DNA of 64,000 nucleotides from assembly GCA_003024785.1 (NCBI GenBank), contig PUQB01000083.1:446368-510367 (forward strand), in the 5' to 3' direction. Made by a program: the position numbers and the translations under genes. Below, piece by piece: positions 1 to 64,000 of this stretch (position 1 is its first letter; each line of letters starts with the position of its first letter). The notes under the pieces are model-generated. The model was not told where the DNA came from. It was given only the letters and a program-made list of their open reading frames with translations, and did not search any database. The DNA is from Selaginella tamariscina. Taxonomy: Eukaryota > Streptophyta > Lycopodiopsida > Selaginellales > Selaginellaceae.

Positions 1-1183
1 GGTCAGCAAATATTTGCATGTGACAAATGATGATATGCTTGTCGAATGGGTGAATCAATCGGAAGATCTGGGCAAGAATCTATTGCACGCCAACGCCAAA
101 AGGAGAACATTGCGATGACGCCTTCTCTTATGGCAGTCCTTCAGCAGCGGAGAACCGAGTTGAACCTTATAAAGGAGGATGCTACGAATCACGACAAGCC
201 CTACAGATGTTTGTTGTTGGATTCGGAGACTTTATGGGGTACCATCACTGCTTGTAGGAAACCGTTTCAATTGTTCGTGATGGATCGGCGGGTGTCAAAA
301 AATCCTTCGACAGACAGGACACTAGAGGATTTGGTGGAGAAACTTAGTCGTGCAAGTATGTACAAAGAAGGTATTTATTATTGAATTCATACTTGCACTC
401 TTGACTGATATCTACGTTTTCAGGTATTTATTTCTTGATTCTTGCTCATGTCACCGATACCTTTGCCTTCTCCTTTGCCAAGAGGAATAAACATCGTTGG
501 ACAGGATTTTATATGAATGATGCTGATCCGAAGTGCATTGATTCGGTTGTTCACTTGGTTGTTAGGAATGCGCCAAACAGTTTCAAACTTCCAAATGACT
601 GGCCAGGCATCTGTTTGCACTCCAACGGCCCTGAACCTCCATCCGATACACCGATAGTGAGAGTGACGTATTCGGCAATGTACGTTATCCAAACATCACA
701 AGTCAAGCGGCACGGAGCATCGTCAACTTGATCAGGGGTCCTCACAGTGATGCGTGGGTTTTTGACTACTGCACTCCGTCTTGAAGGAGTGTTACCTTCG
801 GATACATGTGTATTTGCCGTTGAAAAGGATAAGACCATGGTTGAGGACCTGAACAAGTGGATAGATAGGTTCTCAACTGACTACCCCAACGAATCCATAA
901 AGGAGTATTTGAGAAAGTTCCCTCCGATAAGTGCGATAGCTCTGAAGACGAATCTGGTTCAATGTCGGAGTCTGAGGACGAACTTCAATCAGATATTAGA
1001 CCGGAAGTTATCTCGAGGAGTACAGAACATTCGCACACTCCATTACCCATGGAAACATCAATAGAAGATGCAGAAGATCTTGAACCATCTCACAAGCGGC
1101 TTAGACCTTCTTCGCCTCACTCAGAAGGTAATAGCGAAGAAGAATTGTTAATGAGTTTTAGAGTGACGAATAGTTGTAAATGA
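1..1183 (+). pseudogene. GTE cargo gene 1, 3' part: methyltransferase-like domain and acidic tail
   Basis: This is the C-terminal half of the large ParB/methyltransferase-like protein that is more complete in GTE-B (7306-10432, minus). Readable blocks are 'KPYRCLLLDSETLWG' (about 200-240), 'NDADPKCID' (about 515), 'DAWVFDYCT' (about 750) and 'VFAVEKDKTMVEDLNKW' (about 810-860). The last two resemble motif I (SAM-binding loop) and the acidic motif II of SAM-dependent methyltransferases, although the glycine loop is damaged. The tail at 962-1183 is acidic and serine-rich (ESEDE repeats) with a basic patch 'HKRLRPS' that could be a nuclear signal, and ends at TGA 1181-1183. An intron with GT-AG ends is likely at about 355-423. 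At least two frame breaks (near 90 and 765) make it a pseudogene. The domain assignment is inference. Confidence 0.45.
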
Positions 1184-1268
1184 GTGTAACATAAGGCATT
1201 TTTGTATATTTCGTTTATATTTGTACAGAAAATAAATTCTCAAGGATTAATGAAGCTTTTAGTTCAAA

Positions 1269-2351
1269 CATGGGTCACACATTAACAAGGTAAATAATAT
1301 ACCTTGATAATTTTAAGGTCAGCTAATTATCATTTTGCAGATGTAATGAAACAATTGAGAACATGGATTTTCAGCATTGGCATGAGGTAAGAGAGGGGTT
1401 TGGCGACAATTTCTTGTGCCACATGTCAGAATGACAGAGTTCATGCAGGAAATGGATAATAATGCAGCTCAAAACATCGTTACCATGGGGGCCACTTCAG
1501 TTTTTTCATCATCATTTTTATTGGCTTCAGTTCCGAAATCAATTTCTTCAGCGCATGCAATATCTGAATCTTGTAAGGATGATGTACAATTAAATGATGA
1601 AGGGATAGGCAACGAGATAGTGGCAACGGATAAATGTGAAAGGGAGCAAACAAGTGATTTGCAAAGTATTCAAGAGGCAACGCTATCCATGTTACTCATG
1701 GCCATATTGTGTTGTTGGATGTCAATGGTGTTCTGCTTCATCGACAAAGGCCCGAGGATAGAAAAAAGAAATCAAACAAGGAGATTTCATTCCTTGTCAT
1801 GGTAAATTTCGATATGATATTATTTTTCGTCCAGGGTTGGATCGTCTCTTTCAAAAGCTTAAGGAGATGGGTGCGCTTGTGGGGATTTGGTCATGCATGC
1901 AGATTCATAACTTAACACCGCTGTTGAATTTGCTTAAGAAACATTGTAGTGTTGCAGAAGAGGTGATTCGTAAAGATTGGATTTTTGACCAGCGAATGTG
2001 TTATAAACCTCTCGAATTTCACAATATAAGAAAGGAAAGCAAGCCATACTTCTTCAAGAATGAAAGAATAATTGGGACTCATGGGGAGATCAGTCGCTTA
2101 AGGATAATGAAGAATGCACATATCTTAGTAGTAGACGACTCTCCTCAGAAGGCTATGCTCAACCAAAACATTGCTTGTATTCATCCAATCACTTTCGATC
2201 CATATTCTGATATGATATCATGGATGAGCTAGTGAACTACTTGGATACGTGCCTCAGAAAGAAGAATCTCGAAAATTTTTGTGAGCAGTATCCACCGTAT
2301 CATACATTTCCTGAAGCTTTTCTTTCTCGTGATTTGAATTTTATAAAATGA
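1269..2351 (+). pseudogene. GTE cargo gene 2: FCP1/NIF-like HAD phosphatase
   Basis: The C-terminal region is a recognisable FCP1-homology (HAD-superfamily) phosphatase domain. Motif I reads 'LLDVNGVLLHR' (about 1710), the DxNG form common in plant NIF-type proteins. 'RPGLDRLFQKLKEMG' and 'VGIWSCM' follow (1835-1900), then 'WIFDQRMCYKP' (about 1980), and the late acidic motif 'ILVVDDSPQKAMLNQ' (2120-2165) with the usual 'FDPYSD' after it. FCP1-type enzymes dephosphorylate Ser/Thr residues, classically the RNA polymerase II CTD; the substrate here is unknown. The start at 1269 and two small introns (1290-1341 and about 1387-1429) are suggested by GT-AG signals also present in GTE-B. One-base frameshifts near 1700, 1810 and 2210 break it. 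It lies directly downstream of cargo gene 1 on the same strand. Confidence 0.6.
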
Positions 2352-2853
2352 AGGATAGCAACCGGGCGCTTTATAATATTATTCTTAAGGAACGTCTTTT
2401 TAGATGAGCCTTTATGCAGACCTTCTTATTACATCTTATGTATTAACAAGGATGGCAACTCCCAATTGCATTCGTGAGAGTGTTAGGTGGTGGCAACAAC
2501 ATCAAGATATTGACCAAAATGATTTGATTAATCCGGAGAGTGATGATTTAGACAAAATGAGGAAGATTTCTGTATGATAGGAAGAAAGTATTTATAAATA
2601 TTAACATGTTGATAAGAAAATGATTTCATTTGTAATTATGTTTGATAGTATTTCTTCATTATTGTAAACTATTTTTAGAATAATATGAATATTCTAAGAT
2701 ATTTTAGGAATATTCCTTACTAAGTAAGGTTATTGAAGGATTAATTAATTAATTAATATTTAAGGCTTAATTACATATTAATTAAATGATTAATTAATAA
2801 TTAAAACTTAAGTATTAATTAGTAATTTATTTTATATTCCCATTTTCACGTAT
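2352..2853. other. AT-rich subterminal region of GTE-A
   Basis: No gene is seen. The stretch contains AGAATATTC-type motifs and TTAATTAA runs between the end of the phosphatase gene and the terminal repeat. It matches 5673-6187 of GTE-B in inverse orientation. A short ORF at 2404-2577 (57 codons) is open here but broken in GTE-B, so I do not call it a gene. Confidence 0.5.
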
Positions 2854-2879
2854 CATGCCCACTTTAGTTACAACGTGCA
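2854..2879 (-). repeat. GTE-A terminal inverted repeat
   Basis: Read on the minus strand it starts TGCACG and continues GTTGTAACTAAAGTGGGC. It matches the GTE-B left end (5647-5672) almost perfectly, and the transposase-side ends at 19078-19103 and 54346-54371 with about three or four differences. The 4 bp just outside are TTAA. Confidence 0.75.
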
Positions 2880-4310
2880 TTAAAGAGCTAAGTCATAATA
2901 AAAACTATGATACACCTCCACCTTTGACATCCTCGTTGGACATTAATTCTAAGACTAGACTATTACCGCAAAACTAATGTTAATCACTTTATGCAGAGTC
3001 AGCAAGAAGTTTACATAAGTTTATTCTCCCCTCCCCTTGCATTACAAGTAGCCAAGTACTTCAAAACCATTATTTACTGAGTTGCTAACTTAGCTGCTAA
3101 AGGGCCCACCTATGACATGAAGTCACATGGAGACTTTTATATGTATGCAAGTCTATCACCTGAATACAAACAATAAGTTAGTTAATTTTCTGAATTGAAT
3201 TAGAATGTATATTGGTGTTAACCACTATGTTAACAAAAAATAAAGTTTTGCTTTATGTTTTAACTTTTGTTACAATCAGCTTGAGACTTTGCCTCAAACT
3301 CATTCATTAATGTCCATTGCATTTTGTAAATTCTTCAATAGTTGCCACATTGATTTGCATGTCGGGTAACCCTTCAATTTGACAAGATATTCAAGCTTAC
3401 ATTTTCACCACCCATGAATATTTCTCCCTTTCAATATGCTTCAATCTCGAACTCTTTCTCCCCTTCGACTAGTTTAGGAGGTGAATGAAAATTATTATAT
3501 CTCTTTAGATGTTTCCCATTCTTATAGAATGGTTTGAGCAAATTGGACGTAAAACACATTGTGTATCACTCCTAGCTCTTAAGAAGATTTAAGTCATAAG
3601 CCACCTTCCCTACTATACTTTACCACCTTGTATAGACCTATATAGTGAGAAAGAAACTTTCTCGAAAGAGTTATAAGAACCTTTAGGTTTATATTACTTA
3701 ACAATACTATATCCTTAATCTGATACTCTACATTACGTTGATGTTTATCGTACTATTGACAATACTTTCTTGGGTTGCAGTCATCACCTAATGATCAACA
3801 TCTCATGCACAATGCAATTGTTCTGTGAATTCTGCTATAGAGGAAACTTAAATGATATCGTCTTTTGGCAACATCATACTCTAAGGAATACCATTTTTAT
3901 TCATAGTCAACACCTCCATCAAGTAAACCCAATTACAAAGTGTGTTGAGTTATATATTTGTCATATTCAAGTGTTTAGCCTAATCAAGTTGATCACCTTG
4001 AATAGAGCACATGGATAATCTTTGACTTATTAATTTACTCTCTCCATTTGACCATTTGTTTGTGAATGGTAAGTTATATTAAACTTTAACATTGTACCAT
4101 ATTGTTTGAATAATATTCCCAAAACTTATCCATAAATCAAGGATTTTAATTTAAGATCATCGTTTTTGGTAAAACCCACACTTTATAATCTTGTGGAAGA
4201 ACAACTTTGCCACTTGTTTTGCATTCATTACCTTTATTGATAAAATAACATGAGAACCTTCAAACATTGACTACAATAAAACACATCACATGGTTTTCCC
4301 AAAATCACTA
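2880..4310 (-). mobile_element. Gyp1b, 3' part (LTR edge, chromodomain and integrase remnant)
   Basis: This degenerate stretch aligns along its length with 51090-52545 of Gyp1a, including the LTR edge (2890-2916, reading ACTATGATACA), the post-LTR block with 'CCTCGTTGGACATTAATTCT', a decayed chromodomain at about 3285-3420 and integrase C-terminal sequence up to about 4300. No long ORF survives. Its continuation is found at 19104-20964, so the element has been split by GTE-B and the sequence at 4311-5646. About 500 bp (equivalent to 52545-53040) are missing between the pieces. Confidence 0.65.
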
Positions 4311-5646
4311 TAGTGTCAAGACATGGTTTTAATATGGGTTTGTGTAAGTATGGTTATACTTTTATGGTTTAAGAAATGGTTTTGTAAATAGTTTTGCAAT
4401 GTGCATAGTTTTCATGATATTTCAAAATGTGGTTTTTAAATGCTTTTTTTATAAAATAGTTTAATAATGATTGTAACATAGTTTTTGGCATAATTTTTTT
4501 TAATAAAAAAAGTAAATTTAATAATTAATGATTTTAAGAAATGTTTTGAAGACATGGTTTCAAAACATGGTTTTTTAATTAAATAAAAACATTCATTATG
4601 CAATATAATGATATGATTTTAACATGTTTTTGGCATGATTTTATAAAAAAAGTAATTTTTAATAATTAATGATTTTAAGAATGTTTTGAAGACATGGTTT
4701 TTTTCATTAAAGAAAAACTTTCATTATGCAATATCATTATAAGCCTTGGATTTAATTTAGATCATCATAATAAACAATTTACTTACATGGTTTTTAAAAC
4801 CATATATATATTTTTTTTAGACTTAGTGAAATTTATGAAATATAGTGTTATAACTCTTAAATTCAATCTTGGTCATCCATAATAAATTGTTTTCTTATAT
4901 GGTTTAATAAACTATATATATGGTTTTTATGGACTTAAATGAAATTTATATTAAAAACCCTAGAATCAATCTCAATCGTCCATATAAATGATTTTCTTAC
5001 ATGGTTACCCTAGATTTAATTTGGTCCATATAATAGTAAAAGCTCTAAACCTAGATTCACTCTAGGTTGTTCTTTTTTTTAATAGTAAAATATGCAAGGG
5101 CAAACAAAAACAATCAATTATGAAGGAAGGCACTCGAGGAGCAGCATAGTGGCAATGGTAACAACAATCACAATATAAAGGTAAGGTGCCCTATCAAATT
5201 CATCCTTTTTTTATAACTTTTTGTTTTTAGTAAGTGTGTTATATTCACTTAAAATTGTGCTTAACTATTTTAAAAAAGAAAACATTGATACATATGTAAT
5301 TCAAATTCATTTTACTTATCTCTTTTCTCTCTCTATATATAAATACATCTTCTCTTTCTCTCTCCCTCCTCCTCCCCCGCTCTACATATATATATATTGA
5401 ACATAGATTACCATGGGAGCGTTTAAACAATACAGTATATATTGGTTGTAATAAAGTTGTCATAATGACACATTATTTTAAAGGCAAGTACTATATACAT
5501 ATACATATTTGTGTGTGTGTGTTGTATGTTCTTAATATTTTTCATTTTTGTAGATAATTAAAAAGAATGTGGAACTTCAAAGCTCAATATATGAACCTTT
5601 TTTATCATGTAAGCTCTTGCAAGTTAAATCTAACTTAACTAGTATA
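4311..5646. repeat. AT-rich degenerate tandem repeats between Gyp1b and GTE-B
   Basis: No gene is seen. Two local direct repeats are visible. One is a ~147-bp unit at about 4485 and 4632 (shared block GATTTTAAGAAATGTTTTGA-like). The other is a ~111-bp unit at about 4749, 4860 and 4971 (shared block 'CATAATAAA..TTTTCTTA..ATGGTTT'). A CT-rich and TA-rich microsatellite lies at 5315-5395. The origin is unknown. Confidence 0.45.
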
Positions 5647-5672
5647 TACACGTTGTAACTAAAGTGGGCATG
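5647..5672 (+). repeat. GTE-B left terminal inverted repeat (cargo end)
   Basis: It reads TACACG then TTGTAACTAAAGTGGGCATG, the inverse of 19078-19103. The four bases before it (5643-5646) are TATA, and the four bases after the right end (19104-19107) are also TATA, so a 4-bp target duplication is possible. Both flanks are AT-rich, which makes a chance match easy. Confidence 0.7.
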
Positions 5673-6187
5673 ATATGTGAAAATGGGAATATAAATAAAT
5701 TACTAATTAATACTTAAGTTTTAATTATTAATTAATTATTTAATAATAATATGTAATTAAGCTTTAATAATTAATTAATTAATAAATTAATCCTTCAATA
5801 ACCTTACTTAGTAAGGAATTCCTAAAATATCTTAGAATATTCATATTATACTCTTTCTAAAAATAATTTACAATAATTAAAAAATACTATCAAACATAAT
5901 TACAAATGAAATCATTTCCTTACCAACATGTTAATTTTTTATAAATACTTTCTTCCTAACCATACAAAAAATCTTCTCATTTTGTCTAAATCATCACTCT
6001 TCGGATTAATCAAATCATTTTGGTTAATATTTGATGTTGTTGCCACCACCTAACATTCTCACGAATGCAATTGGGAATTGCCATCCTTGTTAATACATAA
6101 GATGTGATAAGACCAGATTTGCATAAAGGCTCATCTAAAAAATGACGTTCCTTAAGAAATAATTGTAAAGTGCCCGGTTGCTATCCT
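5673..6187. other. AT-rich subterminal region of GTE-B, cargo side
   Basis: No gene is seen. It is the inverse counterpart of 2352-2853, made of TTAATTAA-rich sequence and AGAATATTC motifs. Confidence 0.5.
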
Positions 6188-7221
6188 TCATTTATATAAA
6201 ACTCAAAATCACGAGAAAGAAAAACTTTAGGAAATGTTTAATACAGTGGATACTGCTCACAGAAGTTTTTGAGATTCTTCTTTCTAAGCACATATCCAAG
6301 TAGTTTACTAGTTCATCCATGGTATCGGTATCAGAATATGGGGAGAAAGTGAATTGATGAATACAAGCAATGTTTTGATTGAGCATAGCCTTCTGAGGAG
6401 AGTCGTCTATTATCCTAAGTGACTGATCTCCCATGAAGCCCAATTAATCTTTCATTCTTGAAGAAGTATGACTTGCTTTCCTTTCTTATATTGTGAAATT
6501 TGAGAGGTTTATAACATACTCGTTGATCAAAAATCCAATTTTTACGAATCACTTTTTTTACAACACTACAATATTTTTAAGCAATTCAGTAGCGATGTCA
6601 AGTTGTGAATCTGCAGTATGACCAAATCCCCACAAGAGCCCCATCTCCTTAAGCTTTTAAAAGAGACAGTTCAACCTTGGATAAAAATAATCATATCGAA
6701 TTTACCATGACAAGGAATAAATCTCCTTATTTGATTTCTTTTTTCCTATTCTCGGGCCTTTGTCGATGAAGCAAAACACCATTGAAATATGGCTATGGAT
6801 AAATGGGGTAGCGTTGCCTCTTGAATACTTTACAACTCACTTGTTTGGTCCCTTTCACATTTATCTGTTGACAATATATCGTTGCCTATCCTTTATCATT
6901 TAATTGTACATCATCTTACAAGATTCAGATATTGCAGGCGTTGAAGAAAGTGATTTCAAAACTGAAGCCAATAGAAATGGTGATGAAAAAACTGAAGTGG
7001 TCCCCATGGTAACGATGTTTGAGCTGCACTATTATCCTTTTCCTGCATGAACTCTGTCATTCTGACATGTGGCACAAGAAATTTTCGCCAAACCCCTCTC
7101 TTACCTCATGGCAAATGCTAAAATCCATGTTCTCAACTGTTTCATTACATCTGCAAAATGATAGTTAGCTGACCTTATAATTATTAAGGTATATTATTTA
7201 CCTTGTTAATGTGTGACCCAT
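6188..7221 (-). pseudogene. FCP1/NIF-like HAD phosphatase, GTE-B copy
   Basis: This is the second copy of the gene at 1269-2351. The C-terminal block is clear on the minus strand: 'RIIDDSPQKAMLNQNIACIH' at about 6350-6415 carries the late acidic motif, followed by 'TMDELVNYLDMCL' (about 6280-6325). The start (ATG at 7219-7221), the first GT-AG intron and the stop (TGA at 6188-6190) match copy A. The DVNG motif I region near 6770 is disrupted here but intact in copy A. Several frame breaks make it non-functional. The gene lies just downstream of, and co-directional with, the ParB/methyltransferase-like gene, with about 85 bp between them, so shared transcription is possible. Confidence 0.55.
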
Positions 7222-7305
7222 GTTTGAACTAAAAGCTTCATTAATCCTTAAGAATTATATTTCTGTACAAATATAAATGAATATACAATAAGCCTTATGT
7301 TACAC

Positions 7306-10300
7306 TCATTTACAACTATTCGTCACTCTAAGAACTCATTAACATTCTTCTTCGCTATTACCTTCTGAGTGAGGCGAAGAAGGTCTAGGCCGCTTGTGAG
7401 ATGGTTCATGATATTCAATATCTTCTATTAATGTTTCCATGGGTAAATGGAGTGTGTGAATGTTCTGTACTCCTCGAGATGACTTCTGGTCTAATATCTG
7501 ATTGAAGTTCGTTCTCAGACTTCGACATTGAACTAAATTTGTCTTCAGAGTTATCGCACTTCTCGGGAGGGAACTTCCTAAATACTCCTATATGGGTTTG
7601 TTGGGGTAGTCAGTTGAAACCTCTCTATCACTTGTTCAGGTCCTCAACCATGGTTTTATCCTTTTCAACAGCAACACACTGTTCCGAAGGTAACACTCTT
7701 TCAAGATGGACCCTAGTGCAGTAGTCAAAAACCCATGCATCACTGTGAGGACCCCTGATCAAGTTGACGATGCTTCGTGCAGCCTGACTTGTAATGTTTG
7801 GATAACGTACATTGCCGAATAGTCCCTCTTAGCTATCGGTGTATCAGATGGAGGTTCAGGCCCGTTGGAGTGCAAACAGATGCCTGGCCAATCATTTGGA
7901 AGTTTGAAATTGTTTGGCACATTCCTAACAACCAAGTGAACAACCATATCAATGCACTTGGGATCAACATCATTCATATTAAAATCCTGTCTAACGATGT
8001 CTATATCTTCTTTGGCAAAGACGAAGGCAAAAGTATCGGTGTATGAGCAAAAATAAAGAAATAAAAATACCTGAAAATGTAAGGTATCAGTTAAGAGTGC
8101 AAGCATGAATTCAATAAATATTCTCTTACATGCTTGCACGACTAAGTTTCTCCACCAAATCCTCTAGTGCCCTATCTGGCAAAGGATTTTTTAACACCCG
8201 CCGATCCATCATAAACAATTAAAACGGTTTCCTGCAAGCAGTGATGTTACCCTCATAAAGTCTCTGAATCTGACAACAAACATCTGTAGGGCTTGTTGTG
8301 ATTCGTAGCATCCTCTTTTATAAGGTTCAACTCGGTTCTCCGTTTGCTAAAGATTGCCATAAGAGAATGCGTCATCGCAATGTTCTCCTTTTTGGCGTTG
8401 GCATGCAATAGATTTTTGCCCCGATCTTCCGATTGGTTCACCCATTGACAAGCATATCATCGTCAGTCACATGTAAATATTTGCTGACCTCTTTATATGT
8501 TGAAGTCGAGGTCCAACCCAGTTTGTGACAGTGTATTCCCAATCACTCCTTGAAGCCTGATCGTCTTCAGCTCCATTGCCTGACATGAAAAGGAGAGGTG
8601 GGGCTGTTGTTGTTAATCTGTAGTTTGCCATTAATTACCAAATCAGTTAAGACATCCATCTCCTCCATCGTTGTTCCATTTAAAGGCTTCAACTATGTGA
8701 ACTTGAAATCGTTATTTACATCCTTTGTAATTGAATAGACTTAGCCTTTGTTGTCTTTGGGTTCTTTGCAGACTTTTCTGAGGGCTCCCCTTCATTTGTT
8801 TGCTTCTTTTTCAGTGTTTCTTTTACAAATGATTCCATAATCCCTACCCATTTGGTAAAGATCTTGTCCTCAGGGCAAGAAATCAACATCATTAGAAGGA
8901 TGTTTCCTTCCCGCCTACCTAGGCAAAATCAACTGCTACAATTTCTTCAGCTCCCTGCAAAAAAAAAAAGAGACAAATTAATATACTGGCGAGATAAATC
9001 TCGCCAAACAATTTACTTACCCAGTAGTCCACACATTGTTCTCTCCTGCAGTAGCTCTTTGTGGTTGCCCAAGATTTTCCCACATGGATCGCGTGTTTTG
9101 AACTTCTTCTATATTTTGTTGTTTGTAGTGGTTGTGTCAGCAGCGTCCCATTCTGTCGATAGCTTATGGTACTGCTCGATTGTGAGATTTGGCTTAGCTA
9201 AAAATGCTGATCTTTTTGTCAGTTTCTCATGGGTATTGTCAAAAGTTTTGTTGCCATTGTTCCTTTATTGTGTTCATCGAGAAGTCGTTGGGTTGCCGTT
9301 ATCGTGTGTTGGTCATTAATAATGTAATACTTGATTGATTTTTTATTCTCCTTCTGAATCTTCGTGATTGTTCTGGTGTTGTCACCCACACTATCTCAGT
9401 GCCTTTCTTTCTTTCAAGTATGGGCACAAAACAGCATTATGTGGAACGGTGTAAGAATTATCATCATTCATCTTCTCCATGAGCTCAGCTACATGTTTTT
9501 GGTTGAAGGTATGTAATTGAAGTTTGGGTTGACGCTGCAATACTTAACCCTACACTCGTAAATTCTATTATCCAACATCATTTCCTTGTGGCTTATTATA
9601 GCATTGATGCCACAGGTGCAGCTGACAAAACAACAAATGATTTTCTTCTGTGATCAGAATCAACATGTGTGAGCCCTGACTGCAGCTGTTCTAATGTTCT
9701 CGGCACACCTTCCAGCTCTTGAAGATTCCTAAATAAATTGAACGTGATCTGTAGAGAACCTAGGACCGAGCCACCTTCTCAATCTCCCTAATGATGTCAC
9801 TGTGTTCTTCTCCAATAAGAAAATACGATTGCTCCACTTGTGGATTTCAGTATTGTGAAGTAATATCTGCTAAGAATACACCTATTCGATGAGTATGGAG
9901 ATCTTCGAAGTAAACATCTAATTGGATTCCCTCCATAGATGGGCTTTCATTTAGTTGAAGAAGAACTCCACGCGTCGACATCATTAGTGAAAACGTGAAC
10001 GTCAATTATCCACAAGTCGACAAAACCACTCGAGATTCTTGTTGTAATTGGTGACCTTTAGATCCGAGAATATGGACATTTGGAACAAGGCATACGTGTC
10101 GAGCATCGTCCAATCTGGGTTCACAACATGCTCTCGGGTGCTTGATTAGTAAATCTAGTCTCCATTGTTTTGCTTGTCCACGCGATGTGATAGAGGTTAG
10201 TTTGATATCAACCACCATGGTTGCTCCAATGCACTTCCCATTTATTTTGAAATATGGCCAAGTTGATTCCAAAATCCCCTTGCCCATCTCATCTCTCTCC

Positions 10301-10432
10301 TCTCATCTTCAATGTCACCTCAATTCCACATCTGAATATAAAAATGATTAGTTCTTTCAAGCACATATCCGAGTATAATGATTTTATATAAATTTCTTAC
10401 CTAGAATTTGACGACGACTCCATATTAATGAT
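7306..10432 (-). pseudogene. GTE cargo gene 1: ParB-like plus methyltransferase-like protein
   Basis: This is the fullest copy of a protein of roughly 1,000 residues. It starts 'MESSSNS' (ATG 10430-10432), though an AG acceptor just upstream leaves room for an earlier exon. A GT-AG intron (10332-10400) follows. The N-terminal domain ('ESTWPYFKINGKCIG', 'HPRACCEPRLDDARHVCLVP') is unrecognised. At 9190-9580 lies a ParB-N-like segment: 'VKYCSVNPNFNY' and then 'YYIINDQHTITATQRLL', comparable to the NPN...DGQHR signature of the ParB/Srx fold. A linker follows. The C-terminal part (7600-8060) carries 'NMNDVDPKCIDMVVHLVVRN', 'DAWVFDYCT' and 'AVEKDKTMVEDLNKW', arranged as in methyltransferases whose catalytic motif precedes the SAM loop. 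The acidic tail ends at TGA 7306-7308. ParB-N fused to DNA methylase is known in bacteria and phages. No intact DPPY motif is seen, and many frameshifts are present. Confidence 0.5.
10332..10400 (-). other. Conserved spliceosomal intron in cargo gene 1
   Basis: The 69-bp intron has donor GTAAGAA and acceptor TATTCAG. GTE-C has the equivalent intron at 62689-62756, with the same donor, the same TTTTTRTATTCAG acceptor and the same exon junction (ATGTGGAATTGAGG). Its conservation supports a eukaryote-adapted gene. Confidence 0.6.
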
Positions 10433-10594
10433 TAAATCTTCTGTTTGATCAAACTGTCTTTCTGCAACAATATACACTATAAATACAATTCAAAGAAAAA
10501 CACACCCACACTTGTATAAACTTGAAATATAAAATTAATACATTGATAAATTCACATATACCCTTCTTTGTCTAGAGAGAAGTGGGACGGGATT
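10433..10594. other. Upstream region of cargo gene 1, GTE-B
   Basis: About 160 bp separate the gene start from the hairpin. It contains a TTGTTGCAG acceptor-like site (about 10461-10470, minus strand), also present in GTE-C, which suggests an unannotated first exon further upstream. I see no certain TATA box. Confidence 0.3.
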
Positions 10595-10682
10595 AACTGT
10601 CCGAAGCTTATCTTTGTGATAGTGCAAAAAGACTGATAACGTTTGGTTTAGAACCACCACAAATGTGAGTTTTTGGACAGTT
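10595..10682. repeat. Conserved hairpin with 24-bp arms, GTE-B
   Basis: The arms at 10595-10618 (AACTGTCCGAAGCTTATCTT and on) and 10658-10682 are imperfect inverses around a ~40-bp loop. GTE-C has the same structure at 62406-62490 with better-preserved arms. It sits between cargo gene 1 and palindrome array 1, so a regulatory or structural role is possible; it could also be a small MITE. Confidence 0.5.
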
Positions 10683-10847
10683 TATATGGTTTATTTGGCT
10701 TTACTCAAAATATTTAATAAGATGATAGAAGTAAATAAAATGAATCTTAATCTTATGTAGTGGACTTTAATCTTATGAATTAAATATTAATCTCATAATG
10801 TGGACTTTAATTATTTATATATACTAATACGCATATACATTCACATA

Positions 10848-11905
10848 GAAGGGGTGGCGAGATTAATCTCGCCACCCCTTTTATGCCTCCTGAAATAGTG
10901 AGCGGGATTAATTCGCCACCCTTTGCAGTCCCCTGAAAGGGTGTACGAGATTAATCTTGCCACCCTTCTCTGTCTTAAAGAGAACTAGGTGGGATTAATT
11001 TGGCCCACCCATTCAGGAGACCCAAAAGGGTGGCGGAATTATCTTGCCCACCATGGAAGGGATGATGGGAATTAATCTCCGCCACCCTTCGTAGTAGTCC
11101 CTGAAAGGGTGTGCAAGATTAATCTCGCCACCCTTCTTCTCGTCTCAGAGAGAACTGGGCGGGATTGATTTGGCCCACCTATTTCAGAGGACCGAGAAGG
11201 GTGGCAGGATTAATCTTGCCCATCATGGAAGGGATGGCAGGATTAAATCTTGCGCACCCTTCTCAGTCTCCTGAAAGGGTGTGCGGGATTAATCCCGCCA
11301 CCCTTCTTGGTCTCAGAGAGAATTGGGCGGGATTGATTGGCCCACCCATTCAGGGAGAAAGAACCAAAAGGGTGGTGGGATTAATCTCGCCCCATGGAAG
11401 GGATGGCGGAATTAATCTCGCCACCCTTCTCAGTCCCTTAAAATGGTGTGCGGTAGTAATTCCGCCACCCTTCTTTGTCTCATACAGAAGACTTATAAAT
11501 TAAATATTATTATTTAAGTTATAATTTAATCCATGTTAAGTGTATTGGTCGGGATTGATTTGGCTCACCAATTCAGGAGACAAAAAGGGTGGCGGGATTA
11601 ATCCCGCCACCCCTTCCATGCCTGGTCGGCGGGATTAATCCGCCCATGACACTCTCATTTGGATAATGGCGATTGACGGGATTAATCTCGCCCCACACTC
11701 ATTGAGACATAAAGTGTGGCGGGATTAATCCCGCCACCCTTCCATGCCAGGTGAACAGGATTAATCCTCCCACCACCTCCATGCCTCCTCGGACGGTCGG
11801 CAGGATTAATCTCGCCCATCAGGCATGGAAGGGTTGGCGAGATTAATCTTGCCGCCCTTCACGCAGGTCTTTGGTTAGCCTCATGGGCAGCAGGATTAAT
11901 CCCGT
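10848..11905. repeat. Palindrome array 1, GTE-B (about 24 units)
   Basis: Roughly two dozen copies of a palindrome with consensus GGCGGGATTAATCCCGCC lie about 40-60 bp apart. The first unit (about 10850-10882) extends to a perfect inverted repeat of about 32 bp with arms 'AAGGGGTGGCGAGATT'. Many units keep symmetry through matched changes, such as GCGAGATTAATCTCGC, while others have decayed on one side. Spacers share AGACAGAGAAGGG-type text, which shows that the array grew by duplication. Small ORFs rich in 'GLIPPP' are by-products of the repeat. Confidence 0.85.
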
Positions 11906-12180
11906 GCACATGCACGCACACACACACACATATATATATATGTATGTATGTATGTATGTATATATAGGAGTGTGCGTGTGTATGCCAGAGATAGATAAAT
12001 CAATAAGATTATACAAATACACACATATATATATGTATATATGTATAGGAGTGTGTGTGTGTGTGCGAGAGATAGATAAATAAATTTTATATATAGATAC
12101 ACACACATATAAATGTATATGTAAATACAGATAAATAAATAAATTTTCTATCACACACAGATATTATACACAGGAGTGTG
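11906..12180. repeat. CA/TA microsatellite block, GTE-B
   Basis: The block alternates (CA)n, (TA)n and (TG)n runs with GAGAGATAGATAAAT motifs, and matches 61130-61440 of GTE-C in inverse. ORFs on both strands here are low-complexity shadows. Confidence 0.8.
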
Positions 12181-12681
12181 CGTGTGAAAGAGAGAGATTT
12201 CACCTATGTGAATGCGCCTTTAAACCCTACTGCACCGCTGCACCTTTTTACACCACCATGCTTTCTAAGAAAGAGATTTATTGATCTATGGCATTGCCGT
12301 TCTCACATTCCACCACCACCGCGTCTTACTACTCCGCCGCCTTTCTTCTTGAAACCCTAAGAATATACCTGAACCCTAAAAGGAATAAAATATATATTAA
12401 CCCTAATCGAATATTCCTTCTAATAATATACCTAAACCTTAAAAAGAATAAAATATATATTGACCCTAAATGAATATTCTTTCATTATATTATCATAATT
12501 TTAAATTTGTGTGCGTGTGTTGGTGTGTGGGTGTATCACATACACCCCAAAAATATAAATCATGCAGGGGTTTAACATGTGTCTATGAGAGTGTTAAATT
12601 TTCACGTGTAGCAATACATATATACACACATATAATATACACATAAACATATGTACATAGTACATAATATTGTCACGTCAA
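12181..12681. promoter_or_regulatory. Telo-box-like region, GTE-B
   Basis: Several plant telomere-type AACCCTAA or ACCCTAAA motifs lie at 12350-12480 next to a CACC/CCGCC-rich stretch (12250-12345). The inverse equivalent in GTE-C is at 60780-61130. In plants, telo-boxes occur in promoters of growth-related genes; whether this is a promoter for either divergent transcription unit is inference. No gene is seen. Confidence 0.35.
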
Positions 12682-12931
12682 TACATATTATGGATCATGC
12701 ATGGTGTGTATGTATGAAAGAAGAGACATACTACATATTATGGATCATGCATGGTGTGTATGTATGAGAGAAGAGAGACAATACATATTATGAATCATGC
12801 ATGGTGTGTATGTATGAGAGAAAAGAGACAGTACATATTATGGATCATGCATGGTGTGTATGTATGAGAGAAAAGAGACAGTACATATTATGGATCATGC
12901 ATGGTGTGTATGTATGAGAGAAGAGAGAGAT
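12682..12931. repeat. 50-bp minisatellite, five units, GTE-B
   Basis: A unit of exactly 50 bp repeats with anchor TGGATCATGCATGGTGTGTA starting at 12691, 12741, 12791 (one change), 12841 and 12891. GTE-C has only two units (about 60485-60590, inverse). Confidence 0.9.
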
Positions 12932-15069
12932 GTTAAAAAATTAATTTCATACACATTGCATATATTAGTATATATATATACATACACACGTGTATACGCA
13001 CAAACTATATACATATTATATATGTAAATCAATGTGTTACATACAGACTAGGTTATATGGATCATATATGCGTTGAACATGATGTTTTCGATAAAGAAGC
13101 AACATATCTCTCCAGTTTGGTTTAAGGTCTAAACCCAATGCAAGTATTTTATTATTAAATTTTAATATTTGTATAAAAAGTCTATTATTTGTATATAAAT
13201 ACACAAGAAAACACGCATAAAGAATTGTTGATAGTCAAGTACATAAACATAAAATCACAAATCATTCTACCGATTTATCAATTAATTTAAAAAACTTCAT
13301 TTTTAAAAATACAAATTATAATTTGCTCATATTTTAAAATTGTATGTATATATTTAAATTTTACCCAATTTTAACTTAAAATGACATAATGATATTAAAA
13401 CACATTTGAAAGCAATCATAGCACATAATATATATATTAGTAAAAATCTTTATACTAATATAAACTAAATTCATGCACATTTTTCTAATTATTTAATATA
13501 AATTTACTCTAAACATTAAACATGTGTAAGTCCTAGTGTAGAGTGTGTGTAACTATAAATGTTTGGTTTGAGATTTAAACTCTAAATCATAAATACAAAG
13601 CTAGATGCTTTATTTATATTGTGATCCACTCATCGGCTTGTGCATGTGTGTGCATATGTGTTTCTGTAAGTGTTTCTAATGCGTGTGTATATATAAATTT
13701 TTATTGTGTTTATAATTGTGCAAAAGAAACATTGAATTAAAGTGAAAATGATATTAATATACACACTATGAACATATTTTAAATTATACATAATAATATA
13801 TCATTTTTCTAATATATAGTTATATATAGTTTTAATAATATATATTAATTTAATATTGATAATAAGGTTTAACATTGTAATATTATTGAAATAATAAGAA
13901 ATTAATTGAGAAAATCCCATTAATATATACAAATGTAAAATAATTACTTAAATTAATTAACTAATTTAATTATGATAATCAGATTTCATATTGGAATATT
14001 CTTGGAATAATAAGAAAATAATAAAGAATATCCCATTAATATAAAGAAATATAATTAATTACTCAAATAATTAAGAAAATGATATTAATATACACACTAT
14101 GAACATTTTTAAATTATATAATAAATATTTTTATCTAATATATAGTCATATATAGTTTTAATAATATATATTAATTTAATATTTAATAAGGTTTAACATT
14201 GAAATATTCTTGAAATAATAAGAAATTAATTGAGAAAATCCCATTAATATATATAATGTAGAATAATTACTGAAATAATTAAGAATATATACTAATTTAA
14301 TTATGATAATCATGTTTAATATTAGAATATTCTTGGAATAATAAGAAAATAATAAAGAATATCCCATTAATATAAAGAAATGTAAATTAATTACTCGAGT
14401 AATTAAGAAAATAATATTAATAAACACACTATGAATATTTTTAAATGATACATAATAATATATCAATTTATTTATTGTATAAGTATATATATTTAATATA
14501 TACTTAATAATATATATTGGAATATTAAGAATGTAGAATAATTAGTAAAATTTCATAATATTAAACAGCTCGAATCACTTGAATCACTTGAATAACATTA
14601 CATGCAATTTTATAAAACTCATTAGAATTAGAGAATATATATGTCAGAGTGTCGGTTATTTGTGTTAACTCATCTTAAATTTTATTTTATTTTATTTTCA
14701 AAAATTTGAAATTCTGACATAAGTATTATCGGTCTGACATGTAAATTTAAAAATGCATTTAATTTCCTATTCAAATTTAATATGATTCTTTCTCTAGCAA
14801 GGGTTTCTTCATTTCTGTATTTCACTCTTCAAATCTTGATAATGATCATGTCAGGAGCAACATTAAATTGGGTGCTATTGTTTATAAGAAAGCACGGTGC
14901 CTTCAATGTCGTTTACAAGTAAATATTATAAACAAATTTAAAAATACTTATAAAGATTCACTCTCTTACATTCTTTCTTAAAATTAAAATTTATGGGTTT
15001 AGGAATGCATTAGGATTACATTATATTTAGTTAGGAATTTATCCCGTTTAAACATCCTTTTTACTTAAT
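12932..15069. repeat. AT-rich region with ~330-bp tandem repeat, GTE-B
   Basis: No gene is seen. A block starting AAAATGATATTAATATACAC recurs at about 13745, 14077 and, diverged, 14407, giving two full units and a partial one. The segment 14830-14935 (AAATTGGGTGCTATTGTTTA and on) is conserved in GTE-C at about 59160-59240, and the TGACATAAGTATTATCGG block at about 14715 is also shared. Confidence 0.7.
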
Positions 15070-15445
15070 ATTCTCGTGGTAGGATTAATCCAGCCATTTT
15101 TTTTTTTGCCTCTTAAAAGAGGTGGGGATTAATCCTGCCCACAACTCTTTGAAACATGGAAGCCGTGGCAGGATTAATCCGGGCAATGCTTCTCCGCCTT
15201 TTGGAAAGAGCGGCGGGATTAATCATGCCGACAACAGTCTGAAATAATGAAGAGTTAACAGAATTTATTAAAAAGAGTTATCGACGGGATTAATCCCACT
15301 GGCTCTTTCTCGTTGGAGGGAGTCAACAGCGAGATTAATCCTATTGACTCTTCCTCATCAGAGGGAGTCGTAGGCGGAATTAATCCCGCCCACCATTTTA
15401 TTAGGCGGGGAAGGGGTGGCGGGATTAATCCCGTCACCAATTGTA
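15070..15445. repeat. Palindrome array 2, GTE-B (about 8 units)
   Basis: This uses the same palindrome family as array 1, but with spacers of the type 'ACTCCCTC.GA.GAGGAAGAG'. The matching array in GTE-C (58099-59010) has about 20 units, so copy number has changed between copies. It lies about 130 bp upstream of the transposase reading frame, in a promoter-like position. Confidence 0.8.
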
Positions 15446-15577
15446 TTAATCAAGTATGAGATATTATCTCTATACATAATAATATATTATTACACATGCA
15501 TATATATTAAGCACCTTCGATTTAGGTTTTTTAGAAATATTGCATAAACAGATATTATAAATAACATAATTATTTAT

Positions 15578-18314
15578 GTGCAGGATAATATGTTTAATAC
15601 TAGAGATAAAGTATGTCTTCTTCAAAACAATGAGATAGTTGGCACTGGAACTGTGGAAGTTCGAGATGATAATGCATCATGTCACAATATTGCCCAAGGA
15701 TCTTGTGTGTATGTATGGGTGAACACCATTTGCAAGCATGTTGAGGTTCTGGGAATGGAATTTGAAGAGGGTTCTCCTGTATTGTGGAATATGGATGAAG
15801 TCAAGGCTGACATAGAATATGCAGAGTCACAAACAAATAGTAGTACAATTCACCAGATGATGGCTTGCCTGATGTGATGGATGAGGTAATTCTCTTTTTT
15901 ATGAGATCGAGGTTGGGAGAGGCATCATCACAGTTATAAATCCAATGGAAGCCGTATCAGAAAAGAAACTAGGGGCCTACTTCGTGGGTGTAGTTGTGAC
16001 AAAGGTTTCACCTAATGACACATTGCATCCTGGATCCCTCGTGAGGTGGCGAACATTTGAATTAAGACGGTGAGATGGTTCAACATATTCTGGGTTGGAT
16101 TTCAATAATAACAACCCCCCATATTTGAAGAGGTTCCTTGCATTGGTCCTATAATAATAAAAAAAAGGCGATTCATGGGTTGCAGATCTTCCCCTGCAAG
16201 TTTCGGCAAGAAGGTCAAGATGGATTCTACATTTTCAGCAAGTGTTACTAGCATTTCCACGATTGATTGTTGCAAGAAGAAGTGTTGTCAATGGCAAACC
16301 AGAATGAAATTATCCAATGTAGACATGTCTTTCGTATGCTCACTCAAAAGCAAAGGCATGAGTTTGTATATGCTACACTAATTGGGTATATTAATGGAAT
16401 GGCCTTGGACACAGGTTATTAAAGTACATCTATGGTATTTAATAAGGTAACCATCTGCTTCAAAGCTTGGTACACTATATATGGGATCCCAAAGACCACG
16501 TTCTACCGTTGAAGGGATGAGTGGCTAGATGGAGCGCGGACCTCAGTATATGGGAACACTCGCCTGGTCAAAACCTGCTCTCACATTATGGTAGCCATAG
16601 AGATACTCAAGGCTTTTGTGGAAGCAAATGCAGACAGGATGCCTCACAAATACCGAACCACAAATGCAAGGGTCAGGGAAAATCTCAAGGTTTTGCCTTC
16701 AATCTACACTCAATTGAAACTGTGTGAACATGTGAACAAGTGCCTCAGTTTGATAGGGTTTCAAGCAATCTCATTGGTACCTTCAACAACATATGGAATA
16801 CTCATTTTAAGGATGTGGAGATTGCAAAACACTTTAGTTTTTCCAAGTGTGATACTTGTACATCATTGAAGGCTACAGAGGCTTGTGCAAAAACCTTGAT
16901 GGAGATCACTGCCATTCAAAAGAAGATGGAGGCCCACATGATTGCACAACAAACTTGCCGATTTCAGTACTATGCACACTGCATGCTTTCTGTGTCATGC
17001 CCATCAAAATACATGTGCTTGATCCATGACAAGATGGATCATTCAAAGACCAGCATTCCAAGGCTCGTTGCAACACCAAAGTGCCTTGGAAATGTCATGA
17101 AACTTCTGATTTCATTGACATGTGTGTTAACACATAAACACGATTGTGAATCATATGGACACTTTTCACTTCCACATTAGTCTAGCAACTCCAATTTCAC
17201 TATTGGGTCGTTGGCCATGTGTTTCAAACCTTGAAGCCCACTCACAAACAAGTCCTATGAGTGATCTCAAAGTAAAGAAATAAAATCTTCAACCTTTACA
17301 TAAGGCTCTCATGAACACGTCTACACTTGAGGCTACTTAGGAATATGAGAGGTATTGTCAGCAGCCTACACAAGAAACAGATGGCCCTGTTAAGAGTTCC
17401 AATTCAGTGGAGGGATCTAACTCAAATAGTGTACATGTGTCCTCAACATCAAATAAGTTCCTTGTCATTTACTTTTACAGATGGATAATTGTGCGGATAA
17501 GCACAAAAATAGGTAAATCATTTTAATTAAGGGTTTCTCAAGCTCATACTTACTTTTATTTTCTAGATATATTTGATGTGTTCTTCAGCAAGGTCTCCAA
17601 CTCTACAAAAAGGACAAGTGCACTCACATATGATGGATTTTTTTGAAAATTGCATCTCCAAAAAAAGTTATGCTTGCTTGTGATTGAGGTGCCATACTTC
17701 AAAAAGTTTCTCAAGGAGTATATAAAAGAGGGGAGCGATTCTTTAGTTGGTCACCTTATGCCGCTACATTTTTTTTTTCTATAAGAGATGGTATACTTAT
17801 TATGCAATACAAGTTACAACCATCAGAGCAAGAGTGGTTACCGAAAGAGGGCTTAATGCTCTTCAAAAGTGGAGAGGATGGAAAGCCACTTCTCCCAGAA
17901 GGACAACCAAACCCGAGTGTCCAGCTCAAGGAACAAGAACTTATTGATGGCATCAAAAAATATGTGGCATGGGTTTAAAAATCGATGCCAAAGAATTTTA
18001 ATAAGGCAATTGGTTATTCAGAACTATATAAGCATGTGGTCGATTATTGGGAGACTATTGTTCAAGAGTTAGAAGGGCCTACTGTCACAAGTATAAAATT
18101 GCAACACCCTTTTTGGCCTAAAACAAGGTGGCGAGAGGAGATTGAAATGACATCACTGAGCACAGACGACATAGAAGCTAGTAGTGATGTGGAAGTGCAA
18201 ACCCCACACTTTGTTGGACAAAGGAACCAAAAACCTAAAGCATACTTTGATTGCTGCAAGGATCTTCAAAAAGTAATGATGGTCCTCATTACTCCAGATG
18301 TGTCATATAATTAG
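15578..18314 (+). pseudogene. DUF7869-like transposase candidate, GTE-B copy
   Basis: The N-terminal domain at 15590-15870 ('DKVCLLQNNEIVGTGTVEV') resembles the small domain found in plant transposon proteins. A zinc-binding-like 'FSKCDTCTSLKATEACAK' lies at 16835-16890, then 'MLSVSCPSKYMC' and 'HDKMDHSKTSIPRL' (about 17030-17060), 'MDNCADKHKN' (17482-17510), and a C-terminal block 'WLPKEGLMLFKSGEDGKPLL' (about 17840-17895) ending at TAG 18312-18314. By motif order the protein matches the DUF7869 family; D in KMDHS, D in QMDNC and the acidic residues of 'GHTHEDID' may form a DDE/D-type site. In this copy about 90 bp including 'GHTHED' are deleted after the intron at 17513-17566. Multiple stops interrupt the frame near 15880-16150 and 16500. 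The gene faces the nearest TIR. Confidence 0.55.
17513..17566 (+). other. Likely intron in the transposase candidate
   Basis: Donor GTAAATC and acceptor TTTTCTAG flank 54 bp that would otherwise introduce a stop. GTE-C has the same acceptor, but its donor GT has become AT. Confidence 0.45.
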
Positions 18315-19077
18315 CCTATTTAGATGGGTCAAATTATCAACACACCTAAAGTAATCACAAAAAATAATATGGTTAAGGTTGCATAGTTCAAACCACAAAA
18401 AAGGCGACATGAGAAGGAGAGAGAAAGATATAATGGATGCCTAAAGAAAACATGGTCTCCCAATCAAAAAGACCCAGCATATTTTATAAATGTTAAATCC
18501 ATTTGATATGGCTGGATGTCAAAAACGTTGATAAAATCATGATTAATAAAACTACAAGAAATGTATGTTTTTTGAAGCTTAAAGTAATTACAAAATTAAA
18601 AATATCGTATATTTAATATTTATAATTATAATAAACTCTTTAATAATAGTACCAAATTGTTTATCTAACTATATAAATTTATAAAAAGATATGGAAAATT
18701 GACTATATTATTATAGGATTTTGTATATTTATATATATTATTACTAGTACAAATTTTTAATTAATGTTATATTTAAATATTAATATTTTAATAACAACAT
18801 CAATATTTATATAATGCACCTCTTATGCTCTTCCTTAATTTTTATATTAGGCCCAGACAATCTTAAATATAATATATTATATAACTTAATACCTTCTACT
18901 TTTATAATGTTATTAATTTTTACCATGAATGCTATAATTTATTAAAGGGTTGATTACAAAATAGAATATTTTAAAGAATATTCTATTTTCAAATATATTC
19001 TAAAGAATATTCCTTTAATATTAAAAATGTTAATTAAATAACTAAAATTGCTAATTATTAAAAAATGGGACTATAAA
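18315..19077. other. AT-rich subterminal region, GTE-B transposase side
   Basis: No gene is seen. The sequence, rich in AGAATATTC and ATTAAT, matches 54372-55127 of GTE-C in inverse. Confidence 0.55.
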
Positions 19078-19103
19078 CATGCCCATTTTAGTTACAACAT
19101 GCA
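19078..19103 (-). repeat. GTE-B right terminal inverted repeat (transposase end)
   Basis: Read on the minus strand it starts TGCATG and continues TTGTAACTAAAATGGGCATG. It is nearly identical to the GTE-C end at 54346-54371 and the inverse of the left end. It is followed by TATA, then by Gyp1b sequence. Confidence 0.75.
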
Positions 19104-20964
19104 TATAATAGCATCAGTTACCACATTTTTTCATGCCTTATGTTTGATTTTAAGTTTAAATTGAGTTAATTTCTAAAACCATCTAGTGTATTTTGGCGAT
19201 AACTTTGATTGTGTTTTAAATTATCTTAGACTTACACTATTTGTTCAAACCACAGTCCCGACTTAAAAGATAATAGCGCCAATACTTTAAGAAAGCAAAA
19301 ATAACATACATTTCTTTTTTGTGAGAACTTGTGTTGCATCCAACTTCTTTGAGAAAAAGAACATCGAATGTCCTTCTTGCTACAATACACCACCAATTCT
19401 AAAGTTGGATGCATCGCACTACACCTTAAATGAATCTTCGAAAATCAGCATATGCAATATACGCTCAAAGGAGTTAGTCTCTTTGAGCTTAATAAATGCA
19501 TGCTGGCACTCTAGAGTCCATTGACACATAATATTTTTCGTGAGTTTTGTCAATAGTGTTGCTATTTTTGAGTAATCTTTTATAAATCTACAGTAATATC
19601 TTGTTTATACCAAAAAATAATTTAACCTCATGCACGTCTTTAAGATTACCACTCAATAATAACTTGAGCCTTCATCATACTCATTGCGGCATTTTCATCT
19701 AAAATTGAGTGTCTTAAGAAATTTATTTTAGTTTGACTAAATGCACATTTGCCATATAACTAGTTATCCCTCAATTTCTGAAAATTTAATACTTTTTCCA
19801 AATATTTTGCATGTTCCTCAGATGTTGAAATAAAGACAAACTCATTTGCATAGTCTCTAAACACATCATCCATCATTATGTAAAAAGTTGATGTATCATT
19901 ACATAATCCGAACAATATAACTAAAAATTCAAATGATCCATAATAGATTTGAAAACTAGTCTTTTCAATGTCATCATCTACTATCTAAATCTGATAGTAC
20001 TCATATCTCAAGTCTATTCTAGAGAAATACTTCGAATTTGATAACCTATCAAATAAGTCATCCATTAATAGAAAAGGATACTTATTTTTAATGATTATTA
20101 CATTCATTATTTGGTAATCCATACACATCCACATTGTATCATCTTTTTTCATTATAAACGAGCTTGATGTACCATACCATGATTGGCTAGGACGAATATG
20201 TCCTCAACTAATCAATTTTGCCAGTTGTTTCTTTAATTCATCAACTCTTGAGGAGTTAATCGATAAGGGGCCCTCACCAAAGAAAAAGAACTTAGAAAAA
20301 TCTCTATCATGTGATTCACACCTTGATGCAAAGGTAACTTAAGTGACAAGTCTTTTCGTAACATGTCCCTAAACATGTTTAAAACTTTCAAATAGGATCA
20401 AGAATAGGTTCTTAACCATTTTCTTATTTTAATTTCTTCACTATCTAAAACCATTGCAAGGAATACTTGTTTCTGATGTCTAACTGCCTTACGCAAATGT
20501 GTTAAGATAAGGAACATAAGATTCCAATCCTTATCAGTTAGTGTTTTCATATTAATTGTCGTTTTTCTAATATACCCCTTTGTTCATTGCAAGTGTGATT
20601 ATATTATTACATAATCCCTTCATCTCATATACATATTTATGAAACCATTACATACCCAACATGAAATCAAACCCCATCATATTCAAGACAACTAAGTTTA
20701 TCTTAGCCTTCCAACTTATAATTTAGACAATAACTGCCTTTGTTATATCATTAGCATTTTAAACCTTTGTCAAAATTGATTTTTATTTTATTCATATTTA
20801 TTATATCCAAATTTAATCAATGAGCTACATTAATTTATATGAAGTTGTATGTTGCTCCAATATCAATCATCATTCGAACTTGGTCCCCTCGTATATTTTT
20901 TATCAAATATAACAAATGGTTAGTTTTGTTTTGAATAGCAAACAAAACAGGTTGTGTTTAACAT
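19104..20964 (-). pseudogene. Gyp1b pol remnant: RNase H, reverse transcriptase, protease region
   Basis: This is a heavily decayed copy of the same pol region as 53041-54345 in Gyp1a, and it continues past the point where GTE-C interrupts Gyp1a. RNase H sequence lies at about 19150-19530, reverse transcriptase at about 19540-20280 and protease-like sequence at about 20590-20960. Where Gyp1a encodes the YIDD catalytic box, this copy has lost about 20 bp (near 19830-19850). No ORF longer than about 70 codons remains. It gives the undisturbed version of the GTE-C insertion site: 'CTAAACATGTTTAAAAC' at about 20370-20387. It is cut on the right by Gyp3b. Confidence 0.6.
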
Positions 20965-21397
20965 TGTCAAGCCATGATCCAAGAGCAAGGAGGCTTGACT
21001 TAGGAGCAAGACAAGGACTAGGAACAAGACAGGAGTAGGACATGAACTAGAAACAAAACAGAAATAGGATAGGAACTAGGAGCAAGATAGGAGCAGGACA
21101 TGAACTAGAAGCAAGACAAGGAAGCAAGGAGCAAAATAAGAACAAGACAAGATTGATTGTAGAAAGACTGGTGTTGATAATAACTGATTGTATAACAATT
21201 AGGTTGGAGCTTTTATATTCACAACTCCAAGAGCTAATCTAGTCATGAGCCTAATCTAGTCATGAGCTAAAAATGGTGACCCTTATCCTGTAGGTATATC
21301 CTATAGCATATCATGTAGGCATATCATGTGGGTATATCCTATAGGCATATCCTGTATCCTGTATCCAAAATCCTGCATCCTATATTGAGTCGTGACA
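20965..21397 (-). repeat. Gyp3b 3' LTR
   Basis: Reads TGTCAAGCC at its left end and GTGACA at its right end on the plus strand. It carries the diagnostic CAGGATA-type repeats (21280-21380) and a TATA-like ATAAAAG region that is mutated here. Confidence 0.8.
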
Positions 21398-21439
21398 GCA
21401 CCTCCTCCCTAAGGATGAGTTCCACGAGTCTTGGGACAT

Positions 21440-21640
21440 GGTTTAGCAGAATAACGCCGATGAAAGGGTGCAACCTTGGAAGAAGCATGGATAAGTTGGA
21501 TGTAGGTTCCCAAGTGTGATTGGTAGGCAAATAACCTTTCCAATCACCAAGTATTGAAGTTGGCGGCGATGAAAATGAGAATTAAGGATGGCTGCAACTT
21601 CGTACTCAAGTTCATCATCAATGACCACATGAGAGGAGAA
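21440..21640 (-). pseudogene. Gyp3b integrase-linked chromodomain
   Basis: The minus strand encodes 'EYEVAAILNS', followed in another frame by 'LPTNHTWEPTSNLSM', the typical start and TWEP end of a retrotransposon chromodomain. Such domains bind methylated histone H3 and steer integration to heterochromatin. It is broken by a frameshift. Confidence 0.6.
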
Positions 21641-21659
21641 GAAGCACGACCAGGAGAAG

Positions 21660-22990
21660 AAGCACGACCAGGAAGAGAAGAAGGATGATACGGCTCCAAC
21701 AAAGAGGTGTGAAACACAGGATGAAGTTTCACCATAGATGATAACTCTAGTCGAAAAGCTACAGGATTGACCTTAGACGCAATCCTGTAAGGGCCCAATT
21801 GTTGAAAATCCAACTTAGAAGAAGACATGTTGGTGCGAATATGCCAACAAAGAAACCACATGAGATCACCAATCTTGTATGCAGGTGCTGGTTGATGATG
21901 AGCATCAGCATGATGCTTGTACCGTTCTTGTGCCTGCTGAAGATGAATCCGGAAATCATCTTGTACCTGACGAAAATGTTGGAGATGATCATGTACTGCA
22001 GGAGTATAAGAAGAAAAAGCAGGAGGAGCAAAGTCAAAATGTGGATGGTATCCTGTAAGAGCGAAGAAAGGTGTCTGACCTATAGATGCATGAACGGAGT
22101 TGTTATAGGCAAACTCCACCATTGAAAGAAGGTCCAACCAGTTGTCTTGTTGATAATTAATGAAGCAATGAAGATATTGCTCCAAGGTCTAAATCGTGTG
22201 TTCTGACTGCCCATCAGTTTGTGGATGATATTTTGAAGAAAGTCCGCTTTAACTTGTAGACTCGGAGAAGTTCTAGCTAAAATTTGGACATGAATTGTGG
22301 GTCTCAATTAGAAACAATGCTCTCAGGAAGACCATGATGTCGAAACACTTTGCAGATCACCAACTCAGCAGTTATTTGGCATCTGGCGTCTTATTACATG
22401 GTAGGAAATGAGCCTGTTTGGTAAACGATCAACCACCAGAAGAACTGCATCAAATCCACGAGAAGAAGGAAGATCTGTGAGGAAATCCATAAAAATGGAT
22501 TTCCAAGGAGCAGAAGGAACAGGAAGAGGACAAAGAAACCAAGGGCGCGTGACGAGGCATCTTCAACCTGTTGCAGGTGTCACAACTCCATACAAACTTT
22601 CACAAAACCTCGCAACCTAGGCCACCAATAGTTGCGAGTCACCAACTCAACTGTTTTGGCCACACCAAAATGTCCTGTAGCCGGGGTATCATGACAATCA
22701 TGTATCACACAGTCCTGTAAACACCAACAGGAACTACAGGAGACCTTCCCGGTACAGGAGTCCGTCTTGTATGGCAAACAACTTATAGTCTGAACGGGAA
22801 CTGGAGAAGAGGAGCTTGCAATGTCAGGACTAATGTGTGAAAACACATTTTTGCCAAGTCGTCTATAGCCAACTGCAAACAGATGTCCTGTAGAAGTGTG
22901 GAATTTGCTGGAGCCTGATGAACTGTAGTGCCGCAAGCCGAAATCGATCAGGACCCAACAACACTTGCTTTTGATAGTCATATGCAGGAT
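21660..22990 (-). pseudogene. Gyp3b integrase
   Basis: The clearest part is 'DNWLDLLSMVEFAYNNSVHA' (22080-22150) and the downstream C-terminal domain 'HHQPAPAYKIGDLMWFL' (21850-21900). The zinc-binding region is visible at 22600-22720 ('HDTPATGHFGVAKTVELVTR', 'YWWPRLRGF'). The central DDE core is scattered over several frames. Integrase inserts the cDNA; this copy cannot. Confidence 0.65.
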
Positions 22991-22999
22991 CGCCCGGGG

Positions 23000-24330
23000 T
23001 CAGTGCAAGGTAAGAGCTCCTAGACAATGCGTCCGCTTTGCCATTCCGAAAACTAGCCTGTAAATGATGACAAAATCAAAACGTGATAGCCTGTCGCCAA
23101 TGAGAACTTGAGCCGTTTGAAAAACTCCAGGTTCTTGTGATCCGTAAGAACTTGTACAGGATGCGCAGCACCTTCTGGAAGATTGCCACTCCTCGAATGA
23201 ATCCACAATGGCCTTGAGTTCCTTGTCATGAATCTCGTAATTATCTCCATCGAAAGGAACTTACGAGAGTGAAAGGCTATAGGATGAGTAACTTGTCTTC
23301 TCTAACTTGTGATAGTAGAACCTACTGCAAAATTGAGGCATCTACTTCAATGAAGAAGGGACGAGAAGGATCAGGATATGTTAAAATCGAGCTGTCGTGA
23401 AGACGTCTTGAGTGTTGTGAATGCATGTTCCACCTTGTCGGACCAAGAGAAACCCTGTGCACTTGGTGAGTTCCGTGAGTGGAAGTACACGCTTGGAGAA
23501 GTCCTGTATGAACGCCTGTAGAAGTTTGCAAAGCCAAGGAAACATTGTACGTCTCGTACATACTTGGGCCTCTCACTCCACATAGTCTTCACCTTGTGCA
23601 TGTCCATGGAAATGCCAGCAGGAGAGACGATGTAGCCCAAGAACTCCATAGTATCCCTGTCGAAAAACACTTCTCCAACTTCGCATACAGGCCATGCTCG
23701 CGAAGCTTCTGTAGGCTAGTCGTACATGCTTGTCATGTGCCGCCTGGTCCTTGGAGAAAATCAAAATGTCATCGAGGTAGATCACAACAAACTGGTCCAA
23801 GAAGTCGAAAGATGTCGTTCACCATGTGTTGGAACACGGTGGGGCATTTGTAAGTCCGAAAGGCATCACCGTGTACTCGAAGTGTCCATACCTTGTACGA
23901 AAGGCAGTCTTCCACTCATCCTGGACGAATCCGTACAAGATTGTAAGCCCCTCGTAAGTCATCTTCGTGAACACTTTGCTCCTCGCAGCCGATCGAGAAG
24001 TTCGGGATCAATGGCAACGGGTACCGGTTCTGGATGGTGACTTGATTCAAACCCTGTAGTCCACAACCAAATGCAAACTCCCATCTTTCTTTTGACAAAG
24101 AAGATAGGTGCTCCTGCAGGGGACTTTAGTGACGAATGAAGCCGGATGCCAAGTTGTCCTTGATGTACTGGAAGAACCTCCAATTCTGTAGTGACAGTGC
24201 ATAAATCGGTCCGAATGGTGGAGTCTTCCTTCTTCAAGATCGATAGGACAGTCGTAGACATGTGAATAGGAAGAATTGCAGCCTTGTGCTTATCAAAAAC
24301 GTCCTGAAAGGAGTGATACTTGGATGGCAA
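23000..24330 (-). pseudogene. Gyp3b reverse transcriptase-RNase H
   Basis: The catalytic box '[18 protein letters not shown]' is readable at 23740-23795, and '[12 protein letters not shown]' follows. The sequence upstream of the RT palm ('[17 protein letters not shown]') lies at 24260-24325. RNase H with '[17 protein letters not shown]' lies at 23095-23165. At least six frameshifts separate these blocks. Confidence 0.65.
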
Positions 24331-25340
24331 GGAAGAAGTAGGAGAAGAAAAGGAGAAGGAGATTGAAAAACAGGAGAGTCAGATACAGAAAGGTAGAAGA
24401 GGACGTAGGAGTTACTTGAAAAACAAAAAGATGAAAAGGAGCAGGATCAGTGGCAAGTTCATGCATAGTAGTGGTAAGAACTCGAGAGGAGGAGGGAGAG
24501 TGAATTGAAAAAGAGGAAGGATCTTGGGGATGGAACAGAAGCAGAGTAATGAAAAGAGGCAGGATTGGGGAAAACATGTGCGATGTTGACGAGTGTACAG
24601 GATTGGAAGAATCCTGTACAGAAGTTGTGGATGCACAGGAGTGAGGAGAGCTGTGAATGTGCTGACGAACCAACAGGAGGTGGATCCTGTGAGGAGGAAC
24701 TTCAACACTGATACAGGAACAGGCACGGTCAATCCTGTAGCTTGTATGCCTCATACACTAAGACATATCCTGCACACAGGAAGGTACAGATTAATCCTGG
24801 CTTGGAGAGGAAAACGTGAGCGTCCTAGACCTTTAGTTGATCTGAGGATTTGCAACACGAACCATGGCATGCCCAAAATGATGGGAGTCGACCGAGTCTT
24901 GATCAAGTTGAAGGAAATCGAACAGTTGAATGCGCCATGACTGCAAGAGAGAGGTGTAGTAACATGGGTAACTGCGCCAGAAGCAATCAACGACCATCTG
25001 CACCTTTACAGGAACTGCACGCTTCAACTTCACCATCGGAATGCCATGTGAGTTGCAAAAGTGTCATCCATGAAGCATGCATTTGCACCAGTGTCTAACA
25101 GGGCAAACTCCTTGAGCTCTCGATTATTGAGATGAATGTGTACAGGAAACTTGAGTGATGGAATGGTATGAGCAGCACCAATGGAGCCTGCACCTACGTC
25201 CAACTTCGCGGCTCCTAGACGAAGTGACATTGAAGTTTTCCACTGAACTTCAACTTCAACTTCACGCGTCTTGAACTTCCTGGCTTTAATAGGACATTCA
25301 GCCACCTTGTGTCCTGCTTCACCACAATACAAGCATAATT
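24331..25340 (-). pseudogene. Gyp3b protease and Ser/Pro-rich linker
   Basis: Protease active-site sequence 'FALLDTGANACFMDDTFATH' lies at 25045-25110, intact in this copy. Upstream (25270-25335) is a CCHC knuckle 'YCGEAGHKVAECP'. The region 24331-24750 encodes a serine/proline-rich linker before the RT. The ORF runs 25030-25332. Confidence 0.65.
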
Positions 25341-26145
25341 CTCACCGTGACGACGTTGCTTCTCAGCAGCTGAAAGTGGGCCACGCTTGTAATTCTAGGA
25401 CTACTCCAGAAGGTGTTGCAGGAACATGTGCTACAGCTGCAGATTGGTTGCAAGAATTGCTACAGGATTTTTCTGATACGCTCGAAAATGGTTGTCGCAG
25501 CGAACGGCCTGTTGCATGATCTCTGCTAATGTTTGGGCATCTGGTAACGTAAGGAGAAGGTCCTTCACATCATCTCAACCCAAAATGGAAGTGTTTGATC
25601 AATGCAGTCTCGTCCCATGGAATGTTCGTGCAAAGTGCTGAAATTCGATGCATAACGGAAGCTGGTCGGATCCTTGTGTAAGCTTCCTAACTTTGTGCAT
25701 GCGAAATGGTACTTATCGGATCTCTAAAGCAGCTTCAAAGGCAGCCACAAATCCTTCAAAGTCTTCCATCAATGGGTCATCATGCTCCAGCAAAGGGGCA
25801 ACCCAAGCCCGTGGGGATCCAACTAGTAAGGATGCCAAAAGGCCAACCTTTTCTGCATCAGTTAGTAGCGGCGTGGTTGCATGCGGATCAAAAGCCTAAT
25901 CTGATTTAGGAAACCTTGAAAATTAGTGCGATTGCCACTGAACTTCTTTGGTTTTAAAGAAGAGTTCAATGAAGAGGAAACCATGGATGCTTGAGAGAGA
26001 GCGTGCGCAGCAGCCTTGGAGGATGCATCAAGCTGCATGCACTGCGTTGGTGGAACCTTTTAGATCTATGACCACTTGGTAAAAAGTGGCCAGCTCATGA
26101 AGTAACATTTGGTGCTTGCGTTGGAAATTGCTCAAAATCTGCCAT
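25341..26145 (-). pseudogene. Gyp3b gag
   Basis: The start at 26143-26145 matches the gag ATG of Gyp3a ('MADFE'). The capsid region is recognisable by nucleotide similarity to 30266-31100, but is broken into short frames. It forms the nucleocapsid of virus-like particles. Confidence 0.55.
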
Positions 26146-26224
26146 GATCCATGAAAGAAAGAAGAAGAAAAGCATGGAAAAAGCTAAGGAAAAAAAAGTA
26201 AGTAGAAATCGGAGCTATGAAAGC

Positions 26225-26237
26225 AGTTACTATCAAA
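26225..26237 (-). promoter_or_regulatory. Gyp3b primer-binding site, self-complementary to its LTR
   Basis: On the minus strand this reads TTGATAGTAACTG, 2 nt inside the 5' LTR. The inverse-complement block within the 5' LTR (26453-26465) differs by one base and the one in the 3' LTR by another, so the intact version can be inferred from Gyp3a. Confidence 0.6.
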
Positions 26238-26239
26238 TT

Positions 26240-26783
26240 GTCAAGCCACGATCCAAGAGCAAGAAGGCTTGACTTAGGAGCAGGACAAGGATTAGGAACA
26301 AGACAGGAGCAGGACAGGAACTAGGAACAAGACATGAGCAGGACAGGAACTAGGAGCAAGATAGGAGTAGGACATGAACTAGAAGCAAGACAAGAAGAGA
26401 ACAGGAAGCAAGGAGCAAAACAAGAACAAGACAAGATTGATTAAGACTGGTGTTGATAGTAATTGATTGTACAACAATTAGGTCGGAGCTTTTATGCTCA
26501 CAACTCCAAGAGCTAATCTAGTCATGAGCGAAAAATGGTGACCCTTATCCTGTAGGTATATCCTGTAGCATATTTGTAGGTATATCTTGTAGGTATATCC
26601 TATAGGCATATCCTGTAGGCATATCCTGTGGGCATATCTTGTATATCCTGTATCCTATATATCCTGTATCCTGTAAGCATATCCTGTGGGCATATCCTGT
26701 ATCCCGTATCTTATCCACATGTAGGCATATCATGTGGGCATATCTTGTATCCTATATCATGTATTCGGAATCCTGCATCCTAT
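26240..26783 (-). repeat. Gyp3b 5' LTR
   Basis: Left end TGTCAAGCC as in the other copies. The right end is truncated before the expected GTGACA. A strong CAGGATAT-type repeat tract lies at 26550-26775. Confidence 0.75.
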
Positions 26784-28245
26784 TCTAACTTGTCTTTTAA
26801 ATCTTTAAACATTTCAAGTTTAATAACTTCCTCTTCTACCATAGCCTTGAAATGACCTGACTATTATGATGATGCTCGACATCAAAACGGAGCTCTTTGC
26901 ACAAGTCAATGCCACATACATCAGTCTTCTCTACAATGCATATATTATTAGCACCAAAGGCCCTTGGCCTGCTGTGGTGGTGGTAAAGTTAACAATTTTT
27001 GAGATTCAATGGGTCTTGTTGATGTGTTAGAAACTTTGAACTACTAACAAGGGACTTGCACTTTGAATTGAGGGTGACTAAGTGGATCATTTATTAAACC
27101 TTCTCCACTTGGATTGAAGGACAATTTTATAGTTTTAGTTTTAGTTTATTGCCTTTATTGTACAAATCCTTTAACGACATGCCATAAGCAACCTTATGAG
27201 CTGCCTCTTGACAACCCCAATACTTTGCTAGCTTGTACCTTAGAAACTCTCATCGAATCTTATCATTCAAGTTAGCATGAAATAACTTTGAGCCCATCAT
27301 CACTTATATTTAGGACCAAACACCGTATATTTTTAAAATAGTAAACATAGTCCATCAAGTTTTCTCAAAGTCCTTATTTCACACAATTGCAATCCAAGAT
27401 TATTTGGCATATATTGTTTTTTAATCTTCTCTTTTCATGCGACTCCAATTGTTTTAGTATCCTCGTTCACCTGCAATAATATGTCACTAAGTTTTAGCTT
27501 TCTCCTTGAGAAATTATTTGACACACATAACATTTCTTCTTTCTTTACAAAAGCAACTTTCAAGTAACTTTCAATACCATACAACTAGTTATCAAGAACT
27601 TTATAATCTTGCAAACCCACAAAATCTAAAGGCATGAATGGCTTAAACTTAATAGGACCACCACCATCTTTGTCTATTGAAGAATATGATTCAAAGAAAC
27701 TTGACTTTGAATCACACCTTTTTTTTATGCATCCAATTATAGAACATTTGGTATTGCAATAGCCATTGAAATCCAAATGGGAAAATTATCATTTTGCTCA
27801 TTCAACCCTAGGGCATTCATCATTATTTCTATGGTCTAACCTTAAGAGGTTGACTTGGTTAATTTCATCCATCTCTTGATTTTGAGCCTCTACAACAACC
27901 TCTCTACCTCAGGCTCTAGTTGCGTTCTCTTATTCATCTTATTGAACCTTAGTTTCAACACTCCAAGAATATTCTTAGAATATTCTTGACGTGAAGTTGG
28001 AAAACCCTACACACATCATCTTAATTAGTATAAGACTTTTAGTTATACCTAAAATCTCACGCTGACTTGTTAAGCAAGTGTTCTTTGAAAATTGAAAACT
28101 CGTAGAATCAACTCTCTGTGTAGAATCTAGATGTGTCAAACCAAAGTGATAAAAGTTAATTCAAAAATTTAGAATTATCTAAACAATGAAACACCCTATG
28201 ACTTTAAACAACCCTACTAACCACATAGACTTGCTCTGAAACAAT
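26784..28245 (-). pseudogene. Gyp1b gag remnant
   Basis: No long ORF is present. 'KFKPFMPLDFVGLQDYKVLD' at 27590-27660 resembles the start of chromoviral capsid regions. Zinc-knuckle-like cysteines lie near 27690-27770. The position between the Gyp1b protease region and the Gyp1b 5' LTR supports gag. At the right edge (28225-28245) the minus strand reads ATTGTTTCAGAGCAAG, a decayed match to an initiator-Met tRNA primer-binding site. Confidence 0.5.
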
Positions 28246-28872
28246 TATTAGAGATTTTTACCTAGTACCATGAATGCGGCTCACCAGATGCCAACCTTGA
28301 AAACTCTCTCTAAAACCCCATGAAATTTGATAAAATAATTCGTGTTAGGAACTTGTCTCTCAGCAATTCACACTTACAATTTGCCAAATCCATGAACAAT
28401 GCTCACCTCATGAGTTAGGATGCATGGGCACTTGGGCAATACCTTTCAAACTTGTGAGTGGGTTATCAAATGAAAAGAAGTTAGTTAACTCGAATGTGAG
28501 GTACCCGATCTCAAGGGCATAATTCCACCAACATTAAGGGTAGGCTAACCCCGAAGGTGGGACGTACCCCTATCATTTGGAAGTTGAGGCAACACAATAT
28601 AAGGTTATGCCTTAACAACATAAGCTTAGCTTGCATCAATGGCAACAAAGGGTACCCTAACCCACGACCAACCCCTAAGGATTGGTGAGGCTAGGCTATA
28701 TCTTAAACTTAGGGCTAATACTTAATGAGGACATGAATGTTCTGCTAAATAAACTCCAAACACACGATCACAAGAGTGCTTCACAAAAGAGCTTCTGCTA
28801 ACAAACATGTTCACACCTTCAAGGAAAACACCTTTTAACCAAGTGTGCCAACTACACACTCGATTATGAGAC
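28246..28872 (-). repeat. Gyp1b 5' LTR, truncated
   Basis: It begins TATTAGAG (expected TGTTAGAG) and matches the Gyp1a LTR (36196 onward) through 'TTTTACCTAGT', 'GCCAACCTTG' and 'GGGACGTACCCC'. It is interrupted at 28873 by Gyp2b. The later part is diverged from the Gyp1a LTR. Confidence 0.6.
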
Positions 28873-29594
28873 TGTTAAACAGGAAAACTCACGTTTTCCT
28901 GTTTAACCAATACCTTCTCAAAAACAGTTAGAAAAGGCTATACACTTTTCTTTTCATCACTCTCAATATACATATATCGATTTAGCTCTTGTTTGTGCCA
29001 CTATGACTGGTCTCCAAAGTCAAGGGCAAGAATGAATTTTGGCTATTACCATCCATTGAAAGTATACATAGATTCTACACAAGAGATCTTATAATATGCA
29101 CCTTCTATTTTGAACATGAGTAAAAGAACAAGCACTTTCTCCCTTGCCCTAACTACCATAACATACTCCCTCTTACCATGTCATTTTCCTTTTCTTTATC
29201 ATGTTCCTCTCGGTAAGGATTTCCTTCCTTCTTAGCCTTCCATCCATGCTATATACGACCTCACATTTTGTAAATATAGTGGTTGAAGTCTTGTTTTGGC
29301 TGCCTTATCCACGCTAAACTAGGAATGATACTTGCAACCAACTACTTATTCTCTCTACAGTAGAATGTTCTATACTCTTAACATTTTACCTTTAACATTG
29401 TCCCCTCCTTATTTGTTACTATGTCTCACAACAACACATCTTAAGTGTCCTCATGATACTCAGCTTCCTCCTGGTCCTTGTACTTTTGGAAATATGCTTT
29501 CACCTTGTCTAGTTCCTATTGTATCATCGCAACCTAAAGACGAAAAGCCTTTGTCTCCTTCTTGAGTTGCTTGTTTTCCTCTTGAAGACATTAG
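28873..29594 (-). mobile_element. Gyp2b, first fragment (3' LTR plus end of 3' ORF region)
   Basis: The 3' LTR is 28873-29397 (TGTTAAAC to TTTAACA) and is the inverse of the Gyp2a LTRs. The sequence 29398-29594 is the inverse of 49660-49863 in Gyp2a, the coiled-coil end of its last ORF. It is interrupted at 29595 by Gyp3a and resumes at 35790. Confidence 0.75.
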
Positions 29595-30175
29595 TGTCAC
29601 AACATGATATAGGATACAGGATTCCGGATACAAGATACGGGTTGCAGGATTTCTTACAGGATATTCCTACAGGATACAGGATATGGTTGCAGGATATTCC
29701 TACAGGATATGCCACAGGATATGCCTAGAGGATAAGGGACATGACTCATCTTAGCCTCTGCATGCATGCAGTCACTTTGCATGCATGCAACCACTTTTAG
29801 CATCATGCCTAGATTAGCTCTTGGAGTTGTGAGCATAAAAGCTCCGACCTAATTGTTGTACAATCAGTTACTATCAACACCAGTCTTACTACGATCAATC
29901 TTGTTTGTCTTGTTCTTGTCTTGCTTCTTGTCTTCCTGTCTCGCTCCTGATCCTGTCCTGCTCCTGTCTTGCTCCCGGATCCTGTCCTGTTCCTTCTTGT
30001 TCTGGATCCTGTCCGCTCTTCCTCTTGCTCCCGGATCCTATCCTGATCCTGTCTTGCTCCTAATCCGTCTGTTCCTGTTCCTAGTTCCTGTCCTGCTCTT
30101 GGTCCTGTTCCTGAGTCAAGCCTTCCTGTTCTTGGAATCCTGCTCTTCTTCCTGTTCCTGGATCGTGGCTTGACA
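29595..30175 (+). repeat. Gyp3a 5' LTR
   Basis: TGTCAC to TTGACA, 581 bp. U3 holds imperfect repeats of CAGGATA/CAGGATATTCCTA (29610-29735) and a duplicated TGCATGCATGCA block (29760-29800). A TATA box CATAAAAG is at 29834-29841. The downstream R/U5 part (29890-30160) is a pyrimidine-rich chain of TCCTGT/CTTGCTCC repeats. Confidence 0.9.
29834..29877 (+). promoter_or_regulatory. Gyp3a TATA box and predicted RNA 5' end with self-primer
   Basis: TATA box at 29834-29841. CAGTTACTATCAA at 29865-29877 lies about 31 nt downstream, where plant transcripts normally start. This block is the exact inverse complement of the primer-binding site at 30178-30190. The same arrangement is in the 3' LTR (35451 and 35482-35494). 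Confidence 0.65.
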
Positions 30176-30177
30176 GT

Positions 30178-30190
30178 TTGATAGTAACTG
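30178..30190 (+). promoter_or_regulatory. Gyp3a primer-binding site (self-priming type)
   Basis: TTGATAGTAACTG begins 2 nt after the 5' LTR and pairs over 13 nt with 29865-29877. It has no evident match to the 3' end of initiator-Met tRNA, unlike Gyp1 and Gyp4. Tf1-type elements prime reverse transcription from the folded-back 5' end of their own RNA. Confidence 0.65.
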
Positions 30191-30265
30191 TTTCATAGTT
30201 CTGTTTTCCAGCTACTTTTTTCTTGATTCTTTTCCTTCGTTTTCCTCCTTTTTCTTTCATAGATC

Positions 30266-31240
30266 ATGGCTGATTTTGAGCGCTTTCAACGCGAGCACCA
30301 AATGTTACTTCATGAGCTGGCCACTTTGCGCCAAGTGGTCACCGATCTGCAAGGTTCCACCAATGCGGCACATGCAGCTGCTGATGCATCCTCCAAGGCT
30401 GCTGCGCAGGCTCTCTCTCAGGCATCGGTGGTTCCCTCTTCATCGAACTTTTCTTCGGAGCCGAAGGTTAGCATGCCAAAAGTTCAGTGGCAATCGTGCC
30501 GATTTCCAAGGTTTCCTGAATCAGATCCGGCTCTTGATCCGCATGCAACCACCGCTACTCGACTGATGCAAAAGGTGGCCTTTTGGCATCCTTACTAAGT
30601 GGATCTCCACGGGCTTGGGTTGCCCCCTTGCTGGAGCGTGACGACCCATTGATGGAAGACTTTGAAGGTTTCGTGGCTGCCTTTGAAGCCTGCTTTGGAG
30701 ATCCTGATAAGTACCGTTCTGCATGCACGAAGTTACGGAAGCTCACTCAAGGATCCCGACCAGCTTCCGTCTATGCATCCGAATTTCAGCAACTTTGCAC
30801 GAACATTCCATGGGACGAGACTGCATTGATCGAACACTTCCGTTTTGGGTTGAGGGATGACGTGAAGGACCTTCTCCTTACGTTACCGGATGCCCAAACA
30901 TTAGCGGAGATCATGCAACAAGCTGTTCGTTGCGACAACCGTTTGTTCGAGCGTCGTCAGGAAAGATCCCGTCAGCAGTTCCTGCAAACCAATCCTGCAG
31001 CTGTGGTACATGTTCCTGCACCACCTTCTGGAGTAGTTCCTATGGAGGTTGAGAAATCCAAGCGTGGCTCTCTTTCCGCTGCTGAGAAGCAACGTCGCCG
31101 CAGTGAGAACCTATGCTTGTATTGTGTGGAGCAGGACACAAGGTGGCAGAATGTCCTATTAAAGCCAGGAAGTTCAAGACGCGTGAAGTTGAAGCTGAAG
31201 TTCAGTCGGAAAACTTCAATGTCCACTTCGTCTAGGAGCC
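30266..31240 (+). pseudogene. Gyp3a gag
   Basis: The start ATG at 30266 opens 'MADFERFQREHQMLLHELA', a coiled-coil-like N-terminus. A one-base shift near 30583 moves the frame to 30583-31299, where the capsid domain is plain: 'LLSGSPRAWVAPLLE', 'FVAAFEACFGDPDK', 'YASEFQQLC' and 'FRFGLRDDVKDLLL', matching the retrotransposon gag family. A CCHC knuckle at about 31110-31170 is spoiled by another shift (intact in Gyp3b). The product would form the particle shell. Confidence 0.75.
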
Positions 31241-31299
31241 GCGAAGTTGGACGTAGGTGCAGGCTCCATTGGTGCTGCTCATACCATTCCATCACTTAA

Positions 31300-31620
31300 G
31301 TTTCCTGTACACATTCATCTTAATAATCGAGAGCTCATGGAGTTTGCCTGTTAGACACTGGTGCAAATGCATGCTTCATGGATGACACTTTTGCAACTCA
31401 ACATGGCATTTCGGTGGTGAAGTTGAAGCGTGCAGTTCCTGTAGAGGTGGCCGATGGGCGTCTGATTGCTTCTGGCGCAGTTACCCATGCTACCGAACCT
31501 CTCTCCTGCAGTATGGCACATTCAACTGTTCAATTTCCTTCAACTTGATCAAGACTCGGTCGACTCCCATCATTTTGGGCATGCCATGGTTCGTTGTTGC
31601 AAATCCGCAGATCGACTGGA
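31300..31620 (+). pseudogene. Gyp3a aspartic protease
   Basis: The active site 'LDTGANACFMDDTF' is encoded at about 31350-31395, preceded by 'PVHIHLNNRELMEF' with a one-base shift just before it. 'VKLKRAVPVEVADGRL' and 'IILGMPWF' (about 31570) follow; the latter is the conserved Ile-Leu-Gly strand of retropepsins. It would cleave the gag-pol polyprotein. Confidence 0.65.
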
Positions 31621-32265
31621 GGTCTAGGACGCTCACGTTTTCCTCTCCGACAGCTAGGATCAATCCTGTACCTTCCTGTGTGCAGGATACATCCTTAGTA
31701 TCTGAGGCAGTACAAGCTACAGGATTGACCGTGCCTGTTCCTGTACCAGTGTTGAAGACTCCTCCTCGACAGGATTCACCTCATGTCAGTTCCTCAGCAC
31801 ATCCGCAGGCTCTCTCCACTCCTGTAAGTTTGCGGTTCCTGTACAGGGTTCTTCCAATCCTGTATCAGTGTCGAAGGTTCCTCCTCAACAGGATCCACCT
31901 CCTGTTGATTCGTCAGCACATTCGCAGGCTTTCCCACTCCTGCAACCAACTCCTGTACAGGATTCTTCCAATCCTGTACACTCGTCAACATCCACACAGG
32001 TTTTCCAATCCTGCCTCTTTTGTTACCTGCTTCTGTTCCACCCCCAAGATCCTTCCTCTTTTTCAGTCACAGCTCCCTCCTTCTCCTCTCCGAGTTCTTA
32101 CCACTACCATGCATGAACTGCCACTGATCCTGCTCCTTTCCACCTTTTTGCCTTTCAAGTAACTCCTACGTCCTCTTCTACCTTTCCTGTATCCGACTCT
32201 CCTTTTTTCAATCTCCTTCTCTACTCCTTCTCCTTCTCCTCCTTCTTCCCTACCATCCAAGTATC
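31621..32265 (+). other. Gyp3a Ser/Pro-rich linker between protease and RT
   Basis: An open but frame-broken stretch is dominated by TCCTGTA/CAGGATT repeats that encode Ser, Pro, Val and Gln. No catalytic motif is seen. Its motif overlaps in sequence with the LTR repeats. Confidence 0.5.
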
Positions 32266-33250
32266 ACCTTTAAGGACGTTTTTGACAAGCACAAGGCTGC
32301 AGTTCTTCCTGTTCACAGGTCCTACGACTGTCCTATTGATCTTGCGGAAGGAAAGACTCCACCATTCGGACCGATTTATGCATTGTCACCCACAGAGTTG
32401 GAGGTTCTTCGTCAGTACATCGAGGACAACTTGGCATCCGGCTTCATTCGTCACTCAAAGTCCCCTGCAGGAGCGCCTATCTTCTTTGTCAAGAAGAAGG
32501 ATGGGAGTTTACGTTTGGTTGTGGACTACAGGGGTTTGAATCAAGTCACCATTCGGAATCGGTACCCGTTGCCATTGATCCCGGAACTTCTCGATCGGCT
32601 GCGAGGAGCAAAGGTGTTCACGAAGATCGACTTACGAGGGGCCTACAACCTTGTACGGATTCGTCCAGGCGATGAGTGGAAGACTGCCTTTCGTACAAGG
32701 TATGGACACTTGAGTACACGGTGATGCCTTTCGGCCTTACCAATGCCCCAGCCGTGTTCCAACACATGGTGAACGACATCTTTCGTGACTTCTTGGACCA
32801 GTTTGTGGTGATCTACCTCGACGACATTTTGATTTTCTCCAAGGACCAGGCGGCACATGACAAGCATGTACGATTAGTTCTACAGCGGCTTCGCGAGCAT
32901 GGCCTGTATGCGAAGTTGGAGAAGTGTTTTTTCGATAGGGATTCGTGGAGTTCTTGGGCTACATCGTCTCTCCTGCTGGCGTTTCCATGGACATGCACAA
33001 GGTGAAGACCATCGTGGAGTGGGAGAGGCCCAAGTCTGTACGAGATGTACAATGTTTCCTTGGCTTTGCAAACTTCTACAGGCGGTTCATACAGGACTTC
33101 TCCAAGCGTGTACTTCCACTCAGAACTCACCAAGCGCACAGGGTTTTCTCTTGGTCCGACAAGGCGGAACATGCATTCACAACACTCAAGGACGCCTTCA
33201 CGACAGCTCCGATTTTAGCACATCCTGACCCTTCGTCCTTTCTTCATTGA
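32266..33250 (+). pseudogene. Gyp3a reverse transcriptase
   Basis: The lead-in '[17 protein letters not shown]' is spread over frames at 32278-32335. Fingers and palm lie at 32383-32724 ('[16 protein letters not shown]', '[16 protein letters not shown]'). The catalytic '[12 protein letters not shown]' is at 32806-32841 in frame 32676-33005. The thumb and connection continue to 33250 ('[19 protein letters not shown]', 'FLGFANFYRRFI'). Frame changes near 32720 and 32940 break it. Both palm aspartates are intact. Confidence 0.8.
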
Positions 33251-33640
33251 AGCAGATGCCTCGGATTTTGCAGTAGGATCCGTCCTATCACAAGTTGGAG
33301 AAGACAAGTTGCTTCATCCTGTAGCTTTTCACTCTCGTAAGTTCCTTTGGCGGAGATCAATTACGAGATTCATGACAAGGAACTCAAGGCCATTGTGGAT
33401 TCGTTCGAGGAGTGGCGGCATTTCCTGGAAGGTGCTGCACATCCTGTACAAGTTCTTACGGATCACAAGAACCTGGAGTATTTCAAACGGCTCGAGTTCT
33501 CAGTCGGCGACAGGCTAGGTGGGCGGAGTTCCTATCACGTTTTGATTTCGTCATCGTCTACAGGCCCGGTTTTCGGAATGGCAAGGCGGACGCATTGTCT
33601 AGGCGCTCTTACCTTGCACCAAGCCCGGGCGATCCTGCAT
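33251..33640 (+). pseudogene. Gyp3a RNase H
   Basis: '[20 protein letters not shown]' lies at about 33435-33495, the TDH motif of Ty3 RNase H, preceded by '[19 protein letters not shown]' (about 33360-33415), which holds the catalytic Glu. It would degrade the RNA template during cDNA synthesis. It is split over two frames. Confidence 0.75.
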
Positions 33641-33849
33641 TGACTGTCAAAGGCAAGTGTTGTTGGGTCCTGATCGATTTCCGGCTTGCGGCACTACAGG
33701 TTCATCAGGCTCCAGCAAATTCAACACTCCTACAGGACATCCGTTCGCAGTTGGCTACAGACGACTTGGCAAAGAATGTGTTCTCACACATTCATCCTGA
33801 TTGCAAGTTCCTCTTCCTCCAGTTCCCGTCAGACTACAAGTTGTTCACC

Positions 33850-34860
33850 ATACAGGATGGACTCCTGTACCGGGAAGGTCTCCTGTACGTTCCTGTTGGT
33901 ATTTCCAGGACTCGTGTGGTACAGGATTGTCATGATACCCCGGCTACAGGACATTTTGGTGTGGCCAAGACAGTGGAGTTGGTGACTCGCAACTATTGGT
34001 GGCCTGGGTTGCGAGGTTTTGTGGAAAGGTTTGTACGGAGTTGTGACACTTGTAACAGGTCGAAGATGCCTCATCATGCACCCTCTGGTCTTCTTCGTCC
34101 TCTTCCTGTTCCTTCTGCTCCTTGGAGATCCATTTCTATGGATTTCCTCACAGATCTTCCTCCTTCTCGTGGATTCGATGCAGTTCTTGTGGTGGTTGAC
34201 CGTTTCACCAAGCAGGCTCATTTCCTACCCTGCAACAAGACAGCTACAGGTCAGACAACTGCGAGTTGGTGATCCGTGAAGTGTTCCGACATCATGGTCT
34301 TCCTGAGAGCATTGTTTCCGATCGAGGTCCACAATTCATGTCCAAGTTTTGGCGAGAGCTTCTTCGGAGTCTACAGGTTAAAGCGGATCTTTCTTCAGGA
34401 TATCACCCACAAACTGATGGGCAGTCCGAACGCACAATTCAGACCTTGGAACAGTATCTTCGTTGCTTCATCAGTTACCAGCAGGACAACTGGTTGGACC
34501 TTCTTCCAATGGCGGAGTTTGCCTACAACAACTCCGTTCACGCATCTACAGGACAGACACCTTTCTTTGCTCTTACAGGCCACCATCCACGTTTTGACTT
34601 TGCTCCTCCCGCTTCTCCTTCTTCCGCTCCTGCAGTACAGGATCGTCTCAGCATCTTCGTCAGGTACAGGATGATCTCCGGTTCATCTTCAGCAGGCACA
34701 GGAACGATACAAGCATCATGCTGATGCTCACCGTCAGCCGGCACCTGCATACAAGATTGGTGATCTCGTGTGGCTTCTTCGTCGACACATTCGCACCAAC
34801 AGGCCTTCTTCTAAGTTGGATTTTCAACGATTGGGCCCTTACAGGATGTGGCGGAGGTAA
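33850..34860 (+). pseudogene. Gyp3a integrase
   Basis: The zinc-binding HHCC domain lies at 33925-34065 ('HDTPATGHFGVAKTV', 'CDTCNRSK'). The catalytic core has '[10 protein letters not shown]' (about 34140), 'IVSDRGPQFMSKFWRE' (about 34310-34355) and 'HPQTDGQSERTIQTLEQYL' (about 34405-34460), giving the D,D-35-E triad. The frame breaks at about 34270 (33412-34272 versus 34266-34724). A C-terminal GPF-like region is broken near 34680. Confidence 0.8.
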
Positions 34861-34984
34861 ATCCTGTAGCTTTCCGACTCGAGTTACCATCTCACGGTGA
34901 AACTTCATCCTGTGTTTCACACCTCCTTGTTGGAGCCGTATCATCCTTCTTCTCTTCCGGTCGTGCTTCTTCTCCTCCCCTCCT

Positions 34985-35200
34985 GTGGTCATTGACACTG
35001 AACCTGAGTACGAAGTTGCAGCCATCCTTGATTCTCGTCTTCATGCCGCCAACTCCAATACTTGGTGGATTGGAAAGGTTATTTGCCTACTGATCGCACT
35101 TGGGAACCTGCATCCAACTTACTCCATGCTTCTTCCAAAGTTGCTGCCTTCCATCGGCATTATCCTGCTAAACCAGGTCCCAAGACTCGTGGAACTCGTC
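34985..35200 (+). pseudogene. Gyp3a chromodomain
   Basis: 'EPEYEVAAILDSR' (34999-35040) and, one frame over, 'QYLVDWKGYLPTDRTWEPAS' (35055-35115) are the two halves of a chromodomain. This defines a chromovirus. The aromatic residues for methyl-lysine binding (Y, W, W) are present. A frameshift near 35045 separates the halves. Confidence 0.75.
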
Positions 35201-35216
35201 TTTAGGGAGGAGGTGC
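35200..35216 (+). promoter_or_regulatory. Gyp3a polypurine tract
   Basis: TTTAGGGAGGAGGTGC lies directly before the 3' LTR, the site for plus-strand priming. Confidence 0.6.
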
Positions 35217-35789
35217 TGTCACGACCCGATACAGGATACAGGATTCCGGATACAGGATATGGGTTGCAGGATTTCCTACAGGATATTCCTACAGGATACA
35301 GGATACGGTTGCAGGATATTCCTACAGGATATTCCTAGGATATGCCACAGGATATGCCTAGAGGATAAGGGACATGTGGACTCATCTTAGCCTCACATGC
35401 ATGCAACCACTTTTAGCACTCATGCCTAGATTAGCTCTTGGAGTTGTGAGCATAAAAGCTCCGACCTAATTGTTGTACAATCAGTTACTATCAACACCAG
35501 TCTTACTACGATCAATCTTGTCTTGTCTTGTTCTTGTCTTGCTCCTTGCTTCTTGTTCTCTCCTTGTCTCGCTCCTGGATCTTCCTGCTCCTATCTTGCT
35601 CCCGGATCCGCCTGTTCCTGTCTTGTTCCTGGATCCTGTCCTCATCTTCCTATCTTGCTCCTAGATCCTATCCTGATCCTGTCTTGCTCCTGGATCCGTC
35701 CTGTTCCTTCCTAGTTCCTGTCCTGCTCCTGAGTCAAGCCTTCTGTTCTTAAAATCCTGCTCTCTCCTGTTCTGGATCGTGGCTTGACA
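35217..35789 (+). repeat. Gyp3a 3' LTR
   Basis: TGTCAC to TTGACA, 573 bp, clearly diverged from the 5' LTR (several percent plus indels), so the insertion is not recent. It carries one rather than two TGCATGCATGCA blocks. Confidence 0.9.
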
Positions 35790-36195
35790 ATTGGAACTCA
35801 TCAACTATGATTGTTAGAATAGTTGTAGTCTATTGACTCTCATCTTGAGCTCATACAAACCTCTGAAACAATGTGATTGGCTTTTGCATTGTTTGTGTAG
35901 GCTTAATCTCCACAACTAGACTAGGTGTTTGTGGCTTCTTGGACGCTGCACCCCTTTGTTAAGTATACCCTAGATCATCGCCATCTTTGGTGCCATAACA
36001 TTCTCCACCACTTGCACAATTAGTCATTGGATGTCAGCTCTATCCTTGTCTGTATACCCTACATTGACCAAATAGTTGAAAAGGTTCACCACCAACTGTG
36101 TCACATCCTGCATGTTTCCCACCTATAGCCATTTGCTCCATGACCTCCTACTAAAGCTGTGCAAGGATTTGTGTGAATTGCACTTGGATATCTAT
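35790..36195 (-). mobile_element. Gyp2b, second fragment (3' ORF region)
   Basis: This is the inverse of about 49285-49620 in Gyp2a: 'GGAACTCATCAACTATGATT', 'ACAAACCTCTGAAACA' and 'CCTACTAAAGCTGTGCAA' all align. It continues Gyp2b across Gyp3a and is cut at 36196 by the Gyp1a LTR. Confidence 0.7.
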
Positions 36196-36437
36196 TGTTA
36201 GAGTTTTACCTAGTGCCACAAAGGCGGCTTGCCAGGTGCCAACCCTGGAATCCCCTCTCTGGAAACCCCACAGAATCTGGTAAAGCAACCATATTAAGAA
36301 CCCAACCCTTAGGAACTAAGCCCCTAGTTGACCAAGTCCACGAATGAGGCTCACATTATGAATTAGGATACACGGATGAGTCGATCTATAGGTGTCATTC
36401 CTAGCTTGGCGTGTTGAGGCAGCCGGAGCAAGGCCTC
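36196..36437 (-). repeat. Gyp1a 3' LTR, left part
   Basis: It begins TGTTAGAG and matches 28246 onward. It is interrupted by Gyp2a at GCCTC (36433-36437) and resumes at 50398. Confidence 0.7.
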
Positions 36438-36438
36438 T

Positions 36439-36963
36439 TGTTAAAGGTAAAATATTAGGAGCATAGGACATCCTACTGTAGAGAAAATAAGGATAGGAAG
36501 GTCTTAGTAAGCATGAAAGGAAAGGCTGTGAAGAAGGAAAATCCTTACGAGAGGAGAAGGAAAAGGAAAAAAGTAAAGGAAAGGAATAGGTAAAGGATGA
36601 CGTGGTGAGAGAGAGTAGTTAAGGGGAGTTAGGGCAACGAAGGAAGGGTCTCCATTTGAAGTTCCAGCAAGAGGTAGAGGTTCTCTACACTTTGTCTCTT
36701 GTATTCATGTTAGTAATGAAAGGTGCATATTGTAAGATCTTGTGTGTATGGTACTCTCAATGAATGGATCTAACAAGGCAATAGCCAAAATCCGTTCTTT
36801 GCCCTTGACTTCGGAGACCAGTCATGTGGCTTTGAGAGAAGGAGTTTTGATATATATATATTAGAGAGTTGAAGGAAAGAAAGTGTGTAGCCTTTCTTAA
36901 AGGTTAGGAGAAAGGAAACCGGATAAATAGGAAAAGGTGGGGTTTCCGGTTTTCTGTTTAACA
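36439..36963 (+). repeat. Gyp2a 5' LTR
   Basis: TGTTAAAGG to TTTAACA, 525 bp. It matches 49864-50397 with a few percent difference. A TATATATATA run at 36850-36860 is a possible TATA region. The sequence TTTGGTGACCACGG follows directly, as a primer-binding site for a tRNA I cannot assign. Confidence 0.85.
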
Positions 36964-37079
36964 TTTGGTGACCACGGAGGGATTTCACCATTGCAGTGTT
37001 AGCATTCACTGAGAAAGAGGCTAAAAAGATAGAATTCTCATTTTGAAAAAGGCTCAGAAGGTGTAGAGCCAGATGTGCA

Positions 37080-38770
37080 AAGGAGAAGGAATGAATGGAA
37101 CTGTGGAGGAACCATCGTCTTGATCCAGCCTTAGCTGATCAGAGGAACCAAAGGCAGGCCAAATAAGTGGCTGCCCAACAGCAACTTGAAACTGACGAGA
37201 ATAGACATCTTGGTAAGATAGTAGAGATATTGCAGAAACAATACAAAAATCTGAGACTGATCCAGAGAATTGGAGGCAGTATCAAACAACTGGTTTAGAG
37301 GAGACTGTGAGAGAAACGGAAGGAGTGCCTGTTCATACCGAGATTGCAAGGAGAAGGATCTCCTGAGAACTTCCAAAGAGGAAGGGAGGAAGGTGTAAGA
37401 GGAAACACACCAGAGCAAAGGATTATTACAAATATGGCACTTTTTTCAGGAAGTTTGGGGTACGGTGATGTATCCCACATTCTCTGCAGGAAAGAAAGAA
37501 AATCCGAAAAGGCACTTACAACAGTTTGAAGAGGTAGTAAAACTGTATAAGGTGACGGATGCAGAAAGGCTACTTATATTTCCACATACATTGAAAGGAA
37601 ATGCCTCTGATTAGTATTATGATTTAGAAAAGGAAGTTAGAGAGGATTATCAGAAGGTTACTGATGCTTTTAAGGAAATTTCAGAAAGGAGGAATTGCCG
37701 GAGGAACATTTAGAGAAGTTAAGGACTATCCTTCAAGGCAAAACAGAAAAGATAGATGAATATACACACCGTTTTAAGAAACATGAGAAAAAGTGTAAGG
37801 CATATGTAAAGATGGATGCCTTATTGCAATGGTATAAGCAAGGGTTGCTAAAACCATATAGAGATCTAGCACTTACTATCAATGAAAAGGATAAAGAGGA
37901 TCTCATTGATCAATTAAAAATATATGAGAAGAAGAGAAGGCAATAGAAAAGATTGCAGAAGGAAAGTTGAAAGTATATGGAAAAAAGGAAGAATCCTCTA
38001 ACAAAGAGGAAGAGGAGGCTGATGTAGTAAAGGTTCGTAAATATCCAATAGATGAGAAAGCATTAGCTCAAATGATGAAAACCTTAAAGGGAATGATAGT
38101 TAAGGAAGAAATAAAGGCAAAGGTATGGTGCACTAAATGTAACAATCCTGGCCATACAGTGGAGGAATGTAGGCTGCAACTGCCTACATGCCAAATCTGT
38201 GGAAAGGAAGGACATGTAGCCCGGAACTGCAGATATTTCCTGAACCAGAATGTGGCTGGTATAGAGAGAGAAAGGAGAATGGATGAACGTCCACCTCCTA
38301 GAAGGTTCCCACCTAACAGGAATTGTGGAATGATAGGAATGATAATGCTATTCCTTATGAGAACAGGAACAATATATATGGCAGAAGGAATGAAGTTCCT
38401 TATCAGAATAGGAACAATGGATATTATGAGAGAAGGAATGATGTTCCTTACGAAACAGAGAGGATAGGTATTATGGAGAGAAAAATGGTCCATATAATGG
38501 ACGACAGAAGGATAAATCCTATACAGAAAGAAATGATAAACAATATAGAGGAGAAGCAAGACCTTATCAAGGTCAAAGAGGCAGAAATGAGCAATATAAT
38601 CAGGTCAATGATAGACAAGGACCACAGGGTAGGAATTTTCCTTCCCAGGTTTGTTATACATGTGGTGAAACAGGACATATCTCTAGGGAATGTCCGAGGT
38701 GGCTCCTACTTCCACCAGAATGACTAATGTACAGCCTACAACACGACTTATTTAAATAGAGGAGGAAAAG
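37080..38770 (+). pseudogene. Gyp2a gag with multiple zinc knuckles
   Basis: Capsid-type helices lie at 37695-37946 ('LRTILQGKTEKIDEYTHRF'). Two adjacent CCHC knuckles follow at 38130-38235: 'CTKCNNPGHTVEEC' and 'CQICGKEGHVARNC'. A third, 'CYTCGETGHISREC' (38655-38700), is reached by a frame change. An Asn/Arg/Tyr-rich repeat ('YENRNN', 'YYERRNDVPY') lies between (38323-38460). Stops near 37610 and 37945 break it. Confidence 0.65.
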
Positions 38771-39019
38771 GATGAGTATCCACCCGTTGCAAGGGCAGTT
38801 ATAGCTCTTCAAAGGAATGAGAAGGAATCCTCTTATGATGGAAAAGGAAAGGTAGAAATATTCTTAAAAGAAGGAGAATTTGTTACAGGAAAAGGTAAAC
38901 GAGCAGGAGAAGGATCCTGACCAGAAAGGTCAGACTGATAACGAATTAGAAGGTATATACAAAGATAATATAGATAAAGGTGAACAAAGTTTTCATTATT
39001 ACCATTACATGATAAAACA
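38771..39019. other. Gyp2a gag-protease linker
   Basis: Low-complexity, Lys/Glu-rich coding remnants; no motif is recognised. Confidence 0.4.
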
Positions 39020-39382
39020 ATGGATTTCATGTATCACCAAGCTATAAATCAGGAGGTAAAGGTTATGCTTGGACAGTTGATACGGGTAGCTTCTTATATA
39101 AGAAACCAAATATTAAATGCATCAAGTCTAGTTCAGCAAACACCACCTTCGAGTGAAGGATATACAATCTGTAAAATGGATAAGGAAGTACTGTATGAAG
39201 GTGATTATGATGGACAAGTTCCTTGCATCACAGTATATGTGGGCAGAAATAAGTTGAAACGAGTGTTAATAAATGGAGGTTCAGGTGTGAATTTTATTGA
39301 AGAAGGTGAATGTAAAAGGATGGGTTTAGGACCGATCCAACCTGCTCCATTAACCTTAAAATGGCTGATCAACGAAGTGTAA
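39020..39382 (+). pseudogene. Gyp2a aspartic protease with active-site Asp changed to Asn
   Basis: 'RVLINGGSGVNFIEEGECKR' at 39265-39325 aligns with the plant Tat/Athila protease motif 'LIDGGSGVN', but the catalytic Asp codon reads AAT (Asn). Preceded by 'DYDGQVPCITVYVGRNKLK', the usual strand before the active site. The frame continues damaged after 39382. A retropepsin without this Asp cannot cleave. Confidence 0.6.
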
Positions 39383-39920
39383 GGCCATTAGGTATAGTAA
39401 AACAGTTATTATATCTGTTAAAGGACTTAAATTTAAAATATCCTTAATAGTCCTACGAATGGAAGGACAGGATGCAACCTATATTATGTTATTGGGCCAA
39501 CCTTGGCTTAAGATTGCTTACATTGTGCAAGATTGGGGCTCAGGAAAATGACAATAGGACAAGGTGACATGAAGGTGGATATCTATACTCATGCTAAGAG
39601 ATATTTAGCAAAAAGGGATAGACCAATTGCATTAGAAGGGTATGATTGGATGTAGGGCTTGGATGATCAGGAAGAAGAAGAAATTTTGAAGACATACCCT
39701 GATCTAAAAGCCCTTGCAGAGATTGATTTATATGCAATCTTGAAAGAGAAAAGAAAGCCTCTCAAAAGGAACAGGAAGAGGATTAGTTGGGGTTGCAGAA
39801 AAAATTTATATAAGTCTGTTTCTTAAAATAAACTTACATGAACAACCTGCGGATTATACTTACATATATACTAATGACCCTCTAGAGCAAGTCAACATAG
39901 GAACAAAGAAGGAACCTAAG

Positions 39921-40800
39921 ATGTTGACTATAGCTCAAGAACTGGATCCTGATTTCAAGGATAAAAGGATGGCATTGTTAGCCAGGTATAAGGACGTATT
40001 TGCATGGTCCTATAAGGATCTAAAAGGAATACCCTCGGAACTCTGTATGCACACTATTCAACTTTTACCAGGATGCCAACCAGCTAAACAAAATGCATAT
40101 AGGAGAATCTTAATATGCAAAGTTAGTTAAGGAGGAAATTGATAAGTTGTTACATGTTGGTTTTATATACCCTATACAAGGAGCACAATGGTTATCACCA
40201 CTTGTAATTGTTCCTAAGAAAAATGAAAAGTTAAGAGTATGTGTAAACTATAAAAAGTTAAATGATGTTACAGCTAAGGATACCTTTCCGATACCTTTTA
40301 CAGAGGAATGCTGGATAATGTTGCCGGACACGAAATGTATTCCTTCATGGATGGCTTTTCGAGGTATAACCAAGTGATGGTAGCTCTTGAAGATCAACAT
40401 AAAACAGCTTTTATAAGTCCATGGGGCATATGCTTATAGAGTTATGCCTTTTGGCTTATGCAATGCACCCTTTACCTTTCAAAAGATTATAACAGATACC
40501 TTTCGGGAATACCTTTTAGACTTTATGAAAGTCTTTATGGACGATTTTATTGTTTATAGTTCAAAGGAAGAACATTTGCATTGTCTGGAAAAGTATTTCC
40601 AGAAATGTAGGCAAAATTTAGTTGCTTTAAATCCTGAAAAAATGTAACTTCTTTGTTAAATCAGGAGTCCTTTAGGACATGTTGTTTTGTAAGGAAGGTA
40701 TATTGGTGGATCAGGATAAGGTTAAGGTTATCCTCAGTTTACAACCACCACATGATATAAGGAGTTACGTAGGTTTTAGGAAAAATAGGTTACCATAGGC
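39921..40800 (+). pseudogene. Gyp2a reverse transcriptase
   Basis: 'YKDVFAWSYKDLKGIPSELC' (about 39985-40050) is the Tat/Athila lead-in. Fingers follow at 40147-40377 ('LSPLVIVPKKNEKLRVCVNY'). The palm has 'MPFGLCNAPFTFQK' (40444-40485) and the catalytic 'VFMDDFIVYS' (about 40527-40556). Frameshifts occur at about 40120, 40300, 40400 and 40640. Confidence 0.75.
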
Positions 40801-41330
40801 GGTTTATAAAGCATTATGCTGAGATCGCAAAACCTTTAACAGATTTGCTAAAGCAGATGTACCATATGATTGGACATCACAGTGTCAAGAGGCCTTTGAC
40901 CAACTTCGGAAGGCTCTTACTAAAGCACCAATATTAGTTAGTCCTAAATGGGATCGAGAATTCCATGTAAAGTGGATGCCTCTGATATGGCAATCGGAGC
41001 CATCCTTACATAGATGCAAGAGGATGGAAAGGATCGTCCTATCTATTATGTTAGCCGTAGGCTAACACCTGTGGAGGTAAACTACACCACTACAGAAAAG
41101 GAAGCTTTGGGGATGGTATATGCTATCCATAAATTTAGACACTATCTTTTGGTTAATAAAGTGAAGATTTTTGTCGATCATAAAGCATTATTATATTTAC
41201 TTAATAAACCTGTAGTTATAGGAAGGTTAGCCAGGTGGTTTTTACTTTTACAGGAATATAATTTGAGATAATTCATAAACCAGGAAGGCAGTATGAAAAG
41301 TTGACCATTTAGTCGCATTAAAACAGGTGA
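40801..41330 (+). pseudogene. Gyp2a RNase H
   Basis: 'PIYYVSRRLTPVEVNYTTTE' (about 41035-41095), 'KEALGMVYAIHKFRHYLL' and 'KIFVDHKALLYLLNKP' (41165-41215) give the catalytic Glu and Asp of Ty3 RNase H. The first Asp block ('DASDMAIGAIL') is at about 40975-41010 in another frame. Confidence 0.7.
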
Positions 41331-41346
41331 AGTTCCTATACGTACT

Positions 41347-42379
41347 ATGGATGATTTTCATGATGCGAATTTATTTCGTGTCGACGTTCCATTAAGGTGG
41401 TTAGATCATATAAAACAATATCTAGCCACTGGAACAGTACCACTTATTTATAGGACAACAGATGAAAGGAAATTGTTTGTCGTGAGGACACGACACTTTT
41501 CTCTCGTGGGAGGGCAATTGTACAAATTGGGGTCCGATGGGGTGTTATGGAGATGTGTAGACCCTTTAGAGGTCCCGGAGGTTGTAAAAGAGGCTCATTC
41601 AGGCCTTGCATGAGGCATTTTGCAGAGGAAATAACATGAAGGAAAATCCTTCAGGCAGGATTATGGTGGCCTACTTTATGGAGGGGGGTAGGTAGCTATT
41701 GTAAGGCATGTGATAAATGCCAACGTGCACAATTGCCTCCAAAGAAACAAATACAACCTTATAATCCAATTCTCCCACTAGAACCTTTCTAGAAATGGGG
41801 AATGGATTTTATAGGACCAATCAATCCTGTGAGCTCGAAAAGGAATCAATATATATTGGTTTTAACAGATTATATGATGAAATGGGTAGAGCAGAGCCTA
41901 TGAGAAGGGCCGATGTATATAACAGCAAAGGTTATATACAATACTATAATAGTACGTTATGGCATTCCTAAGGAAATTGTGAGTGATAGAGGAAAGCATT
42001 TCGTGAATGAAACAATAGAAATGCTCATGAAGGAGTTTGTCATAAAACACAAGAAGTCGACACCATATTACCCACAGGGTAATGGGCAGGCTGAGTTGAC
42101 AAACAAAGTCCTTAAGAACGTTTTAAGGAAGGTAGTTCAGGATAATTGAAAGGATTGGGATGAAAGGCTACCAGAAGTTCTCTGGGCCTATAGGACAGCT
42201 TATAAAGTGACTACTGGTATGACACCTTTTAAGCTTGCTTATGGCTTAGAGGCCATAACCCCAATGGAGTTTATTGTGCCATCTTTGCGGATAGCGGTAC
42301 AATATAATATAGGAGAGAAGCACTCTATGGCAACTCGTTTAATAGAATTGGAGAAGTTGGATGAGTTAAGGAGGTACGC
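41347..42379 (+). pseudogene. Gyp2a integrase, N-terminal and core
   Basis: The N-terminal region lies at 41347-41613 ('RKLFVVRTRHFSLVGGQLYK', then 'VPEVVKEAHSG'). The CxxC of the zinc domain is at about 41705 ('CKACDKCQRAQ' across frames). The core has 'GIPKEIVSDRGKHFVNET' (41965-42015) and 'YYPQGNGQAELTNKVLKN' (42065-42120), giving the second Asp and the Glu. The frame is interrupted by Gyp4 after 'ELRRYA' (42379) and resumes at 47204. Confidence 0.7.
42375..42379 (+). repeat. Gyp4 target-site duplication, left
   Basis: TACGC, repeated exactly at 47199-47203. Confidence 0.9.
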
Positions 42380-42591
42380 TGTTATGACCATATAACGAAT
42401 CAAAGAATATTCCCCATAAAGGTATAAGCTAGAATATTCCTAAGGAGCTATACCTAGATCTAAGAGAGAATTAAGGGCACACTATTATTGGAAGCCTTTC
42501 TTGGAGAGCAGCGTGTGGAGACTAGAGACAGCTCGGGGGAGGTCGGGTGGTATTGTGAGGGTCTCTAGATTGTACGTAGAGGTGCCTAACA
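42380..42591 (+). repeat. Gyp4 5' LTR
   Basis: TGTTATGACC to CCTAACA. Unusually short for a plant gypsy LTR. Confidence 0.95.
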
Positions 42592-42594
42592 ATT

Positions 42595-42605
42595 TGGTAT
42601 CGGAG
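42595..42605 (+). promoter_or_regulatory. Gyp4 primer-binding site
   Basis: TGGTATCGGAG lies 3 nt after the LTR and resembles the initiator-Met tRNA site TGGTATCAGAG with one change. Confidence 0.75.
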
Positions 42606-42616
42606 GGAGGTTCGAG

Positions 42617-43680
42617 ATGAGTGACCGGTGGGAAGGAGAAGACAACACCAATGAGGAGTGGACGAACCAGGAAATCGTGCTCGAATTATACGCTATGGCG
42701 AAGGATTCCAAGCAATTTCAAGAGTACGTGACTGGTTCCTTGGAGGTGATTCGTGAGCGGTTGGATACTATTGAAGATCAACTTGCTCAAGGAACCGTGA
42801 CTGGTAAGAGCAGGGTGCTAGATCGTCTTCGCGTTCCACCTTTTACCGGTAAAGAATCTGCGGATGAGGCTATGAGTTGGCTTGAGATAGCAGCGAACTT
42901 GCTCACTGCACAGGGAGTGACTACCGAGCAGGCTATGATAGCTGTATCAGTAGCCTTGAAGGATAAAGCTGCGAGGTGGTGGACACGCATTCGAAATCAG
43001 CGCCAGTTAGCTCACCAGGAGATGATTGCAACTTGGGAGGAGTTCTCTGAGCTATTTAAGAAGGAGTATGCTCCTCGGTTCGATGTGTCTCATGCAAGGC
43101 GTGAATTGCGACATTTAGAGCAAGGGAAGATGACCTTGGACGATTACATTGAGAAATTGAGTCAATTACTTTGCCGTGTACCTGACGTGTCTGTCAACCA
43201 GCAGAAGGATTATTTTGTAGATGGGCTGCGAAGTGCTAACTTAGACATCTTAACTCGGTGATTCAGTCCAAGACTTTAGAGGAGCTGTTCGAATATGCTC
43301 GCTTGCTAAATGAGGAGGATAAGGTGTTTAAGGAGAATGAGCGACATGGCAAGAAGCGTGGTAGGAGCACCTCTCCAAGTCCTCGTGAGCACCAGGAGTA
43401 TAGAGGGAATAGCCATCGTGCTAGGCCGAAGTCCAAGCTGGTAGCTTCTAGTTCTTATCGCACCGACAATCGGCCTAAGAAGATTGTCAAGGTGTTTGAT
43501 AGTGAACGTTGCCACCTGTGTGGAGAGGTGGGACACTGGAAGGCCAATTGTCCCAGGAGGAACAAGCCCAAGGGCAAGGGGTTCAATGGTGACAAGGACA
43601 AGGAGACACCTAAGAAGCTTCAGGAGATGGAGCGTGGAGAGGAACACAAGGGAGATAGTTCTAAACCACGAGGTAAATTT
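42617..43680 (+). pseudogene. Gyp4 gag
   Basis: ATG 42617 opens 'MSDRWEGEDNTNEEWTNQEI'. The retrotransposon gag domain spans about residues 70-200 ('VPPFTGKESADEAMSWLEIA', 'KDKAARWWTRIRN', 'TWEEFSELFKKEYAPRF'). A single frame change at about 43258 leads into 'TLEELFEYARLLNEE', a basic tail and a CCHC knuckle 'CHLCGEVGHWKANC' (43510-43551). It is almost intact: one indel separates the two frames. Confidence 0.8.
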
Positions 43681-44230
43681 TTGTCTGTTCTTGCTCGACA
43701 GGTAAACTGCATGGCACGGGAGGAGCCACACACACGTGCTATTGTGGTGGAGGGACAACTTGGTGAACGTCCAGTGCGAATCCTCTTGGATAGCGGAAGT
43801 AGCGATAACTTTGTATCAGCAAAGTTAGTGCAGGAGTGCAGCTTGCCCATGAAGACTGTGCCTCAATACGAGATTGAGGGCTCAGCTACTGTCACACAGA
43901 GCTGGAATGCTTGTGTGGAGGAGTTACAGCTGACGGTTGGCAAAACTCAGCTGGTGGAGACTTTCTTCCTTGCGGAGCTAGCGCGTGTGGACCTCATCCT
44001 TGGGATGAGCTGGCTGGAGCGTGTGGATCCTGAGATCAAGTGGAGCATCAAGCGAGTGAAGCTTGAGTACAGTGGAGTGAAAGACACTTGGTTTGGAACA
44101 AGGCTTGAGTCTCCAAACAAGTATCTTTCTACTATGTCTTTGAAGAAATATCTCCGTAATAAAGAAGATCAAGTCTTTCTGATGTATATACGTGAGTTAG
44201 ATTCTTCTAATGTCACATTGGGCGAGGCTG
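43681..44230 (+). pseudogene. Gyp4 aspartic protease
   Basis: The active site 'VRILLDSGSSDNFVSAKLVQ' is encoded at 43774-43830 with the catalytic Asp intact. The late strand 'VDLILGMSWLERVDPEI' (43990-44035) completes a retropepsin fold. It is in frame with the zinc knuckle (43258-44370). I see no break inside the domain itself; it is labelled pseudogene because the polyprotein around it is broken. Confidence 0.75.
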
Positions 44231-44231
44231 C

Positions 44232-45600
44232 TTGCAAGTTGTCCTTGAGGAATTTGCTGATGTCTTCCCTCCTGAGCTACCTCATGGCTTACCACCTGCA
44301 AGAGGTGTGGAGCATGAGATTGTGTTGGAACAGGGTACGAAAGCCATTTACCGTAAGCCGTTCCGACTGAGCCATGCTGAGGAGCAAGAGGTTAAGAGAC
44401 AAGTGATGGAGCTATTGGAATATGGCTTCATACAACCGAGCAAGTCTCCATTTGGTGCACCAGTATTGCTTGTCAGGAAGAAGGATGGCACCATGAGGAT
44501 GTGCATAGACTACAGAGCTCTCAACAAGCAAACAGTGAAGGACAGGATGCCCATGCCACGTGTGGATACTATCATGGATCATCTCGGTGGAGCCAGAGTG
44601 TTCACCAAGATAGACTTGCGTAGCGGGTATCATCAGATTGCTGTGAAGGAGGCAGATATCTACAAAACTGCTTTCAACACTAGCTTCGGGCATTTTGAGT
44701 TCACTGTTATGCCATTTGGCTTAACAAATGCCCCAGCCACATTCACTCGGTTGATGACTGAGGTGTTTGGTGACTACTTGCATGACTTTTGTGGAGATCT
44801 TCCTCGACGATATTCTTATTTACAGTAAGAATATGAAGGAGCATGTGGAGCATTTGCGGAGAGTTCTTCAATTGCTGAGGGAGAACAAGCTCTATGCAAA
44901 GAAGAGCAAATGTGCATTTGCTCAGTGCGAAGTGGAGTATTTGGGTCACATTGTGACGCCAAGTGGAGTGAAGACTGATCCACAGAAGGTGGCAGTGGTG
45001 GAGCAATGGCCAGTTCCTAGCAATGCACAAGAGTTACGGAGTTTCTTGGGCATGGCTGGTTATTACCGGCGGTATGTCAAGGATTATGCCAAGAAAGCTT
45101 CTCCGTTAACTAGGTTGCTAAGGAAGGACGTTCCCTTTGCATGGAGTGCTTCAGAGGAGAGCAGTTTCCAAGCTTTGAAACAAGCTTTGGTACGTGCACC
45201 AGTTTTATGTATTGCAGATCCCTCTAAGCCTTATGAGGTATCGTGTGATGCAAGTGGAGTGGCCATTGGAGCTGTACTTATGCAAGAGGGAAGGCCTATT
45301 GCTTATGAGAGTCGTACTTTGAATCCTGCAGAGCAACGGTACTCAACGTATGAGCAAGAACTACTGGCTATTGTTAATGCATTACGAGTTTGGAGGCACT
45401 ATCTTTATGGTGCAAGTTTCAAGGTGTTTACAGATCACAAGCCTTTGGTGTATCTGTTCACACAGAAAGAGTTAAACTCTCGGCAAGCTCGCTGGATGGT
45501 TAAGCTCATGGAGTTTGGCGAATTTCCTATTGAGCATCGCGCAGGAAAGACTAACGTGGTGGCAGATGCTTTGTCACGCGTTAGGAGAGCCACAGTAGTG
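44232..45600 (+). pseudogene. Gyp4 reverse transcriptase-RNase H
   Basis: RT begins '[20 protein letters not shown]' (44245-44305). It has '[18 protein letters not shown]', '[15 protein letters not shown]' and '[16 protein letters not shown]', then, after one frame change at about 44790, '[13 protein letters not shown]' (44793-44830). The RNase H carries 'CDASGVAIGAVL' (about 45245), 'STYEQELLAIVNALRVWRHY' and 'TDHKPLVYL'. The domain ends 'VVADALSR' near 45580. All catalytic acids are intact; the frameshift next to the LDD box is the main lesion. Confidence 0.85.
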
Positions 45601-46985
45601 GGAGAATTCCAAACACGCTTATGTAATGCATTAACAAGGACGGTCAGTGAGTTTAGCCAAGTAGTTCAACATGCTCAAGCACAAGACGCCGAGGTGCAGG
45701 AGCTCAAAGGACAGCTAGAGCCACCATTCTCATTTCAGGATGGGGTTTTGTACTACAATGGCCGTGTGTACCTTCCTCGTGTGGACCATTTGATCAACCA
45801 GGTACTATATTTTCATCATGATCGCCGGAGGCTGGTCATTTTGGGGGGAGGAAAACGTATGAGTTGATCAAGAGGAGGTTCTACTGGAGGAATATGAAAG
45901 CTGATATCATAGAGTACTGCAGGACTTGTGACAAGTGTCAGCAAGTAAAGGTGCCCAGGGAGAAACCAGGTGGGCTATTAGTACCATTGCCTATTCCAGA
46001 CAGGCGATGGGGCAGTATCTCTATGGACTTTGTCACCCATTTGCCAAGGACACAGAGGCAGAATGAACAGGTGTGGGTCATTGTGGACAGGTTGACAAAG
46101 TTTGTCAAGTTAGTTCCCTTGGGGAAGAATGTGAATGCATCCGAGCTGGCTACGATGTATTTACAACATGTATTTCCTATCCACGGATTTCCAGATGATA
46201 TTGTAAGTGATAGGGACTCCAAGTTCACTTCTAGCTTTTGGAGAGGCTTTTCTAAGTGCATAGAAGTGAAGCTTAAGCTGTGTAGCGGAGATCATCCCGA
46301 AACAGATGGGCAAACAGAGAGGGTGAACCAAGTTCTGGAAGATATGCTAAGGTGCACTATTAACCAGAAGGAAGGCAGTGGGATAAGTATATTCCATTAC
46401 TCGAGTTTGCTTATAATAACAGCCAGCACAGTGGCATTGGAATGAGTCCATACTATGCTATGTTTGGACGACATCCCAAGACAGCTTTTGAGCTCGGTTT
46501 AGCAAGTAAGAAGGCTCAAGGCAACATGGATGAGGAAGCTAAAGATCTGAGTGTTGAACTTGAAAACACAGAGTTTGTGCAAGAAGAACTTACAAGCAGC
46601 TCAGAGCCGAGCTATCAAGTTTGCTAATGAGCACAGAAGCTTCCGAGAGTTCCAGGTGGGGGATTATGTATATCTCCGAGTGGTATTTGCCACACATGTA
46701 AGGCGGAACACAGTTGTGGCCTTACGGAAGGGACGCAATGATAAGTTGTCTCCCAGGTACTCAGGTCCTTATGAGATTCTGGAGCGTATCGGTAAGGTGG
46801 CATATCGATACGGCTGCCAGAAGGAGTGAGGGTGCACCCAGTGTTTCACGTTAGCCAGTTAAAGAGAGTACTCACAAGGAACGAGTCCCGGGTAGATTCT
46901 TTGTGGATGTACGAGGCTAATGATACAGGACCAATTGAGTAAGTTATATGCCTTGAGGACAAGGACTTGCTAATGGGGGGAGGAT
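45601..46985 (+). pseudogene. Gyp4 integrase
   Basis: The HHCC zinc domain spans a frameshift at about 45860 ('HDRRRLVILGGGKRM' then 'CRTCDKCQQVK'). The core lies at 45985-46380: 'ISMDFVTHLPRT', 'DDIVSDRDSKFTSSFWRG' and 'HPETDGQTERVNQVLEDML', giving the D,D,E triad. The C-terminal part ('FQVGDYVYLRV', 'LSPRYSGPYEILERIG') runs to 46829 and then, one frame on, 'VHPVFHVSQLKRVL' (46832-46875). No chromodomain follows before the 3' LTR. Confidence 0.8.
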
Positions 46986-47198
46986 TGTTATGACCCATAT
47001 AACGAATTAAAGAATATTCCCCAGAAAGGTATAAGCTAGAATATTCCTAAGGAGCTATACCTAGATCTAAGAGAGAATTAAGGGCACACTATTATTGGAA
47101 GCCTTTCTTGGAGAGCAGCGTGTGGAGACTAGAGACAGCTCGGGGGAGGTCGGGTGGTATTGTGAAGGTCTCTAGATTGTACGTAGAGGTGCCTAACA
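46986..47198 (+). repeat. Gyp4 3' LTR
   Basis: Preceded by the polypurine tract GGGGGGAGGAT (about 46974-46985) and followed by TACGC (47199-47203). Confidence 0.95.
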
Positions 47199-47203
47199 TA
47201 CGC

Positions 47204-47525
47204 CTTATGGACTATACAGGCTATCCAAAGGAGAAGAAAGGCCTGGCTCGATAGGAAGAGAAGAGGAAAGGAGATAAAGGAAGGGGACTTGGTCCTGTGG
47301 TATAGAGGTAAGGTGGGAGAAATGAGTCAAAAGCTTGATTTAAAATGGATAGGCCCTTTTCGGGTTAAGTCTGTAAAGGAAGAAGGAGTGATGCAGTTAG
47401 AAACGTTGGAAGGAGAGGAAATCGAGGGAATGGTGAATGTTAATAAGGTAAGGAAGTATATATCGCAGGAGAACATTGCAGGAAATGTTATTTTTATTGA
47501 TTTGAGGAGCATATTCTCTGCTTGA
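47204..47525 (+). pseudogene. Gyp2a integrase C-terminal domain, after Gyp4
   Basis: 'GDLVLWYRGKVG' and 'KLDLKWIGPFRVKSVKEEG' are the GPF/Y-type DNA-binding end of Ty3 integrases. It is the direct continuation of the frame broken at 42379. It ends at TGA 47523-47525. Confidence 0.75.
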
Positions 47526-47567
47526 CAGTGCACATGAAACGAGGCTGTAGATCTAAGGTTTTACAGA

Positions 47568-47780
47568 GTGTGCAGCAAGAGAGAGATATCGGCAAAGAAA
47601 GGATGTTTGCCTACTCAAAATTGTCGTGAGTTGATTAATCCTCTCGATGGAGAGAGATTGGGTCAGGTACAACTGGTACATACAAAGTGGGATTTCTCCT
47701 TAGAAATAGAGAAGGTGTTGAGGGAACTCGGATTGTGGGAGTATGCACAGATTTTGAAGGATGGAGAGCCTCATGATTAG
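47568..47780 (+). CDS. Gyp2a downstream small ORF
   Basis: A 70-codon ORF, not recognised. It lies between integrase and a larger ORF and has no ATG-context or motif support beyond being open. It could be a leader exon of the next ORF or chance. Confidence 0.25.
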   Translation: MCSKREISAKKGCLPTQNCRELINPLDGERLGQVQLVHTKWDFSLEIEKVLRELGLWEYAQILKDGEPHD

Positions 47781-47816
47781 AAAATTAAATCATAAAATAT
47801 ATTTGAATAAACTTGT

Positions 47817-48434
47817 ATGCTGATGGAAAAGGTGGATAAGCCAAAGATAGGATTTGTAGCGTATTCTGAGGAGAGGAAACTCCTCTTCATAGAAAAGCTT
47901 TTAGAAAAGGTTTTCCTGTTGCCGAGATCAGAGGGAGAAGTTAAGGCAAATAGATCTCACCTTACAGACTTTCTGAAAGAAGGGAAGCAGTATATAAGTA
48001 AGGTAGGTTTAAAGCTTTCCGATCTCGTGGAGGAGACGCAGTTGGCAATGAATTTCATTGTCAATGCTTTTGAGTTCCAAACATCACACATCATGGCGTC
48101 AAACCCAGTGATGTCCTTGTATGATGGATTGAAGGCAAAGAGGCCGGTGGGGGTGGCTCGGTATTTGATAAAGAGGTTGAGAGAGCACCTATGCGCCACG
48201 CAAGAATTGGAGAAGAAAGGAGAGCCTTCATTAATGATGGCGTTTACGTGGGTACAGGTAATTGCAGATTATGTGCGCCTGCATGGAGAGCCGGCAGGGC
48301 CAAAAATTGTGGTTCGGATGAAACAGGTGAGGAAGGAGACAGAGTTGTTTCAGAAGAAGCAAGGGAAGCGGAAAGGATCGGAAGCTAAAGGGAAGGAATT
48401 AGAAGGGGACCTGCAAAGGGAGGAAGAGAAATAG
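47817..48434 (+). CDS. Gyp2a 3' ORF A, unknown protein (205 codons)
   Basis: An intact ORF of unknown function lies downstream of integrase, where Athila-type elements carry an extra ORF. The N-terminal two thirds look globular and helical ('LSDLVEETQLAMNFIVNAFE', 'ARYLIKRLREHLCATQELEK', 'LMMAFTWVQVIADYVRLHGE'). The C-terminal third is strongly charged (Lys/Glu-rich). I see no signal peptide or membrane segment, so an envelope role is not supported. It may instead be a nucleic-acid-binding or gag-like accessory protein; that is inference. Confidence 0.5.
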   Translation: MLMEKVDKPKIGFVAYSEERKLLFIEKLLEKVFLLPRSEGEVKANRSHLTDFLKEGKQYISKVGLKLSDLVEETQLAMNFIVNAFEFQTSHIMASNPVMSLYDGLKAKRPVGVARYLIKRLREHLCATQELEKKGEPSLMMAFTWVQVIADYVRLHGEPAGPKIVVRMKQVRKETELFQKKQGKRKGSEAKGKELEGDLQREEEK

Positions 48435-48484
48435 GGAGAAAAGTTGCACAAGAAGAAGAAGCCTAAGGTGGAGAAGCAGGCACG

Positions 48485-49153
48485 GTGAAGAGGAATACAA
48501 GGTCGGGAGGCAAGACTGGAAAGCAGAAGGCGAGGGTGCAGGAAGGACCGGAGCAGAGATTGGTGGTAGATTTGGAAGAGGAAGAGGATGAACAGTCAGG
48601 GGGTATGATGCTGGAAGATGAAGAATTATTTGAGCAAGGAGAGAAGGAAGAACCTGGGGAGCAGCAGGAAGAGGAGTCGCATGAAGTGGATAAGGAGCAG
48701 AGAACGAAAGCGAGGCAGGAAATTAAGTCAGAATCTCGGAAGCAGGTGATAATAGATCAGGAGGTCACTCCGAAGTCGTTACAGGAGGAGCAGCCTATGA
48801 TGATCGTGCCATTGGAGACGGTGGATCTTTCGAAGCGAAGATATGCGAGAAGGATAAGGCAGCAACGAATGAACGGACGGATGGGCAAGAAGGGAAACGG
48901 AAGGGGTTCGAGTCATCTGCTGATACTCCACGATTACGATCATCTCCCAGTTTCGACAGTTACGCCGGCAACGGCGGATGTAACCGATGATGGGGTAGTG
49001 AAAATTGCAAAGGAAGTGGAAGAGATGGTGCGTGGATCGAAGTTTCCGAGACATCAATTCAACCCACCCATTCCAGTCATCACCAAGATCACACGGAGGT
49101 ATGTATGGCAAGGGTGTGTATCGTGGGGGATCATAGGGCATGGCAGTTCCTGA
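48485..49153 (+). CDS. Gyp2a 3' ORF B, acidic unknown protein
   Basis: A 222-codon ORF rich in Glu, Gln and Lys, with acidic stretches (DLEEEEDEQ near residue 35) and basic patches (RRYARRIRQQR near residue 120). Not recognised. It continues in another frame after 49140 ('MAVPDFRLDEEDMRQQQHEG'), which suggests one longer protein broken by a frameshift. Confidence 0.45.
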   Translation: MKRNTRSGGKTGKQKARVQEGPEQRLVVDLEEEEDEQSGGMMLEDEELFEQGEKEEPGEQQEEESHEVDKEQRTKARQEIKSESRKQVIIDQEVTPKSLQEEQPMMIVPLETVDLSKRRYARRIRQQRMNGRMGKKGNGRGSSHLLILHDYDHLPVSTVTPATADVTDDGVVKIAKEVEEMVRGSKFPRHQFNPPIPVITKITRRYVWQGCVSWGIIGHGSS

Positions 49154-49835
49154 TTTCCGCTTGGATGAGGAGGATATGCGACAACAGCAGCATGAGGGTA
49201 ATGTGCAGGCGGATATCTCCTTCAAGCGTAGAAAGGCATTTGCACGGAAAGAGGTGCAGACTACGGACACGCAGATTCAATTTGCACAGGTTCTGGCGCA
49301 GCTTTAGTCTGAGATGGTGGAACAGGTCATTGGAGGAGGGAATGAGGCACAGGACGCAACTCAGATGGCGGCAAGTCTATTCAATCATTTGGTCAACGCT
49401 GGATACACTGTTAAGGATAGGGCAGATATTCAGAGGTTGATTGTGTAGGCTGTGGAGAGCGTCATGGCACCCAAAATGACCGCCATTCAGGGACTGATGA
49501 GTAAGGGCGTTCAGCGACCGGCTAAGCAGAGGACTCCAAGCCCGGTGGTGGAGCTTAAGCCCACGGTGACATCACAAGAGCCGATGACACTGTTCCAGAG
49601 GTTAGTGCGAGCACGAGATGAAACCCAGCAGACTGCTACTATATTATCGGTGGTGGTGGACGAGTTCCAGTGTCTTCAGGAGGAGAACGAGCAGCTTAGG
49701 AAGGAGACGCAGGCGTTTCGCCTTCAGGTAGCAATGGTATAGCAGGAACTTGACAAGGAAAAGGCAGAGTTTCAGAAGTATAAGGATCAGGAGGAGGTGG
49801 AGTATCAGGATGATGCGCAGGATGTGTTGCCATGA
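49154..49835 (+). pseudogene. Gyp2a 3' ORF B continuation with coiled coil
   Basis: Open segments at 49154-49307 and 49452-49742 encode 'PMTLFQRLVRARDETQQTAT' and a heptad-like 'FQCLQEENEQLRKETQAFRL', a likely coiled coil. A stop at 49741-49743 splits it from 'QELDKEKAEFQKYKDQEE'. The same region is preserved, inverted and decayed, in Gyp2b, so this 3' region is a family trait. Confidence 0.45.
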
Positions 49836-49863
49836 GGACATAGCAACGAATAAGGAAGGGCAG

Positions 49864-50397
49864 TGTTAAAGGTAAAATATTAGGAGCATAGGACATCCTA
49901 CTGTAGAGAGAATAAGGGTAGAAGTCTATAGTAAGCATGAAAGGAAAGGCTGTGAAGAAGGAAAATCCTTACTGAGAGGAGAAGGAAAAAGGAAAAAGTA
50001 AAGGAAAAGGAATAGGTAAAGGATGACGTGGTGAGAGGAAGAGTAGTTAAGGGGAGTTAGGGCAACGAAGAAGGGTCTCCATTTGAAGTTCCAGCAAGAG
50101 TAGAGGTTCTTTACACTTTGTCTCTTGTATTCATGTTAGTAATGAAAGGTGCATATTGTAAGATCTTGTGTGTATGGATGTGTACTCTCAATGAATGGAT
50201 CTAACAAGGCAATAGCCAAAATCCGTTCTTGCCCTTGACTTCGGAGACCAGTCATTGTGGCTTTGAGAGAAGGAGTTTGATATATATATATATGTAGAGA
50301 GTTGAAGAAAAGAAAGTGTGTAGCCTTTCTTAAAGGTTAGAAGAAAGGAAACCGGTTAATAGGAAAAGGTGGGGTTTCCAGGTTTTTTTATTTAACA
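49864..50397 (+). repeat. Gyp2a 3' LTR
   Basis: TGTTAAAGG to TTTAACA, 534 bp; followed by GCCTC, the target duplication. Confidence 0.85.
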
Positions 50398-51125
50398 GCC
50401 TCAACCACTAGTTTTGCGGAACGTGAACTCGGGTAATGCCTTTGAGCTTGCAAGTAGGTTTTCGGACCAAGGAATTTGACTAATTCCTTGAAAGTGACGT
50501 ACCCCTGTCCCAAAGGCAAGATCATGCCAACGATAAGGATAGTTAACCCAAATGTGGGACGTACCCCTGTCATATGGAAGTTTGGGCGGCACAACAAGGG
50601 TTGCGCCTTGACAACAACTTAGCTTGCACCGGTAGGAGGTTAACGAGCTCTCTTTTGAACTCAGAAGTCTTACTACATATACTCTACCTTATTTATGTGA
50701 TGGAGAGCCCCCCCCCCCCCCCCCCCGTTTTCCTACATGAGTAAGTGGCTAGCACAAAAATGCCAGCCCTTAGAGAAAAGAGATGCCTAACCTAACCTAA
50801 ATAACCCCTAGGGGGGTATAGGGCATGGGGTTAGGGCAGCCCTAGGTTAGGTCAACCTAGGGTGTCCCTAACCTTATTTTGACAAGCTATACTTTGCAAA
50901 AAACCCTAACCTGGAACGTCAAAACGAGGGAGAGTTTTCTAAATGAAAGTGCTAGCTTCACCTAGAGTTTCTTGCGAATACCTAACGACACCCGACCGGA
51001 CCATACTAGATACCCAAGTGACTATGCGAGCCTATTTCTTCTACATTTAGGGTTTGTCACATAATCCACTAAGTAACAACAGTCAAACCCAAAGTAACGG
51101 GTCGATCATAGTAAAAACTATGACA
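50398..51125 (-). repeat. Gyp1a 3' LTR, right part
   Basis: Continues 36196-36437 and ends CTATGACA. The full LTR is about 970 bp. It contains a 19-base C run (50708-50726) and an ACCTAACC/CCCTAGG-rich segment (50785-50880). The polypurine tract of the element is the complement of CTCCCCGCCTTT at 51127-51138. Confidence 0.65.
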
Positions 51126-51489
51126 CACTCCCCGCCTTTGAAAATGTCAATGTCCTCGTTGACGTCTAGCTCCAAGACTAGACTAGGTTAGGAAAAATTA
51201 ATTGAAAACTAATGCTAATCAATCTATGTGGAGTTACAAAAAGTTCACAAGTTTTATTACCCCCTTGCATTACGCGAAGCCAAATACTTCAGAATCGTCA
51301 TTCACTGAGTGACAACTTAGCTGCCGGAGGTACCACCTACAACAAAGAAGTCATTTGGAGACCTTTTGCACATTTACAAAGTTTGTCACCCGACACAGAT
51401 AACAAGTTAGTTAATTTCTTTTAGTTAACTAGAATTTATATCAGAGGCCTCTAGTTTAATGTGTTTGTCGGCCCCTAGGGTTAAGAAGA

Positions 51490-51700
51490 CATAATTATTT
51501 CTTAATCAGTTTGAGACCTCACCTCAAACTCATTCACCAACTCCATCACGTTTTGTAAATTCTTCAATGGTTCCCATGTCGACTTGCACGCCGGATAGCC
51601 TTTCCATTTGACGAGATACTCAAACTTACGTTTTCACGGTCCATAAACCTTCTTTTGCCCAATATGGATTCGACTTCGTACTTCCATATCTTCATTAACT
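51490..51700 (-). pseudogene. Gyp1a chromodomain
   Basis: The minus strand encodes 'EYLVKWKGYPACKSTWEPLK' (about 51555-51615) followed by 'NLQNVMELVNEFE', a textbook chromodomain end with a C-terminal helix. It marks Gyp1 as a chromovirus. The upstream half is damaged near 51635-51690. Confidence 0.8.
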
Positions 51701-52900
51701 AGCTCAAGGGCGGACGTAAGTTTTCATATCTTTGTGGATGTTTCTCATCCTTGTGGAATGGCTCGAGCAAATTGACATGAAACACATTGTATTGTTTCCC
51801 AACTTTGAAGGAAGATCTAACCCATATGGACCTATGTAGTGTGATAGAAACTTCTTCGAAAGAGTTGTTGGAACCTTCAGGTTTCTGGTACTCAACAATA
51901 CCATATCCCCAATTTGATATTCAACATCCCATCAATGCATTGTTTAATCTAAACCATTAATTGCATCCCTTATTGTATTGCTGATGATACCTTTCCTGTG
52001 TTGTAGTCATTGCTTGACGAGCAGCTTCCCATGTTCGATATAATTGACCAGTAAACTTTGCTATAGAGGGAACTCGTCTTTCGGTAACACCTATTCTGAG
52101 GAATACCACCCTTATTTCTAGTTAACACTTCCATCGGGCTACACCTGATCACAGTGTGTGTCGAGTTATTGTAACATATCTCAGCCATATCCAAGTGTTC
52201 AACCAATCAAGTTGATCACCTTGAACATAGCATCTGAAATAGTCCTTGACTGTCAGTTCACCCTCTCCGTTTGACCATTAGTTTGCATATGGTAAGCTGT
52301 ACTGAACTTCAGCATCGTGCCAAACTACTTAAACAACGTTTCCCAAAACTTGCCCATAAATTGAGGATCCTAATCTAAGATCATCGTTTCTGGTAGCCCA
52401 CGTACTCTTATGATTTCGTGGAAGAATAACTTTGCTGCTTGAATTGCATTCACTGTCTCTTCAGTTGGAATGAAATGAGCAACCTTTGAAAAAACAATCG
52501 ACTACCATCATGAGCGTGTTAAAACCACAAGATTTGGCAATCCCATGATAAAGTCCAAACACTTTAAATGGCCGCTTTGGAATCGGTAGACACTGCAACT
52601 TCCCAGCTCATTTTTTGCGATCGATTCTTCACTTGTTGATATGTTGGGAATGTCTTAACATATTTGGCAACATCGTCTATCATACCTGGCCAATAGAATC
52701 CCTATTTTAACAAAACCACCGTTTTAGGCCTTCCACCATATCCTGCCAAAGGAACGTCGTGAGCTCTCTTAACAACCTCTACCTCCATGTCCCTTTAGAA
52801 CATAGAGTCTCTTCTTTATAGTAAAGAACTCCATCGCGTACAAAGTGCGCCTGTTTAAGTGCATCCATTCAACTTTCTATTCCTACTAGAACATTACCAT
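51701..52900 (-). pseudogene. Gyp1a integrase
   Basis: The zinc-binding end lies at about 52640-52765 ('PLAGYGGRPKTV', 'FYWPGMIDDVAKYVK'). The core is heavily decayed. 'MAEICYNNSTHTVIRCSPME' (52125-52195) and the C-terminal 'VLLSTRNLKVPTTLSKKFLS' (51840-51900) are readable. Multiple stops are present. Confidence 0.65.
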
Positions 52901-53500
52901 CTTTAGTAACTGGTGAACTTGTTTCCTCTTACTAGGTTTAGAGCCCCTTAGCAAATTTGTCTTGAGGATACGCCATCACAAATTCATCCATCAAAGTTGA
53001 CATGGGTGCTGACATAATACAAAGATGACCCTTCCTATTGAGTGCATTAGCTACTACATTGTTCTTTTCCCGCTCTATGTCTGATTTCAGGCTGAAATCA
53101 TGCTAAATTTTGCCGCATCTAGCATACTTTGGTGGATAGCTTCGGCTGCATTTCAAAATACCTTAGAGTTACGCTATCTGTCCAAACCACAATGCTAGAT
53201 AATGAGGCCAATACTCCAAGGAAGCAACAATAGACATACATCTCCTTCTCGTGAGTAGGCCATTGAGTTTGTGCAGCATCCAACTTCTTCGAGAAAAAGG
53301 ACACCGAATTCCTTTCTATTGCAATACACCACCAATTACAAAGTCAGAAACGTCACATTCTAGTTCAAAGGGATCTTCAAAGATGGGCAACTGCAAAATT
53401 GGCTCAGAAGAGATAGCTTCTTTGAGTTTTGACGAATGCACGTTGGCACTCTAGAGTCCAATGCCATGGAATGTTCTTCGTGAGATTTGTCAATGGGGCC
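52901..53500 (-). pseudogene. Gyp1a RNase H
   Basis: 'MSFFSKKLDAAQTQWPTHEK' (53245-53304) followed by 'EMYVYCCFLG' is the chromoviral RNase H region with its catalytic Glu. The first catalytic Asp block is at about 53340-53370 in another frame. Confidence 0.65.
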
Positions 53501-54345
53501 ATTATTTTCAAGTAACCCTTTATGAATCTTTGGTAATACCTTGTCAGACCAAGAAATGATCTAACTTCATGCATGTCTTTTAAAGTCATCTACTCAATAA
53601 TAGCTTGAATTTTCTTTGGATCCATGGCAACCTCCTCACATGAGATCAAGTGTCCCAATAAATCTATCTTGGTTTGACAAATGCACACTTGCTTTCTTTA
53701 GCATACAACTAGTTCTCTCTCAACCTCTGAAACACTCTTTCTAAGTGTTCCACATGTTCTTCAATTGCTGAACTAAAAACCAGAATGTCATCAATATACA
53801 CCACCACGAACTCATTTAAATAGTCTATAAACACATCATCCATTATTGTGCAAAATGTTGTTGGAGTGTTGCACAACCCGAATGGCAAGACTAAAAACTC
53901 AAATGATCCATAATGCGTTTGAAAAGCGGTCTTCTCGATGTCATTCTCTGCTACCCAAATTGATGATATCTGGATCTCAAGTCTATTCTGAAAAATATTT
54001 TACTTTCAATAGCTTATCAAATAGGTCGTCCACTCATGGAAGAGGATACTTATTTTTGATAGTTATCACATTCAACGCTCGATAGTCCACACACATTCGC
54101 ATCATACTATTCTTTTTCATTACAAACAAGATCGGTGCACCATATGGTGATCGACTAGGTCGACTATGTCCTCGACCAATCAATTCTGTCAACTGTCTTT
54201 TCAATTCTATTAACTCTTGAGGATTCAACCGATATGGGGCTCTTACCGTTGGAGATGAACCTGACAAAATCTCTATCTTGTGGTCCACAACTCATGTAGA
54301 GGTAACTCGGGTGGCAAGTCTTCTGGCAATACGTCCTTAAACATA
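53404..54345 (-). pseudogene. Gyp1a reverse transcriptase
   Basis: Fingers lie at 54034-54288 ('[17 protein letters not shown]', '[17 protein letters not shown]', '[20 protein letters not shown]'). The catalytic 'FVVVYIDDILVF' is at about 53775-53815. The connection 'EVRSFLGLTRYYQRFI' lies at 53525-53575. The sequence upstream of the fingers ('PEDLPPEL'-type) runs to 54345, where GTE-C begins. Frame breaks are at about 53890 and 53600. Confidence 0.75.
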
Positions 54346-54371
54346 TGCATGTTATAACTAAAATGGGCATG
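54346..54371 (+). repeat. GTE-C terminal inverted repeat (transposase end)
   Basis: TGCATG then TTATAACTAAAATGGGCATG; one base differs from the GTE-B equivalent. Confidence 0.75.
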
Positions 54372-55127
54372 TTTATAGTTTCATTTCTTAATAATTAGCA
54401 ATTTTAGTTATTAATTAGCATTTTCTAATATTAAAGGAATATTCTTTAGAATATATGTTTGAATATAGAATATTCTTTAGAATATTCTATTTTATAATCG
54501 ACCCTTTAATAAATATAGCATTAATGAACCAAAAAATTAATAACATTATAAAAGTAGAAGGTATTAAATTATATAATATATATTATATTAAGATTGTATG
54601 GGCCTAATATAAAAATTAAGAAAGAGCATAAGAGGTACATTTATAAATATTATGTTTTATTAAAATATTAATATTTAAATATAACATTAATTAAAAATTT
54701 GTACTAGTAAAAAAAATATATAATTTACAAAATCCTATAATAATATAGTCAATCTTCCATATTTTTTTATAAATTTATATAGTTAAGTAAATAATTTGGT
54801 ACTATTATTAAAGAGTTTATTATAATTATGAATATTAAATATACGATATTTTATAATTTGTAATTGCTTTAAGCTTCAGAAAACATACATTCTCTTGCAG
54901 TTTTGTTCATCGTGACTTTATCAACGCTTCTTGACATTCACCCATATCGAATGATTTAACATTTATAGAACATACTGGGTCTTTTTGATTGGGAGACCAT
55001 GTTTTTTCTAGGCATCCATTATATCCTTTGCTCTCCTTCTCATGTCCCTTTTTTGTGGTTTGAACCATGCAACCTTAACCATGCTATTTTTTGTGATTAC
55101 TTCAGGTGTGTCGATAATTTGACCCAT
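54372..55127. other. AT-rich subterminal region, GTE-C
   Basis: No gene is seen; it is the inverse match of 18315-19077. Confidence 0.55.
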
Positions 55128-57960
55128 TCAAATAGGCTGATTAAATAACACATCTGGAATAATGAGGACCATCATTACTTTTTGAAGATCCTTGCAGCAA
55201 TCAAAGTATGCTTTAGGTTTTTGGTTCCTTTGTTCAACAAAGTGTGGGGTTTGCACTTCCACATCACTACTGGCTTCTATGTCGTCTGTGCTCAATGACG
55301 TCATTTCAATCTCCTCTCACCACCTTGTTTTAGGCCAAAAAGGGTGTTGCAATTCTGTACTTGTGACAGTAGGCCTTCTAACTCTCGAACCATAGTCTCC
55401 CAAATAGTCAATCACATGCTTATATAGTTCTGAGTAACCAGTTGCCTTATTAGAATTCTTTAGCATCGATTTTTGAACCCATGCCACATATTTTTTGATG
55501 TCATTAATAATAACCTCTTGTTCCTTGAGCTGAGCACTCAATGGAATAGGGTTTGGTTGTCCTTCTGGGAGAATTGACTTTCCATCTTCTCCACTTTTGA
55601 AGAGCATTAAGCCCTCTTTCGGTAACCACTCTTGCTCTGATGGCCGTAACTTGTACTGCATAATAGGTATACCATCTCTTATGAAGAAAAAGAATTGTAG
55701 CAGCACAAGGTGACCAACTAAAGAATCGCTCCCCTCTTTTATATATCCTTGAGAAACTTTTTGAAGTCTAACACTTCAGTCATAAGCAAAGCACAACTTT
55801 TTTTAGAGATGCAATTTTTAAAAGATCCATCATATGCAGTAAGGTAAGTGCACTTGTCCTTTTTGTAGAGTTGGAGACCTTGCTGAAGAACGCATCAATA
55901 TCTTCATGAGTGTGACCAACCATAAAGAAACTGAGCGTGATTGTCTCAAACACACCTTTGGCAACAAGCATTGACAAGTATGCTAGCACATATCTAGAAA
56001 ATAAAAGTAAGTATGAGCTTGAGAAACCCTTAACTAAAATGATTTATCTATTTTTGTTCTTGCCTGCATAATTATCCATTTGTAAAAGCAAATGACGAAG
56101 GAGCTTATTTGATGTTGAGGACACATGTACACTATTTGAGTTAAATCCTCCACTAAACTAGAACTCTTAACAGGGCTATCTGTTTCTTGTGCAGGCTACT
56201 GACAATGCCTCTCATATTCCCAAGTAGCCTCAAGTGCAGATGTGTTCATGAGAGCATTATGTAAAGGTTGAAAGTGTTGTTTCTTCACTTTGAGATCACT
56301 CATAAGACTTGTTTGTGAGTGGGCTTCAAGGTTTTTGAAACACATGGCCAACGACCCAATAGTGAAATTGGAGTCGCTAGACCAATGTGGAAATGAAAAA
56401 ATGTCTATATGATTCACAACCGTGTCCATGTGTTAGCACACTTATCAATGAAATCGGAAGTTTCATGACATTTCCAAGGCACTTTTGGTGTTGCAAATGA
56501 ACCTTGGAATGCTGATCTTTAAATGATCCATCTTGTCATGGATCAAGCACAAGGTATTCTGATGGGCATGAGACAGAAAGCATGCAGTGTGCATAGTACT
56601 GAGACCAGAAAGTTTGTTGTGCAATCATGTGGCCTCCATCTTCTTTTGAATGGTAGTGATTTCCACCAAGGTTTTTGCACAAGCCTCTGTAGCCTTCAAT
56701 AATGTACAAGTGTCACACTTGGAAAAGCTAGAGTGTTTTACAATCTTCACATCCTTAAAATGAGTATTCCATATGTTGTTGAAGGTACTAGTGCAGATTG
56801 TTTAAAGCCCCATCAAACTGAGGCACTTGTTCACATGTTCACACAGCTTCAATTGAGTGTAGATTGAAAGCAAAACCTTAAGATTTTCCCTAACCCCTAC
56901 ATTTGTGGTTCGGCATTTGTGAGGCATCCTGTTTACATTTGCTTCCACAAAAGCCTTGAGTATCTCTATATCTGCCATAATGTGAAAGCAGGTTTTGACC
57001 AGGCGAGTGTTCCCATATATTGAGGTTCGTGCTCCATCTAGCCACTCATCCCTTCAACGGTAGAATGTGGTCTTTGGGATCCCGTATATAGTGTACCAAG
57101 CTTTGAAGCAGATGGCCACCTTATTAAATACCATGGATGTACTTTGATAACATGTGTCCAAGGCCATTCCATCAATACACCACCCAGTTAGTGCAGCATA
57201 TACAAACTCATTCCTTTGCTTTTGGGTGAGCGTACGAAATACATGTCTACATTGGGTAATTTTATTCCGGTATGCCATCTGACAACACTTCTTCTTGCAA
57301 CAGTCAATCGTGGAAATACTAGTAACACTTGCAGAAGATGTAGGATCCATCTTGACCCTCTTGCCAAAATTTGCAGGGGAAGATCTGCAACTCATGAATC
57401 ACCTTTTTCTTACTATAGGACCAATGCAAGAAACCTCTTCAAATATGGGTTGTCCTTCCGGTTGTTTATTATTAAAATCCAGCCTAGAATACGTTGAAAC
57501 CATCTCGTCGTCTTAATTTAGATGTTCGCCACCTCACAAAGGATCTAAGATGCAATGTGCCATTAGGTGAAACCTCTATCATAACTACACCCACGAAGTC
57601 GGCCCCTAGTTTCTCTTCTGATACAGCTTTCATTGGATTTATAGCTGTGATGATGCCTCTCCCAACCTCGATCTTATGAAGAAACAGAATCACCTCATCC
57701 ATCATAGCAGGCAAGCCATCACCTGATGAACTCGTATTATTATTTATTTATGACTCTGCATATTCTGTGTCAGCCTTGACTTCATCCAAATTCCACAATA
57801 TAGGAGAACCCTCTTCAAATTCCATTCCCGGAACCTCAACATGCTTGCAAATGGTGTTCACCCAAATGTACACACAAGATCCTTGGTAATATTGTGACAT
57901 GATGCATTATTATCTCGAACTTCCACAATTCCAGTGCCAACTATCTCGTTGTTCCAAAAA
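55128..57960 (-). pseudogene. DUF7869-like transposase candidate, GTE-C copy
   Basis: This copy keeps the region lost in GTE-B: 'QMDNYAGKNKN' (about 56045-56085), 'LAYLSMLVAKGVFETIT' and 'FFMVGHTHEDIDAFFSKVSN' (55870-55930). The N-terminal part reads 'MDEVILFLHKIEVGRGIITA' and 'FVRWRTSKLRRRDG' (57490-57705). A Cys-rich 'DCCKKKCCQMAYRNKITQC' lies at about 57240-57305. 'GWCIDGMALDTCYQSTSMVF' follows (about 57125-57185), then 'FSKCDTCTLLKATEACAK' (56670-56725). The C-terminal block 'EWLPKEGLMLFKSGEDGKS' is at 55575-55630. The start region is deleted here (33 bp missing near 57965), and several stops occur, so this copy too is inactive. Confidence 0.6.
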
Positions 57961-58098
57961 AGACAACACATAAATAATTGTGTTATTTATGATATCTATT
58001 TATGCTCTAAGAAATCTGAATTGCGGGTGCTTAATAATATGCATGTGCATTAATACATAATTATGTATAGGGATAATATCTCATGCTTGATTAATACT
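57961..58098. other. Presumed transposase 5' region, GTE-C
   Basis: This stretch corresponds to 15446-15589 in GTE-B. It contains TATTATGTATAG-like sequence but no certain TATA box. Confidence 0.3.
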
Positions 58099-59010
58099 AC
58101 TGGTGGCGGGATTAATCCCGCTCATGACTCCCTATGACGAGGAAGGGTTGGCGGGATTAATCCCGCCGCTAACTCCCTCCGACAGGAAAGAGCCGGCGGG
58201 ATTAATCCCGTCACCACTCTTTTCGATGGGAAAGAGCCGGCGGGATTAATCTCGCCGCCGACTCCCTTCGATGGGAAAGAGCCGGTGGGATTAATCCCAC
58301 CACCGACTCCCTCCGATGGGAAAGAGCCGATGGGATTAATCTCGTAGCCACTCTTTCCAGTGAGGAAGAGTTGGCAGGATTAATCTCGCCGCTGGCTCTT
58401 CCCTTTCAGAGAGAGAGGCGACGGGATTAATCCGTTGTCGACTCCCTTCGACGAGGAAGAGTCGACGGGATTAATCCCGCTGCTGGCTCTTCCTCGTCGA
58501 AGAGAAGCGACGGATTAATCCCTCGAAACTCCCTCTGACGAGGAAGAGGTGGCAGGATTAATCCCGCCGCAACACCCTCCGATGAGGAAGAGTCAATAGG
58601 ATTAATCCCGCCCACAACTCTCTCTGAAGCTATAATTTCAAAGAGATCTTAAGGGGGTGGCGGGATTAATCTCGCCAATGCTTTTCTACGTCCTAAACTG
58701 ATCGGCAGGATAAATCCTGCTCACAAATATTTAAAACAGGGAAGTAGCGAGATTAATCCCGCCACCCCTTCTATGCCTTTTAGAATGGTCAGTGGGATTA
58801 ATCCCGCCGACAATTCTTTCTAATAAATTTTGTTAACTCTTCATCAATTGAGAGAGTTATCAATGGGATTAATCTCGCCGCTCTTTTTCAAATGCGGAGA
58901 AGCATTGCCTAGATTAATCCTGCCACGGCTTTCAAAGAGCTAATGGCGGGATTAATCTCGCCACCTCTTTTAAGAGGCGAAAAAGAAATGGCCGGATTAA
59001 TCCCGCCTCC
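58099..59010. repeat. Palindrome array 2, GTE-C (about 20 units)
   Basis: The cleanest array in the window: units of about 42-45 bp made of the palindrome GGCGGGATTAATCCCGCC and a spacer such as 'GACTCCCTCCGATGGGAAAG'. Symmetry-preserving variants (GTGGGATTAATCCCAC, GCGAGATTAATC forms) are frequent. ORFs with repeated 'GLI.PP' are artefacts. Confidence 0.9.
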
Positions 59011-60484
59011 CCGACTAACCGAGAATATTAAGTAAAAGAATGTGTAAACAGGATAAATCCCCAACTGAATATAATATAATCCTAATGCATTCTTAAACCC
59101 TTAAATTTTAATTTTAAGAGAAAATGTAAGAGAGTGAATTTTATAAGTATTTCTAAATTTGTTTACAATACTTATAAACGGCACTGAAGGCGCCATGCTT
59201 TCCTATAAACAATAGCACCCAATTTAATGTCGTTCCTAAGTTAATCACTATTAAGAAAAAAAAGATCTAAAAAGTGAAAAATACAAAAATGAAGAAACCT
59301 TTGCCGGAAAAAGAACCAAATTTGAATTTGAATGTGAAATTAAATGCATTTTCAAATTTATATGTCAAACCGACAATACTTATGTCAGAATTTCAAAAAA
59401 TTTAAAAATAAAATAAAATAAAATTTAAAATGATGACACAAATAACCAACACTCTGACATATTACTCTTCAATTCCAATGATTTTTATAAAATTGCATTT
59501 AATATGATTCAAGTGATTCAAGCTGTTAATATTACGAAAATTTTAATAATTATTCTTCATTCTTATATATTAAATAAATTGATATATAATTATGTATCAT
59601 TTAAAATATATTTATAATGTGTTTATAATATTATTTCTTAATTACTCAAGTAATTAATTTACATTTCCTTATATTAATGGGATTTTCTCAATTAATTTCT
59701 TATTATTTCAAGAATATTCCTATGTTAAAACTTATTATCAATATTAAATTAATATATTTATTAAAACTATATATGATATATTAGATAAAATGATATATTA
59801 TTATGTATAATTTAAAATATGTTCATAGTGTGTTTATTAATATTATTTCTTAATTATTTGATGTTTCTTTTGCACACATATATAAACACAATCAAAAATT
59901 TATATATACACGTGCACACGCATTAGAAGCACTTACAAAGACACATATGCACACACATGCACAAGCCGATGAGTGGATCACGATATAAATAAAGCATTTA
60001 GATTGTATTTACGATATAGAGTTTAAAACTAAACCAAATATTTATAGTTACACACCTTTACACTGGGACTTACATATGTTTAGTTTTAGAGTAAATTTAT
60101 ATTAAATAATTAGAAAAATGTGCATGCATTCAGTTTATATTAGTATAAAGTTTTATACTAATATATATATTACCATATAAAATTTAATAATAAAATACTT
60201 GCACTAAATTTAAAACCCTAAACCAAATTGGAGAGATATGTTGCTTCTTTATTGAAAATATCATGTTCAACGCATGTATAATCCATATGTACTCAATTTG
60301 TGTGTATGTAACACATTGAATTTACACATGTTAATATGTATGTATGTCTGTGTGTATACACGTGTGTATGTATTATGTGTACTAATATATGCAATGTGTA
60401 CGAAATTAAGCCCAATAGTTAGGATAGGAAAAAAGGGGGGCTCTATGACGAAAATAAGGTATAGTTATGATTTGTTAACACTCT
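59011..60484. other. AT-rich middle region, GTE-C
   Basis: No gene is seen. It corresponds to 12932-15069 of GTE-B but is about 0.6 kb shorter, partly because the ~330-bp tandem unit is present about once. The conserved block near 59160-59240 is kept. Confidence 0.6.
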
Positions 60485-60590
60485 CTCTTCTCTCATACAT
60501 ACACACCATGCATGATCCATAATATGTAGTCTGTCTCTCTTCTCTCATACATACACACCATGCATGATTCATAATATGTACTAACGTGAC
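60485..60590. repeat. 50-bp minisatellite, two units, GTE-C
   Basis: The inverse of the GTE-B minisatellite (anchor CCATGCATGATYCATAATAT at 60506 and 60558), with two units about 52 bp apart. Confidence 0.8.
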
Positions 60591-61129
60591 AATATTATGT
60601 ACTATGTATGTATGTTTATGTATATAATATTATAATATTGTGTATATATGTATTGCTACACGTGAAAATTTAACACTCTCATATACACACATATGTTAAA
60701 CCCCTGCATGATTTATATTTTTGGGGTGTATGTGATACACCCACACGCACACAAATTTAAAATTATATAATATAATGAAAGAATATTCGTTTAGAGTCAA
60801 TATATATTTTATTCTTTTTAGGGTTTTAGGTATATTCTTAAAAGGAATATTTATTAGGGTTAATATATATTTAGGGTTTAGGTATTTCTTAAAAGGAATA
60901 TTCAATTAGGGTTAATATATATTTTATTCCTTTTAGGGTTTAGGTATATTCTTAGGGTTTCAAGAAGAAAGGCGCGGAGGCGGTGTGGTGGAATAGAGCA
61001 GTTTTGCCATAAATGTATAGATTCTCTCTCAAAAGGCGTGGTGGTGCAAAATGGCGCGGCGGTGCAGTAGGGTTTGAAGGCGCATTCACACATGTGAAAT
61101 CTCTCTTTTTCTCTCACACGCACACTCCT
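60591..61129. promoter_or_regulatory. Telo-box-like region, GTE-C
   Basis: TTAGGGTTTAGG and AGGGTTTCA motifs at 60825-60960, inverse of 12345-12480. The GC-richer block 60965-61080 corresponds to 12230-12345. Role unknown. Confidence 0.35.
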
Positions 61130-61262
61130 GTGTATATTTATTATCTGTATTTACATATACATTTATGTGTGTATCTTAATAATAAAATTTATTTATTTAT
61201 ATCTCTCGCACACACACGCACACTCTATATATACATACACATATACATATATCTGTATTTAC

Positions 61263-61314
<52 letters not shown>

Positions 61315-61445
61315 CGTTGTATAATTATTTGATTTATTAATTTATCTCTCGCACACACACGCACACTTCTGTATATACATATACATATATGTGTGTTTGT
61401 TCATCTCTCGCACATTCCTGTACATATGCATATTAATATTTGTGT
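61130..61445. repeat. CA/TA microsatellite block, GTE-C
   Basis: Contains (TG)n at about 61280-61312 and alternating TATA/CACA tracts, inverse of 11906-12180. Confidence 0.8.
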
Positions 61446-62310
61446 GTGCGCGGGATTCACCAAAGGGCAGCAGGATTAATCCTGCCGCCCAGGCCCTTCA
61501 CGCAGGTCATGAGTGGCGGGATTAATCATGCCGCCCATGAGGCTAACCAAAGAGTGGCCACCCATGAGGCTAACCAAAGAGTGGTGGGATTAATATCGTT
61601 GCCCATGCCCTGCGTGAAGGCGGCGGGATAATCCTGCCGCCCATATATATGTGTATGTGCGCAAGATTTACAAGAGGGCAGCGGGATTAATCCCGCCGAC
61701 CCTTCCATGCATGGTGGCGGGATTAATCCCATTGTCCCTCCGAAGAGGCGGGAAAATGGTGGGAAGATTAATTCCCTTCACCGAGCATAATCCTGCCACC
61801 CTTATGTCTCAATGAGTGTGGGGAGGGATTAATCCCGCCAACCACCATTATCCATATGAGAGTGTCATGCGCGGGATTAATCCCACTCACTAGGCATGAA
61901 AGGGGTGGCGGGATTAATCCCACTCACTAGGCATGAAAGGGGTGGCGGGATTAATCCCACCACCCTTCTCTGTCTCCTGCATTGGTGAGCCAAATCAATC
62001 CCGACCACTTCTGTTTGAGACGAAGAAGGATTACCGCACACCAATTCAGGGGACTGAGAAGGGTGGCAAGATTAATTCCACCATCCTTCCATGGTGGGCG
62101 AGATTAATCTCGCACCCTTCTTGATCACATGAAGAGGTGTGCCAAATAAATCCCGCCCAGTTTCTCTTTGAGACAGAGAAGGGTGGCGGGATTAATCTCG
62201 CACACCCATTCATGGGATCGAGAAGGGTGGCAAGATTAATCCCGCCACCCTTTCAAGAGGCATAAAAGGAGTGGCATGATTAATCTTGCCGCACCTTCCA
62301 TGTGAATATA
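61446..62310. repeat. Palindrome array 1, GTE-C (about 20 units)
   Basis: The same palindrome family; units differ in phase and number from GTE-B array 1. A local tandem duplication of 'GGTGGCGGGATTAATCCCAC' with its spacer is seen at about 61905-61960. Confidence 0.85.
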
Positions 62311-62405
62311 TATGTGTATTAGTATATATAAGTTGCTATCTCATTTTATTTACTTCTATCATCTTATTCATAATATTTTGAGTAAAAGCCAGTAAACGAT
62401 GTGGA

Positions 62406-62490
62406 ATTGTCTAAAGCTCACATTTGTGGTAGTTATAAAACCAAATGTTATCAGTCTTTTACACTAGCACAAATGTGAGCTTTGGACAAT
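62406..62490. repeat. Conserved hairpin with 23-bp arms, GTE-C
   Basis: Arms at 62406-62428 (ATTGTCTAAAGCTCACATTT and on) and 62468-62490 are inverse complements with one mismatch; the loop is 39 nt. Confidence 0.7.
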
Positions 62491-62621
62491 TAATCCCATC
62501 CACTTCTCTCTGAGACAAAGAAGGGTGTATGTGAATTTATCAAAGTATTAATTTTGTATATTCGGGTTTATACAAGTGTATGTGCGTTTTTTATATGATT
62601 TGTATTCATAGTGTATTTTGT

Positions 62622-64000
62622 GCAGAAGGACGATTTGATCAAACAAGGAGATTCAATTATTAGTATGGAGTCGTCATCAAAATTCTGGGTAAGAATTATA
62701 ATAATATCTGTTATACTCCGATATGTGCTTGAAGAACTAATCATTTTTGTATTCAGATGTGGAATTGAGGTGATATTAAAGACGAGATGAGGAGATGAGA
62801 TGGGCAGGGGAATTCTGAAATCAACTTGGCCATATTTCAAAATAAAAAGGAAGCACATTAGAGCAACCATGATTGTTGCTAAACTAACCTCGTCATAACG
62901 CATGGACAAGCAAAATAATGGAAACTAGATTTACTAGTCAAACACCCGAAAGCAGGCTGCAAACCCAGATTGGATGATGCTCGACACATATGCCTTGTTC
63001 CATCCAATGTTACATTTTCGAATCCAAAGGTCGCCAGTTACGACATTAATCTCGGGTGGTTTTGTCGACTTGTAGATAATGACGTTCACGTTTTCACTAA
63101 TGATGTTGATCGTGGAGTTCTTCTTCAACTAAACAAAAGCCCATCTATGGAGGGGATCCAATTAGATGTTTACTTCAAAGATCTCCATAATCATCAAGTA
63201 GGTGTATTTTCAGTAAATATTGCTTCACAATACAGAACATCCACAAGTGGAGCAATCGTCCCTCTTCTTATTGAAGAAGAACACAACGATATCATTAGGG
63301 AGACTGAGAGGGTGGCTCGGTCCCAAGTTCTTTACAGATCATGTTCAATTTGTTTAGGAATCTTCGGGAGCTGAAAGAGTGTGCCGAAAACATTAGAACA
63401 GTTGTAGTCGAGGATCACACATGTTGATTTAGATCGCAAAAGAAAATCATCTATCGTTTTGTCAGCTGCACCTGTAACATCAATAAGCCACAAGGAAATG
63501 ATGTTGGATGATAGGATTTACAAGTGTAGGGTTAAGTATTGCAGTGTCAACCCAAACTTCAATTACAAGCTACTCAACCACGAATGTGTAGCTGAGCTCA
63601 TGAAGAAGATGAAGGACGACAATTCTTACACCGTTCCACATAATGCTGTTTTGTGCCCATACTATAAAAGAAAGAAAGGCACTGAGAAAGTGTGGGTCAC
63701 AACACCAGAACAAATCACGAAGATTCAGACGGAGAATAAAAAATTAATCAGGTACTACTTATTAGTGGCCAGCACACAATAACGGTAGCCCAACGACTTC
63801 TCGATGAACACAATAAAGGAATGATGACAACAAAACTTTTCGAGCATACCTGTGAAAAGCTAACAAAAAGATTGATTTTTTTAGCTAAGCCAAATCTCAC
63901 AATCGAGCATTACCATAAGTTATTGGTGGAATGGGATGTTGCCGACACCAACCACTACAACAATAAAATATGGGAGAAGTTCAAACACACGGGATCCATG
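62622..64000 (+). pseudogene. ParB-like part of GTE cargo gene 1, GTE-C copy
   Basis: Starts after a TTTGTGCAG acceptor-like site; ATG at 62664 opens 'MESSSKF', then the intron 62689-62756. The N-terminal domain of unknown type spans 62757-63370 ('ESTWPYFK'-like text, then 'MDDARHICLVPSNVTFSNPK', 'LLQLNKSPSMEGIQLDVYF'). The ParB-like domain lies at 63490-63850: 'YCSVNPNFNYKLLNHECVAE', 'TVPHNAVLCPYYKRK' and, after a one-base loss at about 63765, 'LISGQHTITVAQRLLDEHNK'. A helical segment follows ('KLFEHTCEKLTKRLIFLAKP'). The methyltransferase-like part would lie beyond 64000. Confidence 0.55.

Follow-up and report, generated by a model that had tools for sequence, protein, structure and literature searches.

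Large multi-gene DNA transposons of plants include the CACTA (En/Spm) elements, which carry arrays of short binding motifs and encode an accessory protein of the TnpA type. Members of the Sola superfamily are characterized, in the passages on Sola in PMC10741241, by a DDD transposase, 4-bp target site duplications (TSDs), terminal inverted repeats (TIRs) of 11-1124 bp and, for some elements, a size above 15 kb; they occur in Physcomitrella, and bacteria are named among their hosts. In three Sola2-type families of a slime mould the TSD reads AWWT (a passage of PMC3627910), and 2,739 Sola elements are tabulated for the fern Ceratopteris (a table of PMC6890710).

The window, i.e., the whole 64,000-nucleotide stretch of Selaginella tamariscina DNA that was analysed, contains a real multi-gene TIR DNA transposon in distinct copies. 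This element is apparently without a name, although it may belong to a broad class that has been described before.

Copies and ends of the element

Self-BLAST of the window revealed a TIR DNA transposon family with one complete copy (B) and two copies cut by the window edges (A and C).

5648..19102, plus strand: copy B, the only one that is complete; 13,455 bp including both TIRs (self-BLAST ends, TIR matches and end sequence)
1..2878, minus strand: copy A, truncated at the left edge of the window, equivalent to about 5648-8489 of B
54347..64000, minus strand: copy C, truncated at the right edge of the window, equivalent to about 9083-19102 of B
5648..5672, plus strand: left TIR of B, 25 bp, with 3 mismatches to the right TIR
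19078..19102, minus strand: right TIR of B (end sequence and TIR match)
5644..5647, no strand: candidate TSD ATAT to the left of B, read from the sequence
19103..19106, no strand: candidate TSD ATAT to the right of B, read from the sequence

An earlier note on this DNA had described three copies of ~13.5 kb in alternating orientation, with ~26-bp TIRs and a common gene order, and had placed the element at 5647-19103. Both ends of B lie within 1 bp of that placement and three related segments are indeed present, but only B is complete. Window positions 1-2893 match 8489-5633 at 88.9%, and 54343-64000 matches 19106-9083 in several blocks (73-90% for the main blocks), so that A and C are inverted relative to B, as the note had it. 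Identity reaches 90.3% between A and B (2,854 aligned columns) and 88.9% between B and C (8,557 aligned columns). No match of at least 60 bp between A and C is listed in the self-BLAST of the window; since A covers 5633-8489 and C covers 9083-19106 of B, the TIR is all that they have in common, and the shared gene order thus amounts to two pairwise comparisons, A with B and B with C.

The TIRs measure 25 bp. Allowing up to 3 mismatches, their 21-base core was found at the four visible ends (exact at 2854-2874, 5652-5672 and 19078-19098, with one mismatch at 54351-54371) and at no other place in the window, both ends being visible for B only; there was no match in 100 dinucleotide shuffles of the window. 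The element ends read GCAYGTTG, the left end of B being ACACGTTG. A two-sided candidate TSD is visible at copy B only, as A and C show one end each in the window, and neither its exact boundary nor its length (2 to 4 bp) is certain because ATAT is self-complementary and AT-rich. The four bases before the TIR of C are also ATAT, and the visible flank of A is ATTA. Beyond the TIRs, similarity between the copies is lost, and each of the three flanks examined corresponds to a different position of one Ty3 retroelement family. The left flank of B (4227-5633) shows no relation to the retroelement that follows B on the right, and comparison with a related retroelement yielded no empty site for B.

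The copies are independent, dead and decayed insertions, given their 10-11% divergence, their different flanks and the lack of codon-position bias. Differences at codon positions 1, 2 and 3 total 159, 137 and 145 in 18 partly overlapping segments, i.e., no overall bias that would indicate recent selection, and no intact copy was seen in the window. The proportion of C-to-T differences between B and C is 0.21 at CG and 0.18 at CHG versus 0.10 at CHH, and between A and B it is 0.12 and 0.13 versus 0.08; raised values at CG and CHG are of the kind that plant methylation leaves behind.

The DUF7869 gene

The gene content that the earlier note had read from the sequence (a DUF7869 gene, an FCP1-like phosphatase gene and two arrays of one palindrome) was recovered in our searches, except for a ParB/methyltransferase gene, whose motifs had been seen by eye only and gained no supporting match in profile, PDB or protein searches.

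15590..18320, plus strand: DUF7869 gene of B, candidate transposase, interrupted by stops and frameshifts, start codon picked by eye
55131..57906, minus strand: DUF7869 gene of C, candidate transposase, also broken, with a PF25273 match at 55783-56043

The piece of C scored 73.7 bits against the Pfam profile PF25273 (curated cut-off 26, E = 1.9e-20). The read-through of the C gene retrieved 50 proteins at E ≤ 0.001, all of them with PF25273, the best-scoring one at E = 2.7e-125 and 41% identity; these homologs include proteins from corals, bivalves, sea urchin, sea anemone and Chromera. The N-terminal stretch of the B gene resembles, by eye, that of P0004, a protein with PF26133 among its precomputed domains. 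When 37 of the 50 homologs were aligned, Q351, K360, G388, H389, T390, H391 and D393 proved invariant, while conservation of D192, D195, D353, N354 and D395 was at least 90%. The window copy falls in a clade of 34 rows (support 100/100) together with Physcomitrium and Riccia proteins. Judging by the conserved aspartates, the DUF7869 protein, the transposase candidate, probably has an RNase H-like DDD core.

A profile built from the 37 proteins gave no link to a proven transposase among PDB sequences (best E = 0.067), and no other transposase family was detected by Pfam in eight DUF7869 homologs at E values up to 10. Two described groups were rejected from the same eight homologs. They show no match to the KDZ (Kyakuja-Dileera-Zisupton) transposases at E up to 10, for which Pfam presumably includes a profile, and none to a CACTA-type transposase, whose Pfam profile we take to be Transposase_21; moreover, the TIR does not begin with CACTA. 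A literature search found no paper naming DUF7869, PF25273, IPR057191, DUF8039 or PF26133.

Other genes and palindrome arrays

Two further genes were mapped in the left part of the element.

6313..7105, minus strand: FCP1/NIF-like phosphatase gene of B, broken, placed by alignment to copy A
1386..2229, plus strand: FCP1/NIF-like phosphatase gene of A, with a PF03031 match at 1762-2229
7309..10164, minus strand: second large gene of B, broken, both ends approximate, no database match

The piece 1762-2229 of A scored 31.5 bits against PF03031 (curated cut-off 21.8, E = 1.7e-7) and the read-through of the gene 42.3 bits (E = 8.2e-11); against PDB sequences, this gene gave chance-level matches only. 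For the second large gene, a reading as ParB or N6-N4 DNA methyltransferase found no support in Pfam, NCBIfam, PHROGs, PDB (C-terminal half) and a protein database, none of which returned such a match; the gene is broken and could be a decayed member. Its matches were at chance level (e.g., Ipi1_N at E = 0.017, below cut-off; PHROGs at E = 0.13 and 0.22; PDB at E = 0.6). Rfam gave no match at the gathering threshold.

The 18-bp palindrome GGCGGGATTAATCCCGCC forms two arrays in B, each located upstream of one of two divergent genes.

10856..11906, no strand: palindrome array 1 of B, with 20 sites; the minus-strand large gene has its first mapped piece ~0.7 kb downstream
11907..15077, no strand: AT-rich spacer between the arrays of B, with 50-bp and ~331-bp tandem repeats
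15078..15435, no strand: palindrome array 2 of B, with 7 sites; the by-eye start of the candidate transposase gene lies ~0.15 kb downstream
58105..59007, no strand: palindrome array 2 of C, 20 sites
61469..62290, no strand: palindrome array 1 of C, 15 sites

The window contains 63 sites with at most 5 mismatches, all within copies B and C, versus 0-1 in each of five mononucleotide shuffles. Sixty-two of them belong to the four arrays, and of the 58 spacings in these two copies, 34 measure 43-47 bp. GC content drops to 26.5% and 28.7% in the pair of 2-kb bins spanning the greater part of the spacer of B. The possibility that the stretches between palindromes form second hairpins was discarded (p ≤ 0.05 for 5 of 44 stretches, with a median of 0.26). 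A general count of palindromes gave 10 in the middle of B versus a mean of 2.1 (maximum 6 in 20 controls) and 8 versus 2.0 (maximum 4) in a control stretch of retroelement; because the latter also exceeds its controls, it is the recurrence of one sequence that counts, not the number of palindromes. From their position and recurrence, these palindromes most likely bind a protein encoded by the element.

DUF7869 loci in other genomes

In bacterial and archaeal genomes, a scan restricted by a sequence pattern produced 26 matching stretches, three of which are DUF7869 loci on contigs of 4.3-6.4 kb; we take these as eukaryotic contamination. Plasmids searched with the DUF7869 protein P0001 gave no match. 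Among viral contigs, none of 97 pattern-matching stretches encodes a relative of the DUF7869 alignment, and neither an exact TIR core nor a paired palindrome was found.

Repeated palindromes are present in two of the three loci (L001 and L003), with irregular spacing in L001. The contig L001, filed under a cyanobacterial metagenome-assembled genome and probably plant contamination, has an open DUF7869 frame of 963 codons with its own 27-base palindrome upstream, at sites 111 and 486 (one mismatch each) and 31 (four mismatches), this palindrome having been defined from the same contig on which its sites were counted. A loose scan (at most 13 mismatches of 27) gave 19 sites versus 4-24 in 20 shuffles; as this total is within the shuffle range, only the three strong sites count. 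L001 differs from the window element in the sequence of its palindrome, the lack of a regular 45-bp spacing and its single gene on 4.3 kb, the ends not being visible. In L003, four palindromes spaced by 43-46 bp lie within an 89-bp repeat; this repeat is 100% identical and located at the contig end, so that the palindromes are possibly an assembly error. No palindrome of this kind is present in L002, whose contig ends in or near the gene. The general palindrome count is 6 versus 1.9 (maximum 4) in L003, 4 versus 2.25 (maximum 7) in L001 and 1 versus 2.35 in L002.

Nature of the element and proposed mechanism

We consider it likely that the window contains remnants of a decayed family of large land-plant TIR DNA transposons that were moved by their own DUF7869 protein. 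How this family relates to those already catalogued can be read in several ways. Quite conceivably, if a little short of an even chance, the element is a Sola2-like member of the Sola superfamily, of which only the family and the cargo would be new. The ATAT found on both sides of B and before the TIR of C fits the AWWT of the passage in PMC3627910; the DDD transposase, 4-bp TSDs, occasional size above 15 kb and presence in Physcomitrella described in part of PMC10741241, as well as the 2,739 elements tabulated for Ceratopteris in PMC6890710, point in the same direction. However, the ATTA flank of copy A is not AWWT, and the likeness is drawn from published descriptions; bacterial hosts are also named in the Sola passages of PMC10741241, yet our pattern-limited scan of bacteria and archaea contained only three DUF7869 loci, which we take as contamination, and plasmids none.

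More tentatively, elements with DUF7869 could form a separate, unnamed superfamily of eukaryotic transposons, which would agree with the presence of PF25273 in all 50 matches, with the eight scanned homologs free of other transposase families, with the distribution of homologs from corals, bivalves, sea urchin and sea anemone to Chromera, and with a literature search that found no paper naming the domain. Against this, DUF7869 proteins may already sit in Repbase under another name; to our knowledge, the Repbase superfamilies Sola, Academ, Novosib, Dada and IS3EU have no Pfam counterpart. The large size, several genes and palindromes might also evoke a Polinton-like element or an integrated DNA virus in decay, but this is very improbable in view of the short TIRs, the DUF7869 gene and the lack of any viral hallmark in 10 pieces of the element scanned against Pfam. 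Three segments so alike within 64 kb, alternating in orientation, might suggest one locus duplicated by assembly, a concern of the earlier note, or by segmental duplication; this is hardly credible given their 10-11% divergence with indels and similarity that ends at the TIRs, with flanks at three different Ty3 retroelement positions.

For a transposon moved by its own DUF7869 protein, we propose the following mechanism. The putative RNase H-like DDD core of this protein would correspond to three hydrophobic stretches ending in conserved aspartates (HDKMD, LQLDN and GHTHEDID). The protein would bind the 25-bp TIRs, cut the element out and insert it, thereby duplicating a short AT-rich target (candidate ATAT). 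Around the AT-rich centre lie two divergent genes, each with a palindrome array upstream, and binding of the palindromes by the transposase or by the second large protein would control both promoters, perhaps also aiding assembly of the transposition complex. The FCP1/NIF-like gene would be an accessory or a captured host gene. We infer catalysis, palindrome binding, regulation and this accessory role from the features described above.

A wider reading, speculative and in our opinion rather unlikely, would make DUF7869 the mark of an unnamed eukaryote-wide superfamily in which each lineage repeats a palindrome of its own, as in L001 and, assembly error aside, L003. A protein of the element would recognise this palindrome, co-regulating and transposing the element, and the plant branch would have grown to 13-kb multi-gene elements with a host-type phosphatase. 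The occurrence of the widespread DUF7869 inside an element with defined ends offers a handle on the function of this domain, and one palindrome in arrays upstream of divergent genes suggests a self-regulating transposon. If DUF7869 falls outside Sola and the other catalogued superfamilies, transposon catalogues lack an entire superfamily; if it corresponds to a catalogued one, a Pfam domain gains a function.

Comparison with known systems

The element resembles the CACTA transposons in its large size, several genes and motif arrays, but its arrays are internal, upstream of genes, and not subterminal. The PF25273 proteins of Physcomitrium and Riccia are of the same family as the window protein and share its 34-row clade, four named ones being 30-34% identical to it. 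Palindrome arrays and an FCP1-like gene are absent from the Sola descriptions in the relevant passages of PMC10741241, PMC3627910 and PMC6890710. Likened by description, Sola (Sola1, Sola2 and Sola3) is nevertheless the closest named superfamily, with which, according to those same passages, the element would share DDD-like motifs, a candidate 4-bp AT-rich TSD, short TIRs, occurrence in moss and fern and an occasional very large size.

Copies, termini and insertion sites of the element

Self-comparison of the window revealed two inverted matches to the region 5633-19106, namely the segments 1-2893 (88.9% identity) and, in blocks, 54343-64000. These segments correspond to three copies of one element, which is a multi-gene DNA transposon with terminal inverted repeats (TIRs):

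1-2878, minus strand, copy A, cut by the window edge
5648-19102, plus strand, copy B
54347-64000, minus strand, copy C, cut by the window edge

In global alignments, identity reaches 90.3% between A and B (2,854 columns) and 88.9% between B and C (8,557 columns). The element ends with GCAYGTTGTAACTAAARTGGGCATG or slight variants of it (an ACAC start at the left end of B, one mismatch in C). The 21-base core of the TIR, searched with up to three mismatches, has four matches in the window (three exact, one with a single mismatch), which are the four visible element ends, and is absent from all 100 shuffles at the same threshold. The limits of B were set on this basis, and the terminal repeats reported in an earlier note are thus confirmed. 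That note also described three copies of ~13.5 kb; three related, inverted segments with common TIR ends are indeed present, but only B is whole and, since the truncated copies A and C each correspond to a different part of B, no internal stretch is common to all three within the window.

The copies are independent insertions. The three outer flanks examined all belong to a single Ty3-like retroelement family, each at a different position within it, which would reflect a nest or else a target preference:

2879-4227, right flank of A
19111-20376, right flank of B
51106-54344, left flank of C

ATAT borders B on both sides and could be a 4-bp target duplication, possibly a shorter one if the boundary is shifted, because ATAT is self-complementary. 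The visible flank is ATTA for A and ATAT for C.

Elsewhere in the window, a Ty3-type LTR retroelement (36439-50397) presents gag, protease, RT/RNase H and integrase matches between direct repeats (36439-36963 and 49864-50397, 93.5%), and an inner 213-bp direct repeat at 42380 and 46986 (98%). Two mutually inverted Ty3-type stretches (20963-26783 and 29595-35795) occupy 20963-35795, with gag, RT, integrase zinc-binding and Tf2-type SH3 matches.

Proteins encoded by the element

Among ten pieces of the element scanned against Pfam, one matched DUF7869 (PF25273; E 1.9e-20) and one the FCP1/NIF-like phosphatase profile NIF (PF03031; E 1.7e-7), the remaining eight giving nothing better than E 0.029. 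Searching with the transposase read-through of copy C gave 50 hits at E <= 0.001, each of them a PF25273 protein, and the top one aligns with 88% of the query at 41% identity. Among the organisms named for these hits are Physcomitrium patens, Riccia sorocarpa, corals, bivalves, a sea anemone, a sea urchin and Chromera. The DUF7869-like assignment that the earlier note gave to its transposase candidate is supported. A 52-row tree places the window copy beside three proteins (support 100/100), and this group nests in a 34-row clade (100/100) with the moss and liverwort proteins. Alignment of 37 of the 50 homologs revealed nine invariant residues (Q351, K360, L371, G388, H389, T390, H391, D393 and F398), and D192, D195, D353, N354 and D395 are among those conserved in at least 90%. 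A hydrophobic stretch precedes each aspartate cluster, as in RNase H-like transposases. Comparison of PDB with a profile of the aligned proteins gave nothing convincing (best E 0.067).

The FCP1-like phosphatase assignment also holds, the NIF profile matching the copy A read-through at E 8.2e-11; against PDB sequences this read-through gave chance-level matches only. The second large gene of B (7309-10164, minus strand) had been labelled ParB/methyltransferase. By eye, it contains SGQHT in a ParB-like context and FDYC...VAVEKD, which resembles methyltransferase motif I. No ParB or methyltransferase match was detected in Pfam, NCBIfam, PHROGs, PDB (C-terminal half) or the protein database (searched twice, once to E 10), and the label is not supported.

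Palindrome arrays

The palindrome GGCGGGATTAATCCCGCC, counted at <=5 mismatches, occurs 63 times in the window, always within B and C. As previously noted, it forms two arrays, seen here in each of B and C: 62 sites lie in four arrays and a lone one at 8988, with a spacing of 43-47 bp in 34 of 58 neighbouring pairs within arrays. Those of B are:

10856-11906, palindrome array upstream of the second large gene, ~0.7 kb from its first mapped piece
15078-15435, palindrome array upstream of the transposase gene, its end ~0.15 kb from the start codon picked by eye

Because the arrays stand upstream of genes, their position suggests promoter control. An AT-rich, repeat-filled stretch separates them, including a 50-bp tandem repeat (4.9 copies, 12682-12928) and a ~331-bp one (2.3 copies, 13744-14502).

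Three DUF7869 loci outside the window were compared. L001, a contig filed under a cyanobacterial MAG, has an open 963-codon frame, upstream of which a palindrome unrelated to GGCGGGATTAATCCCGCC occurs three times. L003 has two palindromes, each occurring twice, in a repeat at the contig end:

L003:4972-5162, exact 89-bp repeat, 2.1 copies, the two different palindromes ~45 bp apart, downstream of a DUF7869-like gene

L002 has no comparable palindrome repeat. A high palindrome count alone carries no weight, because shuffles were likewise exceeded in a control stretch of retroelement sequence; the repeated palindromes hint at a general habit of DUF7869 elements.

Decay of the copies and putative mechanism

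Summed over 18 partly overlapping coding segments, differences between copies number 159, 137 and 145 at codon positions 1, 2 and 3. Given this near-even distribution and the stops and indels present in these segments, the copies look dead, as if no selection had acted on them during their decay after insertion. C-to-T differences are elevated at CG and CHG sites in both copy pairs: 129/609 and 116/635 versus 466/4,751 at CHH for B-C, and 32/264 and 34/270 versus 117/1,548 for A-B. Such an excess is expected from plant DNA methylation and, taken with the position of the window copy in the tree, points to a land-plant host.

From anatomy and homology, the element probably worked as follows. The DUF7869 protein would cut at the TIRs and insert the element. 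The palindromes would be bound by a protein of the element, perhaps the transposase, which would repress or activate both promoters and may bring the element ends together. The FCP1-like protein would be accessory or captured.

Relationship with known transposons

Literature searches by domain names returned no paper naming DUF7869, PF25273, IPR057191, DUF8039 or PF26133, and further searches listed none describing the element, judged by title or abstract start. There is a moderate chance that this transposase family has so far no name. Pfam profile matches of eight DUF7869 homologs support neither KDZ nor CACTA, the latter being unsupported by the TIR sequence as well. Compared by description only, Sola is the best named candidate: the relevant passages of two papers mention a DDD transposase, 4-bp duplications and occurrence in moss, together with an AWWT duplication in three Sola2-type families (PMC10741241, PMC3627910), and a table lists Sola for Ceratopteris (PMC6890710).
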